Source: Labilibacter marinus (lineage in GTDB: Bacteria > Bacteroidota > Bacteroidia > Bacteroidales > Marinilabiliaceae). Taken from it: DNA of 64,000 nt. Shown one piece after another: positions 1-64,000 of the stretch (positions are counted from its first letter, which is position 1; every line of letters starts with the position of its first letter). The DNA lies in the NCBI RefSeq assembly GCF_001659685.2, contig NZ_LXYE02000002.1:1-64000 (forward strand), read 5' to 3'. The notes below the pieces were generated by a model, which saw only the letters and a list, made by a program, of their open reading frames with translations, ran no database searches and had not been told where the DNA came from. A program made the position numbers and the translations under genes.

Positions 1-833
1 AGATGTCAGGAACAATTGATGCTGTTGGTGAAGGTGTAAGTGATTTTAAAATTGGTGATAAAATTACGGTTCGTCCTTTGGATAATCGTGAAGAAGCACC
101 TTCTGATAAAGGGTTCGGACATATCGCTAAAAAATTAAAGTTTATCGGTATCGATAGTCCTGGAGCAATGCAAAATTACTGGAATGTTCCTGCTTTTACA
201 CTACATAAATTAAAAGAAGAAACAGATTTAAAATTGGCCGCTTTAATTGAGCCACTTTCTGTTGCTTGTCATGATGTTCGTATGGGTGGATTAGTAGCTG
301 GAGAAACTGCTGTAGTTTCAGGTGGAGGTCCTATCGGATTATTGGTTGCTATGGTTGCTAAAAGCAAAGGTGCCAATGTAATCATCTCTGAGGTAAATGA
401 GATTCGTATTAAAATGGCTCAGGATATGGGATTTGATGTTGTCAATCCTATTAAAACTGATTTAGTGGAGTACGTTGACAAGAAAACCGACGGAGCTTTA
501 GCTGATGTTGTTTTTGAGGTAGCTGGTGTTCAAGCTTCTTTAGATATTACAACAGAAGTAGCTGGTATTCGTGGTCGTATTGTAATGGTTGCTATCTACG
601 GCGAGCCAAAACCAGTGAATTTATTCAAATTCTTCTGGAAAGAGTTGAAACTAATTGGAGCTCGTGTATACGAAAAAGAGGATTACGAAGAGTCTATCCA
701 GTTAATTACGGATAACAAATATCCATTCGAAACAATCATCACGGATACAAAACCTTTAGAGGAAATTCAGCAGCTTTTCGAAAGTATTGATGCCAATCCT
801 GAAGGAATGAAGTATTTAGTAGACTGTCAATAG
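1..833 (+). CDS. Zinc-type (MDR) alcohol/polyol dehydrogenase, 5' end cut off by window
   Basis: This is the C-terminal 276 residues of a medium-chain dehydrogenase/reductase of the sorbitol/threonine dehydrogenase kind. The window opens with the last two bases of a Glu codon before the first Met, matching the family's Gly-His-Glu motif, so the gene starts upstream. The Rossmann motif GGGPIG lies at visible residues 107-112. Glu130 after the second strand suggests NAD(H) rather than NADP(H). The EPLSVA segment (82-87) carries the usual glutamate near the catalytic zinc. The lobe around residues 26-45, which normally has four cysteines for a structural zinc, has none. It lies 101 bases before an SDR dehydrogenase, in a sugar catabolic cluster; oxidation of a sugar or sugar-acid hydroxyl is an inference. 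Confidence 0.85.
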   Translation, partial: MSGTIDAVGEGVSDFKIGDKITVRPLDNREEAPSDKGFGHIAKKLKFIGIDSPGAMQNYWNVPAFTLHKLKEETDLKLAALIEPLSVACHDVRMGGLVAGETAVVSGGGPIGLLVAMVAKSKGANVIISEVNEIRIKMAQDMGFDVVNPIKTDLVEYVDKKTDGALADVVFEVAGVQASLDITTEVAGIRGRIVMVAIYGEPKPVNLFKFFWKELKLIGARVYEKEDYEESIQLITDNKYPFETIITDTKPLEEIQQLFESIDANPEGMKYLVDCQ

Positions 834-934
834 TAAGCCATAGGCTTTTTATTTGGAGCAGAGGTGTGCCGAAAGTATGCTTGTTGCTCCAAGTATAAAT
901 AATATAAGAACTCAATAAATTAACAATTAATAAA

Positions 935-1738
935 ATGATAAACGTAAACGAATTATTTGACCTATCTGGAAAGGTTGCTTTAGTAACTGGTGGAACTCAT
1001 GGTATTGGTATGGCTTGTGGTAAAGCCTTAGCTGCTGCAGGAGCAAAACTATGTGTAAATGATATTGACGATGCAAAATTAGAGGAGTGTAAAGCTGAAT
1101 ATGCTAAAGATGGTATTGATGTTTATACGATTAACTTTAACGTTTGTAGCGAAGAAGGTGTTGATAAAGGAATTAGCCAAATCGAAAAAGAAGTTGGTCC
1201 TATCGATGTTCTTGTAAACAATGCAGGTATCATTAAGCGTATTCCTATCTTAGATATGAAAATAGCTGAGTTTGAGCAAGTGATTGATGTAGATTTAGTT
1301 GCTCCATTAATTGTTGCTAAGCGTATTGCTCCTGGAATGATCGAGCGTCGTCAAGGAAAAATCATTAACATGTGTTCTATGATGAGCGTTTACGGTCGTC
1401 AAAATGTATCTGCTTATGCTGCTGCAAAAGGTGGTTTAAAGTTATTAACTGAGAACATGACTTGTGAGTGGGCTAAATATGGTTTACAAATCAACGGAAT
1501 CGGACCTGGTTATATCGCTACTGCGCAAACTGCTCCTATCCGTGTTGGTGGTCACCCATTTAACGACCTAGTAATGACTCGTACTCCTGCTAACCGTTGG
1601 GGAGAGCCAGAAGATGTAGGTAATGCTGCCTTATTTTTAGCTTCAAAAGCAGCTGAATTCGTAAACGGTCACATTTTATATGTAGACGGTGGAATCTTAG
1701 CTAACTTTGGTTACGTTAAAGGTGAAAACGAAATTTAA
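935..1738 (+). CDS. SDR-family oxidoreductase, gluconate 5-dehydrogenase/KduD-like
   Basis: Classical short-chain dehydrogenase of 267 residues. The cofactor motif TGGTHGIG is at 18-25, Asp43 after the second strand favours NAD(H), NNAG is at 95-98, and the catalytic set is Ser148, Tyr161 and Lys165 (YAAAK). The C-terminal FVNGHILYVDGG segment is typical of the gluconate 5-dehydrogenase, KduD and 2-keto-3-deoxy-L-fuconate dehydrogenase group. In this cluster it probably oxidises or reduces a keto-deoxy sugar acid in the cytoplasm. The neighbours (aldehyde dehydrogenase 54 bases downstream, an acid sugar dehydratase, a mutarotase and a permease) support that, but the exact substrate cannot be read from sequence. 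Confidence 0.88.
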   Translation: MINVNELFDLSGKVALVTGGTHGIGMACGKALAAAGAKLCVNDIDDAKLEECKAEYAKDGIDVYTINFNVCSEEGVDKGISQIEKEVGPIDVLVNNAGIIKRIPILDMKIAEFEQVIDVDLVAPLIVAKRIAPGMIERRQGKIINMCSMMSVYGRQNVSAYAAAKGGLKLLTENMTCEWAKYGLQINGIGPGYIATAQTAPIRVGGHPFNDLVMTRTPANRWGEPEDVGNAALFLASKAAEFVNGHILYVDGGILANFGYVKGENEI

Positions 1739-1792
1739 GATACCCTTAAGACAAACAAACTAGCCAAATCAATAACCTAAATATTAGTAAGG

Positions 1793-3250
1793 ATGAAAAC
1801 AGATATCCTAGAATTTGATCAGTATATAAACGGACAATGGATGAAGCCTGATAGTGGTGAAACCGTTGAGGTATTAAACCCTTCAAATGATGAAGTTGTC
1901 GGTTTGGTTGCAAAAGGAAACGAAAAAGATGCAGTGGTAGCCCTTGAGGCTGCCGATGCTGCACAAAAGAGTTGGGCAAAAGTTCCAGCGCGTAAAAGAG
2001 CTGAGTTACTTTATGCTTTATGCGATGAGATTAAAGCAAATCGTGAAGAACTTGCAACCGTTTTAACCAAGGAACAAGGAAAGTTATTTAAGGTAGCTTT
2101 ATTCGAGGTAGATGTATGTTGTTCTTTTATTCAATATGCCTGTGAGTGGGCACGAAGAATTGAAGGTGATATTCTACCGTCAGACAACGAAAATGAGCAA
2201 ATTTTAATACAGAAAGTTCCTAGGGGAGTGATTGTTGCTATTACAGCATGGAATTTTCCATTTGCTTTAGCAGGCCGTAAACTTGGGCCAGCTTTAGTAG
2301 CTGGAAATGCTATTGTAATAAAAGCTACGGATGAAACTCCAATGTCAACATTGATGTTAGGTGAATTAGCTAAAAAAGCAGGGATTCCTGATGGTCTTTT
2401 AAATATTGTTACTGGGCCAGGACGTGAAATCGGTAATGCTTTAGTGAAGCACCCTATTACTAAAATGGTGACAATGACAGGTAGTACACCTACAGGTCAG
2501 TCTATTATCAGAAGTGCAGCAGAAAATATGGCACATGTTCAATTAGAATTAGGAGGTAAAGCACCTTTTATAGCTTTTGAAGATTGTGATATTGATGATG
2601 CAGTTGAAGGAGCATTACATTCACGTTTCGATAACTGTGGACAGGTATGTACATGTAACGAACGTATGTATATTCATGAAGATATCTATGATGAATTCAT
2701 GAAAAAATTCATGGCTAAGGTAAAAGCTATTAAAGTAGGAGATCCATTTGATGAGACTTCGGACATGGGAGCTAAGGTAAACAAGTCGGAGTTAAAACAC
2801 ATGGAAGAACTAGTTGCCGTAAGTGTTAAAGAAGGGGCAACATTAGCATATGGAGGTAAAACTCCGGAAGGTCCTGAATTTGAAAAAGGAAACTGGTTTA
2901 TGCCTACGGTTTTAACCGATGTAACACAAGATATGACTATTGTTCATGAAGAAGCATTTGGGCCAATTTTACCTGTGCTTAAATTCAAGGACTTTGATGA
3001 AGTAGTTGGATATGCCAATGATTGCGAATTTGGTTTAGCAGCCATGGTATATACAAACAATATGAGTCGTATTATGAAACTAAATCAAGAATTAGAGTTT
3101 GGTGAAATATACGTAAATCGTGGTCATGGAGAATTGCATCAAGGATTCCATAACGGATATAAAATGTCCGGTACAGGAGGAGAAGATGGAAAATATGGTT
3201 TTGAGCAATATCTAGAAAAGAAAACTTTCTACGTAAGGTTTAAAGCTTAA
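1793..3250 (+). CDS. aldA: Lactaldehyde/glycolaldehyde-type aldehyde dehydrogenase
   Basis: NAD-dependent aldehyde dehydrogenase of 485 residues, close to the 479 of E. coli AldA. The catalytic residues are visible: Asn154 in WNFP, Lys177 in VIKATDETP, Glu252 in LELGGK and nucleophile Cys286 in GQVCTC. The CTCNERMY stretch after the nucleophile and the C-terminal NRGHGE...QGFHNGYK segment are characteristic of the AldA subgroup, which oxidises L-lactaldehyde to L-lactate in fucose and rhamnose catabolism. That fits the dehydratase, mutarotase and RhaT-like permease in the same direction. An alternative is oxidation of an aldose such as anhydrogalactose. The following intercistronic gap holds an unusual heptameric repeat. 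Confidence 0.85.
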   Translation: MKTDILEFDQYINGQWMKPDSGETVEVLNPSNDEVVGLVAKGNEKDAVVALEAADAAQKSWAKVPARKRAELLYALCDEIKANREELATVLTKEQGKLFKVALFEVDVCCSFIQYACEWARRIEGDILPSDNENEQILIQKVPRGVIVAITAWNFPFALAGRKLGPALVAGNAIVIKATDETPMSTLMLGELAKKAGIPDGLLNIVTGPGREIGNALVKHPITKMVTMTGSTPTGQSIIRSAAENMAHVQLELGGKAPFIAFEDCDIDDAVEGALHSRFDNCGQVCTCNERMYIHEDIYDEFMKKFMAKVKAIKVGDPFDETSDMGAKVNKSELKHMEELVAVSVKEGATLAYGGKTPEGPEFEKGNWFMPTVLTDVTQDMTIVHEEAFGPILPVLKFKDFDEVVGYANDCEFGLAAMVYTNNMSRIMKLNQELEFGEIYVNRGHGELHQGFHNGYKMSGTGGEDGKYGFEQYLEKKTFYVRFKA

Positions 3251-3262
3251 GAAATAGATAAA

Positions 3263-3328
3263 AGTATTAAGTATAAAGACAAAAGACTTAGGTCGAAGTC
3301 TTTATACTTATGTCTTTATACTTTATAC
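3263..3328. repeat. Heptameric periodic inverted repeat between aldA and dehydratase
   Basis: The spacer reads as 7-base units: AGTATTA, AGTATAA, AGACAAA, AGACTTA, then GGTCGAA and the complementary series TTTATAC, TTATGTC, TTTATAC, TTTATAC. The two halves can pair to form an imperfect hairpin with its loop near 3290-3297. There is no terminal T-run, so it is not a classical terminator. The same 7-base architecture recurs in the next spacer of this cluster. Confidence 0.8.
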
Positions 3329-3337
3329 TAAGCAGAA

Positions 3338-4429
3338 ATGACAAAAATAAAAAACGTAAATACCCGCATATTTAAAGTGCCTTTAGCAGAGGTTCTGTCG
3401 GATGCTAAACACGGAGATCATTACCATTTTGAATTAATTACATCAACTGTAACGCTTGAAGATGGAAGTGAAGGAACGGGTTATACCTATACTGGAGGAA
3501 AAGGTGGACACGCTATTAAAGCGATGATTGATCATGATTTTGCGCCAGTTTTAGTGGGTAAGGATGCAGAAAACATTGAAGAACTTCATGATTTTATGTG
3601 GTGGCATATTCACTATGTAGGTCGAGGAGGTATTGATGCTTTTGCTATGGCTGCTGTAGATATCGCTTTATGGGATATCAAATGTAAAAAAGCAGGTGAG
3701 CCATTATGGAAAGTTGCTGGAGGTACTGATAATACTTGTAAAGCTTATTGTGGTGGTATCGATTTACTATTTCCATTACCTAAATTGTTGGATAGCATTC
3801 AAGGTTATTTAGATAGAGGTTATAACGCGGTAAAAATTAAAATTGGCCGTGAAAACATGGACGAAGATATTGAGCGTATCAAAGCTGTACGTGAATATAT
3901 TGGACCAGATGTTACCTTTATGGTTGATGCCAATTATTCAATGACGGTAGAGCAAGCTATAGAATGTGCCGAACGTTTTAAAGAATATAATATTTACTGG
4001 TTCGAAGAGCCTACTATTCCAGATGATCATAAAGGGTTTGGAAAAATTGCAGATGCAACCGGTGTAGCATTAGCCATGGGAGAAAATCTACACACTATTC
4101 ATGAATTTGAATATGCCATGGAAGATGCTAAATTATCATTTGTACAGCCAGATGCATCCAATTGTGCAGGAATAACAGGATGGTTGAAAGCAGCTAAACT
4201 AGCAGCAGAACACAATATTCCTGTTTGTTCTCATGGAATGCAAGAACTTCACGTCAGCTTGGTTTCTTCTCAACCTAATGCAGGTTGGATTGAAGTACAC
4301 AGCTTTCCAATTGACGAATACACTAAACGACCGTTGGTAGTTGAAAATCACAGAGCAATAGCTCCTGATACTCCAGGCGTAGGTGTTGAGTTTGATTGGA
4401 ACAAATTGGCAGAGTACGAAGAGAAATAA
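3338..4429 (+). CDS. Mandelate racemase-subgroup enolase superfamily enzyme (sugar acid dehydratase or cycloisomerase)
   Basis: This 363-residue protein keeps the complete mandelate racemase catalytic set, offset by two from the Pseudomonas enzyme: Lys166 and Lys168 (KIK), metal ligands Asp197, Glu223 and Glu249, the Asp272/His299 dyad and Glu319. Such enzymes abstract the proton alpha to a carboxylate and usually dehydrate aldonic acids (L-fuconate, L-rhamnonate, galactarate) to 2-keto-3-deoxy acids. With AldA, an SDR and a RhaT-like permease nearby, a deoxy-sugar acid dehydratase is the first guess. A 3,6-anhydrogalactonate cycloisomerase is a serious alternative, since that enzyme belongs to the same superfamily and follows an aldehyde dehydrogenase in agar and carrageenan catabolism. 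Confidence 0.87.
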
Positions 4430-4434
4430 GAAAT

Positions 4435-4575
4435 AGTATCAAGTATCAAGACACAAGTATCAAGATTCAATCTTATCTTGATGCTTGATATTACTTAAAA
4501 TCAGAAAAAAAACCCAAGTATTAAGAGATTGAAGCTGTAAATAGTCTTTTATCTTGATACTTACTACTTGATACT
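4435..4575. repeat. Heptameric repeat array with inverted arms between dehydratase and galM
   Basis: The spacer starts with five 7-base units in register: AGTATCA, AGTATCA, AGACACA, AGTATCA, AGATTCA (4435-4469). Complementary units CTTGATG and CTTGATA follow at 4477-4490, and a second inverted block CTTTTAT, CTTGATA, CTTACTA, CTTGATA lies at 4546-4573. The RNA could fold into one or two long AU-rich hairpins between the two genes. No coding function is visible. Confidence 0.82.
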
Positions 4576-4580
4576 AAAAA

Positions 4581-5624
4581 ATGAAATCTACACAAATCAG
4601 TTTTGGAAAACACAACAACCAAGAAGTAACACAATTCGTTTTAGAAAACGATAACGGAATGGTTGTAAAGATATTAGATTTAGGGGCTACCATCAGCTCT
4701 ATAACAATTCCAGGGAAGGGCAACAAACCCACATCTATAGCCTGTGGGTTTGATACCCTGGATGGGTATTTTTCAGAGGAATATAAGGCCAACTCACCCT
4801 ATTTTGGATGTACTGTTGGCCGTTATTGCTCTCAGATTAAAGATGCCAAGTTTAATTTAGATGGAACTACTTACCAATTAGCGACCAATTGCGGCGATAA
4901 TAATTTACACGGCGGAACAGTAGGCTTTGACAAAAGAATGTGGGAAGCTACTCCAATAGAGTCTGACGGAAAAATCGGCGTTCAGTTTCAGCTTAAAAGT
5001 GCCGATATGGAAGAAGGCTTTCCTGGAAACGTGGAAGCCGCTGTAGTGATGCTATTAAGTAACGATAATGAGATTATTCTAAATTATTCTGCTACTACCG
5101 ATAAAACTACTCCGCTATCGATGACTAACCATTCATATTGGAATCTATCTGGTTTCAAAACTAAAGTGGAAGGGTTTAAAGTACAGGTAAATACCAATCA
5201 GCTTCAAGAAATGGATGATACTGGTGCAGGTACAGGAAAAGTACTTGATGTTACAGGAACAGCCAATGATTTACGAGAAGGTAAAATAATTAAAGATGTT
5301 CATGATGCTGTTGGCGGATTTGAGCATTTTTATGTTTTCGACAATAAGAATGAAGATCTTATTCAAACTGCTAAAGTCGAAGATCCTGAGTCTGGAAGAA
5401 GTTTAGAGGTTTATTCAACAGAGCCATGCATGTTATTTTATACGGCAAAGTATATGTCTGATGAGTTGAAAAGAAATGAAAGTGAGCTATACGGACAATA
5501 TCGTGCTTTCGCATGTGAAACGCACCGTTGGCAAAATGGTCCAAATATCGATGGATCGCCAAAAACGTTTACAAAACCAGATGAAGTATTTAAAAGTACA
5601 ACTATATTTAAGTTGTCGTTTTAA
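4581..5624 (+). CDS. galM: Aldose 1-epimerase (mutarotase)
   Basis: The 347-residue length matches GalM of E. coli (346). Catalytic and sugar-binding residues are visible: Arg81 in VGRY, His110 in NNLHGG, His184 in TNHSYWNL, and the C-terminal Glu of the ACETHRW segment, equivalent to the catalytic base. It interconverts alpha and beta anomers of an aldose, feeding a stereospecific dehydrogenase or isomerase. No signal peptide is seen, so it acts in the cytoplasm. It sits between the sugar-acid enzyme and the permease, in line with a role at the entry of a sugar catabolic route. The preferred sugar is not predictable from sequence. Confidence 0.9.
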   Translation: MKSTQISFGKHNNQEVTQFVLENDNGMVVKILDLGATISSITIPGKGNKPTSIACGFDTLDGYFSEEYKANSPYFGCTVGRYCSQIKDAKFNLDGTTYQLATNCGDNNLHGGTVGFDKRMWEATPIESDGKIGVQFQLKSADMEEGFPGNVEAAVVMLLSNDNEIILNYSATTDKTTPLSMTNHSYWNLSGFKTKVEGFKVQVNTNQLQEMDDTGAGTGKVLDVTGTANDLREGKIIKDVHDAVGGFEHFYVFDNKNEDLIQTAKVEDPESGRSLEVYSTEPCMLFYTAKYMSDELKRNESELYGQYRAFACETHRWQNGPNIDGSPKTFTKPDEVFKSTTIFKLSF

Positions 5625-5655
5625 AGTTTCAGTATACAAGAATTTGCTATTAAAG

Positions 5656-5675
5656 CCAGTTTAAATTTAAGCTGG
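5656..5675. promoter_or_regulatory. Near-perfect 20-bp palindrome between galM and permease
   Basis: CCAGTTTAAATTTAAGCTGG is palindromic apart from one mismatched pair in each arm. It lies 41 bases before the permease start and is flanked by two copies of TCAGTATA (about 5629 and 5676). It could be an operator or a short mRNA hairpin. Confidence 0.4.
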
Positions 5676-5716
5676 TCAGTATAAAATAATTTCAAACTAA
5701 TTAAATAATAGATGTT

Positions 5717-6721
5717 ATGGGAATATTATTAGCGATTACAGCTGGTATTATGCTTGGTTTTTGGGCCATGCCTGAAAAATATATTAAAAACTATTCTTTT
5801 GAGAATGCATGGGGACTTTGTTATGTTTTTATGTTATGGTTGATTCCTGGTATTGTAGCCTTTTCTATGATCAACGATTTTGGACAAGTACTGTCAGACG
5901 TAGGAACACCTGTTTTATTAAAAATGTTGATACCTGGTTTCTTATGGGGAGTAGGTATGATGTTATGGGGTAAAGCCATCAATTACATTGGTATGTCTCT
6001 AGGTTTCTCCATTTTTATCGGAACTATTATTTGTATTGGTTCATTATTATCATGGGTATTTAGTGGTGTGCCAGAAGCGACTAAAATGACTACTATCTTA
6101 GTTGGTATCGCAGTAATTTTAGCGGGTATCATCTTTAATGGACGTGCAGGTATGCTGCGTTCTGCGGCTGAATCAAGTGATGGTAATAAAGGAGCTTCTA
6201 TGGTGACAGGAATTGTAATTGCTGTTGTAGGAGGTATTTTATGTACAGGTTTTAATGTGGCTTTAGAAATTACTGCTGATGGAGTAGCGGCTAAAAACAT
6301 CATTGGAGAAATGGTGGTTAAAAACGGAAACGAATCTTGGTTGGCATCGGTAGCATCTATGTTTATCGTGTATGTATCAGGTGGCGTTTTTGTAGTGCCT
6401 TACTTTGTGGTAATGCTTACTAAAAAAAGACTTTGGGGTGGTTTTAAAGTGCCAGAAGCTGGTAAAAACATTTCAATGACAGGTTTAATGGCTGCATTAA
6501 ACTTTACGGCTTCAATCATATTTGCTTATTCATCATTCGTTTTAGGTAAAGATGGAGGCTCTATTGGATATGCCATATTTAATACGCTTTCTGTTGTAAC
6601 GGCTGTTAGTGCAGGTGTATTTGCTGGAGAGTGGGGAGGAGCTCCTAAAGCTTCTAAAGTGTCTCTTTATGTGGGTATAGCCGCTATGGTTGGTGGAGTA
6701 ATGATTATTGCTTTTGGCTAA
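5717..6721 (+). CDS. RhaT-like (DMT superfamily) sugar permease
   Basis: Integral membrane protein of 334 residues with about ten hydrophobic segments and short loops, typical of the drug/metabolite transporter fold. Its length and the opening layout (helix, the tryptophan-rich SFENAWGLCYV segment, helix, then a glycine-rich WGVGMMLWGKAINYIGMSLG segment) resemble the L-rhamnose/proton symporter RhaT (344 residues in E. coli). It is probably the inner-membrane importer for the sugar handled by the upstream enzymes. A strong terminator follows at 6751-6788, ending the cluster. The substrate is inferred from resemblance only; fucose or another hexose is possible. Confidence 0.75.
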   Translation: MGILLAITAGIMLGFWAMPEKYIKNYSFENAWGLCYVFMLWLIPGIVAFSMINDFGQVLSDVGTPVLLKMLIPGFLWGVGMMLWGKAINYIGMSLGFSIFIGTIICIGSLLSWVFSGVPEATKMTTILVGIAVILAGIIFNGRAGMLRSAAESSDGNKGASMVTGIVIAVVGGILCTGFNVALEITADGVAAKNIIGEMVVKNGNESWLASVASMFIVYVSGGVFVVPYFVVMLTKKRLWGGFKVPEAGKNISMTGLMAALNFTASIIFAYSSFVLGKDGGSIGYAIFNTLSVVTAVSAGVFAGEWGGAPKASKVSLYVGIAAMVGGVMIIAFG

Positions 6722-6750
6722 TAGTTCGTCTTAATAAAATATAAATTCGA

Positions 6751-6788
6751 AAAGGGTTTTTGCGCAATTGTGCAAAAACCCTTTTTTT
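6751..6788 (+). terminator. Rho-independent terminator after the permease
   Basis: Perfect 13-bp stem AAAGGGTTTTTGC / GCAAAAACCCTTT with an 8-base loop, running into a T-run. It closes the 1-6721 sugar cluster. Confidence 0.9.
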
Positions 6789-6844
6789 ATAGGTAATTTA
6801 AATGTATAAATTCGACTCGAACGAAATGTTCAAAAGGTTTAATT

Positions 6845-6875
6845 AGTCATAATTCAGATAACAAAAGTCATAATT
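6845..6875. promoter_or_regulatory. Two direct repeats AGTCATAATT, 21 bp apart
   Basis: Identical 10-mers at 6845-6854 and 6866-6875 are spaced 21 bp start to start, two helical turns, so a dimeric regulator could bind both on one face. They lie just upstream of the -7-like element of the next gene. Confidence 0.4.
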
Positions 6876-6900
6876 TTCCTATTAAGACCATTTGTATAAC

Positions 6901-6908
6901 TAACTTTG
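6901..6908 (+). promoter_or_regulatory. Candidate Bacteroidota -7 promoter element TAACTTTG
   Basis: Exact match to the TAnnTTTG consensus, 24 bases before the start codon at 6933. The -33 element is poor (TTTTCC near 6873). Confidence 0.5.
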
Positions 6909-6932
6909 CGGCTTTAAAAAATAGGGCCAAAA

Positions 6933-8741
6933 ATGAATAATAAATCACATCATACTTTCCATATTCCTGTCATGGGTACAGGTTATACAATTGAATCTCC
7001 ATTAAAGGTTGGACAATACGGAATTAACTCTGTAGTTCCATTGACTGATCATTATATTATGGAGCATTTAATTAAAATTCATAGCGAAAAGAATGGTTTT
7101 GATTATACTGAAACGGATGCTAAAGATCCTAATAACAGACCAGCAATTGTTAAGAATTATTTGAACTTAAGTCATAAAATTGTTCAAGCTAAATTCGAAT
7201 CAGTTAAAAGTTCAGAGTTTACTGAAGGTAGTGAAATTACCAAGTATTTTGAGTTGTTACCAGAATCGTCATCTTTAAGACAAGACTATCTTAACATGTT
7301 AGCTGCACCTGAAGCGGATAAAGAAGCTTTACAGGCAGAGCTAAGAAAAGGTATGACAGCAGGTGAAATTGATGTTAATATCATGACTAAGTTAGATGGT
7401 GTTAATTTCGATAAAGAAGGTAATCCACTTTCATCTGAACTGAATGATGCTCATGCAGCTATCAAAGGTTTTGCTACAAGTGATCTTACTTCTTCGGTAG
7501 TATTATCTGCAGGATTAAATCCTAGGTTATATGGTTATATGGCTACCTTCGATGATTTCTTTCCAGATGAAAATGGCATCATCAAAAAACGCATTGTACT
7601 TAAAGTGAGCGATTATCGTTCGGCTATGGTTCAAGGTAGGTTTTTAGCTAAAAAGGGACTTTGGGTTTCTGAATTTAGAATTGAATCAGGACTGAATTGT
7701 GGAGGTCATGCTTTTGCATCTGACGGTTATCTTTTAGGACCTATCTTAAAAGAATTTAAAGAAAATAAAGAGAAGTTGGTGGAGATGTTATTTGCTGGTT
7801 ATGCAAGTGCATTAAAATCACAAAAAGATATAGAAGTTGAGAAACCATTCCCGGTAGCTTATACAGTGCAAGGAGGAGTAGGTGACTCGGATGAGCACGA
7901 TATGTTTATCAAGTATTACGGAATGGAGTCTATTGGTTGGGGATCGCCTTTAATGTTGGTTCCAGAGGCTACTACGGTAGATGATTTTACTTTAGGCGTG
8001 CTTAAAAATGGAAAAGAGGAAGATTTCTACCTAAGCGATGTTTCTCCACTTGGAGTGCCTTTTAATTCTGTAAGAGGAAACTGGGCGGATATTGAGAAGC
8101 AAAAAAGAATTGATGCGGGTAAACCTGGTGCGGCTTGTTTAAAGAAATTTTTACAATTCAACACGGAGTATACTAAATACCCAGCATGTACTTCTTCTAT
8201 CCAATATCAAAAAACTAAGATTGCTGAATTAACTGAAACGATCTCTAATAAAATTGAGCTTAAAGCTAAAATAGATAAGGTAGTTGAAAAGGCTTGTTTA
8301 TGTGTTGGTTTAGGAAACACTATTATGGAGCACTATAAGCTAAAGTTAGCTAAGGGTGATCATGGTGTTGTAGTATGTCCTGGGCCAAACTTAGCCTACT
8401 TTGATAAGGTAAGTTCGTTGAAGGAAATGATAGACCATATTTATGGAAAATCAAGTGAATTATTTAACTCGGAAAGACCTAACGTTTTTGTAAAAGAGTT
8501 GAAGATTTACATGGATTACCTAAAGGATAAAATTGAAGATTGTAAAGAGGAATTCTCTGCACCTGACATTAAATATTTTAATGCTTTTAAGTCTAACCTA
8601 CAAGATGGAATTTCTTATTATAAGGATTTGTTTTCGAAAGGAGATGAAATGTTTGAGAATATGAAAGAGAAGGCATTAGAAGATCTTTCTGCATATACGC
8701 AAGAGTTATCTGCGATGTTTGTTCCTCAGCCAGCAAAATAA
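6933..8741 (+). CDS. Conserved-looking cytoplasmic protein of unknown function, 602 residues
   Basis: I do not recognise this protein with confidence. It has no signal peptide or membrane segment. The N-terminal half has an alternating helix/strand pattern with an IPVMGTGYTIESPLKVG opening, reminiscent of FMN-dependent TIM-barrel enzymes such as nitronate monooxygenase or glutamate synthase-like proteins. Near residues 254-262 it carries GLNCGGHAF, similar to the glycine/histidine loop of those families. Further conserved-looking cysteines occur in GAACLKKF, PACTSS, KACLCVGLG and VVVCPGPN. The last 100 residues are helical and charged. It is a single gene with its own promoter-like element and a terminator, apparently not part of the neighbouring clusters. 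A flavin oxidoreductase role is only a suggestion. Confidence 0.8.
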   Translation: MNNKSHHTFHIPVMGTGYTIESPLKVGQYGINSVVPLTDHYIMEHLIKIHSEKNGFDYTETDAKDPNNRPAIVKNYLNLSHKIVQAKFESVKSSEFTEGSEITKYFELLPESSSLRQDYLNMLAAPEADKEALQAELRKGMTAGEIDVNIMTKLDGVNFDKEGNPLSSELNDAHAAIKGFATSDLTSSVVLSAGLNPRLYGYMATFDDFFPDENGIIKKRIVLKVSDYRSAMVQGRFLAKKGLWVSEFRIESGLNCGGHAFASDGYLLGPILKEFKENKEKLVEMLFAGYASALKSQKDIEVEKPFPVAYTVQGGVGDSDEHDMFIKYYGMESIGWGSPLMLVPEATTVDDFTLGVLKNGKEEDFYLSDVSPLGVPFNSVRGNWADIEKQKRIDAGKPGAACLKKFLQFNTEYTKYPACTSSIQYQKTKIAELTETISNKIELKAKIDKVVEKACLCVGLGNTIMEHYKLKLAKGDHGVVVCPGPNLAYFDKVSSLKEMIDHIYGKSSELFNSERPNVFVKELKIYMDYLKDKIEDCKEEFSAPDIKYFNAFKSNLQDGISYYKDLFSKGDEMFENMKEKALEDLSAYTQELSAMFVPQPAK

Positions 8742-8767
8742 GAATACAGTAGTTTAATAATATACTT

Positions 8768-8805
8768 AAAAAGGCAACCTTTCGAAAGAGAGGTTGCCTT
8801 TTTTG
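8768..8805 (+). terminator. Rho-independent terminator
   Basis: Stem AAAAAGGCAACCT / AGGTTGCCTTTTT with a 10-base loop and trailing T-run, 27 bases after the unknown 602-residue gene. Confidence 0.88.
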
Positions 8806-8908
8806 TTAAATATAATTTCGGCTTTTAAAATTTATGCTTAAATTGTTCAATGTATAAAATGCTATTATACATTGTCTTGTCTATCTTATTTTCTAAACAA
8901 TTTCACCT

Positions 8909-11900
8909 ATGAAGAAATTCGTATTATTTATTACTGTGCTTACGCTCTCGGTAAGTGCATTCGGACAGATTAGTGCCAAATTAATGCGCTACATGGATAT
9001 ATCGGAAACGCAGATTACATTTGTGTATGGAGGAGATATCTGGTTGGCACCTAAAGCTGGTGGCACGGCAATTCAAATTACGCACTCGCCAGGAGAGGAA
9101 TCTTGGCCTAAGTTTTCACCCGATGGAAAAGAGATAGCCTATACGGCCAGGTATAACGGAAATTCTGATGTATTCGTAGTTCCTGTTACTGGTGGAATTC
9201 CAAGACGTATTACATATAATTCCTTCTCCGATAGAATGATTGATTGGCACCCCGATGGTAAACAGCTACTTTTTGCTTCTGGTAGAAATAGTGGAGTAGG
9301 GCGATTGAATAAGTTTTATATAGTGAGTAAAACGGGTGGTCTCCCCAAAGAGTTAAATATTCCATACGGTGAGTTAGCTTCTTTTTCCGAGAATGGAAAC
9401 AAGCTGGCTTATATTACAAAGATTACAGAAAATTATCCTTTTAAAAGATATCGAGGTGGCTTAACTTCTGATATTATAGTTTATGATTTTATATCAAACA
9501 AAACTGAAAGAATTACAAGCAACGAAGCCAATGATGGCAAGCCAGCATGGGTAGGTGATAATATTTTCTTTCTATCTGATAGAGGTGAGCATATGCGTTT
9601 AAATGTCTGGCAGTACAACCCTAATACAAATGAAAAAACGCAAGTAACCAAGTACAAGGATTTTGATATATCGTTTTTATCTGGAAGTAAAAATGAGTTA
9701 GTATATGAAATGGGAGGAGATTTATTTGTGCATAACACAAGCACAAATAAATCGAGTAAGATTGATGTTAATGTTGTGAGTGATTTATCCGTAGAAATAC
9801 CACGTATTAAAAATGTGGGCGGTAAAATTTCAAATGCTTCAGCTTCTCCAGGTGGCAAGCGTATTGCTTTTGAAGCAAGAGGAGAGATTTTTAACGTTCC
9901 TGTAAAAGAAGGTTTTACTTTGAACTTGACCCAATCGAGTGGCGCATTTGATCAAAATCCATCATGGTCGCCTGATGGCAAAACAATTGCTTACTGGAGT
10001 GATAAATCAGGAGAATATGAGATTTGGTTGCAGGATAGCGAGTCTAAAACCGAAGCTAAAAAGTTAACGAAGCGAGGCAAAGGTTTTGGTTATGATTTAT
10101 TTTGGTCTCCTAATAATAAGATGTTGGCTTTTATAGATGAAACCAATACTATCTACGTAATTGATGCTGAAAGTGGACAAACTACTAAAATAGCCCAAAG
10201 CGAATGGAATATTGGTCATTGGTCAAGGTTTTATTATCCTATCTCATGGTCGCCAGATTCTGAATGGTTGACTTATACCTTGGATCAGGAGAATGCCAAT
10301 GGAGCTATCATGGTTTATAATGTAAAAGCTAAAACTCAGCATCAGGTAACCAAAGGTTTTTATAATGATAACTTTCCTGTTTTTAGTCAGGATGGTAAGT
10401 ACATTTTCTATCAAACTAATAGAAGTATGAATGCTGCTTATTCATCTTTAGGTGATGGAACATGGATTTACCCTAACTCAACACAAATAGCTTCTATCGC
10501 CTTAAAAAAGGATATTCCTTTACTGGTTAAAGTAAAAAATGATACTGTTGACATCAAAAAAGAAAAACCAGAAAAGAAGGAAGAGGACAAAAAGGATGAT
10601 AAGAAAAAGGACGATGATAATAAGAACGGAAAGGATAAAAAAGATAATGGAGTTAAGGTAGAAATTGACTTTGATAATATTGAAGCCAGGGTACAAATAT
10701 TATCGCCCAAAGCAGGCAATATTGGTGCTTTACTTCCTTTTAAAGATAAGTTGGTTTACGTGAGAAGAGCCAATACAGGATCAGGTGGTAAAAATAGTAC
10801 TTTATTTGTTTTAGATTTAAAAAAGAACGAAGAAAAGAAAGTAATAGATAATGTTGGCTTTGTTAGTTCTACAGCGGATGGTGAATCGATGTTGGTGAGT
10901 GTAAAAGGTAAGTACGGAGTAATAAAACCTGCGGCAGGGCAAAAACTAGATAAGCCCATTCCTACAAAAGATATGACCATGAATTGGGTTCCGAAAGAGG
11001 AGTGGAGACAGATTTTTAATGATACATGGAGGCGTCACCGCGATTTCTTTTACGACCCGAATATGCATGGCGTTGATTGGGATGGCTTGCGTAAACAATA
11101 TGCTAGCTTGGTGGAAGATGCTAGAACGCGTTGGGATATTAATAATATTCAGGCTAGTCTGGTAGCTGAGTTGAGTGCAGGACATACCTATGCCGGTGGT
11201 GGAGATATGGAACGTAGTCCATCTACTTCGGGCGGATTTTTAGGAATTGACTGGCAGTTGGATGGAAAGCAATATAAAATTAAACGTATTGTAAAACCAG
11301 CCGATTGGGATACTCAAGTGCGTTCGCCATTTGATAAACCAGGTGTTAAGGCGAAAGTAGGAGATTATATTCATTCGGTAAATGGGATTAAACTAAACCC
11401 AGAACAGGATCCTTATGCTGCCTTTGAGGGGTTAGGTGGAAAAACGGTGCAGTTAATGATTTCTTCAACAGGAGAATTAAAGGATGCTAAAGAGGTCGTG
11501 GTAAAATGTTTAAATGGTGGTCAGGAACGTAATTTACGTTATTTAGAATGGATTGAGAATAACCGTAAAATGGTTGATCAACTTTCTGATGGACAATTAG
11601 GTTACGTATATATGTCTAACACATCTAGTCAAGGACAGATGGAATTGGTTCGTATGTTCTATGGTCAGTTAGATAAAAAAGGCTTTATTATTGATGAGCG
11701 CTTTAATGGCGGAGGACAATTGGCTGATCGCTTTTTAGAATTGCTTCAACGCCCTGTAAATTGTCACTTGCATTGGCGACACGGGAAAGATCATCGAAGT
11801 CCTGTTAAAACCAATACAGGCCCTATGGGAATGTTGATTAACGGCTGGGCTGGTTCTGGTGGCGATGGTCTTCCTTGGGCTTTTCAAGAGTTAAAAGCTG

Positions 11901-12217
11901 GGCCTATTGTGGGTGAACGTACTTTAGGTATCTTGGTTGGACCAGCCACTGGTCATGGTTTAATTGATGGTGGAGGGATAACTGTTCCTGGAGCCAGATT
12001 ATATGATAATGACGGGCATTGGTTTTGGGAAGGAGAAGGTGTGAGACCAGACTTTAAAGTTTGGGACGATCCGAATGTGCTAATGCAAGGTCGCGATCCG
12101 CAAATAGAAAAAGTAGTGGAAGAGGTACTGAAGAAAGTAAAAGAAAATAAACATTTAATTACACCAGCCCCTCCGTTAGAAGAAAGGACAGCAAAGTCGA
12201 TGCTTAAATCGAGTTAA
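8909..12217 (+). CDS. Tricorn-type protease (S41 family) with beta-propeller and PDZ domains
   Basis: Large exported serine peptidase of 1102 residues. A signal peptide (about residues 1-19, ending SVSAFG) precedes two stretches of PD40/WD-like propeller blades (about 30-540), many ending in FSPDGK or WSPDGK. A very charged Lys/Glu/Asp linker spans about 545-590, followed by the C1 region, a PDZ domain (about 770-860) and the S41 catalytic domain. The catalytic His is probably in LSAGHTYAG (near 757) and the nucleophile in GWAGSGGDG (near 982), with the family's VRPD near the end. Archaeal Tricorn degrades peptides downstream of the proteasome; Bacteroidota homologues are periplasmic. It is monocistronic and ends at a terminator shared with the convergent gene. 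Confidence 0.9.
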   Translation: MKKFVLFITVLTLSVSAFGQISAKLMRYMDISETQITFVYGGDIWLAPKAGGTAIQITHSPGEESWPKFSPDGKEIAYTARYNGNSDVFVVPVTGGIPRRITYNSFSDRMIDWHPDGKQLLFASGRNSGVGRLNKFYIVSKTGGLPKELNIPYGELASFSENGNKLAYITKITENYPFKRYRGGLTSDIIVYDFISNKTERITSNEANDGKPAWVGDNIFFLSDRGEHMRLNVWQYNPNTNEKTQVTKYKDFDISFLSGSKNELVYEMGGDLFVHNTSTNKSSKIDVNVVSDLSVEIPRIKNVGGKISNASASPGGKRIAFEARGEIFNVPVKEGFTLNLTQSSGAFDQNPSWSPDGKTIAYWSDKSGEYEIWLQDSESKTEAKKLTKRGKGFGYDLFWSPNNKMLAFIDETNTIYVIDAESGQTTKIAQSEWNIGHWSRFYYPISWSPDSEWLTYTLDQENANGAIMVYNVKAKTQHQVTKGFYNDNFPVFSQDGKYIFYQTNRSMNAAYSSLGDGTWIYPNSTQIASIALKKDIPLLVKVKNDTVDIKKEKPEKKEEDKKDDKKKDDDNKNGKDKKDNGVKVEIDFDNIEARVQILSPKAGNIGALLPFKDKLVYVRRANTGSGGKNSTLFVLDLKKNEEKKVIDNVGFVSSTADGESMLVSVKGKYGVIKPAAGQKLDKPIPTKDMTMNWVPKEEWRQIFNDTWRRHRDFFYDPNMHGVDWDGLRKQYASLVEDARTRWDINNIQASLVAELSAGHTYAGGGDMERSPSTSGGFLGIDWQLDGKQYKIKRIVKPADWDTQVRSPFDKPGVKAKVGDYIHSVNGIKLNPEQDPYAAFEGLGGKTVQLMISSTGELKDAKEVVVKCLNGGQERNLRYLEWIENNRKMVDQLSDGQLGYVYMSNTSSQGQMELVRMFYGQLDKKGFIIDERFNGGGQLADRFLELLQRPVNCHLHWRHGKDHRSPVKTNTGPMGMLINGWAGSGGDGLPWAFQELKAGPIVGERTLGILVGPATGHGLIDGGGITVPGARLYDNDGHWFWEGEGVRPDFKVWDDPNVLMQGRDPQIEKVVEEVLKKVKENKHLITPAPPLEERTAKSMLKSS

Positions 12218-12240
12218 GCTGGGTTTGATAAGAAATGAAA

Positions 12241-12288
12241 AAAGGGAGAAAGCTGATTATATGTTATCAGCTTTCTCCCTTTCTTTTT
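12241..12288. terminator. Bidirectional terminator between convergent genes
   Basis: Perfect 17-bp stem (12241-12257 with 12266-12282) flanked by A-rich sequence on the left and a T-run on the right. It serves the protease gene and, on the other strand, the DUF4395 gene ending at 12306. Confidence 0.92.
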
Positions 12289-12305
12289 TATATTAATTAA
12301 GGTGT

Positions 12306-12839
12306 TTATACCTCACAAGAATCACCCATACAATTTGGTTTTTCCTTAGGTTCTTTGATTACTTTAATTTTTATCAAGCCATAATAAATTTTACACCCAA
12401 TACATATTCCAAAGGCTGTTTCTAAAAATAATAGAAGCAAGCATACCAAACACATCATACAAATAGGGTCGAAATATTTAACATCCTCCAATAAAAAGAA
12501 TGACAAAATAAAGATGGCTCCTGTTAATAAACTTCCTAAACTCCAGGCAAAACGTTTTTGAATAGCACCTATATGCAAAGGTGTTTGTTTGCGTACTAAT
12601 AACCAAGAAATAAATACGGTTGGCGCAAACTTAGGGTTAATCAGCACTGCCACTAAGAAATTGAATAACAAAATACCAGATAAGTATGGCAGAACGATAT
12701 AATTTTCAAGAATAAAAGCATTAATAAAAGCTATCATGCCCAATAAAAACATGATGCCTGAGTTTCCTCGTACAACTCTTTCGTTTAAAACTTTATAGTT
12801 TATACCTTCAATGTTTTCTCCAAAACTAAAAAATGACAT
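12306..12839 (-). CDS. DUF4395 family integral membrane protein
   Basis: A 177-residue membrane protein with about four hydrophobic segments. The N-terminal NERVVRGNSG segment, the central NPKFAPTVFISWLLVRKQ loop and the late CIGCK motif match the DUF4395 family as I know it. The C-terminus ends with two cysteines (NCMGDSC). Family members often sit near thioredoxin or sulfur-transfer genes, but none is adjacent here, so no pathway can be assigned. It lies in the same orientation as the CPCC protein upstream of it (73-base gap) and could be cotranscribed with it. Confidence 0.8.
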   Translation of the reverse strand: MSFFSFGENIEGINYKVLNERVVRGNSGIMFLLGMIAFINAFILENYIVLPYLSGILLFNFLVAVLINPKFAPTVFISWLLVRKQTPLHIGAIQKRFAWSLGSLLTGAIFILSFFLLEDVKYFDPICMMCLVCLLLLFLETAFGICIGCKIYYGLIKIKVIKEPKEKPNCMGDSCEV

Positions 12840-12912
12840 AGTATTTTTGTTTGAGTGTTATTATTAATAGGTGATTTACTTCACCCGTTCTTCTTGTTGC
12901 TTCCTCTTTATC

Positions 12913-13185
12913 CTACTTCCATTCAGGATTTCGTTTATCCTGTGGAGTGATTTTTCTACAATAGCGTTTCATATCTTCGATACTTACACCTATTTCATCA
13001 AAGTTTAATTGAGCTTGTTCTAGCGAAACCAAATTGCAACTAAACTCTAATTTTGGATCTTTATACTGCAGTTCATCATCCTCCCAATAACAGATCTGGC
13101 ATATTTCCATTTCAAGTCTTTTCTCAGGTATGCAGGTGTTGTATCCGCAGCAAGGACAGTATTCGTTAAGCTCAATTTTCTTCAT
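12913..13185 (-). CDS. Small CPCC-motif cysteine-rich protein
   Basis: This 90-residue soluble protein has a clear metal-binding-type cysteine pattern: CPCC at 10-13, Cys18, then CQIC at 29-32, followed by a YWEDDE acidic patch. This matches the cysteine-rich CPCC family, small probable zinc-binding domains of unknown function that are also found near polymorphic toxin loci as possible immunity proteins. No toxin gene is visible here. Its neighbour downstream on the same strand is the DUF4395 membrane protein. Confidence 0.75.
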   Translation of the reverse strand: MKKIELNEYCPCCGYNTCIPEKRLEMEICQICYWEDDELQYKDPKLEFSCNLVSLEQAQLNFDEIGVSIEDMKRYCRKITPQDKRNPEWK

Positions 13186-13466
13186 AAATATAAAAGTATA
13201 AAAACGCTGATGGTCAGTATAAAAAGTAATGAAACAAAAGTGTTTTAACCAATTATCTCGACCATACGTGTTTTATCGCAGCAAATATAATAAAAGGGAT
13301 GGCTAATGCCTTAAATAAAGCATACCAAAGCTAAATATTACGCTCACACACTTTAAATGGATGCTTGAATACATAAAAATATACTTTTTAGTGTATTTTA
13401 GCAGGAAGTTAAACAATAGTAATAAAGCTGCTAAAACTTAGTTGGCCAAGCTTTAAAAAAGACAAT

Positions 13467-14942
13467 ATGCACAAACTCATTTTTAATCTATTCTATTTAT
13501 TTGTATTCATTGCTACAATAGGATTAGTATCCTGCCAAAACCAAGCTGCAGACGAAAAACAAACTGTAAAGTCGAATAAACCTAATGTGATATTGGTGGT
13601 GTCGGATGACCATGGTAAAGATGCCTTAGGGTGTTATGGAAACCCGATTATTGAAACCCCGAATCTTGATAAATTGGCTTCGGAAGGCGTAAGGTTTAAT
13701 AACGCATACTGTACTAGCGCTAGTTGTGCGGCCAGTCGTTCGGTTATTTTAACAGGACAATTTGGTCATGCCACGGGGTCTTACGGGCATGTTCATGATT
13801 ATCATCACTTCAGTACATTCGATGGTATTAAATCTTTACCTGTTCTTTTAGAGGAGGCGGGATATGCTACAGCCAGAATTGGAAAATACCATGTGGCACC
13901 AGAATCGGTTTATCATTTTCAAGAGGTACTTGAGGCTGACCCGCGTAATACGGTGGAGATGGCTAATAAGTGTGAAGGTATTTTAAGTTCAGATAAACCA
14001 TTCTTTCTTTACTTTTGTCCTGATGATCCACATCGTGGTCACCCGTTTAAGCCAGCACGTTGGGATATGCCCAATACCTTTGGTAACAAAAAGGAGGGTT
14101 ATGAAGGTGTAGAAACCAAAGTTTATGATCCTAAAGATGTAATTGTTCCTGAGTATTTGCCAGATACAAACCAATCGAGAGAAGAGATAGCGGAATACTA
14201 CCAAAGTATTTCGAGGGTTGATCAAGGATTTGGGCGATTGATGAATATGTTAGAAAAGGCTGGTAAAATGGATAATACTATTATTATTTATATATCAGAT
14301 AATGGTATGGCCTTTCCAGGAGCAAAAACAACAGTGTACGAACCAGGTATTCAATTGCCATGCATTGTTAAAAGCCCTTCGATAAAAAATAAAGGAACCC
14401 AAAATAACGCTATGGTTTCGTGGGTAGATTTAACACCTACCATATTAAATATGGCTGATGTTAGTTATAAGGCAGAAGATTTTCAAGGACGCTCATTTAA
14501 AAATATTGTAGAGAATGATAAAGCTGAAGGATGGGATGAGGTATATGCTTCTCATACTTTTCATGAAATAACTATGTACTACCCTATGCGTGCATGTAGG
14601 GTTGGTAATTACAAGTTAATATGGAACACTGCGTGGCGTTTAGAATACCCGTTTGCATCCGATCTTTGGGCTTCGTCTACTTGGCAGGGAGTATATAGAA
14701 GTGGCCAGGAGTTTTATGGTAACAGAAAAATGGAAGATTATTTATTTCGTCCAGAATTTGAATTATTTGACTTGTCAAATGACCCTTGGGAAGCTAAAAA
14801 CTTAGCGAAAGATAAAAAGTATGCCGATGTACTTAAAGAGATGAAGGCAAAATTAAAAGCCTACCAATTAGAAACACGCGATCCGTGGATTATCATGTGG
14901 GATCATGATAGCTCTATGCAAGGCACTGGTGTAAACCTTTAA
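13467..14942 (+). CDS. Lipoprotein sulfatase, N-sulfoglucosamine sulfohydrolase-like (S1 family)
   Basis: Formylglycine-dependent sulfatase of 491 residues. Lipobox Cys23 (GLVSC) predicts membrane anchoring. The calcium-binding aspartates are in VSDDHG (47-48). The maturation motif is CAASR at 87-91: a C-x-A-x-R form, with Cys87 the residue expected to become formylglycine. A second metal-binding cluster occurs in IYISDNGMAFPGAKTTVYEPG. The C-terminal DPWIIMWDHD end resembles heparan N-sulfatase-like members. It is the first gene of the polysaccharide locus, is followed by its own terminator at 14965, and probably removes sulfate esters from an algal glycan in the periplasm or at the cell surface. 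The sulfate position cleaved is unknown. Confidence 0.9.
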   Translation: MHKLIFNLFYLFVFIATIGLVSCQNQAADEKQTVKSNKPNVILVVSDDHGKDALGCYGNPIIETPNLDKLASEGVRFNNAYCTSASCAASRSVILTGQFGHATGSYGHVHDYHHFSTFDGIKSLPVLLEEAGYATARIGKYHVAPESVYHFQEVLEADPRNTVEMANKCEGILSSDKPFFLYFCPDDPHRGHPFKPARWDMPNTFGNKKEGYEGVETKVYDPKDVIVPEYLPDTNQSREEIAEYYQSISRVDQGFGRLMNMLEKAGKMDNTIIIYISDNGMAFPGAKTTVYEPGIQLPCIVKSPSIKNKGTQNNAMVSWVDLTPTILNMADVSYKAEDFQGRSFKNIVENDKAEGWDEVYASHTFHEITMYYPMRACRVGNYKLIWNTAWRLEYPFASDLWASSTWQGVYRSGQEFYGNRKMEDYLFRPEFELFDLSNDPWEAKNLAKDKKYADVLKEMKAKLKAYQLETRDPWIIMWDHDSSMQGTGVNL

Positions 14943-14964
14943 TTTAAGATAAACATATTAAGAT

Positions 14965-14996
14965 GCTGTTAGAAATTGATTCTGGCAGCTTTTTTT
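14965..14996 (+). terminator. Rho-independent terminator after first sulfatase
   Basis: 10-bp stem GCTGTTAGAA / TTCTGGCAGC (two G-T pairs) with a 5-base loop, followed by seven T. Confidence 0.82.
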
Positions 14997-15129
14997 ATAC
15001 CCGTAAAAACATGGTTGGTATTGCGACGAACTTTTGCGAGCGGAAAACTTCACACTTTTGGCATATAATGTCATCCGATAATTTACCGATAGTTTACAGG
15101 TTGATATTGATTAATTAAACTGATAAGTT

Positions 15130-16542
15130 ATGAAGAGATATCTGTTAATTACGTTTTTATGCATATTGAGTATTAAAGGTATTAATGCAAGCAACAAGTC
15201 TAAACCCAATGTATTACTCATTATGGTGGATGATATGAACGATTGGGTAGGTGCTTTTGGTGGGAACCAACAAGCCATAACACCGCATATGGATAAACTT
15301 GCGGCTAAAAGTGTAATATTTAAAAATGCCTATTGCTCGGCCGCTTTATGTAATCCATCACGTACAAGTATGTTGACTGGTTATCAGCCTGCAACAACAG
15401 GTGTTTATGGTAATTCAGAACATTTTAGAGAATTACCTGGTTTTGAAAATACAGTAACCTTACCACAGTATTTTGAAAAGAATGGATATAGCACTGCTGC
15501 GGGGGGTAAAATATTTCACAGCCCCAGAGGACCTGCAGCTAAACCTAGACCAGGAAGTGATCCTGGGTCGTTTCAAGAAGAATTGCGAGGAGGATTAGGA
15601 ACCTCTTATCCTGATAAAGAATTGCGCAGTCAGCATGGCCTTAATTTAAACCAGAAGGGCATTAATAAGCATTTTATACATTCGTTTGATTGGTATGGTG
15701 TTGATGAGAAATTAGAAGATACACACGATTGGAAATCTTCGGACTATTGTGCTCAATTTTTAGAGAAAGAACACGAAAAGCCGTTCTTTTTAGCATGCGG
15801 AATATTCCGCCCCCACTTACCTTGGTATGCCCCTAAGGAGTTTTTCGATTTGTATAATTTAGATGATATAAATCTTCCTGAGGTAAAAGAAGATGATTTG
15901 GATGATGTTGGGAAATTAGGAGCCAGATTGCCTCAAAAGGTATTGCACAGTGAGTTGATTAAAAATGATAAATGGAAAGAGGCAGTTAGAGCCTATTTAG
16001 CGAATTTATCTTTTGCAGATGCTTGTGTGGGGCATTTAATGGAAGCGCTAAACAGTAGTGCCTATGCCGAGAATACCATTATTGTTTTAATGGGCGATCA
16101 TGGTTGGCATTTGGGGGAAAAGCAACATTGGTCTAAAAATGTGCTTTGGGAGCGATCGGCAAAAACACCATTATTAATTCTCGATCCAAGAAATAAAAAA
16201 AGTGGGATAAGTACCCGTATAGTTTCTTTGTTGGATGTGTATCCAACCTTAGTTGATTTATGCGAGTTACCTGTTAAAGATGATTTAGAAGGGGAGAGTC
16301 TAAAAATACTTATCAACAATCCGAAGGCAAAATGGGACAAGTTTGCTCTTACCTCCAAAGCCAAAGGAATGCATACCCTGCGAAATGAGAACTACAGATA
16401 CATTGTTTATCCAGATGGATTCGAGGAGTTGTACGATCATCGTAACGATCCTAACGAGTGGACGAATATTGCCTCTGAAAAAGAAAATGATACAATTTTA
16501 AATATGTTTAGGGTTGAACTAAAAGAGAAGCTGAATAAATAG
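15130..16542 (+). CDS. Exported sulfatase, iduronate-2-sulfatase-like (S1 family)
   Basis: Sulfatase of 470 residues with a cleavable signal peptide (about residues 1-20, ending GINA). The catalytic Cys74 lies in the classical CNPSR motif and the metal aspartates in MVDDMND (34-35). The AAGGKIFHS loop, the GIFRPHLPWYAPKEF segment and GDHGWHLGEKQHW are strongly reminiscent of the iduronate-2-sulfatase subgroup, which usually acts on 2-O-sulfate of hexoses or uronic acids. It is co-oriented with the first sulfatase but separated from it by a terminator. The pairing of two different sulfatase subgroups suggests a glycan with more than one kind of sulfate ester. Confidence 0.9.
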   Translation: MKRYLLITFLCILSIKGINASNKSKPNVLLIMVDDMNDWVGAFGGNQQAITPHMDKLAAKSVIFKNAYCSAALCNPSRTSMLTGYQPATTGVYGNSEHFRELPGFENTVTLPQYFEKNGYSTAAGGKIFHSPRGPAAKPRPGSDPGSFQEELRGGLGTSYPDKELRSQHGLNLNQKGINKHFIHSFDWYGVDEKLEDTHDWKSSDYCAQFLEKEHEKPFFLACGIFRPHLPWYAPKEFFDLYNLDDINLPEVKEDDLDDVGKLGARLPQKVLHSELIKNDKWKEAVRAYLANLSFADACVGHLMEALNSSAYAENTIIVLMGDHGWHLGEKQHWSKNVLWERSAKTPLLILDPRNKKSGISTRIVSLLDVYPTLVDLCELPVKDDLEGESLKILINNPKAKWDKFALTSKAKGMHTLRNENYRYIVYPDGFEELYDHRNDPNEWTNIASEKENDTILNMFRVELKEKLNK

Positions 16543-16872
16543 TTTTTTAGCTTACGAATTAAAAGTAATTGTTCAATTTTAATATAAATAATAGAATTTT
16601 TAAAAGTAATTAGCAGGGTAAAGAGTTTTAAGTGGACAAAAATAAATAGCGTAGTTATAAATCGTAAGTGATCTTTAAAACGTTTTAAAATATTCAATAC
16701 TGAAGAGAGTTTGGTTCTTTGTAATTGTTTGTGATATAGATTGTAAGGGAGTTTGTTTCGTATTTTAGAAAGTGTGAGGAATTAACTAACAGATTCATAT
16801 TTTGTACTTGCAGGCAATAGTGTGGCAGTTATAAGCAATACTTTAGCGGCTTATTATTTGGAATCTACAGTT
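16543..16872. other. Gene-free spacer before the ECF sigma gene
   Basis: About 330 AT-rich bases. I see two copies of TTAAAAGTAATT (16559-16570 and 16600-16611), 41 bp apart, and no convincing ORF or terminator. A GTG at 16822 would extend the sigma factor by 17 residues, but those residues do not resemble the family. Confidence 0.5.
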
Positions 16873-17466
16873 ATGCACCAGAAGCTTTTTTATATTGATA
16901 TCAAATCCTTAAAGAGGGGAGATAAAAAGGTATATGAAAGTGTGTATTTTGAGTTTTTTGATGTTTTATATCATTTAGCTCTGCAGTATTTGAGAAGGGA
17001 AGATATTGCTAAAGAGGTGGTGCAAGATGCTTTCGTAAAATTGTGGGAAAATAAAGGAGCAATTGAAAACAACTCGAATATAAAAAATCTACTTTATACA
17101 ATTACCAAGAATAATTGTCTTAATCATTTGCGAAACGAAAAGGTTGTAGCTAAATATCTGGATAATATTAGACATTTGGAACTGCAGTTTCAATATGATG
17201 CCTTATCTAAACTAAGTGATGATGCCATCATTTTTGAAGAACTTCAGGAAAAACTGAATGCAGCCATTGAGAAACTACCAGAAAAAATAAAACAGGTTTT
17301 TATCATGAGCCGTTTTCAAGAGCTTAAGTATCGCGAGATAGCCGACAAATTATCTATAAGTCAAAAAACAGTTGAGTCCAGAATGAGTAAAGCGCTTGCT
17401 TTTTTGCGTAAAGACTTAAAAGAATATCTGCCATTTTACATTCTCCTTTCCGAATTTCTTAATTAA
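16873..17466 (+). CDS. ECF RNA polymerase sigma factor (SusC/FecR-linked type)
   Basis: Extracytoplasmic-function sigma factor, 197 residues from the ATG at 16873; a GTG at 16822 would add 17. Region 2 is seen in the EDIAKEVVQDAFVKLWENK segment. Region 4 is seen in KLPEKIKQVFIMSRFQELKYREIA, followed by the DNA-reading helix around SISQKTVESRMSKALAFLR. It directs transcription when released from the FecR-type anti-sigma factor encoded next, in response to substrate binding by the TonB receptor. I chose 16873 because the family usually begins about ten residues before the DIKSLKRGDKKVYE helix. Confidence 0.9.
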   Translation: MHQKLFYIDIKSLKRGDKKVYESVYFEFFDVLYHLALQYLRREDIAKEVVQDAFVKLWENKGAIENNSNIKNLLYTITKNNCLNHLRNEKVVAKYLDNIRHLELQFQYDALSKLSDDAIIFEELQEKLNAAIEKLPEKIKQVFIMSRFQELKYREIADKLSISQKTVESRMSKALAFLRKDLKEYLPFYILLSEFLN

Positions 17467-17690
17467 ATAGTCTGAATTTTATCAAATCATAATGTTTGTA
17501 ACTATTAGTATTTTAGGCGTTTGTGTTCGGGTGTTAAAATTGACTTAAAAAAATACCATTTTTTTGATAGGGTATCAAAGTATTGAGGTGTTAAGTGTGA
17601 AAATAAGTTAATCCAGAATTGTGTAATAGATTTTCTAAAACTAATAATAGGATAAGCTTAGTTGTTATAACCATAGTTAAGAATAATTCA

Positions 17691-18668
17691 TTGAATATAA
17701 TCAATAAAATATTGGCCAATCAGGCTGATCAAACAGAAAAGGAAGCTTTTTTTAAGCAACTCGGTGAGGATGCCAAATTTAAAGAGGAATCCATAGGTAT
17801 TCAGAATCTTTGGCATTTATCTCATATTCAAAATAAACAATCTTCCGATATAGATAAGAAACTATTGTTTAATGAATTTTGGGCTAAAACAGGCGGTAAA
17901 AAAGTCAATAATTATTGGATAGGTAATTTTCAGAAATATGCTGCTGTTATTCTGGTAGCTTTATTTTTAGGCATGGCTCTTCAGTATTTTATTCCTCAAC
18001 TTAGGCAGGGTAAAGTAGAAACCTATGTATATCAATCCGAAAAAGGTAGCGTATCAACAGTTATTCTTCCAGATAGCTCTAAAGTTTGGTTAAATTCAGA
18101 TTCTAAATTAGAACTCACAAACCGTAAAGGATTAATTACAGCAAAACTTAGTGGAGAGGCTTACTTTGATATTAAACATGACGAAAACCGCGAGTTTGTG
18201 GTAGATGTGGGTGAGTTTAAAATTAAAGATTTAGGTACTAAGTTTAATGTTAAGGCGTATGAGTGTGATAACTATTATCGTGCTGCTCTACTCGAAGGTG
18301 ATATTGATATTTTAAACACTGCCAATACAACATTAGCCAATATCAATCCAGGTCAAGGTGTTATCTACAATAAACATACAGGCAAGCTAAAAGTAAGTAA
18401 TATCGATACTTCTATTGAATCGGCATGGACCGAGGGTAAGTTTGTTTTTGTAAAGAAAACGCTGGCTCAAATGTGTGAAGATTTAGAGAAGTGGTATAAC
18501 GTAGATTTCAATATTCAGAATAAAGACTTAGCCAATGAGCAATATACCTGTGTGTTAAAGAAGACTACCACGGTTGAGCAAATGCTAAAAATTTTAAAAG
18601 TGACTTCGGAAGTGAATTATCAAATACTATCAAACGAAACAGGAAAGGATATAGTAATTATTAAATAA
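17691..18668 (+). CDS. FecR-family anti-sigma factor
   Basis: Membrane anti-sigma regulator, 325 residues if translation starts at the TTG at 17691 (MNIINKILANQ...), which resembles the usual family start; another TTG at 17619 would add 24 residues. No in-frame ATG exists near either. A cytoplasmic N-terminal sigma-binding part of about 75 residues is followed by one membrane segment (YAAVILVALFLGMALQYFI), the FecR domain (SVILPDSSKVWLNSDSKLEL-like stretch through GTKFNVKAYE), and the C-terminal DUF4974-like part that contacts the STN domain of the receptor. It lies 224 bases after the sigma gene and just before SusC. Confidence 0.9.
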   Translation: MNIINKILANQADQTEKEAFFKQLGEDAKFKEESIGIQNLWHLSHIQNKQSSDIDKKLLFNEFWAKTGGKKVNNYWIGNFQKYAAVILVALFLGMALQYFIPQLRQGKVETYVYQSEKGSVSTVILPDSSKVWLNSDSKLELTNRKGLITAKLSGEAYFDIKHDENREFVVDVGEFKIKDLGTKFNVKAYECDNYYRAALLEGDIDILNTANTTLANINPGQGVIYNKHTGKLKVSNIDTSIESAWTEGKFVFVKKTLAQMCEDLEKWYNVDFNIQNKDLANEQYTCVLKKTTTVEQMLKILKVTSEVNYQILSNETGKDIVIIK

Positions 18669-18670
18669 AA

Positions 18671-18696
18671 AAGTGCACCTGTGGAGAGGTGCACTT
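18671..18696 (+). terminator. Perfect hairpin between fecR and susC (attenuator or processing site)
   Basis: AAGTGCACCT / AGGTGCACTT, a 10-bp perfect stem with a 6-base loop 2 bases after the FecR stop. It lacks a T-run, so partial attenuation or RNA processing before susC is more likely than full termination. Confidence 0.6.
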
Positions 18697-18759
18697 GTAA
18701 TGTAAATAAAGAATCCGGGTGGAGCCGGACTCAATGTTTAACGAGTACAAAACAAATTT

Positions 18760-21700
18760 ATGAAGAAAAATCGACAGTTCAATCCCCAAAATTGGGACTG
18801 GACAAAAAAAACTATCAGGATTATGAAATTGTCCTTAATCATGCTTATTGGCTTTGCCTCAATGGTTACAGCTAGTACTTATAGCCAGAATACACGGCTA
18901 AATCTAAATTTAGAAGAAGCTACGATACTCGAAATTTTTCGTGAGATTGAGAATACGAGCGAATTCGGTTTCTTTTTTAAGAGTGACGATTTAAATACAG
19001 AAAAAAAGCACTCAGTAAAAATTAAGAATGCTTCAGTAGATGAAGTACTATCTGACGTTTTAAAGGACGAAGAGGTAAGTTATCGTATTGAAGACAAAAA
19101 TGTAGTCATTTATAAGACTAAACAAACAGAAATAATTGCAGCATCCATTCAACAGGAAGCGGGAGAAGTTAAGGGAGTAATTACTGACGAAATGGGTGCT
19201 ACAATGCCTGGAGTAGCGGTAATGATAAAAGGAACCATGAATGGTACTATCACGGATATTGATGGTAATTATCTTATTTCAGATTTACCTGCGGATGCAG
19301 TACTGGTATTTTCATTTGTAGGAATGGCTAACCAGGAAATTGCTGTTGAAGGTAAAAGTGTAATCGATGTAGTAATGAAAACCGATGCCATTGGTTTAGA
19401 TGAGGTGGTTGCTATTGGTTATGGTACAACTACTAAGCGTAAGGCAGTTGGTGCAATGTCTACCATGAAGGCTGAAAAACTAGAGCAAACGCCTTTTGCT
19501 AATGTGGGTAACGCGCTACAAGGTCAAGTTCCGGGTTTAATTGTAAAAAATAGTGGTGGTGGACCAGGTAGTACGCCTTCTATTTCTATTCGAGGTGGCG
19601 GAAAACCTCTATACGTGATTGATGGTGTAATTACTGAGGAACAGGATTTCAATGCCATAAACTCCGAGGATATTGAGACTATCTCATTTTTAAAAGATGC
19701 ATCGGCAACGGCTGTTTATGGATCGCGTGCGGGTAACGGTATTGTATTGGTTACTACAAAACGAGGCGAAGAAGGAAAGGTGAATATCAACTATTCATTT
19801 AACCAACAGTACAGTGAGCCAACTGTTTTACCCGAAATGTTAAACTCGTATGAGTATGCTAAACTTCAAAATCAGGCCAATGTGTACGATGGTACACCTG
19901 CTACTTATTCTGATGAGGAGTTAGATATCATTAAAAACCATTCAGATTGGGATAGATTTCCGGATAATAACTGGCCCGAAATGACACTAAAGAATTTTGC
20001 GCCGGAACAAAAGCACAACTTATCCTTAACGGGAGGAGATAAGAAAACCAATTATTTTGTGTCTTTAGGTTACATCGATCAAGGTGGTATTCTTAAAGAA
20101 GACGTAGTGAATTACGACCGTATGAATATTAGAAGTAATATGAATACAAAATTTGAAAGCATTGGTTTAGATGTGGGTGTTAATGTAAATGCCAGTATTG
20201 AAAATTACCAAGAACCATCCACAAGTATGTATAGTATTTGGCGTACTATTAATCAGCAAAATAATCCTATGTTTCGTGCATATAATGAAGATGGAACGCT
20301 GGCTGGTGGTGGCGATGGAGATAATCCAATAGCCATAACTAGCAAAGATGCTGGTTATAACAGAACACGTGATAAGTTTATTAATGTGCAGTTAAAAGCG
20401 GACTGGGCAGTACCAACGGTTCAAGGTTTAAAGTTTGGTGTTATGGCCAACTACCGTGATGGTGACGGTTTTCAGAAACATTGGCAAAAAGAAGTGCCTT
20501 TGTATATGCAAGATGGTTCTTTAGCACCGCAAATAGCACCTGCATTATCGGCTGAGTCGTACTATAGCAAAAGATTGTATTTTGAATCAAGTGCTCATTA
20601 CGGCAAAACGTTTGGGGTACATGGCGTTGAAGGTACTTTTGTTTATAATCAAACCACTTCTGCTTACGAAGAAATGAGTGCATCTCGTAGAGATTATGAA
20701 TCGGGGGCTGTAGATCAACTTTTTGCTGGCCCTCCTACAGGCATTGGTAATGATGGAACAGAAAGAGAAGGGGCTAACGCTGGTTATGTGGTGAGATTGA
20801 AGTATGACTACGATTATAGATATATTGCTGAGTTTAGTGGTCGATACGATGGAAATGATAATTTCGTGGATGGAAAAAAATGGGGTTTCTTTCCTGCAGT
20901 GTCGTTAGCTTGGAATTTAACGGAAGAGAATTTTATGGAATCTATTATGGATAAAAATATCTTTAATAGTTTAAAATTAAGAGCTTCGTATGGAGAGACT
21001 GGTGTAACCGAAGGAGTAAATCGTTTTGGATATATTCCTGTTTATAATCTTGAAACCAGTGCTTATGCGATAAATAACAATCTTGTAAACGGATATTCAG
21101 AAGGACCTTTAGTTAGCCCTAATGAGCTGACTTGGTATACCCGTAAGTCGTATAATTATGGTCTTGATTTTTCTTCTTTAGGAAATAAATTAAGCGGTAC
21201 GTTAGAATATTTCTACTATACTACCCAAGGGTATTTAGTTTCGCCAAAAGATACATATTCACAACCTTTAGGTAAAGATTTACCTCAGATAAAATCTAAC
21301 TCAGAGCATCGTAGAGCAGGTCTTGAATTTTCAGTTCGTTATAAAGGCAATGCCAATAAATTAAAATATGAAGTAGGCTTTAACTATGCTTATTTTAATC
21401 AGCTTTGGAAACAAAAAGATGATGAGGATGAAGCAACGTTTAAGAATCCGTACCAACGCGTAACACACCGCACAGATTATTGGAACGGTGGTCAGGTTTA
21501 CCTGAATGATGGATTATATCAAAATGCAGATGAGTTTTTAAATGCACCGCGTCCATTGGGTTCTACCGAAACACAAGGTGGTGATATCAGATATAAAGAT
21601 TTGAATGGAGATGGAAAAATTGACGATCAAGATAAGCGTTTAGTTGGTCTGCCATCTTTACCAAGATCTAATTACGGTATCGACTTTAGTTTAAGTTACG

Positions 21701-22164
21701 AAGGCTGGTCGCTAAATGGATTATTCCAAGGAACGGGTGATAGATATATGGCTTTTGATAATTTTATGGTGGTTGAGGCCAAAAGGCGTACTTATGAGTT
21801 TCAGTTAGATTATTGGACTCCAGAAAATCCTAATGCACTTTATCCACGAATTTCTCACCAAGAAGGTGTTAACGGCAGTAACAACAGCAATGCTGATAAT
21901 AAATCAGATTTTTATCTGAAAAATGCCAAGTATTTCAGATTGAAGAATTTACAATTGTCCTATAACTTAAAGAATAAGCTATTGTCTAATGTACAGTGGT
22001 TATCAGCTTGTAAAGTGTATGTAAGCGGTACTAACCTGTTCACAATTTCAGAAGTGATGGACTATTTTGATCCAGAGCAAAATGAAAGTGAAAATAACGG
22101 CACGCAGAGTTATGGATACCCAGTACAGCGTACCTATTCTTTTGGTGTAAATGTTGGATTTTAA
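18760..22164 (+). CDS. susC: SusC/RagA-type TonB-dependent receptor with STN signalling domain
   Basis: Outer-membrane glycan importer of 1134 residues. After a long signal peptide (Lys-rich start, hydrophobic segment about 23-42) comes an STN domain (about 48-120) that signals to the FecR anti-sigma factor, then a carboxypeptidase-regulatory-like domain (about 134-210, VKGVITDEMGATMPGV onward). The TonB box/plug follows (VVAIGYGTTTKRKAVG near 214) and then a beta-barrel ending in an aromatic residue (VNVGF). It works with the SusD lipoprotein 15 bases downstream to import oligosaccharides. The STN domain and the upstream sigma/FecR pair mean transcription is probably induced by ligand binding at the receptor. 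Confidence 0.95.
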   Translation: MKKNRQFNPQNWDWTKKTIRIMKLSLIMLIGFASMVTASTYSQNTRLNLNLEEATILEIFREIENTSEFGFFFKSDDLNTEKKHSVKIKNASVDEVLSDVLKDEEVSYRIEDKNVVIYKTKQTEIIAASIQQEAGEVKGVITDEMGATMPGVAVMIKGTMNGTITDIDGNYLISDLPADAVLVFSFVGMANQEIAVEGKSVIDVVMKTDAIGLDEVVAIGYGTTTKRKAVGAMSTMKAEKLEQTPFANVGNALQGQVPGLIVKNSGGGPGSTPSISIRGGGKPLYVIDGVITEEQDFNAINSEDIETISFLKDASATAVYGSRAGNGIVLVTTKRGEEGKVNINYSFNQQYSEPTVLPEMLNSYEYAKLQNQANVYDGTPATYSDEELDIIKNHSDWDRFPDNNWPEMTLKNFAPEQKHNLSLTGGDKKTNYFVSLGYIDQGGILKEDVVNYDRMNIRSNMNTKFESIGLDVGVNVNASIENYQEPSTSMYSIWRTINQQNNPMFRAYNEDGTLAGGGDGDNPIAITSKDAGYNRTRDKFINVQLKADWAVPTVQGLKFGVMANYRDGDGFQKHWQKEVPLYMQDGSLAPQIAPALSAESYYSKRLYFESSAHYGKTFGVHGVEGTFVYNQTTSAYEEMSASRRDYESGAVDQLFAGPPTGIGNDGTEREGANAGYVVRLKYDYDYRYIAEFSGRYDGNDNFVDGKKWGFFPAVSLAWNLTEENFMESIMDKNIFNSLKLRASYGETGVTEGVNRFGYIPVYNLETSAYAINNNLVNGYSEGPLVSPNELTWYTRKSYNYGLDFSSLGNKLSGTLEYFYYTTQGYLVSPKDTYSQPLGKDLPQIKSNSEHRRAGLEFSVRYKGNANKLKYEVGFNYAYFNQLWKQKDDEDEATFKNPYQRVTHRTDYWNGGQVYLNDGLYQNADEFLNAPRPLGSTETQGGDIRYKDLNGDGKIDDQDKRLVGLPSLPRSNYGIDFSLSYEGWSLNGLFQGTGDRYMAFDNFMVVEAKRRTYEFQLDYWTPENPNALYPRISHQEGVNGSNNSNADNKSDFYLKNAKYFRLKNLQLSYNLKNKLLSNVQWLSACKVYVSGTNLFTISEVMDYFDPEQNESENNGTQSYGYPVQRTYSFGVNVGF

Positions 22165-22179
22165 AGAAAAACGTAGAAA

Positions 22180-23979
22180 ATGAAGAAATTAATATATAGT
22201 TTGATTGTAATGGTCGGATTGCTTCACATTTCGTGCAGCGACGATTTATTAAATACAAAACCCTTGGATAAATACACCGAACTAGATGTTTGGAATGATG
22301 CTAATTTAGCCCAAGGATTTATTTATAACACGTATACTTCCGTTATTCCTGAATTGTTGGTAAACCCTAACGACCCGGATAGAAAGTTTGGAGGAGTAGG
22401 TAGCGATTATTCAACCGATAATATGCTGACTGCGAAATCGGATATTGTATCGCGCGATTTAATGGATAAATATTACGATGCAGGTTGGGCAAAGAATAAT
22501 TCATATTATTGGTTTGGAGGAGCTCCATTAGGACGTAAAAATCCCATCAAAGAAAAATCTTTTGAAGTAATTAGAGATTGTAATTTAATAATCGAAAAAG
22601 TAAGCGCTTCAAATGGTATTGCAGACGTTGATAAGCCAGCTTTAATTGCACAAGGTAAAATGTTACGTGCATTAATCTATTATACAAAAGCGCGTTTATT
22701 TGGTAAGTATGTAATTGTTGATAAAGTTTTAACTCCAGAAGATGACCTGAAGTTACCGCGTTCTAGTACAATTAAAGAAACCTACGATTTTATTGTAAAG
22801 GATTTACAAGAGGCGGCGGCTGACTTACCCGTAGCAGGCGATAAAAACAAAGGTCAATTAACACAAGGTGCTGCATACGCCATGTTAGCAGAAATTGCTT
22901 TACAAGGTGCGGCTTATATAGAGTCGGGTAAAAATGAGTATTATCAAATAGCCAAAAAAGCAAGTGAAGATTTATTTGCATTAGGCTACGGTTTAGATGA
23001 TAATTACGAGGCTCTTTTTAATAATTATGCCAATGCATTAACCTCCAGTGAAATAATTTTGGCTCAGTATAAACACGTTGATGCTACCATGTTTATTCTT
23101 ACCCCAATGCAAGGTTTAGTGCCCAATATGGAAGTGGCAAAAACTACAGGTACACCAAAGCTTAATGAATCATTTTTAGGTTGGACTAAGTGCTGGCCTT
23201 CATTTGATATGGTGGAGGCATATTTAGCTATTGATACAGATGGAACAGCTAAAAAATGGAATGAGACTACCTATTATCAGGATTTTATGACCAATGGAGG
23301 GTATGTTTCTAAAGCCATTCATGGGCATCGAGATGCAAGACTTAAGGCTTCTATTGTATTGGATTCAACAAAATATTTTAGCAATACTATTACTATGCGT
23401 TTGGGTGGTAATATGCATTACAAGGAAAGTAATAAAGGTATTAATATGTCTACGCCTTCTGGATTCTTTACCAAAAAAGGAATTTATGATGTAGAAAATT
23501 TTAAAGCTAAAGTAAACACCAATTATCACCATTGTATTACTCGTTTGGGTAGAGCGTACCTGAACTATGCCGAGGTAATGTTACGATTAAATGAGCCTGG
23601 TGTAGCTACGGAATACTTAAACAAAACCAGAACTACACATGGTCAATTGCCAGCATTAGCGGATGGTTTAGCCATTGATGAAGTATGGAAATGGTATAAA
23701 ATAGAGCGTAGGGTTGAGTTGTTTATGGAGAATGATAGATACTGGTCTTTATTACGATGGGGTAAAGAAGCTGGTGGCGGAATAATTCCTGAGTTGAATA
23801 ATGTAAAGCATAAGTTTTTTGAGATTTCAGCCGATGGTAAGAGCTTTGAAATTAAGGATCTTGAAATTCACGCTTCTAACCAGGAAAGTAGATTTACGGA
23901 AAAGCGCTATTTATTCCCTGTACCCGAAAAAGAAAGAGAGTTAAATGATTTGTATGACCAAAACCCAGGATGGGAGTAA
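22180..23979 (+). CDS. susD: SusD/RagB-type surface glycan-binding lipoprotein
   Basis: Lipoprotein of 599 residues with lipobox Cys19 (LLHISC), followed by the typical SusD start (LLNTKPLDKYTE, DVWNDANLAQGFIYNTYTS). TPR-like helices with the AQGKMLRALIYYTKARLFG segment and a C-terminal EIRR-like stretch (YKIERRVELFMENDRYWSLLRWG) support RagB/SusD membership. It caps the SusC barrel and captures oligosaccharide outside the cell. It starts 15 bases after susC and is 12 bases from the next lipoprotein gene, so the three are one operon. At about 600 residues it is slightly longer than many SusD proteins. Confidence 0.95.
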   Translation: MKKLIYSLIVMVGLLHISCSDDLLNTKPLDKYTELDVWNDANLAQGFIYNTYTSVIPELLVNPNDPDRKFGGVGSDYSTDNMLTAKSDIVSRDLMDKYYDAGWAKNNSYYWFGGAPLGRKNPIKEKSFEVIRDCNLIIEKVSASNGIADVDKPALIAQGKMLRALIYYTKARLFGKYVIVDKVLTPEDDLKLPRSSTIKETYDFIVKDLQEAAADLPVAGDKNKGQLTQGAAYAMLAEIALQGAAYIESGKNEYYQIAKKASEDLFALGYGLDDNYEALFNNYANALTSSEIILAQYKHVDATMFILTPMQGLVPNMEVAKTTGTPKLNESFLGWTKCWPSFDMVEAYLAIDTDGTAKKWNETTYYQDFMTNGGYVSKAIHGHRDARLKASIVLDSTKYFSNTITMRLGGNMHYKESNKGINMSTPSGFFTKKGIYDVENFKAKVNTNYHHCITRLGRAYLNYAEVMLRLNEPGVATEYLNKTRTTHGQLPALADGLAIDEVWKWYKIERRVELFMENDRYWSLLRWGKEAGGGIIPELNNVKHKFFEISADGKSFEIKDLEIHASNQESRFTEKRYLFPVPEKERELNDLYDQNPGWE

Positions 23980-23991
23980 AAAATAATAGAT

Positions 23992-24462
23992 ATGATGAAT
24001 AAAATATTAAAATTAGTACCCGCATTGTTAAGCATCTTACTTTTTACATCTTGTTTAAAAAGTGGTTTAGATGATCTTCCTGCATTTGAAGATGCTGAAA
24101 TTACAAGCTTTAAATTTGAATATAGATGGGTAGTTAAAAATGTAGATAACGATCAATTAAGTGTTCAAACATTAGATGTAACTAATACCATTGATACTGA
24201 AAATAATGTGGTAGATTGTACAATTACTGTTCCTGCTGCATCAGATGATTTTCCTACAGAGGTAAGAGATTTGGTTACAGAATCAAATATTGTAGGATAT
24301 TGTAATATTTCTACAGCGGCTTCACTAAAGCCTATTGGTAATGCTCCTAAACTGGGCATTATTCAGGATTTTAGTGGATCTTCATTTCAGTATGAAGTAA
24401 CAGCAGCTGATGGCAAAACTAAAAAAGTATGGACCATTAATATTGTTGATTTTATCAAGTAA
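23992..24462 (+). CDS. Small surface lipoprotein of the SusCD operon (glycan-binding candidate)
   Basis: A 156-residue lipoprotein with lipobox Cys21 (LFTSC) and a beta-rich body. The motif AEITSFKFEYRWVVKN near the start and the closing VTAADGKTKKVWTINI strand resemble DUF5018-like immunoglobulin-fold domains common in SusCD operons. It is 12 bases downstream of susD and is followed by a terminator at 24502, making it the last gene of the susCD transcript. A role as accessory glycan-binding protein is likely by position; there is no catalytic motif. Confidence 0.8.
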   Translation: MMNKILKLVPALLSILLFTSCLKSGLDDLPAFEDAEITSFKFEYRWVVKNVDNDQLSVQTLDVTNTIDTENNVVDCTITVPAASDDFPTEVRDLVTESNIVGYCNISTAASLKPIGNAPKLGIIQDFSGSSFQYEVTAADGKTKKVWTINIVDFIK

Positions 24463-24501
24463 TCAGTAATATAAAGGAGTTTTATACTTCTAAAATTAAG
24501 G

Positions 24502-24541
24502 ATGCTACACCAATGAATTTTTTCATAGTGTAGCATTTTTT
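24502..24541 (+). terminator. Terminator after the susCD operon
   Basis: Stem ATGCTACAC / GTGTAGCAT extended inside by ATGAA / TTCAT, then a T-run. Confidence 0.88.
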
Positions 24542-24715
24542 GTAGATACAATATTTAATAGGAATTGTTTTAAGAATAAGGTGATGGTAAAAAGTATCGT
24601 TTCACAGAATAATTCTAATATTATACTGGTAAGCACATATTGTGTACTGTTAATGCAGGTTTAGAATGAAATAACTAGCACCTTGAAATCGTTAAACCGA
24701 AAGAAAAATTACGCA

Positions 24716-27532
24716 ATGAAAACTCAATACCTATTTGTAATTGTATCTGCTTTAAGCTTAATGTTGATGAACTGCACAGGATCGTCAAAAAGCAAACATA
24801 ACCAGGGGCTTACTAGTATTGAAACAGGATATACTATAAGTAAGGTGCGCACCGCAAAAGCAAACCAAAACTATATTGCAGCAAGTACTTACGAAGGAAC
24901 AATTATAGGCGTAAGTGAAGGAGGTCAGGTGCTTTGGGAGAATAAATTATCTGGTTTTATGAATCATGATATGTGGTGTGCTGATATTACAGGAGATGGG
25001 GTAGATGAAATATTTGCTGCAAATGCGGATGGTACCTTATACTGTTTAAACCATAAAGGTGACTTGGTTTGGCAATTTAAGGAAAACGATGCACCTATGT
25101 ATTCAGTTACCGTTATTCATCAGGACAAAACGCCTTACGTGGTTTGTGGAGGATACAATAAAAATATATACTACCTTTCTGATAAAGGGGCGTTGGTAAA
25201 AACAATTTCCTCTTATAGTTACTCCAATGAAAATCCCGTTCAACCATATTCAAAGGCCATTCCAGATAGTACTTGCCATTTAGCTAATTACATCAGAACC
25301 GTAAAAAAGAAGGATGGAAAAGAAGTGTTGGCGGTCCATGGTGTGATACATTCCATGGCTGTATGGGCGAGAGGTTCGGTGTATTTTTTTAATCCCTTAG
25401 ATGAAAAACCATTTAAAACCATAAAGCTTAAAGATGGACGACCTATAGGAGAATTAAGAGTTGTTGATACAAATTTGGATGGTAACGACGAATTGTTATT
25501 CGGAACGAGTACCATGTTGGATGCATCGCAGTTATTAAAGCTGGAGATGGAAACTGAGCAGCAGTCCATTTTTAATATGAAAGAGCTGAAAGATTCCATC
25601 GATAATTTTGGCTATCGTGTGACGCAGCCAGAAGTGATAATGGATAATAATCAGCAAAAATATTTTATTCTTTTAGGAGCTAGAATTCTATTAGTGCCAA
25701 TGGATTTAAGTACAGATGGTGCCGTAGTGCTGGCTTGTAAGTATTCGTTTAACGATATGTGGAATGACAAAGAATCGAATAAAATTATTTTAGCCAGTGC
25801 GCAAAGTGGAGGTAGTTGTATTCATATTATTGATACATCAAATCCAAACTGGAAAAATGAATATGAAAACTTAAACCCGACTGGTAAAATAGAAAGTATT
25901 TTAAAGAACACTGCTGAAATAAAAGCAAACTTAAAAGATTATACTGCTCCTGAATGGGAACGAGAACCACTTCCTGTTAATTTACTTTCAGAAAGTACCA
26001 GAGGTGTTGGTGATTTGATTGACGAATTAAAGACAAAGTATAGCAGTCCTGTGTTTTTTAATAAAACGCATTTAGGAGTAGCTGAAAATTCAGATAGATC
26101 AGATATTAAAGATGAACGTTACTTTGCTAGAAGAGATAAACGCCGAAAATATACTGCAACAAGTCAGGAGATTGTGGATGCTGTGGTGCCGCATTATAAA
26201 GGTGGCGAAGGTTTGGCTTTTTGGGGCGGTCATGGTAACGATCCGTATATGCTTCGTTTAAATACGGTTAAAAAAATATTAGATCATGCCGAGGGTAAAA
26301 AAACGGTTTTAATATATCCTGAGTTAGAGGATCATTCTGATCATTTTGCCTATGTAATGGACGATTATTTTTATCCATTAGCTAAATATTGTAGAAAGAA
26401 GAATGCCAACATATTTGTGCGCACCAAGCATTCGTTTTGGTTTTCAACGGCTCATTTACCAATGTGGAACGGTTTAATGTCGGGTGAATATTCAGATGTG
26501 TTTGTACCATCGATGGAGGAAACGTCAGATAAATCAATGGAATTGAGTATTGCAGCACGCATGGGTGTGTGGGCTTGTGGAGCAACAGATAGTTGGGGTT
26601 CGAGATGTGCACGCGATAATCCAAGTTTCGATCGTTTACGTCAGCACTCGCACCAAATGTTACCCAACCATTTTTTACGTATGATGGTTTATCATATTTC
26701 AAGTGGAGCGCAGTATCTCGATAACTTTCCGGTAGATCAACCATATATGAGTTTACTTTGGGAGTTGATTGCAAAAGGAGCTTTATATGTACCTAAACGT
26801 TCCGAAATTGTTAGCTTTTCGCCCGTTCATATAGGTATGGTTAAACCCGATGAGCATTTTATCAACAGAAGCAGCAATATAAAATGGACTACCTTTTATG
26901 ATGAGGAGTTTGAGAAAAACAACTCCTTTGTTTTTAGTCGTTTGAGTGGATCGTGGCCAGCAGCTCCGGTAACGGATTGGGATTTTTCTAAATATGCAGC
27001 AGGCGTTAAGGATCGATATCAGAATTTCCTAGCCAATTATAGCCATGGTATGGTGTTGCTAACGGCTCCACAAAATGGTGTTTTTGCCGATGAAAAAGCT
27101 GTGCGAGGCGCACTAGCCGATCATCTACATCCTTTGTATAAAAATATTAGTAAGGAATATTTAACGGATGGAAGGTATTACTATTCGTCGGATGGAAAAC
27201 AAAAATATGCGGCTGATGAGTATTACAAAACTATTCAGAAGGAGATTGAAAGCAGTGCCAAACAAATTCCAATTACTGTAAAGGGCAATGTAGCATGGGT
27301 GGCTGCCGAATCATCCCCAAATCATATTAGACTTACGCTTATCGACGGAGGTTATATTAATCCTGATGATAGAGATGTTTTTGTATCGTTTCATACTATA
27401 AAGCCGGTTGTAGTAAAGGATATACTGAGCGGGGAACCTTTTGAAGTGAGTAATGCCAGAGAGCTGAAAATCAGTATTCCTTGTGGATCTTTCCGATTTA
27501 TTGATGTTGAAATAGCTGAACCTTTGAGATAA
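24716..27532 (+). CDS. Two-domain beta-propeller/TIM-barrel lipoprotein, candidate GH150-like (lambda-carrageenase) glycosidase
   Basis: Lipoprotein of 938 residues from the ATG at 24716 (lipobox LMLMNC, Cys20); an upstream TTG at 24683 would only add 11 residues before a proper signal peptide. The first about 400 residues form propeller-like repeats (DITGDGVDEIFAANADGTLY and similar blades). A (beta/alpha)-barrel-like domain follows, about 430-800, with FWGGHGND, LIYPELED, FVPSMEET and SGAQYLDNF. A C-terminal beta domain closes the protein. Lambda-carrageenases (GH150) have this length (CglA is about 942 residues) and an N-terminal propeller, so membership is my leading hypothesis. The acids in YPELED and PSMEET are candidate catalytic residues. 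It lies between the SusCD operon and the HTCS gene. Confidence 0.7.
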   Translation: MKTQYLFVIVSALSLMLMNCTGSSKSKHNQGLTSIETGYTISKVRTAKANQNYIAASTYEGTIIGVSEGGQVLWENKLSGFMNHDMWCADITGDGVDEIFAANADGTLYCLNHKGDLVWQFKENDAPMYSVTVIHQDKTPYVVCGGYNKNIYYLSDKGALVKTISSYSYSNENPVQPYSKAIPDSTCHLANYIRTVKKKDGKEVLAVHGVIHSMAVWARGSVYFFNPLDEKPFKTIKLKDGRPIGELRVVDTNLDGNDELLFGTSTMLDASQLLKLEMETEQQSIFNMKELKDSIDNFGYRVTQPEVIMDNNQQKYFILLGARILLVPMDLSTDGAVVLACKYSFNDMWNDKESNKIILASAQSGGSCIHIIDTSNPNWKNEYENLNPTGKIESILKNTAEIKANLKDYTAPEWEREPLPVNLLSESTRGVGDLIDELKTKYSSPVFFNKTHLGVAENSDRSDIKDERYFARRDKRRKYTATSQEIVDAVVPHYKGGEGLAFWGGHGNDPYMLRLNTVKKILDHAEGKKTVLIYPELEDHSDHFAYVMDDYFYPLAKYCRKKNANIFVRTKHSFWFSTAHLPMWNGLMSGEYSDVFVPSMEETSDKSMELSIAARMGVWACGATDSWGSRCARDNPSFDRLRQHSHQMLPNHFLRMMVYHISSGAQYLDNFPVDQPYMSLLWELIAKGALYVPKRSEIVSFSPVHIGMVKPDEHFINRSSNIKWTTFYDEEFEKNNSFVFSRLSGSWPAAPVTDWDFSKYAAGVKDRYQNFLANYSHGMVLLTAPQNGVFADEKAVRGALADHLHPLYKNISKEYLTDGRYYYSSDGKQKYAADEYYKTIQKEIESSAKQIPITVKGNVAWVAAESSPNHIRLTLIDGGYINPDDRDVFVSFHTIKPVVVKDILSGEPFEVSNARELKISIPCGSFRFIDVEIAEPLR

Positions 27533-27544
27533 AAGTTATTTTTG
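27517..27544 (+). promoter_or_regulatory. Candidate promoter for the HTCS gene
   Basis: TTG at 27517-27519, 17-base spacer, then TATTTTTG at 27537-27544 (exact TAnnTTTG), 50 bases before the HTCS start. It overlaps the end of the upstream gene. Confidence 0.5.
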
Positions 27545-27594
27545 TTGTTTCAGAATTACAACTCAGGTTAAACAACAATACGAGAACGAATAAT

Positions 27595-30500
27595 ATGTTG
27601 AGAATATTTTTTTCATCCTTGCTTGTTATTATTAATTATTCAATGATAATGGCAAATCAAGTAAAACTTGATTATTCTCAAAAAATAGCCATTGAAGAAG
27701 GTTTATCCCATAACGGTATAACTGCTATACATGAAGATTCACGAGGATATTTATGGTTTGGAACGTACGATGGACTGAATAGATATGATGGTTACGAAAT
27801 AAAAACCTTTAAAAATGACCTGAAGGAGGATATCTTATTAAGTAGTCGCATCCGTTGTATTAACGAGGATAGTAATGGAAACTTATGGATAGGAACTGAG
27901 GAAGGAATTACCTTATTCAATTTTAATCAGCAACAATTCTCCGATTTATATTCCAATATATTAGAGGGCAAAGGTAAAGTTGGACCTATAGTCCGAAAAA
28001 TTATAATGGATGAAGAGAATAAGGTGGTGATTTGTATCACGGATGAGGAAGGTATTTTACTTTTTAATTTCGATTATGGTTTTATTGGTCAGTATCTTCC
28101 ATCCAAGTATATATTTCAAGGGAATATTTTAATTCATGATGCCTTAAAAATATATTCATCAGAATATTTATTGGCTACCAATAAAGGGGTGTTGTTATTT
28201 GATGTAGATTCAAAGGAATACCGTCATATATTAAAAAAGCCATTTCCTGTATGTCATGCCTTAACTGCGTTGAATGATACTGCTGTGCTGGCTTATGCCA
28301 ACGTAGGTATGAGTGTTATTCGGTTGGATAGCTTAAAGCAAAAGCCTAGAGTAGGACAACGGTATTTTGAAAAGGAGCGTATAAGAGCAGCATCAATAGA
28401 TTCTATTGGTAATATCTGGTTAGGAACCATAAATAACGGTGTAGTTCGCGTTAAAAATATTGAAGGCGTACTGCAAGGTAAAGAAATACAGAGTTCGGTT
28501 TTTCAAATTAAAAATGCAAAAGTAAGAGCCAATACTATTATTCAAACCAAGCAAAAAGGCTGTTGGATAGGAACGCAAAATGAGGGTGTTTTTCGCTTCG
28601 ATGTGAATGACAATCCCTTTAAATCCTTTGATATTGGCATGAAGCAGGAGAACAGTATTCGTTCTAATATGATTGCCCATATTGCGCCTTTGGATAGTGC
28701 TCGATCATATATTGTTGGTTCCATAGGAGGGGTTGGTTTATTTAATACCGAAAGCCAAATGTTTGAACCCTTGCCATTTGAATTATCACCTCAGGAAAAG
28801 GCGCGCGTGCAAGTGATTTTATTAGATTCAAGAGGGAATACTTGGTTATATATTTATCGTTTGGGTTTGTGTATTGTTAAAAAAGATGAACAGACTATTG
28901 AGGTTTTAAATCAGGACGATTATCCTTTATTGAAGAACGTTTATCCGCGCGATTTATTGGAAGATAAATACGGGAACATATGGCTAAGAAACAACAATAA
29001 CGTACTTAAACTAGCCGTTAATGACAGTTCCAGAGTAACGAATGTTAGTTCGTTAGCAGATAACTTATTCTTTAAAAACAAAAGTTTAGAGAATACGAAA
29101 AGCATGTATCTGGATCCGACCTATGATTTTTTATGGTTAGGTACAAAAACGGATGGTTTATATCGCATTAACTGTGCCAATGATGAGTTGCTCAATAAGG
29201 CTGATGTAGACAATTATCAACGGGATAAAACAAACCATAGGTCAATCACCAGTAATTTTATCACCAGTATTATTCGCTTAAAAAATAACGAATTATGGGT
29301 GGCCACGGAGCGTGGTGGAATTTGTCAGGTAAAAGATAGTAATTGGGAGCCTACTTTTTATTCCATTTCTGAGGAGGATGGTTTATCCAATAATGTGGTG
29401 CGTGATTTAGTGGCTGATAAAAATGATAATTTATGGATAACGACCAATGCAGGACTAAATGTTTATGAATCAAAATCGAAGATATTAAGAAAATTTGGTA
29501 TTAGAGACGGACTACCTTTTCACGATTTTTGGTTTTCATCTACAAGTTTAAATAATGGACAGGTGTTACTAGGTGGTGTAAATGGTTTATGTTATTTCAA
29601 TCCTGAGGATATTAAGTATCATGATTATTTTCCCACATTTGCCTTCGACGATTTTAAAGTTTTGAATAAAAGCATTGCGCCTGGAGATTCTTTAAATGAT
29701 AGAGTTTTATTGAAACAGCACATTAACAAAACACAACATATTAGTCTGGAGCATGACGAAAATGTATTTTCATTTGAGTTAAAATCCTTGCATTTCGGAA
29801 GTCCTAAAAACTACTATTACAGGTATAAGTTAGTTCCTTTTAATAAAGATTGGATTATCAATACAACTGAGCATAGGCACATCAGTTATAGTGGTTTGCC
29901 ACATGGCGAATATACTTTGTTGGTGAGTGTATCCAACTCTATTAAAAACTGGACCGAGGCAAAGGCCTTAAAAATAACCATTGAAACACCGTTTTGGAAA
30001 ACTGGGTGGGCGTATGTAATTTATGTGCTAACTGTTATTTTGGTGAGCTTTGTGGTGGTTTACTTTATCGTTCGACTACAAAGGTTAAAGTATAATTTGC
30101 AGATTGAGAAGGTGGAGAAGGACCAAGCTAAAAATATAAATGCAGCAAAACTTCGCTTTTTTTCTGATATCTCACACGAAATTCGAACGCCTATTACGCT
30201 GATATCTGGACCTATATCGCAATTACTAAACAGGTATAAAGGTAACGAAGAATTAAATGAAAAATTGATGTTGGTAAAACGTCAATCGCAAAAAATATCC
30301 CAGCTAGTCGACCAGGTTCACGATTTCCAGAAGGCAGATGAAAACTTACTTAAAATGGAATATTCCAATTTCTGTTTTAATGATTTTGTAGATCATTTAT
30401 TATCCGATTTTAGATTCTTATCTAAACACGAGAATAAATTACTTGAAGTGCATGATAGTCATGAGAAGATTTACGTTTCGGCAGATAAAGATAAGTTGGA

Positions 30501-31710
30501 GAAGGTGCTGAATAACCTGTTAAATAATGCCTTTAAGTACAGCAAACCCAATGATAAAATAAGTCTTGCATACGAGCGAAAGCAAGGAGAGTTAATCGTT
30601 AAAATAAGCGATACAGGAAAAGGTATCAGTGCAGAAGATTTACCGAATATTTTTAATCGTTTTTATCAATCAAAAAATAGAGAACAAGTTCATGTAGGTG
30701 GTTCTGGTATAGGATTGGCATTTTCGAAAAGGTTGGTGGATATGCACTATGGGTTTATAAATGCTGAGAGTACCGTTAATATTGGCTCCACCTTTACTTT
30801 ACGTTTACCCATAGTTGTAGATGATGTAGTAACTACGCAGCAAACAGCTGAAATTCTTTCTTTGGAAGAGCAAGGTGTCAGTGCTGATTTAAACGAAGAC
30901 ATTCATCAAAACAGTGATATTGTTTTGGATAGTAGTTTTTCTAATATAAAAGTTTTTTTGGCGGAGGATAACCAAGATATGCGTGAGTATATTACGGAGT
31001 CTCTTTCTGAATACTTTAAGGTGAAAGCTTTTTCTAATGGTAAGGAGTGTATGAATGCCTTGGAGAGCGAATGGCCCGATATATTAATCAGTGATGTTTT
31101 AATGCCTGAAATGAATGGTCTGGATCTTTGTAAGCAGGTTAAAACTGATATTAAAACAAGTCATATACCTATTATATTGCTGACCGCATGTATTGCGGAT
31201 AATGATAGGATTAAGGGCTTAAAAGTGGGGGCTGATGCCTATATCAAAAAACCGTTTGACTTGCAGCATTTGGTAACGAATATGGAAACATTGCTTAAGA
31301 ATAGGAAGCAGTTGCGAGAGCGTTTTCTATCGAATTTACCATTGACCTTAGATAGTAGCCAAGAGAGCAGCAAAGACCATGCTTTTATCGAAAAACTATA
31401 TAGTCTTATATCGGAGAATATGGATAATCAGGATTTAGATATTGATTCCTTTGCTAAGGAATTGTTTTTAAGTCGTTCTTTATTCTTTAAAAAAGTAAAA
31501 GCGGTAACTAACTCAACACCATATGAACTTTTAAAAGACTACAGAATTAAAAAAGCAGCCGAATTTTTAGTGCAAAAGAAGATAAGCGTCAACGAAGTTT
31601 TTGCCATGACTGGATTTAAAAGCAGAACGCACTTTACCAAGCTGTTTAAAGAAAAATTTGGTGTTACACCGGGCAAGTATGCCAGCGAAACCAGAAGAAA
31701 ATTGGAGTAG
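27595..31710 (+). CDS. Hybrid two-component system (HTCS) polysaccharide sensor-regulator
   Basis: One-protein signalling system of 1371 residues. The signal peptide (about 1-20) leads into a periplasmic sensor built of two-bladed propeller repeats (HEDSRGYLWFGTYDGLNRYDG and many similar Reg_prop units) and a Y_Y_Y domain (about 690-790). One membrane helix follows (about 803-826). The cytoplasmic part has a histidine kinase with H-box SDISHEIRTP (His near 860), N-box NNLLNNAFKY and G-boxes DTGKGI and GSGIGL. It continues with a receiver domain (acceptor Asp in SDVLMPEMNG, near 1166) and a C-terminal AraC-type DNA-binding domain (about 1265-1371). HTCS proteins bind an oligosaccharide and activate their own locus, so this is probably the second regulator of the locus. 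Confidence 0.95.
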   Translation: MLRIFFSSLLVIINYSMIMANQVKLDYSQKIAIEEGLSHNGITAIHEDSRGYLWFGTYDGLNRYDGYEIKTFKNDLKEDILLSSRIRCINEDSNGNLWIGTEEGITLFNFNQQQFSDLYSNILEGKGKVGPIVRKIIMDEENKVVICITDEEGILLFNFDYGFIGQYLPSKYIFQGNILIHDALKIYSSEYLLATNKGVLLFDVDSKEYRHILKKPFPVCHALTALNDTAVLAYANVGMSVIRLDSLKQKPRVGQRYFEKERIRAASIDSIGNIWLGTINNGVVRVKNIEGVLQGKEIQSSVFQIKNAKVRANTIIQTKQKGCWIGTQNEGVFRFDVNDNPFKSFDIGMKQENSIRSNMIAHIAPLDSARSYIVGSIGGVGLFNTESQMFEPLPFELSPQEKARVQVILLDSRGNTWLYIYRLGLCIVKKDEQTIEVLNQDDYPLLKNVYPRDLLEDKYGNIWLRNNNNVLKLAVNDSSRVTNVSSLADNLFFKNKSLENTKSMYLDPTYDFLWLGTKTDGLYRINCANDELLNKADVDNYQRDKTNHRSITSNFITSIIRLKNNELWVATERGGICQVKDSNWEPTFYSISEEDGLSNNVVRDLVADKNDNLWITTNAGLNVYESKSKILRKFGIRDGLPFHDFWFSSTSLNNGQVLLGGVNGLCYFNPEDIKYHDYFPTFAFDDFKVLNKSIAPGDSLNDRVLLKQHINKTQHISLEHDENVFSFELKSLHFGSPKNYYYRYKLVPFNKDWIINTTEHRHISYSGLPHGEYTLLVSVSNSIKNWTEAKALKITIETPFWKTGWAYVIYVLTVILVSFVVVYFIVRLQRLKYNLQIEKVEKDQAKNINAAKLRFFSDISHEIRTPITLISGPISQLLNRYKGNEELNEKLMLVKRQSQKISQLVDQVHDFQKADENLLKMEYSNFCFNDFVDHLLSDFRFLSKHENKLLEVHDSHEKIYVSADKDKLEKVLNNLLNNAFKYSKPNDKISLAYERKQGELIVKISDTGKGISAEDLPNIFNRFYQSKNREQVHVGGSGIGLAFSKRLVDMHYGFINAESTVNIGSTFTLRLPIVVDDVVTTQQTAEILSLEEQGVSADLNEDIHQNSDIVLDSSFSNIKVFLAEDNQDMREYITESLSEYFKVKAFSNGKECMNALESEWPDILISDVLMPEMNGLDLCKQVKTDIKTSHIPIILLTACIADNDRIKGLKVGADAYIKKPFDLQHLVTNMETLLKNRKQLRERFLSNLPLTLDSSQESSKDHAFIEKLYSLISENMDNQDLDIDSFAKELFLSRSLFFKKVKAVTNSTPYELLKDYRIKKAAEFLVQKKISVNEVFAMTGFKSRTHFTKLFKEKFGVTPGKYASETRRKLE

Positions 31711-31766
31711 GTTTTATTCTATCAACACAGGATAATAACTATAGTGAACTCTCACTCTTTAAATGG

Positions 31767-32450
31767 TTAGTGTTTCAACTGCAACTCCTTTATCATATTC
31801 TCAAAAGTTGAAAATAGGGGAGCTCTAAGAATTATTGGTTCCTCTGTTATGGGATGAGTAAAATGCATTTCTTTGGCATGAAGAAGCATGGTCATCATAT
31901 TCCACTTTTCTTTGAACATGCGGTTTTGCTTATTGCAACCATGCGGGCGATCTCCTATGATAGGATGGTGTAGGTGGCTCAGGTGTTTTCTTATTTGGTG
32001 CATTCTCCCTGTTTTTGGAGAAGCTTGAATAAAAGAATAACGCGAAGTTTCAAATTTACCCAATGGGATATTTAGCTCTGATCGGGTAAATGTTTTAAAG
32101 GAAGTCACGGCTTCTTGAACTTTGCCTTTGTCGTTAGTGAGGGCATAATCTACTTCAATCTCATCAGGAAAATAACCTCTTACAATGGCCCAATATATTT
32201 TTTTAGTATTATCATTTACAAAAATAGTTTGCATGGCTTTGGCATACTCGCTACTTAATGCAAATATTAAAATACCCGATGTTTTTCTATCTAAGCGATG
32301 TATAGGAAATACCTTTCGCTCCAATTGTTCTTGAAGTAATTGTACGGCAAATTCTTGCACATCGGTGGCAATGGGGCTTTTATGAACCAATAAACCGTGT
32401 GGTTTATTAATGGCCACAAAATACTCATCCTGATAAACTATCTGTAACAT
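31767..32450 (-). CDS. truC: tRNA pseudouridine synthase C-like (RluA family)
   Basis: RluA-family pseudouridine synthase of 227 residues. The catalytic aspartate is Asp54 in HRLDRKTSG, with the family's NKPHGLLVH opening (15-23) and the GRMHQIRKHL motif. The lack of an S4 domain and the short length fit TruC, which modifies U65 of some tRNAs, better than ribosomal RNA enzymes. It is a housekeeping gene in reverse orientation between the polysaccharide locus and a block of small unknown genes, with no visible functional link to either. Confidence 0.88.
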   Translation of the reverse strand: MLQIVYQDEYFVAINKPHGLLVHKSPIATDVQEFAVQLLQEQLERKVFPIHRLDRKTSGILIFALSSEYAKAMQTIFVNDNTKKIYWAIVRGYFPDEIEVDYALTNDKGKVQEAVTSFKTFTRSELNIPLGKFETSRYSFIQASPKTGRMHQIRKHLSHLHHPIIGDRPHGCNKQNRMFKEKWNMMTMLLHAKEMHFTHPITEEPIILRAPLFSTFENMIKELQLKH

Positions 32451-32631
32451 ATGCTTTTTCTGTCTTTTAAAAAGGAAGTCCGCAAAGATAGTAAAGCTTA
32501 TTAGTAGCGAAAGCTACCTTTCGATTAAAGTTAAAATTTCTAATTCTAATAAAAGACTTGAGTTGTATTTTCTACATTATCAATTATATATATAGATAGT
32601 TTTAGATACGCTACCAAAGTTTGTTTCAATT

Positions 32632-32645
32632 AGCAAATAGTTAAC
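32632..32645 (+). promoter_or_regulatory. AGCAAATAGTTAAC motif upstream of the 170-residue protein
   Basis: Matches 12 of 14 positions of the inverted-repeat arm at 43519-43532. It ends 30 bp before a degenerate -7 element TTCTTTTG (32675-32682). The same 30-bp spacing is seen at the related motif near 33294. Confidence 0.4.
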
Positions 32646-32696
32646 AGCATATACCTAGTTATATTCTTAATCTGTTCTTTTGTGAAAAAACAATAA

Positions 32697-33209
32697 ATGG
32701 ATAAGATGAATAATGATGGTACTTATTTGAGTAGTCGTATTTATAGTTATTTTACTATCATAAAAGAAATGGAGTGCTTTTGTAATGATGAGGAAAAAAA
32801 GTGTTCAAACGGTAAGGAAAACGCTGCAGTATTAAATCGGATTAGATATTATAGTCGTAAATCAAAGCGTGTTGGGCTAGATTTCTTTTCAGAAATATGT
32901 TCATTGAAAGCGATGGATATAGATATGCGATTAAAAATTCTAGAACAAATTCAAATACACTTACTAAGAGCGCGAAAAATGTATGATAAATTCAATGAAG
33001 ATGAAACATCTAAATCATATAAAGAAGCGATAACAAGTTTATTCCTACTTAGAAAACAAATTATTGTTTTTAGTAAGGGGTGTAATGGTAGAAATATAAA
33101 TACAGTTACGGATAACCATCATCAGAAGTGTATAAAACAATCCTTAGAGTTTTTAGAATCACTCAAAAGCTATATTCATATACAAGATATCGATATCTGC
33201 CAAAATTAG
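32697..33209 (+). CDS. Hypothetical protein, helical, 170 residues
   Basis: I do not recognise this protein. It has no signal peptide or membrane segment and looks mostly alpha-helical with many Lys, Arg and Glu. Cysteines are clustered early (CFCNDEEKKCSNG, residues about 27-39) and at the end (DIDIC). Codon use and base composition look like the neighbours. The start ATG follows a plausible promoter; an in-frame Met four codons later (MNNDG) could also be used. It is followed after 158 bases by a very small gene with a related upstream motif, so the two may be coregulated. Confidence 0.6.
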   Translation: MDKMNNDGTYLSSRIYSYFTIIKEMECFCNDEEKKCSNGKENAAVLNRIRYYSRKSKRVGLDFFSEICSLKAMDIDMRLKILEQIQIHLLRARKMYDKFNEDETSKSYKEAITSLFLLRKQIIVFSKGCNGRNINTVTDNHHQKCIKQSLEFLESLKSYIHIQDIDICQN

Positions 33210-33293
33210 TTTTCATGATTATTCAGTAGAAACGCATTTAAAGTATCTTCTAATATCACCTTAACCTCTTGGTCATAATTATCATTTTAAGGT

Positions 33294-33344
33294 TTCAAAT
33301 GGTTAACAAGTTCTATTTTATTAATACTAGTACTGGTACATTTG
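33294..33344 (+). promoter_or_regulatory. Motif TTCAAATGGTTAAC plus -7 element TACATTTG
   Basis: The 14-mer at 33294-33307 agrees at 11 of 14 positions with the arm at 43519-43532. TACATTTG (exact TAnnTTTG) lies at 33337-33344, 30 bp after the end of the motif and 23 bases before the small gene at 33368. Confidence 0.45.
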
Positions 33345-33367
33345 ATGGTTGATTTTAATATCTGATA

Positions 33368-33571
33368 ATGAAGAGAAAGAAAAGGTATTTTAGGCCGGTT
33401 GTTGAGGAGATTGATATAGATAATGAAATTTCGCTAATGATGACCAGTTTACCTCCAGGAGATCCAGGGGATGATAATCCATTTGGAATGAGCCAAGCAA
33501 AACAACGGGAGGAGTTAATATTTAAAAATCAGAATAGTCCATTTGGAGGAGATAGTCCAGACTATAATTAG
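33368..33571 (+). CDS. Small Pro/Gly/Asn-rich protein, 67 residues
   Basis: Short unrecognised protein with a basic start (MKRKKRYFRPVVEE), a middle EISLMMTSLPPGDPGDD, and two similar motifs NPFGM and SPFGGDSP in an otherwise disordered C-terminus. The layout (basic head with Tyr-x-x-Pro, short hydrophobic core, acidic Gly/Pro/Asn tail) resembles the many short orphan proteins of Bacteroidota. No export signal is obvious. A TAnnTTTG element precedes it and a terminator shared with the convergent gene follows it, which supports a real transcription unit. Confidence 0.6.
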   Translation: MKRKKRYFRPVVEEIDIDNEISLMMTSLPPGDPGDDNPFGMSQAKQREELIFKNQNSPFGGDSPDYN

Positions 33572-33616
33572 TTGTTTAATAGTGGTGATGATTGGCAGTG
33601 AGGTTGGCTGCCGATG

Positions 33617-33645
33617 GAGTGAGGAGTTTTAATAACTTCTCACTC
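33617..33645. terminator. Bidirectional terminator hairpin between convergent genes
   Basis: 12-bp stem GAGTGAGGAGTT / AACTTCTCACTC with a 5-base loop, one G-T pair. The right end touches the stop codon of the reverse-strand gene. Confidence 0.75.
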
Positions 33646-34022
33646 TATTTATGAATAAGCCATTTACTTGCAGCTTCGTGAGTACAGAAAATATTTAGTT
33701 GATAATTCGGATCATCTACTAAGCTTTTGTAAATACAAGCAAATGCAGTTAGAATAGGTTCTTTTACTACAATACCAACACGAACAGATCCAAATGCAAT
33801 AGCTACGGATTTGCTTAAACTCCAAACTGTATTTAATTCATCTACACTTATTCCTAATGCATCTTTCTCTATTTCAACGATCATGCGAATGGGGCGAATG
33901 CTAGGAGGGTAATGAAGTAGTGAATTAATAAATACCTTTATTCTATCTATATTATTTTCATGCAGTAATAAAACATCAAAATAGTTATCTTCTGGATGGT
34001 AAATTTGATATATCATAAGCAT
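33645..34022 (-). CDS. Hypothetical protein, SpoIIAA/STAS-like fold candidate, 125 residues
   Basis: Soluble 125-residue protein without signal or membrane segments. The alternating strand/helix pattern and the closing NIFCTHEAASKWLIHK helix are reminiscent of SpoIIAA/STAS-like domains, but no phosphorylatable serine motif stands out. It follows the small protein genes at 34138-34511 on the same strand after a gap of 115 bases, so it may be the last gene of the transcript that begins with the giant surface protein. The function is unknown. Confidence 0.6.
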   Translation of the reverse strand: MLMIYQIYHPEDNYFDVLLLHENNIDRIKVFINSLLHYPPSIRPIRMIVEIEKDALGISVDELNTVWSLSKSVAIAFGSVRVGIVVKEPILTAFACIYKSLVDDPNYQLNIFCTHEAASKWLIHK

Positions 34023-34137
34023 AATATTTGTTTTCGTCCTATTAAGATAAATACAAATACATAGTTATGAGAATTATAGAGTTAGCAAAAGGTATACTAG
34101 CACTGAAGCTAACTGGTTAATCTTTTTTTATACTGAT

Positions 34138-34338
34138 TTATTCATCTTTCTGCCATTTAATTTCTACAATTGTTTTATTAGTATCCTCATGACCAAACTC
34201 TTTTAAAAGAGTTTTATAAATTTTGCTTAATAGGGAAATATTAGATGATGCCTTAATCACACCAATAGGATAATCATTACTTTTTGCTAGAAAAACATCC
34301 CCAACTTTAATGCAATATATTTTACATTTATGCTTCAT
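34138..34338 (-). CDS. Hypothetical 66-residue protein, translationally coupled to upstream small ORF
   Basis: Small basic/polar protein that I do not recognise, starting MKHKCKIYCIKVGDVFLAK and ending with a charged strand (VEIKWQKDE). Its ATG shares one base with the TAA stop of a 57-residue ORF just upstream (TAATG), a classical sign of translational coupling, which supports both being real. It belongs to the string of small genes behind the giant T9SS protein. Confidence 0.6.
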   Translation of the reverse strand: MKHKCKIYCIKVGDVFLAKSNDYPIGVIKASSNISLLSKIYKTLLKEFGHEDTNKTIVEIKWQKDE

Positions 34339-34511
34339 TAATAACTCCCTGATTTAAAATGCTTTTTTAAATGCCAAAACACTTTAGTAAGAATAGGTTT
34401 TACCCAAAGAGTAAGCTTCATTACAAATACTATTATACGTTTATTAAACAGTGCTATTAAGTGAAGTACTATTATTACAGCACACCCTATTATAAATTGA
34501 TTTAAATACAT
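34338..34511 (-). CDS. Small membrane protein, 57 residues, directly behind the giant surface protein
   Basis: Read on the reverse strand from the ATG at 34511: MYLNQFIIGCAVIIVLHLIA, then a basic segment with FNKRIIVFVMKLTLWVKP and a Lys/His-rich end. It has one clear N-terminal membrane helix (about 5-22), possibly a second hydrophobic stretch (about 25-38). The start lies 3 bases after the stop of the 2968-residue gene, and the stop overlaps the next start by one base. This tight packing on both sides is the main evidence that it is translated. The function is unknown. Confidence 0.55.
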   Translation of the reverse strand: MYLNQFIIGCAVIIVLHLIALFNKRIIVFVMKLTLWVKPILTKVFWHLKKHFKSGSY

Positions 34512-34514
34512 TGT

Positions 34515-37500
34515 TTATAAAACCACTTTTTTAGTTATCTCCATACCATCGCTTTGTACTTTTACAATAGCAACTCTATTTCCTTTTAAAGGTATTTGGT
34601 AATAGGATGTATTAAAGATTCCTTGATGAATACTTTGCCCGCTTAAGTCATAAATAGATACTTTATATTCCGAGGATTTTAATGATGAATTTTCGTTAAT
34701 ATTTATTTTCACCATCTCGTCTTTAGCGTAAATATTAACCTCCGATTGATTTAACTTTTCAGATGGCAATGTAGTGGAAAGTTGATTTTTGCACACCAAT
34801 AATTCAAATCTATCATTCGTATTATCCATATGTTCAAAATGGTATGCCGATTGGTTTCTAAGGTTAATTAAATGATTCTTAGCATTATCTTTTAATAAAA
34901 TATCCCAAGAGGTATTAACACTATTAATATCCGAAATATTCAACTGCAAGGTGCTATTTGGCTCATTACTTAACTGATACCCCACTGGTATAACAATGGT
35001 ATCGTTAGGCTGGGGCAATACATTTATAGAAAGAAGTTTACTTGCTTTTTGTGCAAAAATATTTGCTGATGCATCATCACCCATTCGTTTCTCCGAATCG
35101 TACTTCGTCACATCAAAACTACCTTCTTCCCTAAATGCCAACACTAACTCATCCGAAATATCACCTTGCTCCAATAGTAGTCTGATTACATCATTGGCCT
35201 CAGCTGATGCACTTTTTAACTGTGATGCGACAGATGAATGTAGCTGTGCTCGCGAATTGATGACAATGTCATCATTACCAGTATAGGTTCTTACCCAAAA
35301 ACTTTGGCCAGGTACAATATATTTAGTCCCTCCGTTTTGTCCTAAACCAGATGCTATATTATAGGTGGCAAAACCACGAGAATTGTTACCTAGGTTAGTT
35401 CTTACCCAAGTACTTTCTTTAAAACTACCCAAATCAATACCGTTGGTAATATCTAAATAGCTAGGGTACGGATTACCTACCAAGTACCATCCTGCTTTTA
35501 CAAAGCTCCTACTGTAACTATCTGAGGCGTTCAGTTTTCCGTCATACTCCAAAGTAGACGATGCATCTTTAATGTTTAAAGAGTAACCTTCTAGCGCTGT
35601 TGTATTGATATCAGACGATTCATAAAAGTCGTAATTCATGTTACCCTGTATAGAATTCCAGGCATCCTTGTAATTATACAATACATAGGCGTTTCCATTT
35701 TGTGTTAAAGATTGCTCAAAATCTTCCATAGTAACACCTGATAATGGCAAACCAATATACCAATACCTTAATTGTGGTAATTGCCAGCGATAAGTAACCA
35801 ATGGCTCAACCGAGCCTTTGCTTATTAATGAACTCAGGCCTGTATTAGAATTCTCTACGATTAAGCCATGATCAATACCCTTTAAATCGCCATTGATGGT
35901 AACCTGACTTCCTGCTTTTATGGTTAAATTCCCACTGACAATATTTAGATGGCGGATTTGTGCATTTCCATTTAATGAAGGATTATAAACAATACCTGTA
36001 TTGATGGTCACATCTGAGTTAGCACTTGGTACTTCATTTGAGCTCCAGTTGTCCGCTGTAAACCAGTTGTTGCTAGTTCCACCTAACCATGAGTAAGCCA
36101 ACAATACATCGCTAGCAAAGGTGTAATAACTACCTTCATTACTCCAATCAAAGGATGGTCTGGCAGTGCTTGTGGTGATGGTTCCTGTCTGATTACTACC
36201 TGTAGGTGTGTTACATGTAAGCGCCTGCCACTGGTCGCCAGAAGGACTAGACTTCCAAACACCCATGGTCACAATAGACATATCTACACCACTATGAGCT
36301 CCCCAATTAAAGGTCATGTGAGCTTTAGCCTGTGCATTAGGGCCTAAAACTCGCCAAAATTCCTGATGACTAATATATTTCAATGGATCCTCTAAGGCCT
36401 CCACATCCATGTTGCGACTGTGGTCTGATGGCGAATATTTATAATACTCAGCCACCCAAAGACCACTTGAATTTTGACTAGTATTGATATGGATGGGTGC
36501 AAACTTACCTGATTGCCCTAGCGGAAATCTAAAGTTTTGACTCGACTGCATAACTTTATATAAAGGTCCGTTTATATAACTTTGTACATCGCCTCCAACA
36601 ATGGCATTTACCGAATTATTCAATACCGTTAATTTTGCTGTAGAACTTGTGCTTACAATACCACTTTGTAAATCCAATATATTATTGATAGAACACGATG
36701 TTTCTAAATCTACACCGTAGCTATTATCAATACGTAAACAATTAAAAGAATTTGCATCTGTAAATGATGACGCACCATTTATATATTGCTTCACACCTCC
36801 CGAAAATTCAACCATTGGATTACTATTACCTACAGCACTTCCCCAATTAACAGATCCACTAACAAAGCTTAGGTTACCTTTAATAATCATATCTTGATTA
36901 TGCTCATTAATGCAATTTAACAAGGTATTATCTCCTTGAATTGTAAAGTTTCCTTTTAGTTTAAGACTTACATTGGGAAAACGACGTTCACCTGTTCCGC
37001 TTAATTTTAGATTATTAATATCCGATAGGTTATTTAAGATGTCATAATCATTTGTTCCAGAATACTCTAAAGTACCTCCCTCTTCAGATAAAAAAGTATC
37101 GTAAAAACCTGCAGGTATTATTTCCGATTCACTGATTAAGGTTCCAGTACCTTCAACAATACCCAGGCGATTCCCAAAAGTTGTTCCCGTACTTATCGTT
37201 CCGTTAATGGTAGTACGATAGGAGGATCGATACTTTTGAGCTATAGTAACCGTATGTTCTGGATTAATGATCACTTGAGCTCCAATTGGGCCGCCTACAG
37301 GCACCGCACCTCCAGCGGGCACTGTTTGCCAAGTGGATGCCGATGACCAGTCTCCCGACACAACAGACTCATAGGTAGGAACGCTATTAGGAATGGCTCC
37401 AAGACGCGTTTGTGAGTTGGGCTGAACTCCTGCAGTATAATCTCCAGAAATCTCACTGTCTGAAACACCATTATAGCTAAATCGCATTAAATCATTTGAC

Positions 37501-40500
37501 TCTTCAAAATCAGCCCAATCAAACTTATTCCAATCCGACTCATTAAAAATCAAACGCGCAGGAATGTAATCCGCAGCGCTATACGTTGAACCATTTTGAT
37601 TACTGATAAGAATATCATTAGATGTAAAATGCATTTCAACATGGCCTGTAAAGGAAGTTACTCCGGTACTGCGTAAGCTCCAATAGTAGTTCAGTGCATT
37701 TTCACGATCGACAATTTCAGTATCAGGGTTCTCAATATCTTCTTGAATGGATGGATGCATTTCATTAGCTGCTTTTACAATAAGCGCTGATTCCCCTCCC
37801 GAAATAGATGAAATATTTGCCACAACTGGAGTGTATTTACCTCCAGATCCTATAGGGTAAGTTGTACTACCTACATATCCATTATTAAAATACTTTTTAA
37901 TACCACTATCTGTAAAAGAAGCATTGGTTTGAATCATATTATTTGTCCCATAAGATTCAATGGGAGTAAAAATGGCGTCTTCAGACATTACAAGAAGATT
38001 TTCGCCTATATCCAGGACTCCAGCTTTTAAGCACAGTTCATTCTTAATCGTAATGGAATCTGTAGCTGTTGTTAGTTTAACTCCGAATGCCCCATTATCA
38101 ATGTACATTTTACCCAAAGTACCACCATTGCCATCAATCAGTTGTTGTTCGTTGCCTTTAAATAAGATTCCATCGCCACCAGACAAATGAATAATTTCTG
38201 AAGTATTTTGAAGGTTTCCTTGTAGTGTGACTGTATGACCACCGTCGGAAAGAGTACCGGATGTAACGTTTAATTGATTTTCTACAGTACAATTTTGTTC
38301 CAGCACTAAACTGTTGGCACCTTGTTTGCTTAAGGTTGAAAAAGTTGTTTCAGCTGTTCCTCCTATTATTTGTTGCGATTCACTTGTGAATATGGTTTCA
38401 TTGCCATTGGATTCATACACTCCATAATTAGTAAAATCCTTTTTTATGGTAACAGTTTGCCCGTTGGCATTAAATGTTGAAGCAATAGGAACAGTATTTT
38501 GTAAATCACCTACATCAAGATTTCCAACAGTTAAAGGTACAGTTACCAATCTAGCTTCATTATTTGCTCCTAATATGCTTAGATTCTCTATTTCCTTGTT
38601 TATATATAGGTCAAAGAACCGAGAATTAAGGTCTGATGATTGACCAATTTGAATACTCGTGCCACTTTCAATACTGACCGTTTCAGGATCAAAATAGAAA
38701 GCTGGGAAAGTAGCATTTTCCTGTGGCCTGACAATATGAAGGTCGCCGGCATTTTGAGTAAAACTACTTCCGTCATTTAAAATTTCGAAAACACCTCGAT
38801 TATTAACTGGCGCGGCAAATTCTCCAACCACCAATCCGCTCTCGTTATTTTGTGTGTATTTTAATATACCTTCTTCCGTATTCTCTGGTCGACGAATTTG
38901 CGAACCAACGCACAACATACCTCCATCCAGTATCAATTCGGCATTACCCGAAGCAGAATATTCGATATAATTATTGCCATTACCTGGCGCATCTCCAAAG
39001 AACGACGCCATCATACCATTAATGAGGACTGTGCCGGCTGGAATAACTCCAGGAATAGATCCCGTTTGAAGGCGACCATCTAAATAGATTCCACTATCAT
39101 CACCATAAAAGTGAAGCATCCCAGCATTCACTACTAAGGCCGCATCCGCAGGTATTCTAAAATCAGCTCCTCCAGTATTTAATGGTAAATTGATTTCTGC
39201 AGAATTAAAAATAGCTGAACCACTTTTTAGGATAAACGCTTTTTCTTCGGCTAACCCATTGGTTGGTCCTGTTAAGTTAAATGCATTTTCAAACGTAAAT
39301 GAATGATTTTGTGAACCTCCTTTATCCACAATTATGCGCGAGAATACAACATTCGATGATTGAGATGAATATTTGTGATCACCTTCTCCCAGCAAATTAA
39401 GTACAGCATGGGCATGGTTAGTATCATTTCCTAGTTGAACACTTGCATTAGCTGATTCAAGCTGGAAATCTCCGTATACATTCAGATTATGCTGCAGCAG
39501 CTGATTACCCGCATTATCTATGGCAATTTGAGAAGCCATGTTATTATTTGAAGTATTGCGTAGTATTATATCCTGAAGAACATTAATTTCAGAAACATTA
39601 GCGTTGGAAGAAGAAAGCAAAAACTGCCCGTTATTATAACTTGAATGACCTATTTTTAAATCCTTACCAATGGTTAATTTCCCTTCTCCTGCGCGGACTA
39701 TAGAGTGATGCACAATGTTCATATTTCTGTTAATGGTTACATCCTCATTTGGCATGTTAATTAGGCGACTATTGTTTCCACCGCTAAACCATAAAGAGGG
39801 ATATTCGGTAAATGAATCTGATAGGGTTATTTCAGCATTTGAAGAAGCTCCACTCCAATCATAAATGATAAGCGCATCATCATATTGATGAAAATTGGAA
39901 AAATCACCATTAGGCAAATCACCATTATAATGCTCATCTATCTCAAATGCAATAACAGCGGCATAATTATCTAATTCGGTTCCTGTATGTGTATCGGCTA
40001 CCTCAACATAGTTAAGTGTAGATGAGTAAGCATGGTAGTTATTATTATTGGAAAAAATAATGCGCGGACATCCACCTGAATAACCATGCTGATCATCAAA
40101 CACAACTCGTCCCACATTTAAAGCCTGATTAACCGTTACCAAACCACTATAAAAAGCACCTTGACGTTGAAGAATAGCCACATCACCTTCCTTGGGGTAA
40201 TCAGAGGCAGCTATGCTAGCGTCTCGATCCATTACCCATGATGTTGGATTTGTCCAAAGATTAGTTCCTGAACCTGTATTTAGATAGTATACCTCAGGGC
40301 TGCCTTCAAAGCGAGCTTCTCTACCAGCTGTATAGGAGGCATTTTTTATCTCAAACCCGTTATCACTAGAACCGTTTAAAACAATGCTTTTAGAATTCTC
40401 AGCAACACTGCTATAATCAGGGCTAGGAGAATCCTCATACCATCTGGTAAACGCACCAGTATTAAGTACTTCACCAGCTACATAGTCATAGGCATTATAG

Positions 40501-43421
40501 ATACTACCTGGAATATCGTTGTTGTTATACCTAAAGGTTAATTGAACAATAGGTTTAGTAGCTTCAAAACCTTGCGGTTGTACGTCCCAATAATAACTTA
40601 AACAGCTACCGCCATTTAAGTTAGTTGTTTGTAACTCCTGATCAACAGGAACAATGGTAATGTAACCATCGGAAATATTAGAATTTTTTACCTCAACCAT
40701 GGCCGGGGTATATTTTCCATTGCATCCTATCGGAAAAATGTAATTACTCTGGTTAGCATCTACTTTTAATTGTAAACCGCCATCCGAAGCATTACCAGCA
40801 GTATAAATCATCTTAGTAGAACTGGCATCTCCAATATTATTAAAAGGTACATAAGGATTCCTGGTATTATATTTCACAAGGTAATCAAGCTTTAGCTTAT
40901 GAGTTCCCAGGTTAATATTACCCCTTTTGTAGTCTAATCGTTTAATGTATATATCAGAGGTAAATGTCATTGCTGTAGAAGTACTTCCTTCAAGTTTTAC
41001 ATACCCAAATATGGCATCATCTGAAGATTGAATATCCTGGTTGCTGATATTGGTTGCCAAGTAAGCGCCATGCCTTGTTACCCCATGCTCATAAGTACAA
41101 AGTGTACCCTTGTTAACAATGGGTCCGAAAGCTCTGATTCCCCAGTTTCCTTGATCTAGGGTACCATTTTCGACACGTAATTCCCCCATTGATCTCACCA
41201 ATCGGGCATACGTATTATCTGTGACAACACGGTTATTATCATCACATTCAACTTTTATGGAAGCGCCATTTTGTTTATCAACCGTTAGGTTCCAAAGAAC
41301 TTGCTCCTGTGCGTGAGATGGATTATCATACCAGGTATAATAAAGAACCCCATCTTCTGTACCATTGAATGTTGTTGTATTCTTGCTCCAGCTCGTCAGC
41401 CATTGGGTATTGTTTCTATTGTTATAACCACTCATAGCATGATGCTCATAGGTTGCTGCGCGCTCAATGGTGAAATTTCTTCCGATAGTTACATCATTAC
41501 CATTGTGCAAAAACCGAACAACATCTTTTGAGAAGTTAGTTACCTGATCTGGTGTTTCCAAGACTAAATCATGCAGTACCACAAGATTGCTTTCTAACTT
41601 AAAAGCATGACTCATACTTGTAATAACTTCCCCCTGTCTTTTTACGGTTAGATTATAAACGGGTACCGTTGAATGATAGTCAAAATCATCCGTATCATCC
41701 ATTTCAACAACAACATTACCTCCTGTAACTTGGTAATTACTTTCTGCTGATAATACTTTGAATTCAGGAACAGAACTGTTGTTAGCATCCTTAAAATTGA
41801 TGCTTCCACCACTCATTTGAAAAACAGAACTTTCACTATCGAGTCCAAACAAAGGGAAATTAGTACCAATGGCAGCTCCATTTTTATTTCCCCAAATAAT
41901 TATCTCACCACCCGATTGATTGTAAGAAACAACTCCAGACGCACCTGACTGACTTCGAATCTGCCCAGCTTCAATAGTTCCTCCACTAATTTTCATCTGA
42001 CCATTAGCATCACCCCAAAAAATTAGTCCTGCACTGTTTCGAGTACTCAAAAATCCATCGGAAACCATTAATTCACCATATATAGACAACGCTTGATGGC
42101 CGCCTCCACCATTAACTCCAAGAGCTGTTTGTCCGGGCACATCATTAACACTTTGAGCAGTTGTATATACTCGGGTATCTGCCGACGCTATCCACAATCG
42201 TCCATTTTGACCAATCTGAAAATCACCGTTACCACCATTTGAATTACCTTCACTTAAGGATGGGATATGAATTTTTCCATTCAACTTTAGGGTGCCGTTC
42301 TGAATCCATAAGGCTTTTCTAACTTCTGGATTTGATTCGCTATAGGGAGCACTTGTGACTCTTCCTAAACTGTTGGGGCCCAATAGAGCAAAATACGATT
42401 CATCGGTTGCATCAATCTCTAATTGATAGGTTTTATCCACACCTTTATTAACAATTAAAGTATATAAGTTGCTTGTTCCTTCTAATAGCGCTTTACTATC
42501 CCTTAAGGTGTTAAATTCTAAAACAGCCGCTCCGTCTGTAGCTAATTCATCATAAACAGGAAAGGTTCTGTTGGTTAACAAAAGCTCTCCCTCATTATGT
42601 AGATTACCACCTATCGTTAAACGGTGATGCATGTTATGGTAATTTCCTACACTTGGTAATTGATTAGAACCAATGCTGTTGCTGCCAATTGTATTTCCTT
42701 GACCAACGGTTATTTTAGCACCTGAGGATATCTGTAAATCATTCTCAATAGTAATATTTAAAGTACTTGTTGATACATCATCATTAATTTGAAAAATACC
42801 TTTGGATATGACCAAGGAGTTAGATAAACTGCAGTTTCCGAGTAAAGTTAATACTTGGTTGGCATCGTTTAAGTTTACCTCCATATTGTAATACGTAAAG
42901 CTCTGAGAAGATACAGTATTTAACGCATAAGATTCCCCTGTATAAACAACCGTTCCTTGTCCGCTGGATGAATTAAAGTGTGTAGCATCTCCATCTGGAA
43001 AATTGTTATTCGCCAAAATAATTCGTCCACCTCCACGTATTTGTCCAAAAGAATGTGTGATATCCGAAGCCGAAATATCTAAACGTCCATCAATGGTTAT
43101 TCTGCTACATTGTAGTACTCCATTTGCTTGGTGAATAGATATGGTTTTACCTGTATGAATAACAATAATATCCTCTACAGAAGGAACTTCATTAATTGGG
43201 TTATTGGGTAGGTTTCCGGAAGGGTCAAGTGTCCAGGTTTCCCAATCGTTCCAATCACCCGAACGCAGTGCGTACCAAGTTTGAGTTTCTGATAACACGC
43301 TAATTTTATTATTCTCAAAGGATTCTCTTTTTGAGGGATTCACATCGTTTGCCACTACACTTACAAAACACATTAGCATTAATGCAAGTAGTTTAACACT
43401 TTTAAATACCGTACAACACAT
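34515..43421 (-). CDS. Giant T9SS-exported modular surface protein, 2968 residues
   Basis: After a signal peptide (about 1-24, ending SVVAN) the protein is almost entirely beta-structured, rich in Asn, Gly, Ser and Thr, with long parallel-beta-helix-like stretches (repeated phrases such as LNLNGKIHI, NLTIKAGSQVTINGDL). Four modules start with a Trp-rich signature like SGDWNDWETWTLDPSG (near residues 49, 1044, 2015 and 2441). Three F/Y-P-I/L-G-x-x-G-K-Y/F-T/A-P motifs lie near 897, 1857 and 2300. The last about 80 residues form a type A T9SS sorting domain (YKVSIYDLSGQSIHQG ... KKVVL). It is probably secreted and anchored on the cell surface as an adhesin or matrix protein. No catalytic motif is seen. 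Confidence 0.9.
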   Translation of the reverse strand: MCCTVFKSVKLLALMLMCFVSVVANDVNPSKRESFENNKISVLSETQTWYALRSGDWNDWETWTLDPSGNLPNNPINEVPSVEDIIVIHTGKTISIHQANGVLQCSRITIDGRLDISASDITHSFGQIRGGGRIILANNNFPDGDATHFNSSSGQGTVVYTGESYALNTVSSQSFTYYNMEVNLNDANQVLTLLGNCSLSNSLVISKGIFQINDDVSTSTLNITIENDLQISSGAKITVGQGNTIGSNSIGSNQLPSVGNYHNMHHRLTIGGNLHNEGELLLTNRTFPVYDELATDGAAVLEFNTLRDSKALLEGTSNLYTLIVNKGVDKTYQLEIDATDESYFALLGPNSLGRVTSAPYSESNPEVRKALWIQNGTLKLNGKIHIPSLSEGNSNGGNGDFQIGQNGRLWIASADTRVYTTAQSVNDVPGQTALGVNGGGGHQALSIYGELMVSDGFLSTRNSAGLIFWGDANGQMKISGGTIEAGQIRSQSGASGVVSYNQSGGEIIIWGNKNGAAIGTNFPLFGLDSESSVFQMSGGSINFKDANNSSVPEFKVLSAESNYQVTGGNVVVEMDDTDDFDYHSTVPVYNLTVKRQGEVITSMSHAFKLESNLVVLHDLVLETPDQVTNFSKDVVRFLHNGNDVTIGRNFTIERAATYEHHAMSGYNNRNNTQWLTSWSKNTTTFNGTEDGVLYYTWYDNPSHAQEQVLWNLTVDKQNGASIKVECDDNNRVVTDNTYARLVRSMGELRVENGTLDQGNWGIRAFGPIVNKGTLCTYEHGVTRHGAYLATNISNQDIQSSDDAIFGYVKLEGSTSTAMTFTSDIYIKRLDYKRGNINLGTHKLKLDYLVKYNTRNPYVPFNNIGDASSTKMIYTAGNASDGGLQLKVDANQSNYIFPIGCNGKYTPAMVEVKNSNISDGYITIVPVDQELQTTNLNGGSCLSYYWDVQPQGFEATKPIVQLTFRYNNNDIPGSIYNAYDYVAGEVLNTGAFTRWYEDSPSPDYSSVAENSKSIVLNGSSDNGFEIKNASYTAGREARFEGSPEVYYLNTGSGTNLWTNPTSWVMDRDASIAASDYPKEGDVAILQRQGAFYSGLVTVNQALNVGRVVFDDQHGYSGGCPRIIFSNNNNYHAYSSTLNYVEVADTHTGTELDNYAAVIAFEIDEHYNGDLPNGDFSNFHQYDDALIIYDWSGASSNAEITLSDSFTEYPSLWFSGGNNSRLINMPNEDVTINRNMNIVHHSIVRAGEGKLTIGKDLKIGHSSYNNGQFLLSSSNANVSEINVLQDIILRNTSNNNMASQIAIDNAGNQLLQHNLNVYGDFQLESANASVQLGNDTNHAHAVLNLLGEGDHKYSSQSSNVVFSRIIVDKGGSQNHSFTFENAFNLTGPTNGLAEEKAFILKSGSAIFNSAEINLPLNTGGADFRIPADAALVVNAGMLHFYGDDSGIYLDGRLQTGSIPGVIPAGTVLINGMMASFFGDAPGNGNNYIEYSASGNAELILDGGMLCVGSQIRRPENTEEGILKYTQNNESGLVVGEFAAPVNNRGVFEILNDGSSFTQNAGDLHIVRPQENATFPAFYFDPETVSIESGTSIQIGQSSDLNSRFFDLYINKEIENLSILGANNEARLVTVPLTVGNLDVGDLQNTVPIASTFNANGQTVTIKKDFTNYGVYESNGNETIFTSESQQIIGGTAETTFSTLSKQGANSLVLEQNCTVENQLNVTSGTLSDGGHTVTLQGNLQNTSEIIHLSGGDGILFKGNEQQLIDGNGGTLGKMYIDNGAFGVKLTTATDSITIKNELCLKAGVLDIGENLLVMSEDAIFTPIESYGTNNMIQTNASFTDSGIKKYFNNGYVGSTTYPIGSGGKYTPVVANISSISGGESALIVKAANEMHPSIQEDIENPDTEIVDRENALNYYWSLRSTGVTSFTGHVEMHFTSNDILISNQNGSTYSAADYIPARLIFNESDWNKFDWADFEESNDLMRFSYNGVSDSEISGDYTAGVQPNSQTRLGAIPNSVPTYESVVSGDWSSASTWQTVPAGGAVPVGGPIGAQVIINPEHTVTIAQKYRSSYRTTINGTISTGTTFGNRLGIVEGTGTLISESEIIPAGFYDTFLSEEGGTLEYSGTNDYDILNNLSDINNLKLSGTGERRFPNVSLKLKGNFTIQGDNTLLNCINEHNQDMIIKGNLSFVSGSVNWGSAVGNSNPMVEFSGGVKQYINGASSFTDANSFNCLRIDNSYGVDLETSCSINNILDLQSGIVSTSSTAKLTVLNNSVNAIVGGDVQSYINGPLYKVMQSSQNFRFPLGQSGKFAPIHINTSQNSSGLWVAEYYKYSPSDHSRNMDVEALEDPLKYISHQEFWRVLGPNAQAKAHMTFNWGAHSGVDMSIVTMGVWKSSPSGDQWQALTCNTPTGSNQTGTITTSTARPSFDWSNEGSYYTFASDVLLAYSWLGGTSNNWFTADNWSSNEVPSANSDVTINTGIVYNPSLNGNAQIRHLNIVSGNLTIKAGSQVTINGDLKGIDHGLIVENSNTGLSSLISKGSVEPLVTYRWQLPQLRYWYIGLPLSGVTMEDFEQSLTQNGNAYVLYNYKDAWNSIQGNMNYDFYESSDINTTALEGYSLNIKDASSTLEYDGKLNASDSYSRSFVKAGWYLVGNPYPSYLDITNGIDLGSFKESTWVRTNLGNNSRGFATYNIASGLGQNGGTKYIVPGQSFWVRTYTGNDDIVINSRAQLHSSVASQLKSASAEANDVIRLLLEQGDISDELVLAFREEGSFDVTKYDSEKRMGDDASANIFAQKASKLLSINVLPQPNDTIVIPVGYQLSNEPNSTLQLNISDINSVNTSWDILLKDNAKNHLINLRNQSAYHFEHMDNTNDRFELLVCKNQLSTTLPSEKLNQSEVNIYAKDEMVKININENSSLKSSEYKVSIYDLSGQSIHQGIFNTSYYQIPLKGNRVAIVKVQSDGMEITKKVVL

Positions 43422-43474
43422 AACAACAAGATCTATATTAATTACTCCTATAAGAATTGGAGTAAGTGATTATG

Positions 43475-43482
43475 CAAAAGTA
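43475..43482 (-). promoter_or_regulatory. Candidate -7 element TACTTTTG for the giant gene
   Basis: Reverse-strand TACTTTTG fits TAnnTTTG and lies 53 bases before the start of the giant gene. No good -33 element was found. Confidence 0.4.
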
Positions 43483-43518
43483 CGTATGAGGGAAAATAAA
43501 TGGTACGTTTATTGGTAT

Positions 43519-43590
43519 AGCAAAAGGTTAACAAACTACTGTAGTATTTTATATTTAGTATATGTCTAATTGGTATGTTAACCTTTTGCT
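43519..43590. promoter_or_regulatory. Perfect 14-bp inverted repeat between divergent giant gene and sensor kinase
   Basis: AGCAAAAGGTTAAC at 43519-43532 and its exact complement at 43577-43590, separated by 44 bases. ATTGGTAT also occurs as a direct repeat close to both arms (about 43511 and 43569). It is a likely binding site for a regulator of the divergent pair, possibly the response regulator encoded at 45793. Confidence 0.55.
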
Positions 43591-43688
43591 AATCCATTTT
43601 ATGCATTGAAAACAATGGATTGTATGTGTTTTCTGTTTGTTTTGTATGAGTGGATTTTAGTTAAAATATTATTGTTTTTAATATAAAA

Positions 43689-45821
43689 GTGCATCTTATT
43701 TTGAGAGGAAATAATAAAAAATATATTCTGGTGTACTTGTTTCTTATACCTTTTGCTTTACAAGTAAATGCCAGCCAGCATTATAAACTATTAGTACTAC
43801 ATAGTGATCCACAAAATTATCCAGCTGTTAGTTATTTTAACGAAGGGATGCAACACTATTTTGAACATTCGGATTTTGACGTAACTATTCATTATGAGAA
43901 TTTTGATTCTTCAAATTTAGGAACTAGTGTAGCCTACAGAAACAAGTTTTCGCAATTATTAGAGTTAAAATACAAAGATCATTTACCCGATGCGATTATT
44001 TGTACCGAAAGAGATGTTGCTATTTGGTATTCTAATTATTTGCCTTCAATATTTAAAGGTATTCCTTCTTTTTACTTAGGAGGCATTTATGATTTAGAAA
44101 AATTACCAAGCCTGAATACGATTGAAGTAATGAATGATATTAAGGATTGTTTCAGAAATATAATGGATGTTCTACCAGGTACTAAACATATCTATTACTT
44201 TACGGATAAATTTACGCATCAGCGCTTGGTTGATGAGTTTGGGCAGGTTGATTTCAATGTAGATATTCATATTATACAAGACAAAACTCCCAAAGAAATT
44301 GTAAAAATACTTCAAGAATTACCTAAACAATCGGTTGCATTCTATCAATACATTCATAAAAATCGTAATGAAAACGTTATACCCTTTGATGCCTTAAAAG
44401 AAATTAGTAAAGACCTGCAAGTTCCATTATTTGTAAATGTATCTCATTATATAATCGATAATGTTTTAGGAGGAAAGTGCATAGATTTTAATAAATTAGG
44501 GTACAAAACAGCTGCCTGTATTGATAGTACTTTAATGAGCAAAAATACGCATTCTAATTACTATCGCATCAATAGTTCACGCTTTATTTATAATCAAAGA
44601 GCATTAGATAAATTTAATATATCCACATCTCATCTTCCTGACAATACTACTATTATAAATAGTCATAAAACGATTTGGGATTACTGGATTCCTATATCCT
44701 TGTTTTTGGTGTTAGCTATTATTGAAGCTATTTCAATAGTGATACTATTATGGCAAAGAAAAAAAACGAAGGCAGCAGAATTACTGGTTCAACAAATTAA
44801 TAATGAACTGGAAAATACTATTGATGAGCAAGTATCAGAAATAAAAAAGCAGAATATATTATTAAAGCAGAAGCACGAGAAAATACTTATTCTACAAAAA
44901 CACAAGGAGCTCATTTCAAATATGATTGTACATGATTTAAAAAATCCACTTTCTGTAATTTTAAATTACAATCGTATAAGCAATTATAAATTAAGAGAAG
45001 AGTTGGTTCAGGGAGCTGGTAAAAGTATGCTCAGCCTAATATCCAATATTATGGATATGTACAAATTAGAGAATCGACAAGATCAGTTAAAATTCAATAC
45101 ATTTTCGGTTTCTAAGCTAATAAAACAAGCCTTAAACGAAATGATCATTCCGGCTCAAGGGAATTGTATCATCATCAATACCCAGAATAATTATGACGGT
45201 TTAATCAATGCAGATATCGAAATTCTTACACGTGTACTGATTAACCTGTTATCTAATGCCATTAAAAACTCACCCAGTAGGAGCACTATTCAAATTGGTA
45301 CAGAATATCTTGAAAAAGAAAAAATGCTCAAAATAATTGTAAGCGATAGTGGAACGGGTATTGATGAAGCTTTAATGGATACTATTTTTAATGATTCCCA
45401 GAAAAGCTTTAAAAAAGACCGTCTATCATCGGGTTTGGGTCTTACATTTTGTTCAGTGGCAGTGTCAACATTCAAAGGTAGTATTGGTGTAAAAAACAAT
45501 ACAGATATAGGTGCTTCTTTTTGGTTTACTATCCCTTATAAAGAAAAGTTTGATAAGCCTTTTAATTACGTAATCAATGATGATAAACGAATAGATGATA
45601 CTAATGCATGTGCATGTGTTGAAATTAAATTCATTGAAAAACTGAAAAGATTAAAAGTTTTTCAGTTTTCTGAGATACAAGATATTTTAAATAAAATAGA
45701 TGTAGAGACTAATAAAAATACTTTAGTTTTTATTGCAAAGATTAGAACAGCCATTAGACTTTGCGATGAGGAACTTTATTTAGACACTTTAAATGAATTG
45801 GAAAAACGAACTAAACAGTAG
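43689..45821 (+). CDS. Sensor histidine kinase with periplasmic substrate-binding-like sensor
   Basis: Membrane histidine kinase of 710 residues starting with GTG (no nearby in-frame ATG). A signal-anchor (about 10-29) precedes a periplasmic region (about 30-310) whose YKLLVLHSDPQNYPAVSYFNEGMQ opening looks like an ABC-type substrate-binding-protein sensor. A membrane helix lies near 332-354, then a coiled coil. The H-box VHDLKNPLSV has its His near residue 415, with an N-box (INLLSNAIKNSP) and a G-box (DSGTGID, SGLGLTF). After the ATPase domain there is an unusual helical tail of about 90 residues. The last 29 bases overlap the response regulator gene, so the two are a cotranscribed pair. 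Confidence 0.88.
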   Translation: MHLILRGNNKKYILVYLFLIPFALQVNASQHYKLLVLHSDPQNYPAVSYFNEGMQHYFEHSDFDVTIHYENFDSSNLGTSVAYRNKFSQLLELKYKDHLPDAIICTERDVAIWYSNYLPSIFKGIPSFYLGGIYDLEKLPSLNTIEVMNDIKDCFRNIMDVLPGTKHIYYFTDKFTHQRLVDEFGQVDFNVDIHIIQDKTPKEIVKILQELPKQSVAFYQYIHKNRNENVIPFDALKEISKDLQVPLFVNVSHYIIDNVLGGKCIDFNKLGYKTAACIDSTLMSKNTHSNYYRINSSRFIYNQRALDKFNISTSHLPDNTTIINSHKTIWDYWIPISLFLVLAIIEAISIVILLWQRKKTKAAELLVQQINNELENTIDEQVSEIKKQNILLKQKHEKILILQKHKELISNMIVHDLKNPLSVILNYNRISNYKLREELVQGAGKSMLSLISNIMDMYKLENRQDQLKFNTFSVSKLIKQALNEMIIPAQGNCIIINTQNNYDGLINADIEILTRVLINLLSNAIKNSPSRSTIQIGTEYLEKEKMLKIIVSDSGTGIDEALMDTIFNDSQKSFKKDRLSSGLGLTFCSVAVSTFKGSIGVKNNTDIGASFWFTIPYKEKFDKPFNYVINDDKRIDDTNACACVEIKFIEKLKRLKVFQFSEIQDILNKIDVETNKNTLVFIAKIRTAIRLCDEELYLDTLNELEKRTKQ

Positions 45822-46641
45822 GATTCTAATTGTTGATGATATTATCGAGAATCTGGAATTGATTTCTCAATCATTACAAGAAGCCATGCCTAATTGTATT
45901 ATATATCAAACCAATAGTGTTAATAATGCTATTAAAATTGCTCAGGAAATGCATCCCGATATTGTGCTTAGCGATTGGGATATGCCTTTAAAAGATGGGA
46001 TTGATTTAATAAATGAGCTTAAGAAAGATGATAAAACAAAGGATATACCTGTTATTATATTAACTGGTATAAATTGCGATTCTAACAGTTTAAAAGTGGC
46101 ATTAGAAGCTGGAGCTGTTGACTTTTTAAAGAAACCCTTTGATATAATAGAATTACAAGCCAGGATACATGCCACCTTATCCATAAATAATGAGCACCAA
46201 GAGTATATCAGCTCTAAAGAAAGAGAGCTTATTCAAAATGCGCTTAACTTAGAAAAGTCTATTGAGTTTTTGGTAAAGCTTAAAAGTAAATTAAGTCAGT
46301 TTAAACAGAATGCAAATCTTCGAAAAAAGGATCAAGCTGATATTGATGAAATGCTTGAGCTAATAGAGGATAGAACTTCATATGATAATTGGAACCAATT
46401 TGAACTGGTGTTTCAATCGGTGCATCCCGACTTTATAAAGAAACTTTTAAAAGTCTACCCCGAATTAAGTATGGCCGACCTTAAGTTATGTGTGTTAATC
46501 AGGCTTAATATTAGCATTAAAAACATAGCTTACATACTTCATATTAAACCAGAAAGTATAAAGGTTTCACGTTCAAGGCTCAGAAAAAAAATGAGATTAG
46601 AACAATCCCAGAATTTAGTTTCATTTTTATCTCAGTTTTAA
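45793..46641 (+). CDS. Response regulator with receiver and C-terminal helix-turn-helix
   Basis: Receiver domain in residues 8-125 with acidic pair Asp15/Asp16, phospho-acceptor Asp61 (SDWDMP), Thr91 and Lys114. A helical, charged linker (about 130-200) follows, then a C-terminal domain (about 215-282) with LSMADLKLCVLIRLNISIKNIAYILHIKPESIKVSRSRLRKKM. That pattern matches the LuxR-like helix-turn-helix found at the end of Bacteroidota regulators with TPR or Y_Y_Y domains. It is 282 residues long and starts inside the kinase gene, so translation is probably coupled. The likely targets, by position, are the divergent giant surface protein gene and possibly the nearby small genes that share its upstream motif. 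Confidence 0.88.
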   Translation: MNWKNELNSRILIVDDIIENLELISQSLQEAMPNCIIYQTNSVNNAIKIAQEMHPDIVLSDWDMPLKDGIDLINELKKDDKTKDIPVIILTGINCDSNSLKVALEAGAVDFLKKPFDIIELQARIHATLSINNEHQEYISSKERELIQNALNLEKSIEFLVKLKSKLSQFKQNANLRKKDQADIDEMLELIEDRTSYDNWNQFELVFQSVHPDFIKKLLKVYPELSMADLKLCVLIRLNISIKNIAYILHIKPESIKVSRSRLRKKMRLEQSQNLVSFLSQF

Positions 46642-46669
46642 ATGATTGTGACAAATGGATTATTAAAGT

Positions 46670-47659
46670 TTATAAAAGTCGACCATTTCTGTAAGATGAA
46701 GGAGACATTCCAAACTTATTTCTGAAACTGCGAGAAAAATGAGCGGAATCATTATAGCCTAAGTCTAGAGCAATGTTTGTAATGGGAGTACTAGTGTCTA
46801 TTAATAAATTACGGGCATTTTCAAGTCGAGAATTTTGTAAAAATTTGATAGGAGGAACGCCAAAAATTGTTTTAAAGTTATGATGAATTCCAGATTCACT
46901 AATTCCAAACTCAAGAGCTAAGGATTTAATATCAGGTGGATTATTGATTCGCTCGAGTAGTGCATCTTTAATTTTGTGCATAACTTTTAGGTTCTCTTCA
47001 ATAACATCAAACATTTTACTCTTTTCTTCCTGTAAAGAAAGCTGAATAAAAAAATGGGTTAGTAGAGCCAATGCCTTCGATAACATCAATCCATTTTTTC
47101 CAATGCGCGTTTCTTGCAATCTAAATATATCATTAAAATACTCCTCAATACTTAAGTCGCCATATAGCTGATGTTTCCAAGCCAAATTAAAATTTATTAG
47201 TTCAGGTAACTCGGGCCATGTATCTTCACTAAACTGCGTTAAAACATTAGTGTTGACCTGAAAGCCTATCAAGTATATTTCTTCACCCTTAGGAATCAAT
47301 AAATTTAAAGGTGTATGCCGATTAAACAAGCTAATATTACTTACTTTTTCATCGGTAAACTTGTAGTATTTATTAAATGTATCCTCAACCAGTTCTTTGT
47401 TACAGAAACGAACTATAGTAAGTGGTTTTTCCTTAATATCATCATCTTCTAATAATACATCTACATTAAACTTAGCGCGAATAATATTCATCTGTAATCC
47501 TTCAATTTGATTGAAAAAATTAACCTTTACAAAAGAATTACCATAACTCCCACTTAGCTCATGTTTCTTAACCGTTAGGTTTGAAAAAATACTTGTTAAA
47601 GAATTTATCGATTTATTAATGGAGGTGTATTTTATTTTTATCGTTTTAGCCTCATTCAT
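46670..47659 (-). CDS. AraC-family transcriptional regulator
   Basis: Protein of 329 residues with a C-terminal AraC double helix-turn-helix (about 230-329). The first reading helix lies around IKSLALEFGISESGIHHNF and the second around PITNIALDLGYNDSAHFSRSFRNKFGMSPSSYR. The N-terminal 220 residues are not a recognised cupin and resemble PchR-like regulators only in layout. It is divergent from the sulfatase gene at 47803 with a 143-base shared upstream region, so it probably controls that gene. Its ligand is unknown. Confidence 0.9.
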   Translation of the reverse strand: MNEAKTIKIKYTSINKSINSLTSIFSNLTVKKHELSGSYGNSFVKVNFFNQIEGLQMNIIRAKFNVDVLLEDDDIKEKPLTIVRFCNKELVEDTFNKYYKFTDEKVSNISLFNRHTPLNLLIPKGEEIYLIGFQVNTNVLTQFSEDTWPELPELINFNLAWKHQLYGDLSIEEYFNDIFRLQETRIGKNGLMLSKALALLTHFFIQLSLQEEKSKMFDVIEENLKVMHKIKDALLERINNPPDIKSLALEFGISESGIHHNFKTIFGVPPIKFLQNSRLENARNLLIDTSTPITNIALDLGYNDSAHFSRSFRNKFGMSPSSYRNGRLL

Positions 47660-47802
47660 TTATATAGCATTTAAAGCATAAATATAAACTATTTATAATT
47701 TGTGCAGATATCGACAAGTCATTTGCAGGTATATACAATTTTCACACTGGAATAATTTCAAATTTTGTCATGTAAAAATAAGTATCCTTAAAAATACAAG
47801 AC

Positions 47803-49317
47803 ATGGAAAATTTAATTAAAAGATTAATCTTAGCATCATTTGTTATACTCCTTGGAGCAGTTGCAACTATAGCTCAAAAGCAACCAAATATTTTAGTCAT
47901 CATGGGCGATGATATCGGAGCGCCAAACCTAAGTATTTACGGTCATGGCATCATGGGCTATCAAACTCCAAATATTGATAGAATCGGAAAAGATGGTTTA
48001 ATGTTTACGGATTATTATGCTGAGCAAAGCTGTACAGCTGGCCGTTCTGCATTTATAACAGGACAACATGTTATTAGAACAGGCCTGTCCAAAGTTGGCC
48101 TTCCTGGATCTAATATTGGCATTCAGGATGAAACGGCCACATTGGCTGAAATGCTGAAACCTTTGGGTTATGCGACAGGTCAGTTTGGGAAGAATCATTT
48201 TGGAGACCTAGATAAACATTTGCCTACTAATCACGGATTTGATGAATTCTTTGGTAATTTATATCATTTGAATGCAGAGGAAGAGCCTGAACATCAAGAT
48301 TGGCCAACTGGAGAAGAGGCTAAAAGAGTAGCAGTACCAAGGGGTGTTTTGCAAGCATCTGCCGATGGCCCGATTAAAGATACTGGACCTTTAACCAGCA
48401 AAAGAATGGAAACAGTTGATGAGGAATTTATGGCGGCTGCTTTTCAATTTATGGAAGAAAAAACAGCAGAGAATAAGCCGTGGTTTACATGGATGAATAC
48501 AACTGGTATGCACTTCTGGACGCATATAAATGACGAATGGAAAGGAAAGTCAGGCTTGGGTGATTATGCTGATGGTATGTTACGCTTAGACTGGATTGTG
48601 GGTGAATTTGAAAAAAAGCTAAAGGAATTGGGAGTAGATGACAACACCATAGTAATTTTTACCACAGATAATGGTGTACATCAGGCTACCTGGCCCGATG
48701 CTGGTGTAACTTGGTTTCACGGTGAAAAAACAACGAATTGGGAAGGTGGTTTCCGAGTGCCTTGTTTAGCAAAATTCCCTGAAAGATATGATATTGAACC
48801 TGGAACTATTGTAAATGACGTTACATCACACCTAGATTGGGTACCCACACTACTAGCCGCAGCAGGAGACAAAGATACGCCAGAAAAGCTTTTAGCAGGT
48901 ACTTTCGAATCTAATAATAAAGTATTTAAAAATCATTTAGATGGGTTTGATATGCTACCATTATGGAGCGGTAAAACGGATGAAAATCCTCGTAAGTATT
49001 TCATTTATGCTACCGATGCAGGCGAAATTTCTGCCATTAGATTTGCCGATAGATGGAAGGCTATGTATATGGAACAAAAGGCAATTGGTCAGGATGTTTG
49101 GGTATATAAATTAGAATCTCTAAAAGCACCTCTGTTATTTGACCTCAGAAACGATCCTTTTGAGAAAGCCAGAGAAACAAACAGCTATCATGATTGGTAT
49201 GCTAGGCACCCATTCGTATTTGGCTGGGCTGCAAGTTATGTGATAGAGTTTAAATCAACCTTTGAAGAATATCCTGCTGTTCAAAAGCCAGCAACATGGA
49301 ATATAACAGAGTTATAG
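47803..49317 (+). CDS. Exported arylsulfatase (S1 family, AtsA-like)
   Basis: Sulfatase of 504 residues with a cleavable signal peptide (about 1-24, ending ATIAQ). Metal aspartates are in IMGDDIGAPN (36-37). The formylglycine motif is CTAGR with Cys77, a C-x-A-x-R form. GKNHFGD, HEPG-like TNWEGGFRVP and TTDNGVH segments complete the active-site architecture. The long GHGIMGYQTPNIDRIGKDG stretch and the C-terminal FVFGWAASYVIEFKSTFEEYP segment are typical of a broad arylsulfatase subgroup common in marine bacteria. It is divergent from an AraC regulator and convergent with an MhpD/FAH-type gene, apart from the main polysaccharide locus. Confidence 0.9.
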   Translation: MENLIKRLILASFVILLGAVATIAQKQPNILVIMGDDIGAPNLSIYGHGIMGYQTPNIDRIGKDGLMFTDYYAEQSCTAGRSAFITGQHVIRTGLSKVGLPGSNIGIQDETATLAEMLKPLGYATGQFGKNHFGDLDKHLPTNHGFDEFFGNLYHLNAEEEPEHQDWPTGEEAKRVAVPRGVLQASADGPIKDTGPLTSKRMETVDEEFMAAAFQFMEEKTAENKPWFTWMNTTGMHFWTHINDEWKGKSGLGDYADGMLRLDWIVGEFEKKLKELGVDDNTIVIFTTDNGVHQATWPDAGVTWFHGEKTTNWEGGFRVPCLAKFPERYDIEPGTIVNDVTSHLDWVPTLLAAAGDKDTPEKLLAGTFESNNKVFKNHLDGFDMLPLWSGKTDENPRKYFIYATDAGEISAIRFADRWKAMYMEQKAIGQDVWVYKLESLKAPLLFDLRNDPFEKARETNSYHDWYARHPFVFGWAASYVIEFKSTFEEYPAVQKPATWNITEL

Positions 49318-49344
49318 CTTATATAAAGCAGCAAAACAATTTAC

Positions 49345-49387
49345 AGAAGATGATTTCTATATTTTAAGTAATAAGAAATCATCTTCT
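49345..49387. terminator. Long perfect hairpin between convergent sulfatase and hydratase genes
   Basis: 14-bp perfect stem AGAAGATGATTTCT / AGAAATCATCTTCT with a 15-base loop. The T-run is weak on both sides, but the position fits a shared terminator. Confidence 0.7.
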
Positions 49388-49471
49388 AAAATAAGTTTCT
49401 TTGCAAAACAAAATATTTGGTGTAATACCTAAGCAATAGAATCCTCTTTAAATAAGTGAGTGTCAAAATAT

Positions 49472-50170
49472 CTATTTCACTTCCAGTTTTAACTTACCCA
49501 GTTTTCCGTAGTCTGCAGTATAAGTTCCTTTTTCAATAGCATGTATTTGTCCTAGAGCTCCAGTAATTACAATGTCACCTTTTTTAGGCGAATAACCATG
49601 CTCAATGGCAAAGTTAATAGCCACGGATAGAGCTTCCCATTGGTTATCCATTGCATCCGTTCCCTTACCTGTATTAATAGCTGTGTTGTTATGGAAAAGT
49701 TCAGCGACTATGCTGTTTGGATCAACGCTTCCTACGGGAACAGCATCACCAAGTACTTGATGCGAACTAAAAGTGTTGCTTCCAATTAATTCAGGAACGG
49801 TAATGTTTGCAGGATCTTCTGAAGTTACATCAGGTACTTCAAATACAGGAAGCAATTCAGCAATAAAAGATTGTACATTTTCTACAGAGGTAAGTTCACT
49901 AACGTCCTGCGCTAATCGGTAGCCTATTTCAGTTTCAATCTTAGCTAATTTAAAGTCGCTAAGCTCAATGGTACTGTTGTTTTCAAGGTTGCCATCTTGA
50001 TAAAGTACACCAGCAAGCAATGTGCTTAAGCCCATGTTTTTCTGTCCACCTCTTCCTGAAACTGCCGCTTTGTATCCAGCAATTCCCTTTGTTTTAATTA
50101 CTTCGGTAACCAATTTTTTCTGATTTGCATAAGCTTGTTCTAGAACGTCGCTTGGAATTAGTTCAGCCAT
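49472..50170 (-). CDS. 2-keto-4-pentenoate hydratase/FAH superfamily enzyme
   Basis: Soluble 232-residue protein of the MhpD/fumarylacetoacetase-like fold. It shows the GLSTLLAGVLYQDG segment, the metal-binding Glu-x-Glu in AKIETEIGYRL, a central DNQWEALSVAINFAIEHG and the closing KKGDIVITGALGQIHAI. Family members hydrate or decarboxylate 2-keto-enoic acids, or split beta-diketo acids with Mg2+. It is divergent from the GntR-led sugar-acid operon across 275 bases containing an operator-like palindrome, so it may act on an intermediate of that operon, for example a 2-keto-3-deoxy acid. Its own substrate is not determinable. Confidence 0.75.
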   Translation of the reverse strand: MAELIPSDVLEQAYANQKKLVTEVIKTKGIAGYKAAVSGRGGQKNMGLSTLLAGVLYQDGNLENNSTIELSDFKLAKIETEIGYRLAQDVSELTSVENVQSFIAELLPVFEVPDVTSEDPANITVPELIGSNTFSSHQVLGDAVPVGSVDPNSIVAELFHNNTAINTGKGTDAMDNQWEALSVAINFAIEHGYSPKKGDIVITGALGQIHAIEKGTYTADYGKLGKLKLEVK

Positions 50171-50390
50171 AATATGTTATTAATTAATGTTTGTGTGGTA
50201 TATTCGAAATCATCCGCTTCTATTTTTGGATGAAAATATTCTTCATTTAAAATTTCACGCTAAAATATAATTTATTTTGGAATAATTAGGAAGTGCATAA
50301 ATGTTCCGAATTCCTTGATTTACCTATGTTTTAAATGTAAGTGATAGAATATTAGCAAAGTATGAGGTTGAAATAAAAGAAATGATTTAC

Positions 50391-50420
50391 TTTGGAATTA
50401 AGAAATAAGTGTTAAATTTG
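50391..50420 (+). promoter_or_regulatory. Promoter of the GntR-led operon
   Basis: TTTG at 50391-50394, 18-base spacer, TAAATTTG at 50413-50420: a close match to the Bacteroidota TTTG/TAnnTTTG promoter. Transcription would start near 50427, within the palindrome that follows. Confidence 0.65.
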
Positions 50421-50422
50421 AA

Positions 50423-50436
50423 TTTTGTATACAAAA
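50423..50436. promoter_or_regulatory. GntR-type operator palindrome TTTTGTATACAAAA
   Basis: Perfect 14-bp palindrome of the TTGTATACAA form bound by FadR-subfamily GntR regulators. It lies between the -7 element and the GTG start at 50446, as expected for autorepression. Confidence 0.7.
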
Positions 50437-50445
50437 AACAAACAA

Positions 50446-51102
50446 GTGAGTAGAGTACAGATTGAACAGCCAGATTTGAGTAAGCCCATTTACGATAAAG
50501 TAAAGGCCATGATATTAAGTCAGGAGTTAAAACCTGGGCAAAAAATCATTCAAGAAAAACTGTCGGCACAATTAGGTGTAAGTCGCACGCCATTAGCAAA
50601 AGCACTTCAAATGTTAGAGTTTGAATTGTTGGTAGAAAGCAAGCCCAGAAGGGGAATGTATGTAAAGGATATTGACTTACAGGAAATGTTGGAGGTTTTT
50701 GAATGTAGAGAGGCGCTAGAAGGAATGGCTGCTCGAAAATTAGCCGAGCTAACAAATAAGGATACGATTAAAAGGATGGAGGCTTTAATCACTCCATTTA
50801 TGAATAAGGATAAAAAAATAGTGACAACGAAATATGCTAGAGCCGATGAGAAATTTCATCAAATATTAATTGATGATACAGGCAATAAGGTATTACGTCG
50901 CCTATTTGTTTTTGGAAGTATCCATGATAAGATTGCCCAAATGGGATTGGTTCGACCACCAGAGGAGACCTTAGAAGAGCATATTAAAATTGTAGAAGCC
51001 ATTAAAGAAGGGGACGGAGATAAGGCGGCAGAAGCAGCTTCAATGCACGTTCGTAGGTCAAGAGAACTGATTGAAAAAGAAATTCAGAAGATAGATAACT
51101 AA
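50446..51102 (+). CDS. GntR-family (FadR subfamily) transcriptional regulator
   Basis: About 218 residues from the GTG at 50446. The in-frame TTG at 50425 lies upstream of the expected transcription start and inside the operator, so it is unlikely to be the start. The N-terminal winged helix spans YDKVKAMILSQELKPGQKI through QLGVSRTPLAKALQMLEFELLV. The all-helical FCD ligand domain follows, with the metal/ligand pattern ECREALEGMAARKLAEL, DEKFHQILI and EEHIKIVEAIKEGD. Such regulators respond to sugar acids or other carboxylates. It is the first gene of a six-gene operon, 14 bases before the next gene, and probably controls its own promoter. Confidence 0.9.
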   Translation: MSRVQIEQPDLSKPIYDKVKAMILSQELKPGQKIIQEKLSAQLGVSRTPLAKALQMLEFELLVESKPRRGMYVKDIDLQEMLEVFECREALEGMAARKLAELTNKDTIKRMEALITPFMNKDKKIVTTKYARADEKFHQILIDDTGNKVLRRLFVFGSIHDKIAQMGLVRPPEETLEEHIKIVEAIKEGDGDKAAEAASMHVRRSRELIEKEIQKIDN

Positions 51103-51116
51103 TAATTAATTAAGAA

Positions 51117-52163
51117 ATGAAGAACTACAAAATTGCTGTTATTCCTGGAGATGGTATTGGTCATGAAATTGTGCCTGCAGCGGTTAAAATTTTAGATGCA
51201 GTAGCTTCTAAAAATGATTTTGAGTTAACGAAAGAAGACTTCACCTTTGGCGCTGGTCATTATTTAAAAAATGGTGAGTTTATGCCAGAGAATGGACTGG
51301 AAATCTTAAAAGGATTTGATGCCATATTTTTTGGCGCAGTAGGGCTACCTGCTGTGGATGATTCTTTACCAGCCAAGGATTATACGTTTAAAGTAAGATC
51401 TGCTTTCAGACAATATGCCAACTATCGACCAGTAAGAACTTATGCAGGTATCGATGGACCACTTAAATCTGATAAAGAAATTGATATGGTGGTGGTGCGT
51501 GAGAATACAGAGGGTGAGTTTGTTCAAATAGGAGGTCAGTTCTTCCCCGATTTTGAAAATGGTTTTGGTGTAGATACTTCTGTGTTTACACGTAAAGGAA
51601 CCGAGCGTATAGCACACTATGCATTTAAATTAGCTCGTACCCGAAGAAATAAAGTAACCTTTATTACTAAATCAAATACTTTAATTAATAGTTTAACCTA
51701 TTGGGATAGAGTGATCAATGAAGTAGCTGTAAATTACCCTGATGTAAAGTGTGAGAGAATGTACATTGATGCAGCAGCGGCTAACTTTGTGCTTAAGCCA
51801 GAAACATTTGATGTGGTATTAACCACGAATTCGTATGGTGATATCTTAAGTGATTTAGGTGGTGCTATTATGGGAAGTTTAGGTTTAGGCGGCTCAGGAA
51901 ATGTTAACCCTGAAAAAGATTATCCATCTATGTTTGAGCCTATTCATGGTTCTGCTCCAGATATTGCAGGTGAGAACAAAGCCAATCCTTATGGTCAAAT
52001 TTGGTCGGCAGCTATCATGTTAGAGCATTTAGGCGAAAGCGAAGCAGCGCAACAAATTATGGTGGCCATGGATAAAGCTACGGCTGATGGTATTTTGTCT
52101 GTTGATTTAGGTGGTAAGTATGCTACCGATAAAATTGCAGATGAGGTAATTAAAAGATTATAA
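51117..52163 (+). CDS. Tartrate/D-malate/isopropylmalate-type beta-decarboxylating dehydrogenase
   Basis: A 348-residue member of the isocitrate/isopropylmalate dehydrogenase family. It shows PGDGIGHEIVP (9-19), FDAIFFGAVGLP, the VRENTEGEF signature, the catalytic-lysine segment ITKSNTL, the Mg2+-binding TNSYGDILSDLGG and the NAD-binding HGSAPDIAGENKANP. The RPVRTYAGIDGPL stretch and the missing LeuB-type signatures place it closer to tartrate/D-malate dehydrogenases (TtuC/DmlA) than to LeuB, as far as can be judged by eye. It would oxidise a 2-hydroxy acid next to a carboxylate, with or without decarboxylation. It is located in the GntR operon, so a sugar-acid-derived substrate is likely. 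Confidence 0.85.
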   Translation: MKNYKIAVIPGDGIGHEIVPAAVKILDAVASKNDFELTKEDFTFGAGHYLKNGEFMPENGLEILKGFDAIFFGAVGLPAVDDSLPAKDYTFKVRSAFRQYANYRPVRTYAGIDGPLKSDKEIDMVVVRENTEGEFVQIGGQFFPDFENGFGVDTSVFTRKGTERIAHYAFKLARTRRNKVTFITKSNTLINSLTYWDRVINEVAVNYPDVKCERMYIDAAAANFVLKPETFDVVLTTNSYGDILSDLGGAIMGSLGLGGSGNVNPEKDYPSMFEPIHGSAPDIAGENKANPYGQIWSAAIMLEHLGESEAAQQIMVAMDKATADGILSVDLGGKYATDKIADEVIKRL

Positions 52164-52198
52164 AAGGAATTACTGAAAATACGTGTATTTAAATTGTT

Positions 52199-52837
52199 AT
52201 GCCTAAATATATTGATCTTACATTAAATCTTGAATCTGGTATGCGCGGTGTATCAGTGGATGTGGCCCGTCGTATCGAAAAGGATGGCTGGAACGCAACC
52301 ACCTTTCATCTATATTCTCATGCAGGAACCCATATGGATGCTCCCTTGCATTTTGATAGGGATAATGGAATAAATACCATTGATGTCATTCCTGTGGAGC
52401 GCTTTTTTGTGGATAGTTACTTGATTGATGTAAGTACGATAGGAGATAAAGGTTTGATATTGCCATCGCATCTAGGGGATGTTATTGATAAGATAAAAGC
52501 TGGAGAAGGTCTTATTTTTAAAACAGGCTGGAGCCAATATGTTGGTGAGGACAAATTTAGAGATGACTTGCCTCGCATTAGCAAAGAGTTGGTGAAGTGG
52601 TGCATCGATAAAAAGGTTGGCTTGATTGGTGTTGAACCACCATCCATAGCCGATGTAAATAACCCACAGGAGCTGACCGAAATTCATGCCTTGGTGCTTG
52701 ATGCAGGAATAATGATTGTGGAAGGCTTATGTAATTTAGAAGCCATCACCCAAGAAAAAGTACACTTAGTTTCATTGCCTCTGCGCGTTAAAGGTGCCGA
52801 TGGTGCGCCTGCCAGAGTTGTTGCTATTGAAGAATAA
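52199..52837 (+). CDS. Cyclase-family metal-dependent hydrolase
   Basis: A 212-residue member of the cyclase (kynurenine formamidase/isatin hydrolase-like) family. The signature HAGTHMDAPLHF at 41-52 supplies the metal ligands His41, His45, Asp47 and His51. A further conserved-type ending lies around LVLDAGIMIVEGLCNLEAI. Family members hydrolyse amides, lactams or lactones in the cytoplasm. Here a lactone-opening role in sugar acid catabolism is plausible, but it is an inference. Its TAA stop shares one base with the ATG of the transaldolase-like gene (TAATG), so the two are translationally coupled. Confidence 0.85.
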   Translation: MPKYIDLTLNLESGMRGVSVDVARRIEKDGWNATTFHLYSHAGTHMDAPLHFDRDNGINTIDVIPVERFFVDSYLIDVSTIGDKGLILPSHLGDVIDKIKAGEGLIFKTGWSQYVGEDKFRDDLPRISKELVKWCIDKKVGLIGVEPPSIADVNNPQELTEIHALVLDAGIMIVEGLCNLEAITQEKVHLVSLPLRVKGADGAPARVVAIEE

Positions 52838-53895
52838 TGAAAAAAAATACTACTATGATTAGCGATTATTTTTACAGAGTTGGAGCCTTAACGCCAACAA
52901 AATTTTGGATTAATAATGTCACCAAAGAAGAAGCTAAAATGGCCATTGAAGCAGGCGCTTTAGGTTGTACGCAAAACCCTTCATATACCTGGAAAATGTT
53001 AACGCATCCAGAGTATGGAGATTACGCCAAAAAGGTATTAGCTGAAACGCTAAAGGAGTCTGATGATGATAATGAGGTAGCTTGTATTTTTCAGCGTAAG
53101 CTAATTGCTGAGATTGCTGAAATATTTATGCCTGTTTATGAAAAAACAAACGGAAAGCATGGGTATGTGAGTATTCAAGGTGACCCGATTCATGAACATG
53201 ATGCACAGGTTATTATTGATGAGGCGCGCAGAAATAGAGAGATAAGCCCCAATATGATGATAAAAATTCCTGCTACTAAAGCGGGAATTGAAGCCATGGA
53301 TGTATTGATTGCCGAAAATACGCCTTTAAATGCAACAGAGGTAATGGGTATGAGTCAGGCTCTTCAGTTGTGTGATATGTATAAAAGTATCACAGAAAGA
53401 ACTAAAACAAGGCCTGTGATGCTATTGTCTTTGATAACAGGAATTTATGACGAATGGTTGCAAAAAGATGTACAAGAAAAAGGAATTGAGGTTAACCCTG
53501 ATGCACTTTATCAGGCAGGTATGGTTATTGCCAAAAAAGTATATAAAACCATGCACGACCGCGGAACTGAACTTGGTTTTATTGGCGGTGGCATGCGTGG
53601 TTTACATCATTTTACAGAGATGGTTGGCGGTGATGTGAATATTACCATGAACTGGAAAGGTCATGCTGAAGAATTACTAAAATTAAATAAACCAGTAGTT
53701 TCAAGATTATTCAACCCAACGCAAGATGTTGTGCTTGAAGAGCTGTTAGCTAAACTACCAGAATTTAATAAAGCATACTTCGAAAATGGTTTAACAGTGG
53801 ATGAATACGAAGAGTATGGTCCTGTTAAATATTTTTGGGAATCTTTTGTTAGCGCATGGAAAAACGTAGTAAAAACTATCGGAGAAATGCGATAG
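52837..53895 (+). CDS. Divergent transaldolase-family protein with substituted acid residues
   Basis: A 352-residue transaldolase-fold protein. The Schiff-base lysine is kept (Lys143 in MMIKIPATKAG) and so is the TQNP motif (45-48). At the place where transaldolases have the catalytic Asp (usual pattern x-W-L-D-D-L-S) it reads FWINNVT, with Asn26/Asn27. At the place of the catalytic Glu (usual VSxEVDPR) it reads VSIQGDPI, with Gln114. The normal sugar-phosphate transfer may therefore be changed, for example to an aldolase on a non-phosphorylated acid. It starts on the stop codon of the cyclase gene and belongs to the GntR operon. A further helical extension ends the protein. Confidence 0.75.
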   Translation: MKKNTTMISDYFYRVGALTPTKFWINNVTKEEAKMAIEAGALGCTQNPSYTWKMLTHPEYGDYAKKVLAETLKESDDDNEVACIFQRKLIAEIAEIFMPVYEKTNGKHGYVSIQGDPIHEHDAQVIIDEARRNREISPNMMIKIPATKAGIEAMDVLIAENTPLNATEVMGMSQALQLCDMYKSITERTKTRPVMLLSLITGIYDEWLQKDVQEKGIEVNPDALYQAGMVIAKKVYKTMHDRGTELGFIGGGMRGLHHFTEMVGGDVNITMNWKGHAEELLKLNKPVVSRLFNPTQDVVLEELLAKLPEFNKAYFENGLTVDEYEEYGPVKYFWESFVSAWKNVVKTIGEMR

Positions 53896-54050
53896 TACCA
53901 AAATATAGATAACCATTTCTTGCTGGTATTTTAAGGTAGGAATAGTTATCCGTTGTTTTCCAAAACACAATTTACCGAAGCGATAGTTTATATGATGGTT
54001 ATTCATTGTATATTCTATCGTTTTAAAAATCTACATTTTAATCTACACTT

Positions 54051-54086
54051 AAACCAACGGTATGGTATTAATGATGCTGTTGGTTT
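54051..54086 (+). terminator. Weak hairpin between transaldolase-like gene and MFS gene
   Basis: AAACCAAC / GTTGGTTT with a 20-base loop in a 211-base gap, without a strong T-run. It may attenuate transcription into the transporter gene, or simply be chance. Confidence 0.35.
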
Positions 54087-54106
54087 TAATCCCTTAAAAT
54101 AAATCT

Positions 54107-55387
54107 ATGTTTCCCAGACGAATAATTCTGGTTATTGGAACCTTTCTGATAACCGTTCTCCTTTATGTGGATAGAGCCTGTATTGGAGCAGCAAAAGAAA
54201 ATATAAGTAGCGACTTTAACTTAACCAATCTACAATGGACGTGGGTATTGGCTATTTTCACCTTAGGTTATGCGCTTTTTCAACGTCCAGCAGGACAATT
54301 ATCAGATAAAAAAGGTCCTCGCTTTGTGATGGCATGCATCATTGGGGTTTGGTCGTTTTTAACCGCTTTAACTGGGGCAGCCTGGAATGCCATGTCTTTA
54401 TTGGTGATTCGTTTCTTATTTGGAGCAGGTGAAGCAGGAGCATTTCCTACCTTATCAAAGGTGGTGTTTAAATGGTTTCCAATTAAAGAACGTGGTATTG
54501 TACAAGGTATTAATTTCTCTGGTTCGCGACTTGGAGCTGCATTTGCTTACCCTATCGTATTTATATTAATTAGTGCCGTGGGCTGGAAATGGAGCTTTGG
54601 TGTATTTGGTATTGTTGGCGTATTGTTCGCTGTAGTATGGTGGATATTTTTTAGAGACACACCCGAAGAGATTGAAGATATTAGTGCAGAAGAAAAAAAG
54701 TATATTATTGATAATCGTCAAGAACAATCATCGGCTAAACCAAAGCCATTAGATTTTATAAAAACCATGAAATCGTCTAATTTGTGGATGGCGATGATTC
54801 AGTATATTGGGAGTAACTTTACTTTCTATTTTACATTAACCTGGATGTTCCCTTATTTGAAGGAAGCTTTAAAAGCATCGGGAACAAACACTAGTTTTTA
54901 TGCCATGGCACCTTTAATTGCTGGTGCATTAGGTAATTGGGTTTCAGGTTTTATGGTGGATAAAATGTATGCTTCAGGTCGATGGCGATGGTCTCGTAGA
55001 TTACCAGCAATGATTGGTTTCACTTTGGCTGCAATAGGTATGTTTTTAATGCCTCAGGCAGATTCTACCATGATGAAGTTATTGTTATTAAGTATTGCAA
55101 TTTTTGGGGCGGATATGACCTTAAGTCCTTCGTGGGCATTTTGTATCGATATTGGTAAAGAGCATGCCGGTTCTGTTTCTGGAACGATGAATATGGCAGG
55201 GAACTTAGGCGCTTTTGCATCTATCCTTGTATTTGGTTATTTAGCAGAATCCTTGATTTCGTCAGGATTAAATGCCAAAGAAGCGATGGCAGCTAATGAT
55301 ATGTTTTTCTATATCTGTGCAGGTTTAAGCGTACTGTCCATCATCATGTGGAGTTTTATGCGACCAAGACGAAGTATTGTTGATTAA
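54107..55387 (+). CDS. MFS transporter, anion:cation symporter (ACS) family, sugar-acid type
   Basis: A 426-residue transporter with 12 predicted helices in two halves, separated by a cytoplasmic loop around residues 195-225. The first-helix DRACIGAAKENISSDFNLTNLQW segment, the GYALFQRPAGQLSDKKGPR loop and the RFLFGAGEAGAFPTLSKVVFKWFP stretch match the GudP/ExuT-like hexuronate and aldarate transporters. It is therefore likely to import a sugar acid by cation symport. It lies 211 bases after the transaldolase-like gene and 12 bases before the Gfo/Idh/MocA gene. Confidence 0.88.
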   Translation: MFPRRIILVIGTFLITVLLYVDRACIGAAKENISSDFNLTNLQWTWVLAIFTLGYALFQRPAGQLSDKKGPRFVMACIIGVWSFLTALTGAAWNAMSLLVIRFLFGAGEAGAFPTLSKVVFKWFPIKERGIVQGINFSGSRLGAAFAYPIVFILISAVGWKWSFGVFGIVGVLFAVVWWIFFRDTPEEIEDISAEEKKYIIDNRQEQSSAKPKPLDFIKTMKSSNLWMAMIQYIGSNFTFYFTLTWMFPYLKEALKASGTNTSFYAMAPLIAGALGNWVSGFMVDKMYASGRWRWSRRLPAMIGFTLAAIGMFLMPQADSTMMKLLLLSIAIFGADMTLSPSWAFCIDIGKEHAGSVSGTMNMAGNLGAFASILVFGYLAESLISSGLNAKEAMAANDMFFYICAGLSVLSIIMWSFMRPRRSIVD

Positions 55388-55399
55388 AAAAGAGTTAGT

Positions 55400-56422
55400 A
55401 TGAAGAAATATAAAGGAGTTGCTATAGGAGCAGGTTATTTTAGTGGTTTTCAGTACGAAGCTTGGCAACGGATGCCAGAAGTTGATTTGGTTGCTATGAG
55501 CAACAGAAACGAAGATCGTGCGAAGCCAATTATGGAAAAATATGAGGTAGCTCGTCATTATACCGATTGGAAAAAAATGATAGATGAGGAGAAGCCTGAT
55601 TTTGTAGACATCATTACGCCTCCAGAAACACACTTGGAAATGGTGACTTATGCTGCCAATAAAGGGGTGGATATCATTTGTCAGAAACCATTGGCGCCTA
55701 CTTTTGAAGAAGCCGTTGAGGTTGTTGAAGTAGCTAAGAAGGCAGGTGTTCGTTTTATGGTGCACGAAAATTTTAGGTTTCAGCCTTGGCACCGCGAAAT
55801 CCGTCAGCTCATCGATCAGGATGAGATAGGTCAAGTGCATAGTCTGTTTTTCCGTTCCAGAATGGGTGATGGATGGGGAGAAGATGCTTATTTAGCGCGT
55901 CAGCCTTACTTTAGAGATTATCCAAAGTTGTTGATTTACGAAACAGGTATTCATTTTATAGATACTTTCCGATATCATGCAGGTGAGGTAAAAGAGGTGT
56001 TTGCTAAATTGCGACGCTTAAATTCTGTGATTAAAGGTGAGGATAGAGGTATGGTTCAGTTGTTTTTTGAAAAAGGAACCTGGGCCACCTGGGATGCAAA
56101 CCGTTTTAATGAACCTAATTTTGAGAATTCGAGATATACTTTTGGTCACTATTTAGTAGAGGGAGAGAAGGGAGCTATTCGTCTTTATCCCGATGGTAAA
56201 ATAACCATTCAAAAGTTGGGTGAAAAGGAAGTGGAGAGAGAATATAAACATGTAAACAATGGTTTTGCAGGTGATTGTTGTTACATCACGCAACGTCATT
56301 TTGTAGATTGCTTGATAGATGGTTCCGAATTTGAAACCAATGGCGATGATTATTTAAGAAGCTTAAAAGTTCAAGAGGCCGTATACGAATCGGCGGATAC
56401 AGGAACCTTAGTTCAGTTATAA
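55400..56422 (+). CDS. Gfo/Idh/MocA-family oxidoreductase
   Basis: NAD(P)-dependent sugar oxidoreductase of 340 residues. The N-terminal Rossmann domain begins with IGAGYFSGF, a degenerate Gly-x-Gly motif. The family's EKP motif appears as CQKPLAPTFEEA (about 94-105) with the catalytic lysine. The C-terminal alpha/beta domain includes HENFRFQPWHREIR and the YETGIHFIDTFRYHAG segment with a probable catalytic His. These enzymes oxidise or reduce sugar hydroxyl groups. As last gene of the GntR operon it probably acts on the imported sugar acid or its lactone. The hairpin at 56430 ends the operon. Confidence 0.87.
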   Translation: MKKYKGVAIGAGYFSGFQYEAWQRMPEVDLVAMSNRNEDRAKPIMEKYEVARHYTDWKKMIDEEKPDFVDIITPPETHLEMVTYAANKGVDIICQKPLAPTFEEAVEVVEVAKKAGVRFMVHENFRFQPWHREIRQLIDQDEIGQVHSLFFRSRMGDGWGEDAYLARQPYFRDYPKLLIYETGIHFIDTFRYHAGEVKEVFAKLRRLNSVIKGEDRGMVQLFFEKGTWATWDANRFNEPNFENSRYTFGHYLVEGEKGAIRLYPDGKITIQKLGEKEVEREYKHVNNGFAGDCCYITQRHFVDCLIDGSEFETNGDDYLRSLKVQEAVYESADTGTLVQL

Positions 56423-56429
56423 AAGATAT

Positions 56430-56467
56430 ATAAGGGTGGGTAGCAATATCAACCCTTATTTTTTTTT
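56430..56467 (+). terminator. Terminator of the GntR operon
   Basis: Stem ATAAGGGT / ACCCTTAT followed by eight T. It overlaps the last codons of the convergent kinase gene. Confidence 0.8.
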
Positions 56468-58107
56468 ACTGGCAACTCTATTGTAAATTTAGATCCTTCG
56501 TTGGGAGAGGAGCTTAAAGAAATCTTACCGCCCATAATTTGTAATAAACCTTTTGAGATAGATAATCCCAATCCAGTACCTTTTATTTTGTTGACTATCT
56601 TGGTATTGCCCTGATTAAAACGATCAAATATAATTTCGTGAAGGTCTTCCGAGATACCAATGCCAGTATCCAGTACACTTATTGACAAATAGTCCTTCTC
56701 TAATTGGGCTTTAATGGTAATCACCCCGTGTTCGGTAAATTTAATGGCGTTCGAAATAAGGTTGCTTAATATCTGAAATAACTTGGTTGAATCCTGAAGA
56801 ATAGTAAAGTCTTCAGATAAAGCAGATTCAATTTCTAATTTTAACGCCTTTTCTTTGGCTTCAGCTTCAAATAACTGTTTGGCACTATTCAGTAACTCGT
56901 GCACATTAACTTGCGTTTGATGTAGTTCAACTTGCCCAGATTCTATTTTAGAAATATCTATAATATCATTTACAATAGCCAGTAGTTTTTGTCCGCTCAC
57001 ATTAATCACATTCACATAGTGGTTTCGGTCTTCATCGCTCAGTAATGGCTCTTTTAATAACTGACCAAAACCTAGAATTCCATTCATAGGAGTGCGTATT
57101 TCGTGGCTCATATTGGCTAAAAAGGCACTCTTTAAACGATCGGATTGTTCTGCTCTTTCCTTGGCAGTAACAAGTTCTTTTTCTATGCTTTTAAAATCGC
57201 TTATATCTTCGTAGGTACCCAATACTCCAAATACTTGATTGTTATCATCTACCAAAGGAACCTTATTGGTTCTAAGCCATCTTAATGCATCACTTTTGCT
57301 ATCGTTTTGTGGTTCCTCATAACTTAATTTAGAAATGCCACTCTGCATTACTTGGTTGTCGTCATTTTGGTATATTTTAGCAATACTATCGCTAAAAAGG
57401 TCAGTATCAAATTTGCCCACCACTTCATTCGAATGACTTCTGCCAGCATCTTGTGCAAAATTTTTATTGCAGCCCAAATATTGCGATTGGGTATCTTTCC
57501 AAAAAACACGAACGGGAATATGGTCAAGAACTAACTGTAACATGTTATTAGCAGCTTTTAGCTCTTTCTCTTTTTGCATCAACTTTACGTTGGATTGATA
57601 TACATGATCAAAGCTTTCGGAAAGCTGCTCGTTAGTTACCGTCAGTTCTTCGTTTTGGGCTTGAATCTCTTCTGTTTGTTCTTGCAGTCTTATCTCGTAA
57701 TCGGCTACCTCGGTATGTTCTCTTACAATAATAGTGATAAGATTTTCCTCCGAGGAAAAAGCTTTAAGGTAGACGGATTGTTTAATTGCTTCGTAATTCA
57801 CCAGCTTTTCTATGCTGTATTCCGACCTTAAAACCAATGCGATATCGATGGAATCGAATAAACCTTTCAGTTCCGGTTGTAAACCTGATAATAAACCATT
57901 TTTTAACTGGCCTGATGTCCTTAGTATTGTTTCCAAGTGATTATTGGTTTCTTCTACCCAGTAATCGTTGGGATGCTTGTCTTTATCTACTCGCACAAGT
58001 AAATAACCCATTTTTAGTTGGTCGAAGGTTTTTAAATAATGCGTTGCTGCCGTAGCTGTGTTTTGTTGACTAAGGTTTGTAGACATACGATGCATAAATT
58101 TTGGCAA
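56449..58107 (-). CDS. Soluble PAS-domain sensor histidine kinase
   Basis: Cytoplasmic kinase of 552 residues with no membrane segment. An N-terminal PAS-like domain (about 16-130) precedes a coiled coil (about 135-195, RLQEQTEEIQAQNEELTVTN). A second PAS domain follows (about 195-305, PVRVFWKDTQSQYLGCNKNF, then LGTYEDISDFK). The kinase core has H-box NMSHEIRTP (His near 334), N-box LSNLISNAIKFTEH and G-boxes VLDTGIGI and GTGLGLSI. Three Met codons in the first eight residues leave the start uncertain (58107, 58095 or 58086). No receiver domain or partner regulator is adjacent, so its output is unknown. Confidence 0.9.
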   Translation of the reverse strand: MPKFMHRMSTNLSQQNTATAATHYLKTFDQLKMGYLLVRVDKDKHPNDYWVEETNNHLETILRTSGQLKNGLLSGLQPELKGLFDSIDIALVLRSEYSIEKLVNYEAIKQSVYLKAFSSEENLITIIVREHTEVADYEIRLQEQTEEIQAQNEELTVTNEQLSESFDHVYQSNVKLMQKEKELKAANNMLQLVLDHIPVRVFWKDTQSQYLGCNKNFAQDAGRSHSNEVVGKFDTDLFSDSIAKIYQNDDNQVMQSGISKLSYEEPQNDSKSDALRWLRTNKVPLVDDNNQVFGVLGTYEDISDFKSIEKELVTAKERAEQSDRLKSAFLANMSHEIRTPMNGILGFGQLLKEPLLSDEDRNHYVNVINVSGQKLLAIVNDIIDISKIESGQVELHQTQVNVHELLNSAKQLFEAEAKEKALKLEIESALSEDFTILQDSTKLFQILSNLISNAIKFTEHGVITIKAQLEKDYLSISVLDTGIGISEDLHEIIFDRFNQGNTKIVNKIKGTGLGLSISKGLLQIMGGKISLSSSPNEGSKFTIELPVKKNKG

Positions 58108-58142
58108 GTGGCAAAAGTAACTTCTTTAAAGAGAAGCCAAGT

Positions 58143-58169
58143 AAAAAAAAAGTCGCCAAACAGGCGACT
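58143..58169 (-). terminator. Terminator downstream of ndk
   Basis: On the reverse strand AGTCGCC / GGCGACT with a 5-base loop, followed by eight T. It ends the ndk transcript. Confidence 0.9.
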
Positions 58170-58188
58170 ATCATTAATTCATCTAAGG

Positions 58189-58608
58189 TTAAAGTCTTTC
58201 TCTTTTACTAAAGAAAAAATCGCATTCTCTATCTGCACTTTCATCACTATCCGATCCGTGAATGGCGTTGTGTGATTTATCTGTGGCAAACATTTTTCTA
58301 ATGGTGCCTTCCTTGGCATCATTGGGGTCGGTAGCTCCAATTAAAAAACGAAAGTCTTCCACTGCATTTTCTTTTTCTAATATAGCTGCTGTAACTGGTC
58401 CTGAGGACATAAAATCAGTTAAGTCACCGTAAAAAGGCTTGCCTTTGTGTTCTTCGTAAAAAATCTCGGCATCACGCTTATCTAATTTAAGCGTTTTAAT
58501 GGCCGCAAATCTATATCCCGATTCTTCAATTTTATGAAGTATAGCTCCCAGATTCCCATTTTTTACCGCAAATGGTTTTATAATTGTTAAAGTTTTATTT
58601 CCAGCCAT
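58189..58608 (-). CDS. ndk: Nucleoside diphosphate kinase
   Basis: The 139-residue length is normal for Ndk. The N-terminal TLTIIKPFAVKNG contains Lys11 and the active-site phospho-histidine is His117 in HNAIHGSDSDESA. The enzyme transfers the gamma-phosphate of NTPs to NDPs in the cytoplasm. It is monocistronic, has a good terminator, and is divergent from the NrnA-like gene across about 175 bases. This is a housekeeping gene; no unusual feature was seen. Confidence 0.97.
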   Translation of the reverse strand: MAGNKTLTIIKPFAVKNGNLGAILHKIEESGYRFAAIKTLKLDKRDAEIFYEEHKGKPFYGDLTDFMSSGPVTAAILEKENAVEDFRFLIGATDPNDAKEGTIRKMFATDKSHNAIHGSDSDESADRECDFFFSKRERL

Positions 58609-58758
58609 ATGTATTGTTTTTTGTAGTATTAGTTAAATCAACATCTTAACATGTCAAAAGCTAAGATGTTTAAGAATGATGCTTATTATTTATTCTAATT
58701 GTTATGGTTAATATTAATAATAATTTAAAGTAAGTCAAAATGGGTAGATTGAATTTCT

Positions 58759-58766
58759 TAACTTTG
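58759..58766 (+). promoter_or_regulatory. -7 promoter element TAACTTTG upstream of nrnA
   Basis: Exact TAnnTTTG, 18 bases before the start codon. No clear -33 element. Confidence 0.5.
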
Positions 58767-58784
58767 ATTTTTCAAAAGTAGAAT

Positions 58785-59810
58785 ATGATAGATAGTTTTA
58801 AAACGGACGAATTAAAAAAGTTAATCGAGTTATCACAAAATATAGTCATTGTGCCTCACCTAAATCCCGATGGTGATGCCATGGGTTCATCCTTAGGTTT
58901 ATTGCATGTGCTAGAAGGTTTAAAAAAGCAAGTTCAGGTGGTTAGCCCTTCTGCTTATCCTAAGTTTTTGTCTTGGATGAAAGGTTCTGGAGGAGCTATA
59001 AACTATGAGGAGGAAAAATCAAAAGCTGAGGAAACCTTTCGTAAAGCTGACCTTTTAATATTTGTAGATTTTAATAGCCTGAAAAGAGTGGGGGAGATGC
59101 AGGAATTAATCGCCTCTTTATCTATTAAAAAGGTAATGATTGATCATCATCCATACCCTGAGAATATTGCAGATATCATGATATCAGTACCTGAATCGTC
59201 TTCTACTTGCGAATTGGCCTATCATGTGATTAATCAATTGGGTTGGAACGAATATGTTTCGGCAGATGCTGCAGAGTGTTTTTACACAGGTATTATGACG
59301 GACACGGGTTCCTTGAGTTATAATTCATCTAATCCGGAAACCTATCGTATGGTAGCTGGTTTGTTGGAAAAGGATATTGATAAAGATAAGATTCATCAAT
59401 TGGTGTTTCATAGTAATTCCTTTAGCAGGATGAAATTATTGGGACATGTACTTGGCCAGAAGATGATATTGATGGAGGACCAAGGTGCTGCATATATGTG
59501 CCTAAGTGCCGAAGAATTAACAGAATTTGGTTTTCAACCCGGAGATACAGAAGGCTTTGTAAATTACCCATTGGGTATTGAAGGAATTAATATCTCGGCT
59601 TTCTTCATGGAAAAGGATGGCATTATTAAATGCTCTTTCCGTTCACGCGGTGATTTTCCTGTGAATAAGTTTTCAGAGATGAACTTTTCCGGAGGAGGTC
59701 ATAGAAATGCTGCGGGAGGAATGTCAGAATTGCCATTAGTGGAGGCTGTACAAAAGTATAAAAACGAATTACCAAAGTTTTACCAAAAATATTTAAAGGA
59801 TGCCCTATAA
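58785..59810 (+). CDS. nrnA: DHH/DHHA1 phosphoesterase, NrnA-like oligoribonuclease/pAp phosphatase
   Basis: Protein of 341 residues. The DHH domain has His25, Asp29 and Asp31 in VPHLNPDGDAMGS, Asp95 in IFVDFN and the DHH triad at 120-122. The DHHA1 domain ends with the substrate-binding GGGHRNAAGG (about 314-323). NrnA degrades short oligoribonucleotides and dephosphorylates pAp in the cytoplasm. The 3' end overlaps the next lipoprotein gene by 11 bases. DHH proteins also include c-di-AMP phosphodiesterases, but the length and motif spacing fit the NrnA group. Confidence 0.9.
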   Translation: MIDSFKTDELKKLIELSQNIVIVPHLNPDGDAMGSSLGLLHVLEGLKKQVQVVSPSAYPKFLSWMKGSGGAINYEEEKSKAEETFRKADLLIFVDFNSLKRVGEMQELIASLSIKKVMIDHHPYPENIADIMISVPESSSTCELAYHVINQLGWNEYVSADAAECFYTGIMTDTGSLSYNSSNPETYRMVAGLLEKDIDKDKIHQLVFHSNSFSRMKLLGHVLGQKMILMEDQGAAYMCLSAEELTEFGFQPGDTEGFVNYPLGIEGINISAFFMEKDGIIKCSFRSRGDFPVNKFSEMNFSGGGHRNAAGGMSELPLVEAVQKYKNELPKFYQKYLKDAL

Positions 59811-60327
59811 GTTATTAGTACAAGTTTTAGTGCTTGTTTTATTGGTGAGTTGCAAAATACAGAGTAACGAAAAGCCACAAACCAGAAAAGTAACTTCTGA
59901 AGAACTGATTTCTGTAAATAGATATATGGTTGGTCAGGATGCATCTGCTATTAAAGATTACGTAGAAAGAAACGATCTTAAGATGATTGAGACGAACACG
60001 GGTCTTTGGTATGAAATAAATGAAAATGGAGCGGGTGATTTTGTGCAAAAGAAGGATGTAGTAAAAATAGCCTACGAAGTATCATTATTAGATGGTACAA
60101 CTTGTTACTCATCCGATTCATTAGGCTTGCAATCGTTTAAAGTAGGACAAGGTGGCGTTGTTTCTGGCTTAGAAGAAGGTATTTTGTTATTGCAAAAAGG
60201 AACTAAAGCTACTTTTATTATGCCTCCGCATAGAGCGCATGGATTAGTCGGTGACGATGATAAAGTACCTGGGAGGTCTATTTTAATATATAAAGTAGAG
60301 TTGATTGATCTTAAAAAGAATAAATAA
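59800..60327 (+). CDS. GldI-like FKBP-type peptidyl-prolyl isomerase lipoprotein
   Basis: Lipoprotein of 175 residues (lipobox LVSC, Cys18) with a single FKBP domain (about 65-172). It includes KKDVVKIAYEVSLLDGT, VGQGGVVSGLEEGILLLQKGTKATFIMPP and the final SILIYKVELIDL. It is similar to gliding-motility protein GldI of Bacteroidota, a periplasmic folding helper associated with T9SS and gliding. Its start codon lies within the end of the nrnA gene, so they are cotranscribed. The presence of a T9SS cargo elsewhere in the window is consistent with this role, but GldI identity needs comparison with the real family. Confidence 0.8.
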   Translation: MPYKLLVQVLVLVLLVSCKIQSNEKPQTRKVTSEELISVNRYMVGQDASAIKDYVERNDLKMIETNTGLWYEINENGAGDFVQKKDVVKIAYEVSLLDGTTCYSSDSLGLQSFKVGQGGVVSGLEEGILLLQKGTKATFIMPPHRAHGLVGDDDKVPGRSILIYKVELIDLKKNK

Positions 60328-60400
60328 GTGCAGAGTATTTTTGATGGATTATAATAAAACATTTACTTTGCGCTATTAATAAAAAAATAGAGATAAACGG

Positions 60401-60958
60401 ATGACCAAAATATTTATACGAGTTTTTGCCTTATTACTTATCATTGTTGCCATCAGCTGCGAAAAAAACAGAATTGATAGTCCTAGACAGCTGCAAGAAA
60501 AGGAATTTAAATTGTTAAATGAGTTTTTAGAGGTGGTTCCTCATGATAGTATTAATCCTGAAGGATTAACGGTAAGAGACATGTGGACTAAAAATGCGGT
60601 AGATACAATAGATCAGGTTGGTGAAGAAGGTATCCTTTACTTTGAAAATGTAACTGGCTCTGGAAAAGTATTAGAAGTTGGAAAAGAAGTTGGATATAGA
60701 TATATAAGATCAGTAATTTATACAGATAGTATTGGAGAACCTAATTGGGGTGCTATCTCTTCTAACTATTATGAAGTTAATCCTCAGACTCATGTTATTG
60801 GCGATGCTTCGGACAATAGTGTGCCAGCAGGAGTTAGACAAGCTCTTATTTATATGCGTAAATATGGAAAATCAAGAGTTATAGTTCCTTCTACACAGGG
60901 TGGAGGTAATTATGAAACATCGATTTATGATCTGGAAGTTACCTATGCTGCCAATTAA
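60401..60958 (+). CDS. Lipoprotein with degenerate FKBP-like domain (DUF4827-like)
   Basis: Lipoprotein of 185 residues with lipobox IVAISC (Cys20). The rest resembles an FKBP fold (KVLEVGKEVGYRYIRSVIYTD, VPAGVRQALIYMRKYGKSRVIVPS, then SIYDLEVTY), but the usual active-site aromatic residues are not clear. This matches the DUF4827-type lipoproteins found beside GldI-like genes. It follows the GldI-like gene after 73 bases and ends at a terminator, so it probably belongs to the nrnA operon. It is likely a periplasmic folding helper or structural paralogue without isomerase activity. Confidence 0.75.
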   Translation: MTKIFIRVFALLLIIVAISCEKNRIDSPRQLQEKEFKLLNEFLEVVPHDSINPEGLTVRDMWTKNAVDTIDQVGEEGILYFENVTGSGKVLEVGKEVGYRYIRSVIYTDSIGEPNWGAISSNYYEVNPQTHVIGDASDNSVPAGVRQALIYMRKYGKSRVIVPSTQGGGNYETSIYDLEVTYAAN

Positions 60959-60980
60959 GGCGTTTTCATAAAAAATATAT

Positions 60981-61015
60981 AAATCATCAACCTTTTAAAG
61001 TTGGTGATTTTTTTT
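60981..61015 (+). terminator. Terminator of the nrnA-FKBP operon
   Basis: 11-bp stem AAATCATCAAC / GTTGGTGATTT (one G-T pair) with an 8-base loop and an eight-T tail. Confidence 0.9.
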
Positions 61016-61090
61016 GCGCTTAATTGTAGATGGTATTATACCCTTAGTACACTGCTGGGGTATTAGCCTACATCTTACCACATTCCTATC

Positions 61091-61221
61091 GCCGCTTATT
61101 CGCAATCGTATAGCGAACAGTTTGTGTACATTTTGCGAACAGCTTGCGAAGAAGTGCGAAGCGATACCGAAGCATTTGCGAAGCGGTCTCGAAGAAAAGT
61201 ACCAAAAAGTGCAGAAACTCT
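61091..61221. repeat. 11-nt periodic GCGAA array
   Basis: GCGAA or a one-base variant (CCGAA, TCGAA) recurs at 61113, 61135, 61146, 61156, 61167, 61178 and 61189, spaced 11 bases (one step of 10, one of 22 bridging a degenerate copy at 61124). Weaker copies extend on both sides. Confidence 0.75.
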
Positions 61222-62297
61222 TAAAAACGGAACCAAAAATTGAATAAACGCATCATTTTGGAATGATTTTTTGGATTTACGGCCATATTTGGAATCATGG
61301 TGTGTTTTAGCTAGTGATTTATCTTCTTCTATTTAAGTATTTGTTTTATAAGTGTCATGATGTGAGGTTTTTATATCTTTAAAAAGTTACAGTAATTTTC
61401 TGGTAATTCTTTTTTGTAATACTTTGTTATTTCATTTGAGGTTAACTTAATAGAAACATTGGTCTGGTTTAAATTTTATGGTTCAACTGGGCTTTAGTTG
61501 TATCATATAAATAGCGTTTGTTCTATAAGTTTCTAACATCTATTGGGGTAGATAAGGTGGATTCAGAAAAGTTAAAACTGTTTAGATGATGATACCAAGC
61601 CTTTTTTATGCAATATCCGCTACTGTACGAATCTTTTGAACGGTAAAATACTAAAGTTACACGATGTAATTGTGTTGCAATTGAGGATAACTTTTTAAGA
61701 TTATTACATAGTTATCCTGATATTTATTTTCTTTCTTTTTTAAGCCCTATTATTCAAATTTACTTTACTGTTTGAGATGATATTATCATCGTGCGATCTA
61801 GACTTATAAATCTTGGAGTTTTGGTTAAAAATGTTCTAAAATTAAATCAGTACTGATTTGCTTAAAATGCACATGTTAAATTCATAGGGAAATTAGTGTT
61901 GAATATCAATATAAATGTGCCGAAGTGCTCATTATTTTGGATAAACATGTTTTTATATGGCGTTAGTGGGTGTTGTGAGGAAAATGCAGTTACCCTTGAG
62001 AAAAAGGGTGTTGTTTGCTAAAAACAAATAATATTTAGTAGTGACCTAGTAAAAGAACATGGTTGTCATTAAAAAAAGGTCTTTTGTCAAGCCTAAAAAA
62101 GCGTTAACACGAGTTAACAACTTTCTGTTCTATTTTAGCAATGTAAATATAAGGTCATCTCAATTGTCCTAGATTTCGATTGACCATATGAGTGAAAAAA
62201 CTGAAATGTTCTAAATATTATTTTGGGACTGACAGGGCGAAGCTGTATCCAGCAACAAAAAAGACACCATATAATTACCCTAAAAAAAATATTCAAT

Positions 62298-62305
62298 TAC
62301 ATTTG
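62298..62305 (+). promoter_or_regulatory. Candidate -7 element TACATTTG before ugd
   Basis: Exact TAnnTTTG, 84 bases before the start codon; no good -33 element was seen. Confidence 0.4.
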
Positions 62306-62389
62306 TACAAAATAGCAAAACATTTCGTTTGTTCGGGGTGTTTGAATTGAGTATTAAAGTTGAATATTATATAATTTTCTAAACCTGGT

Positions 62390-63826
62390 ATGCAAAAAAA
62401 AGTAACAAATATCTGCTGTATAGGAGCAGGTTATGTAGGAGGACCTACAATGGCGGTTTTGGCGCAGAAGTGTCCTCATATTAAAGTAACTGTTGTTGAT
62501 TTAAATAAACAGCGAATTGCTGATTGGAATGATGAGGATTTAAATAAATTGCCGGTATATGAACCAGGCTTAGATGCTGTAGTGGCAGAAGCACGTGGTC
62601 GTAATTTGTTTTTTTCAACGGATGTGGATAAAGCCATTGATGAGGCGCAAATGATTTTTATATCGGTAAATACACCTACTAAAACCTATGGCGTAGGTAA
62701 GGGTATGGCTGCCGACTTAAAATATATTGAGTTATGTGCGCGTCAGATTGCTTCTATAGCTAAAGATGATAAAATTATTATAGAGAAATCTACTTTACCG
62801 GTTCGTACGGCGCAAGCTATTCGTACTATTTTAGATTCAACAGGAAGTGGAGTGAACTTTCAAGTGCTTTCTAGTCCTGAGTTCTTAGCAGAAGGAACAG
62901 CTGTAACGGATTTACAAGATCCTGATAGAGTGCTTATCGGTGGAGATACTGATGAGGCAGGTCAAGAGGCTATTCAAGCGCTTGTAGAGGTTTATGAAAA
63001 CTGGGTAAAGAGAGAGCAAATCATTACCACTAGAGTTTGGTCTTCTGAGTTAAGTAAACTTACCGCGAATGCATTCTTAGCACAACGTGTTTCATCTATC
63101 AATGCTATTTCTGCTTTATGCGAAAAAACAGAGGCTGATGTGGATGAGGTAGCAGGGGCTATTGGAATGGATACCCGTATTGGAGCTAAGTTTTTAAAGT
63201 CATCTGTTGGTTTCGGAGGCTCATGTTTCCAAAAAGATATTCTAAACCTGGTTTACCTTTGTCATCATTTTGGTTTACCTGAAGTTGCAGATTATTGGGA
63301 ACAAGTGGTGATCATGAACGATTATCAGAAACATCGTTTTGGTAAGGTGATCATGGATAAGCTTTTTAATACTGTTTCGGGTAAAAAGATTGCTTTCTTA
63401 GGTTGGGCCTTTAAAAAGGATACCAATGATACCCGTGAGTCGGCATCTATTTATGTGGCTGATCAGTTATTACAAGATAGAGCAGAAATTCATGTGTATG
63501 ATCCTAAAGTAACAAAAGAACAAATATTTGCTGATTTAGAATATTTACAAACACACCGTGTGGGTAGATATGTGGAAAAAGGCGAATTAATGGACATGGA
63601 AGAAATTAGAAGTCTGGTGACTGTTCATACAGATGCATATAGTGCTATGGAAAGCGCACATGCCGTAGCCGTTATGACGGAGTGGGATGAGTTTAAAAGC
63701 TACGACTGGCAAAAAGTATTTGATGCCATGTTAAAGCCTGCTTTTGTTTTTGATGGAAGAAATATCCTGGATAAAGCACAATTAGAAAATATGGGCTTTG
63801 ACGTGTTTAATATCGGAAAAGGCTAG
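62390..63826 (+). CDS. ugd: UDP-glucose 6-dehydrogenase, long eukaryote-like form
   Basis: A 478-residue NAD-dependent enzyme making UDP-glucuronate from UDP-glucose. It has the N-terminal [15 protein letters not shown] motif, the [24 protein letters not shown] segment, the catalytic Cys in [14 protein letters not shown] (about residue 282), and the C-terminal [17 protein letters not shown] domain. The length and phrases such as KSTLPVRTA and VEKGELM resemble animal-type UGDH more than the shorter bacterial Ugd of about 390-440 residues. The product feeds surface polysaccharide synthesis. It stands alone after a long gene-free stretch; the genes that follow are outside the window. Confidence 0.95.
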
Positions 63827-63861
63827 GCCTTCGCTTAGCTCAGGCTGGAGAAAGGGATTTA

Positions 63862-63889
63862 CAGTAAACAGTATTCAGTAGGCAGTGAT
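63862..63889. repeat. Heptameric CAGTNNN repeat
   Basis: Four 7-base units in register: CAGTAAA, CAGTATT, CAGTAGG, CAGTGAT. It has the same 7-nt period as the arrays at 3263 and 4435, with a different sequence. Confidence 0.75.
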
Positions 63890-63962
63890 TTGCAGGTTTT
63901 AGAAAGGAACAAGGAGAAGGGAGAATGTGACTTACAGCTTGCTTATTTGCATCCTGTAAATT

Positions 63963-64000
63963 GAGCTCTGAAAGAGCTAAAGATAATAGCCCTGGGCAAC
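63963..64000. repeat. Possible REP-like palindromic element, cut by window end
   Basis: AGCTCT-GAA-AGAGCT (63964-63978) is a perfect 6-bp hairpin, followed by a second short palindrome GCCCTGGGC. The arrangement resembles REP-type intergenic repeats in Bacteroidota, but the element continues past the window. Confidence 0.35.

Follow-up and report, generated by a model that had tools for sequence, protein, structure and literature searches.

Which substrate does a compact operon of Labilibacter marinus break down, when it brings together a tartrate/malate-type dehydrogenase, a cyclase-family hydrolase and a transaldolase homologue? The operon appears to encode an undescribed catabolism of a rare sugar that proceeds without phosphorylation. 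With a probability of roughly 0.4, we consider it the cytoplasmic half of a regulon under GntR control, in which secreted hydrolases of the apiosidase superfamily would free the sugar, most likely as D-apiose or D-apionate. The sugar is probably D-apiose, and we infer both its identity and the reaction of the transaldolase-like protein. The window, that is the whole stretch of DNA analysed (64,000 nucleotides), contains the following parts:

50423..50436, no strand: predicted GntR operator, the perfect 14-bp palindrome TTTTGTATACAAAA
50446..51102, plus strand: GntR regulator of the FCD (FadR) type (Pfam FCD 77.7 bits, GntR 63.9 bits)
51117..52163, plus strand: tartrate/malate-type dehydrogenase (TDH) with the catalytic Tyr changed to Phe (Iso_dh, 304 bits)
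52199..52837, plus strand: cyclase-family metal hydrolase (CYC), a proposed lactonase (PF04199, 85.4 bits)
52837..53895, plus strand: transaldolase-like protein (TAL), a proposed Schiff-base lyase or decarboxylase (PF00923, 94.7 bits)
54107..55387, plus strand: MFS transporter of the anion:cation symporter (ACS) type (MFS_1, 193 bits)
55400..56422, plus strand: Gfo/Idh/MocA oxidoreductase (GFO), a proposed C1 sugar dehydrogenase (nearest solved structure 5uhw)

The six genes belong to the families named by the first-pass annotation (in gene order, Pfam FCD with GntR, Iso_dh, Cyclase, TAL_FSA, MFS_1 and GFO_IDH_MocA), and the ORF coordinates give the same spacings of 14, 35, -1, 211 and 12 bases. 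The transaldolase homologue, there called divergent, is so in sequence but not in orientation, as all six ORFs lie on the plus strand. The GntR gene is set to start at the GTG at 50446; the longest ORF opens at a TTG at 50425. A hydratase-like gene at 49472-50170, for which no match was reported in other TAL loci, was omitted from the parts. Rfam and tRNA scans of the 64-kb window gave no matches, and no weight was given to the promoter scan (fewer sites than in shuffles) or the terminator scan (8 sites versus 4.6, sd 2.4).

The gene set recurs elsewhere. Searching a species-genome collection with the TAL alignment yielded 30 TAL-bearing loci, and TDH, CYC and TAL are adjacent on the same strand in 10 of these, spread over four phyla. 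This is above chance and bears out the proposal that the set is a true unit. The MFS gene follows in nine of the ten loci and GFO in seven; three loci are incomplete: the sequence of L032 ends within TAL, and L013 and L020 end before a possible GFO. In L015, CYC precedes TDH. A GntR gene adjoins the set in two of the ten loci, L011 (a homologue at 41%) and L015 (one at 47%), or in three of 11 when the window is counted; L011 is the nearest relative, its TAL being 75% identical. The neighbourhood comparison that had been suggested for Bacteroidota would have shown little if kept to that phylum. TAL is rare among relatives: a search of 247 genomes of the order gave five that carry it, the organism's own included, and a sample of 395 genomes of the phylum gave one, namely the window's own. 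A literature search matched the set to no described pathway, in agreement with the earlier statement that none was known.

A clue to the substrate lies upstream of the operon. The exact palindrome TTTTGTATACAAAA occurs once in the window, where allowing up to three mismatches gives 15 matches versus 17.8 expected and hence no excess over chance. In the 6.03-Mb genome, exact copies are found at two places, in front of the operon and 38 bases upstream of a gene for a secreted DUF5060 hydrolase. With at most one mismatch there are 14 places; six fall within ORFs of at least 170 aa and were treated as chance, whereas two (L057 and L060) fall within ORFs of 60 and 72 aa, which were judged non-genes, and were counted as upstream sites. 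Such sites lie 38-120 bases upstream of four of the six DUF5060 matches in the genome, the other two having none, and a reversed control pattern gave 12 genome sites with 0 near a DUF5060 match. Similar palindromes precede the GntR genes of L011 and L015. Judging from these sites, the operon and the secreted hydrolases probably form one regulon switched by the operon's own GntR repressor, which would bind TTTTGTATACAAAA before the operon and its near-copies before the four hydrolase genes. The operator and its linked hydrolases were overlooked in the first-pass annotation; as a guide to the substrate they are more telling than the family of the transporter.

Two of the four site-bearing hydrolases (C1 and C22, 62-63 bits) pass the 26.5-bit cut-off of the Pfam family Apiosidase (PF13204), and the other two (C40 and C12) have no match to it at E 0.1. 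The long DUF5060 hydrolases match the family only below this cut-off (three of five members), and the Pfam family may include other specificities. A long DUF5060 hydrolase is encoded near the operon in eight of the ten loci, and likewise in L022; the 15.6 kb of L011 contain no DUF5060 match. Apiosidase-family proteins are also encoded near TAL in L019 and L035, and L036 has a copy that is 89% identical. The neighbours of the operator-linked C1 hydrolase, and of a near-match at C31, are sulfatases and GH2 or GH16 enzymes, surroundings that suggest rhamnogalacturonan II less than they do a sulfated glycan.

The first enzyme of the predicted pathway points in the same direction as the apiosidase family. 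The solved structure nearest to GFO is 5uhw, which we take to be the D-apiose dehydrogenase ApsD (phmmer 3.4e-38, the next best being 3.4e-17; Foldseek rank 1; 28% identity), and by this nearness in fold and sequence we propose that GFO resembles ApsD. An oxidative D-apiose pathway was reportedly described by Carter et al. in 2018. ApsD is a Gfo/Idh-type enzyme, and the pathway shares with the operon a first enzyme of this type, a lactonase step, and oxidation of the acid followed by C-C cleavage; the later steps would here be filled by the cyclase, TDH and TAL. The enzymes of the known route are D-apiose dehydrogenase, apionolactonase, apionate oxidoisomerase, 3-oxo-isoapionate kinase and 3-oxo-isoapionate-4-phosphate decarboxylase (PMC11747546), and a second source describes the decarboxylase as RuBisCO-like (PMC6302742). 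Neither the kinase nor a RuBisCO-like decarboxylase is present among the six operon genes by Pfam. Among solved structures, the cyclase is closest to a metal-dependent hydrolase and to kynurenine formamidases. Its earlier suggested role as a lactonase gains likelihood from L035: no cyclase match was reported in this locus, and a protein identified by eye as SMP-30-like accompanies GFO and TAL.

The transporter is less easily reconciled with apiose. It is nearest to TIGR00893, the D-galactonate transporter subfamily (233 bits, below the 395 cut-off), and ACS transporters mostly carry organic anions, whereas D-apiose is neutral. An ACS transporter together with an FCD-type GntR regulator is typical of hexuronate systems, and the main rival to apiose is a uronate route: a hexuronate, perhaps 4-O-methylated, would be imported and oxidised at C1 by GFO, ring opening by the cyclase would give an aldarate, and from this the TDH homologue would form a keto-aldarate for TAL to split into hydroxypyruvate and tartronate semialdehyde. 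Tartrate, moreover, is the C4 aldarate, and several DUF5060 hydrolases carry GH115_C domains. TAL is adjoined by a strong homologue of hydroxypyruvate/2-oxo-tetronate isomerase in L035 (304-305 bits, just below the cut-offs), by sugar isomerases weakly like that enzyme in L026 and L024, and by a PGDH-like 2-hydroxyacid dehydrogenase and a GarL-like aldolase in L025. Still, the likeness of GFO to a presumed apiose dehydrogenase and the association with the apiosidase family argue against a uronate, no glucuronidase was recognised next to the operon, and two L022 proteins resembling glucuronidase relatives have no Pfam match. The six genes also differ from aldarate and hexuronate operons, with which they share the ACS transporter and GntR regulator, in having no dehydratase, uronate isomerase or KDG enzymes by Pfam. 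We judge the uronate route to be unlikely, if deserving of serious attention.

What TDH does bears on two further readings. It scores 459.3 bits against TIGR02089 (tartrate dehydrogenase), under the cut-off of 470.4. In fold family and most aligned motifs it resembles the tartrate dehydrogenase/decarboxylase 3flk, but the motif EGEY reads EGEF, so that the catalytic Tyr is replaced by Phe, as it is in all ten distinct loci; the sole other Iso_dh match in the genome keeps the Tyr. Since this Tyr protonates the product after decarboxylation, TDH probably does not carry out classical decarboxylation. The closeness to tartrate dehydrogenase would suit an ordinary tartrate/malate operon with unrelated passengers, a reading that we find barely credible given the sub-threshold score, the lost Tyr and the joint movement of the genes between phyla. 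Iso_dh enzymes hold the malate moiety by Arg residues, and these are apparently retained in the alignment to 3flk, which favours a beta-carboxylated substrate and would count against apiose. Aceric acid, or another branched sugar carboxylated at C3, would suit both these arginines and an anion transporter: C1 oxidation and lactone opening would give an exact malate backbone, TDH would oxidise and decarboxylate it, and TAL would release hydroxypyruvate and acetaldehyde. Aceric acid was dropped as lead substrate because the change of Tyr to Phe argues against decarboxylation, and a literature search on its catabolism gave no such pathway by title or abstract start; we hold it to be very unlikely.

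TAL has the fold of a transaldolase (AlphaFold pLDDT 94.5; Foldseek TM about 0.76) and part of its active site. The Schiff-base lysine K143, aligned with TalB K132, is invariant in 29 aligned sequences. Asp17 is replaced by N26 (alignment to the Neisseria enzyme; invariant in 27 aligned sequences) and Glu96 by Q114. The transaldolase phosphate ligands R181, S226 and R228 correspond to I203, G252 and R254, with one of three kept. TAL thus shares the lysine with transaldolase (EC 2.2.1.2) and differs from TalB at Asp17, Glu96, Arg181 and a second phosphate ligand. The hallmarks of fructose-6-phosphate aldolase (FSA) are Gln59 and Tyr131; Gln114 fits the former, the TalB F178 position is Ile200, and an hhalign alignment to E. 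coli FsaA spans 54 columns only. With the lysine kept and the retro-aldol and phosphate-binding residues lost, TAL may split the chain, as proposed earlier, may decarboxylate, or may salvage dihydroxyacetone. In the last case it would be an FSA-like enzyme joining dihydroxyacetone to glyceraldehyde 3-phosphate rather than a pathway lyase. The TalB change E96Q, forms of which exist in the PDB, favours FSA activity, and dihydroxyacetone could come from the transketolase pairs encoded near TAL; with two of three phosphate ligands lost and Ile200 at the FSA tyrosine position, we think salvage improbable.

Transketolase-like pairs lie within 4 kb of TAL in six loci outside the set (L019, L024, L030, L036, L037 and L039), and part of a pair in L031 and L038. 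Apiose clusters employ such a pair, aptA and aptB, according to PMC13001218; the pairs found here are 30-46% identical to E. coli aptA/aptB, which is not diagnostic. A short-chain dehydrogenase in L030 is 50% identical to an SDR of an E. coli apiose cluster and was given no weight because SDRs are broad. In L029 and L033, which have no TDH match, TAL is adjoined by a DRL oxidoreductase, presumably DXR-like. The sulfo-TAL and sulfo-TK routes for sulfoquinovose also combine a transaldolase-fold enzyme, a non-phosphate anionic sugar and, as in some of our loci, a transketolase pair; solved SF-TAL chains have 218-226 aa, in contrast to 352 aa for TAL. No ketose isomerase, a sulfofructose-forming one included, and no sulfolactaldehyde-handling enzyme is present among the six operon genes by Pfam, and sulfoquinovose was set aside as substrate because the operon is without an isomerase.

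We return to D-apiose, for which we count the conserved set, the operator-linked DUF5060/apiosidase genes, the nearness of GFO to 5uhw, the transketolase pairs, the DRL loci and the change of Tyr to Phe in TDH. Against it we weigh, besides the transporter and the TDH arginines, the sulfatase, GH2 and GH16 company, the sub-cut-off Apiosidase matches, the 28% identity to 5uhw, L011 without DUF5060, the two DUF5060 genes without a site and the non-diagnostic aptA/aptB identities. In the pathway order that we infer for every step, the sugar would enter through the MFS protein, GFO would oxidise C1 to give a lactone, the cyclase would open it to the acid, and the TDH-like enzyme would oxidise the 2-hydroxyl. 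The TAL lysine would then attach to the ketone as a Schiff base, and a C-C bond would be broken, either by retro-aldol cleavage or by decarboxylation of a beta-keto acid (e.g. 3-oxo-isoapionate to erythrulose). Given that the operon contains no kinase, the products would join the pentose-phosphate pathway unphosphorylated, for example via transketolase. A fully specified version, in which the Iso_dh-family enzyme is a D-apionate oxidoisomerase (with a DXR-like substitute in two Spirochaete loci) and TAL a Schiff-base beta-keto-acid decarboxylase making erythrulose for transketolase, is a speculative proposal that we consider rather unlikely in all its details.

If the apiose reading is true, a rare plant or algal sugar would gain a further oxidative route, this one free of kinases and spread across several phyla of bacteria. 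New reactions would also have been acquired by two textbook folds, those of the isocitrate-dehydrogenase family and of transaldolase. The apiose reading would further suggest an activity for a transaldolase-like family that is common in sugar-acid neighbourhoods. The operator offers a handle for finding the remaining regulon and, through the four linked secreted hydrolases, for naming the sugar.

A predicted operator and a recurring gene neighbourhood tie the operon to hydrolases of the apiosidase superfamily, which is the strongest new evidence obtained here. The first-pass annotation had described a GntR-type regulator (GntR), a tartrate/malate-type dehydrogenase (TDH), a cyclase-family hydrolase (CYC), a transaldolase-like protein (TAL), an ACS-type transporter (MFS) and a Gfo/Idh/MocA oxidoreductase (GFO). 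The ORF coordinates confirm positions and order for all six genes and agree with spacings of 14, 35, -1, 211, and 12 bases, GntR starting at the GTG at 50446. Pfam returned the expected families (FCD and GntR, Iso_dh, Cyclase, TAL_FSA, MFS_1, and GFO_IDH_MocA, respectively). No NCBIfam model listed for any of the six proteins (for the transporter, 25 of 29 models) reached its cut-off, the closest approach being TIGR02089 for TDH at 459.3 bits versus 470.4. The features of the window are as follows.

3-5624 (+), row of dehydrogenase, SDR, aldehyde dehydrogenase, enolase-superfamily, and aldose-epimerase-like genes, by eye resembling a non-phosphorylating deoxysugar pathway
13467-14942 and 15130-16542, two further sulfatase-like ORFs, by eye
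34515-43421 (-), one ORF of 2968 aa, by eye probably a large surface or secreted protein
47803-49317 (+), sulfatase gene upstream of the operon (Pfam Sulfatase, 176 bits)
49472-50170 (-), gene divergent from the operon, starting 253 bases from the predicted operator; weakly 2-keto-4-pentenoate hydratase-like (56 bits versus a cut-off of 350), no Pfam match at E 0.001
50423-50436, predicted operator, perfect palindrome TTTTGTATACAAAA
50446-56422 (+), operon: GntR, TDH, CYC, TAL, MFS, GFO
53896-54106, TAL-MFS gap (211 bases) with a 13-base inverted repeat, 85% complementary (54051-54063/54074-54086), which might act as an attenuator or as another point of control

Within the window, palindrome matches with up to three mismatches occur at chance level (15 versus 17.8 expected). 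The whole genome (6,026,579 bases) contains 14 sites with at most one mismatch, two of them exact. Downstream of the second exact site, after 38 bases, begins the gene of a DUF5060 hydrolase that looks secreted (C40, L049:8714-11746), and single-mismatch sites precede the DUF5060 genes at C12, C1, and C22 by 120, 40, and 52 bases, so that four of the genome's six DUF5060 matches carry a site. At the other two, the best match has at least four mismatches (C28) or no site is found at up to one mismatch (C32). Given 14 sites per 6.03 Mb and 6 x 250 bases of upstream sequence, about 0.004 such cases would be expected versus four seen, a figure that is too low because promoters are AT-rich, the true value being higher and still small. 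As a control of like composition, the reversed pattern was found at 12 sites, all of them away from the DUF5060 matches. A single-mismatch site between divergent GH2 and sulfatase genes, adjoined by a GH16 gene (C31, L072:6177-11467), marks a possible further regulon member.

Related sites occur in other genomes. Similar palindromes precede GntR at L011 (TATTGTATACAATA) and L015 (TTTTGAATTCAAAA), the latter lying between GntR and a divergent gene that is followed by a DUF5060 hydrolase. The 10-base core TTGTATACAA is present in three copies at L024 and once at L037, there directly before TAL; at up to one mismatch it is absent from L013, L020, L021, L022, and L031.

TAL itself is rare in relatives. 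Matches were found in 5 of 247 genomes of the order, including its own (E<=1e-40), and in 1 of 395 genomes of the phylum sample, namely its own (E<=1e-30); the one same-genus genome and the two same-family genomes listed for the order gave none at E<=1e-40. A three-sequence TAL alignment, searched against a species-genome collection (stated size 84,980 genomes), recovered 30 loci of 41-75% identity. L011 and L007 (G042) lie on contigs of equal length, as do L039 and L008 (G108), and each pair was therefore counted once. TDH, CYC, and TAL occur together in ten of these loci (L011, L012, L013, L015, L017, L018, L020, L023, L032, and L040), from Bacteroidetes, Planctomycetota with Phycisphaerae and Sedimentisphaerales, KSB1, and Calditrichaeota. 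Nine of the ten continue with MFS, L032 ending inside TAL, and seven with GFO, the other three (L013, L020, L032) being cut contigs. GntR adjoins the set at L011 and L015; a LacI/AraC-type regulator takes its place at L017 (by Pfam) and at L012, L018, L023, and L040 (by sequence likeness). L022 has MFS, GFO, and TAL without TDH or CYC matches.

Long DUF5060 proteins are encoded near the operon in eight of the ten set loci (L012, L013, L015, L017, L018, L023, L032, L040) and near TAL at L022; none is present in L011 or the 3.8-kb L020. In seven loci their best segments share 55-60% identity with the C40 protein; for L013 and L022 the figure is 44-46%. Among five long members, Pfam detected DUF5060 and Collagen_bind_2 in all and Apiosidase in three (E<=10, best 3.5e-4). 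The Apiosidase cut-off of 26.5 bits is passed by the C1 and C22 proteins (62-63 bits), by two more proteins of the same genome (C30 and C32, without a site at up to one mismatch), and by proteins of L019, to which the L036 copy is 89% identical, and L035. The solved relative, where any was found, is 4n0r, an unassigned glycoside hydrolase.

Other TAL settings share the theme of sugar-acid metabolism. A transketolase-like pair lies less than 4 kb from TAL at L019, L024, L030, L036, L037 (where TAL is split across two frames), and L039; at L038 the contig ends in a transketolase-like fragment, and at L031 an N-terminal-type match lies some 5 kb from TAL. An Asp/Glu-racemase-like protein occurs at L019 and L021 (by Pfam), L036, L038, and L039. 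At L039 (10016-11410) and L038 (291-1877), TAL carries an extra C-terminal stretch, cupin-like by eye, and adjoins transketolase subunits and the racemase-like gene. L029 and L033 combine a TRAP transporter (by eye) with a DRL-family oxidoreductase (Pfam on the L033 protein, the L029 protein being 92% identical), L025 and L028 contain a GarL-like aldolase, and at L027 a class II aldolase accompanies a DUF1537-like kinase (both by eye). L035 encodes an SMP-30-like protein (by eye), a GFO of 37% identity, and a strong homologue of hydroxypyruvate/2-oxo-tetronate isomerase, whose gene stops 9 bases short of TAL.

The AlphaFold model of TAL (pLDDT 94.5, 27-sequence alignment) is closest in Foldseek to Neisseria and Corynebacterium transaldolases (TM ~0.76).

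TAL residues and their TalB equivalents
N26, N47: D17, N35 (via Neisseria transaldolase alignment)
Q114, K143, T167: E96, K132, T156 (hhalign to TalB)
S198, I200, I203: S176, F178, R181 (hhalign to TalB)
G252, R254: S226, R228 (hhalign to TalB)

With the roles in catalysis and phosphate binding that we assume for these TalB residues, TAL keeps the donor side and the lysine and has changed acid/base and phosphate sides, which fits an unphosphorylated substrate; several reactions remain compatible with this residue pattern. All 27 sequences of alignment A4 share N26, a position that is Asp in iol-type homologues. Homologues of 28-30% identity with Asp at the Asp17 position lie in apparent inositol clusters (L005, L006, L009, L010), adjoining IolB-like genes by eye in the first two, and might cleave 2-deoxy-5-keto-gluconate without phosphorylation.

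The tyrosine of the EGEY motif in this dehydrogenase family protonates the product after decarboxylation. TDH, aligned to tartrate dehydrogenase 3flk, has EGEF instead, as in all ten distinct loci, and the one other Iso_dh match of its genome (E<=1e-10) has GGIY; loss of the tyrosine suggests that TDH oxidises without classical decarboxylation.

For GFO, sequence search placed 5uhw, presumably the D-apiose dehydrogenase ApsD, first (3.4e-38; next 3.4e-17), as did Foldseek (model pLDDT 88.7, 28% identity). Its PDB title reads 'an oxidoreductase from Agrobacterium radiobacter in complex with NAD+ and magnesium'. The hydrolase tie and this likeness together indicate D-apiose, tentatively and at somewhat below even odds, both pointers being distant homology. 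A different sugar is suggested by the transporter type and by the sulfatases, and proteins under the same Pfam name may differ in activity. A uronate is the main rival, at a clearly lower probability than apiose. Open-licence literature on apiose/apionate catabolism and enzymes, aceric acid, apiosidase or DUF5060, the gene combination, and transaldolase with uronate, sulfoquinovose, or apiose gave no account of the gene set in the available text of the matches listed, although one may still be published; the accessible portions of PMC13001218, PMC11747546, and PMC6302742 do not describe it. We put the probability at roughly 0.65 that the pathway is oxidative, that its operon lacks a kinase, and that its substrate is a sugar derived from a glycan.
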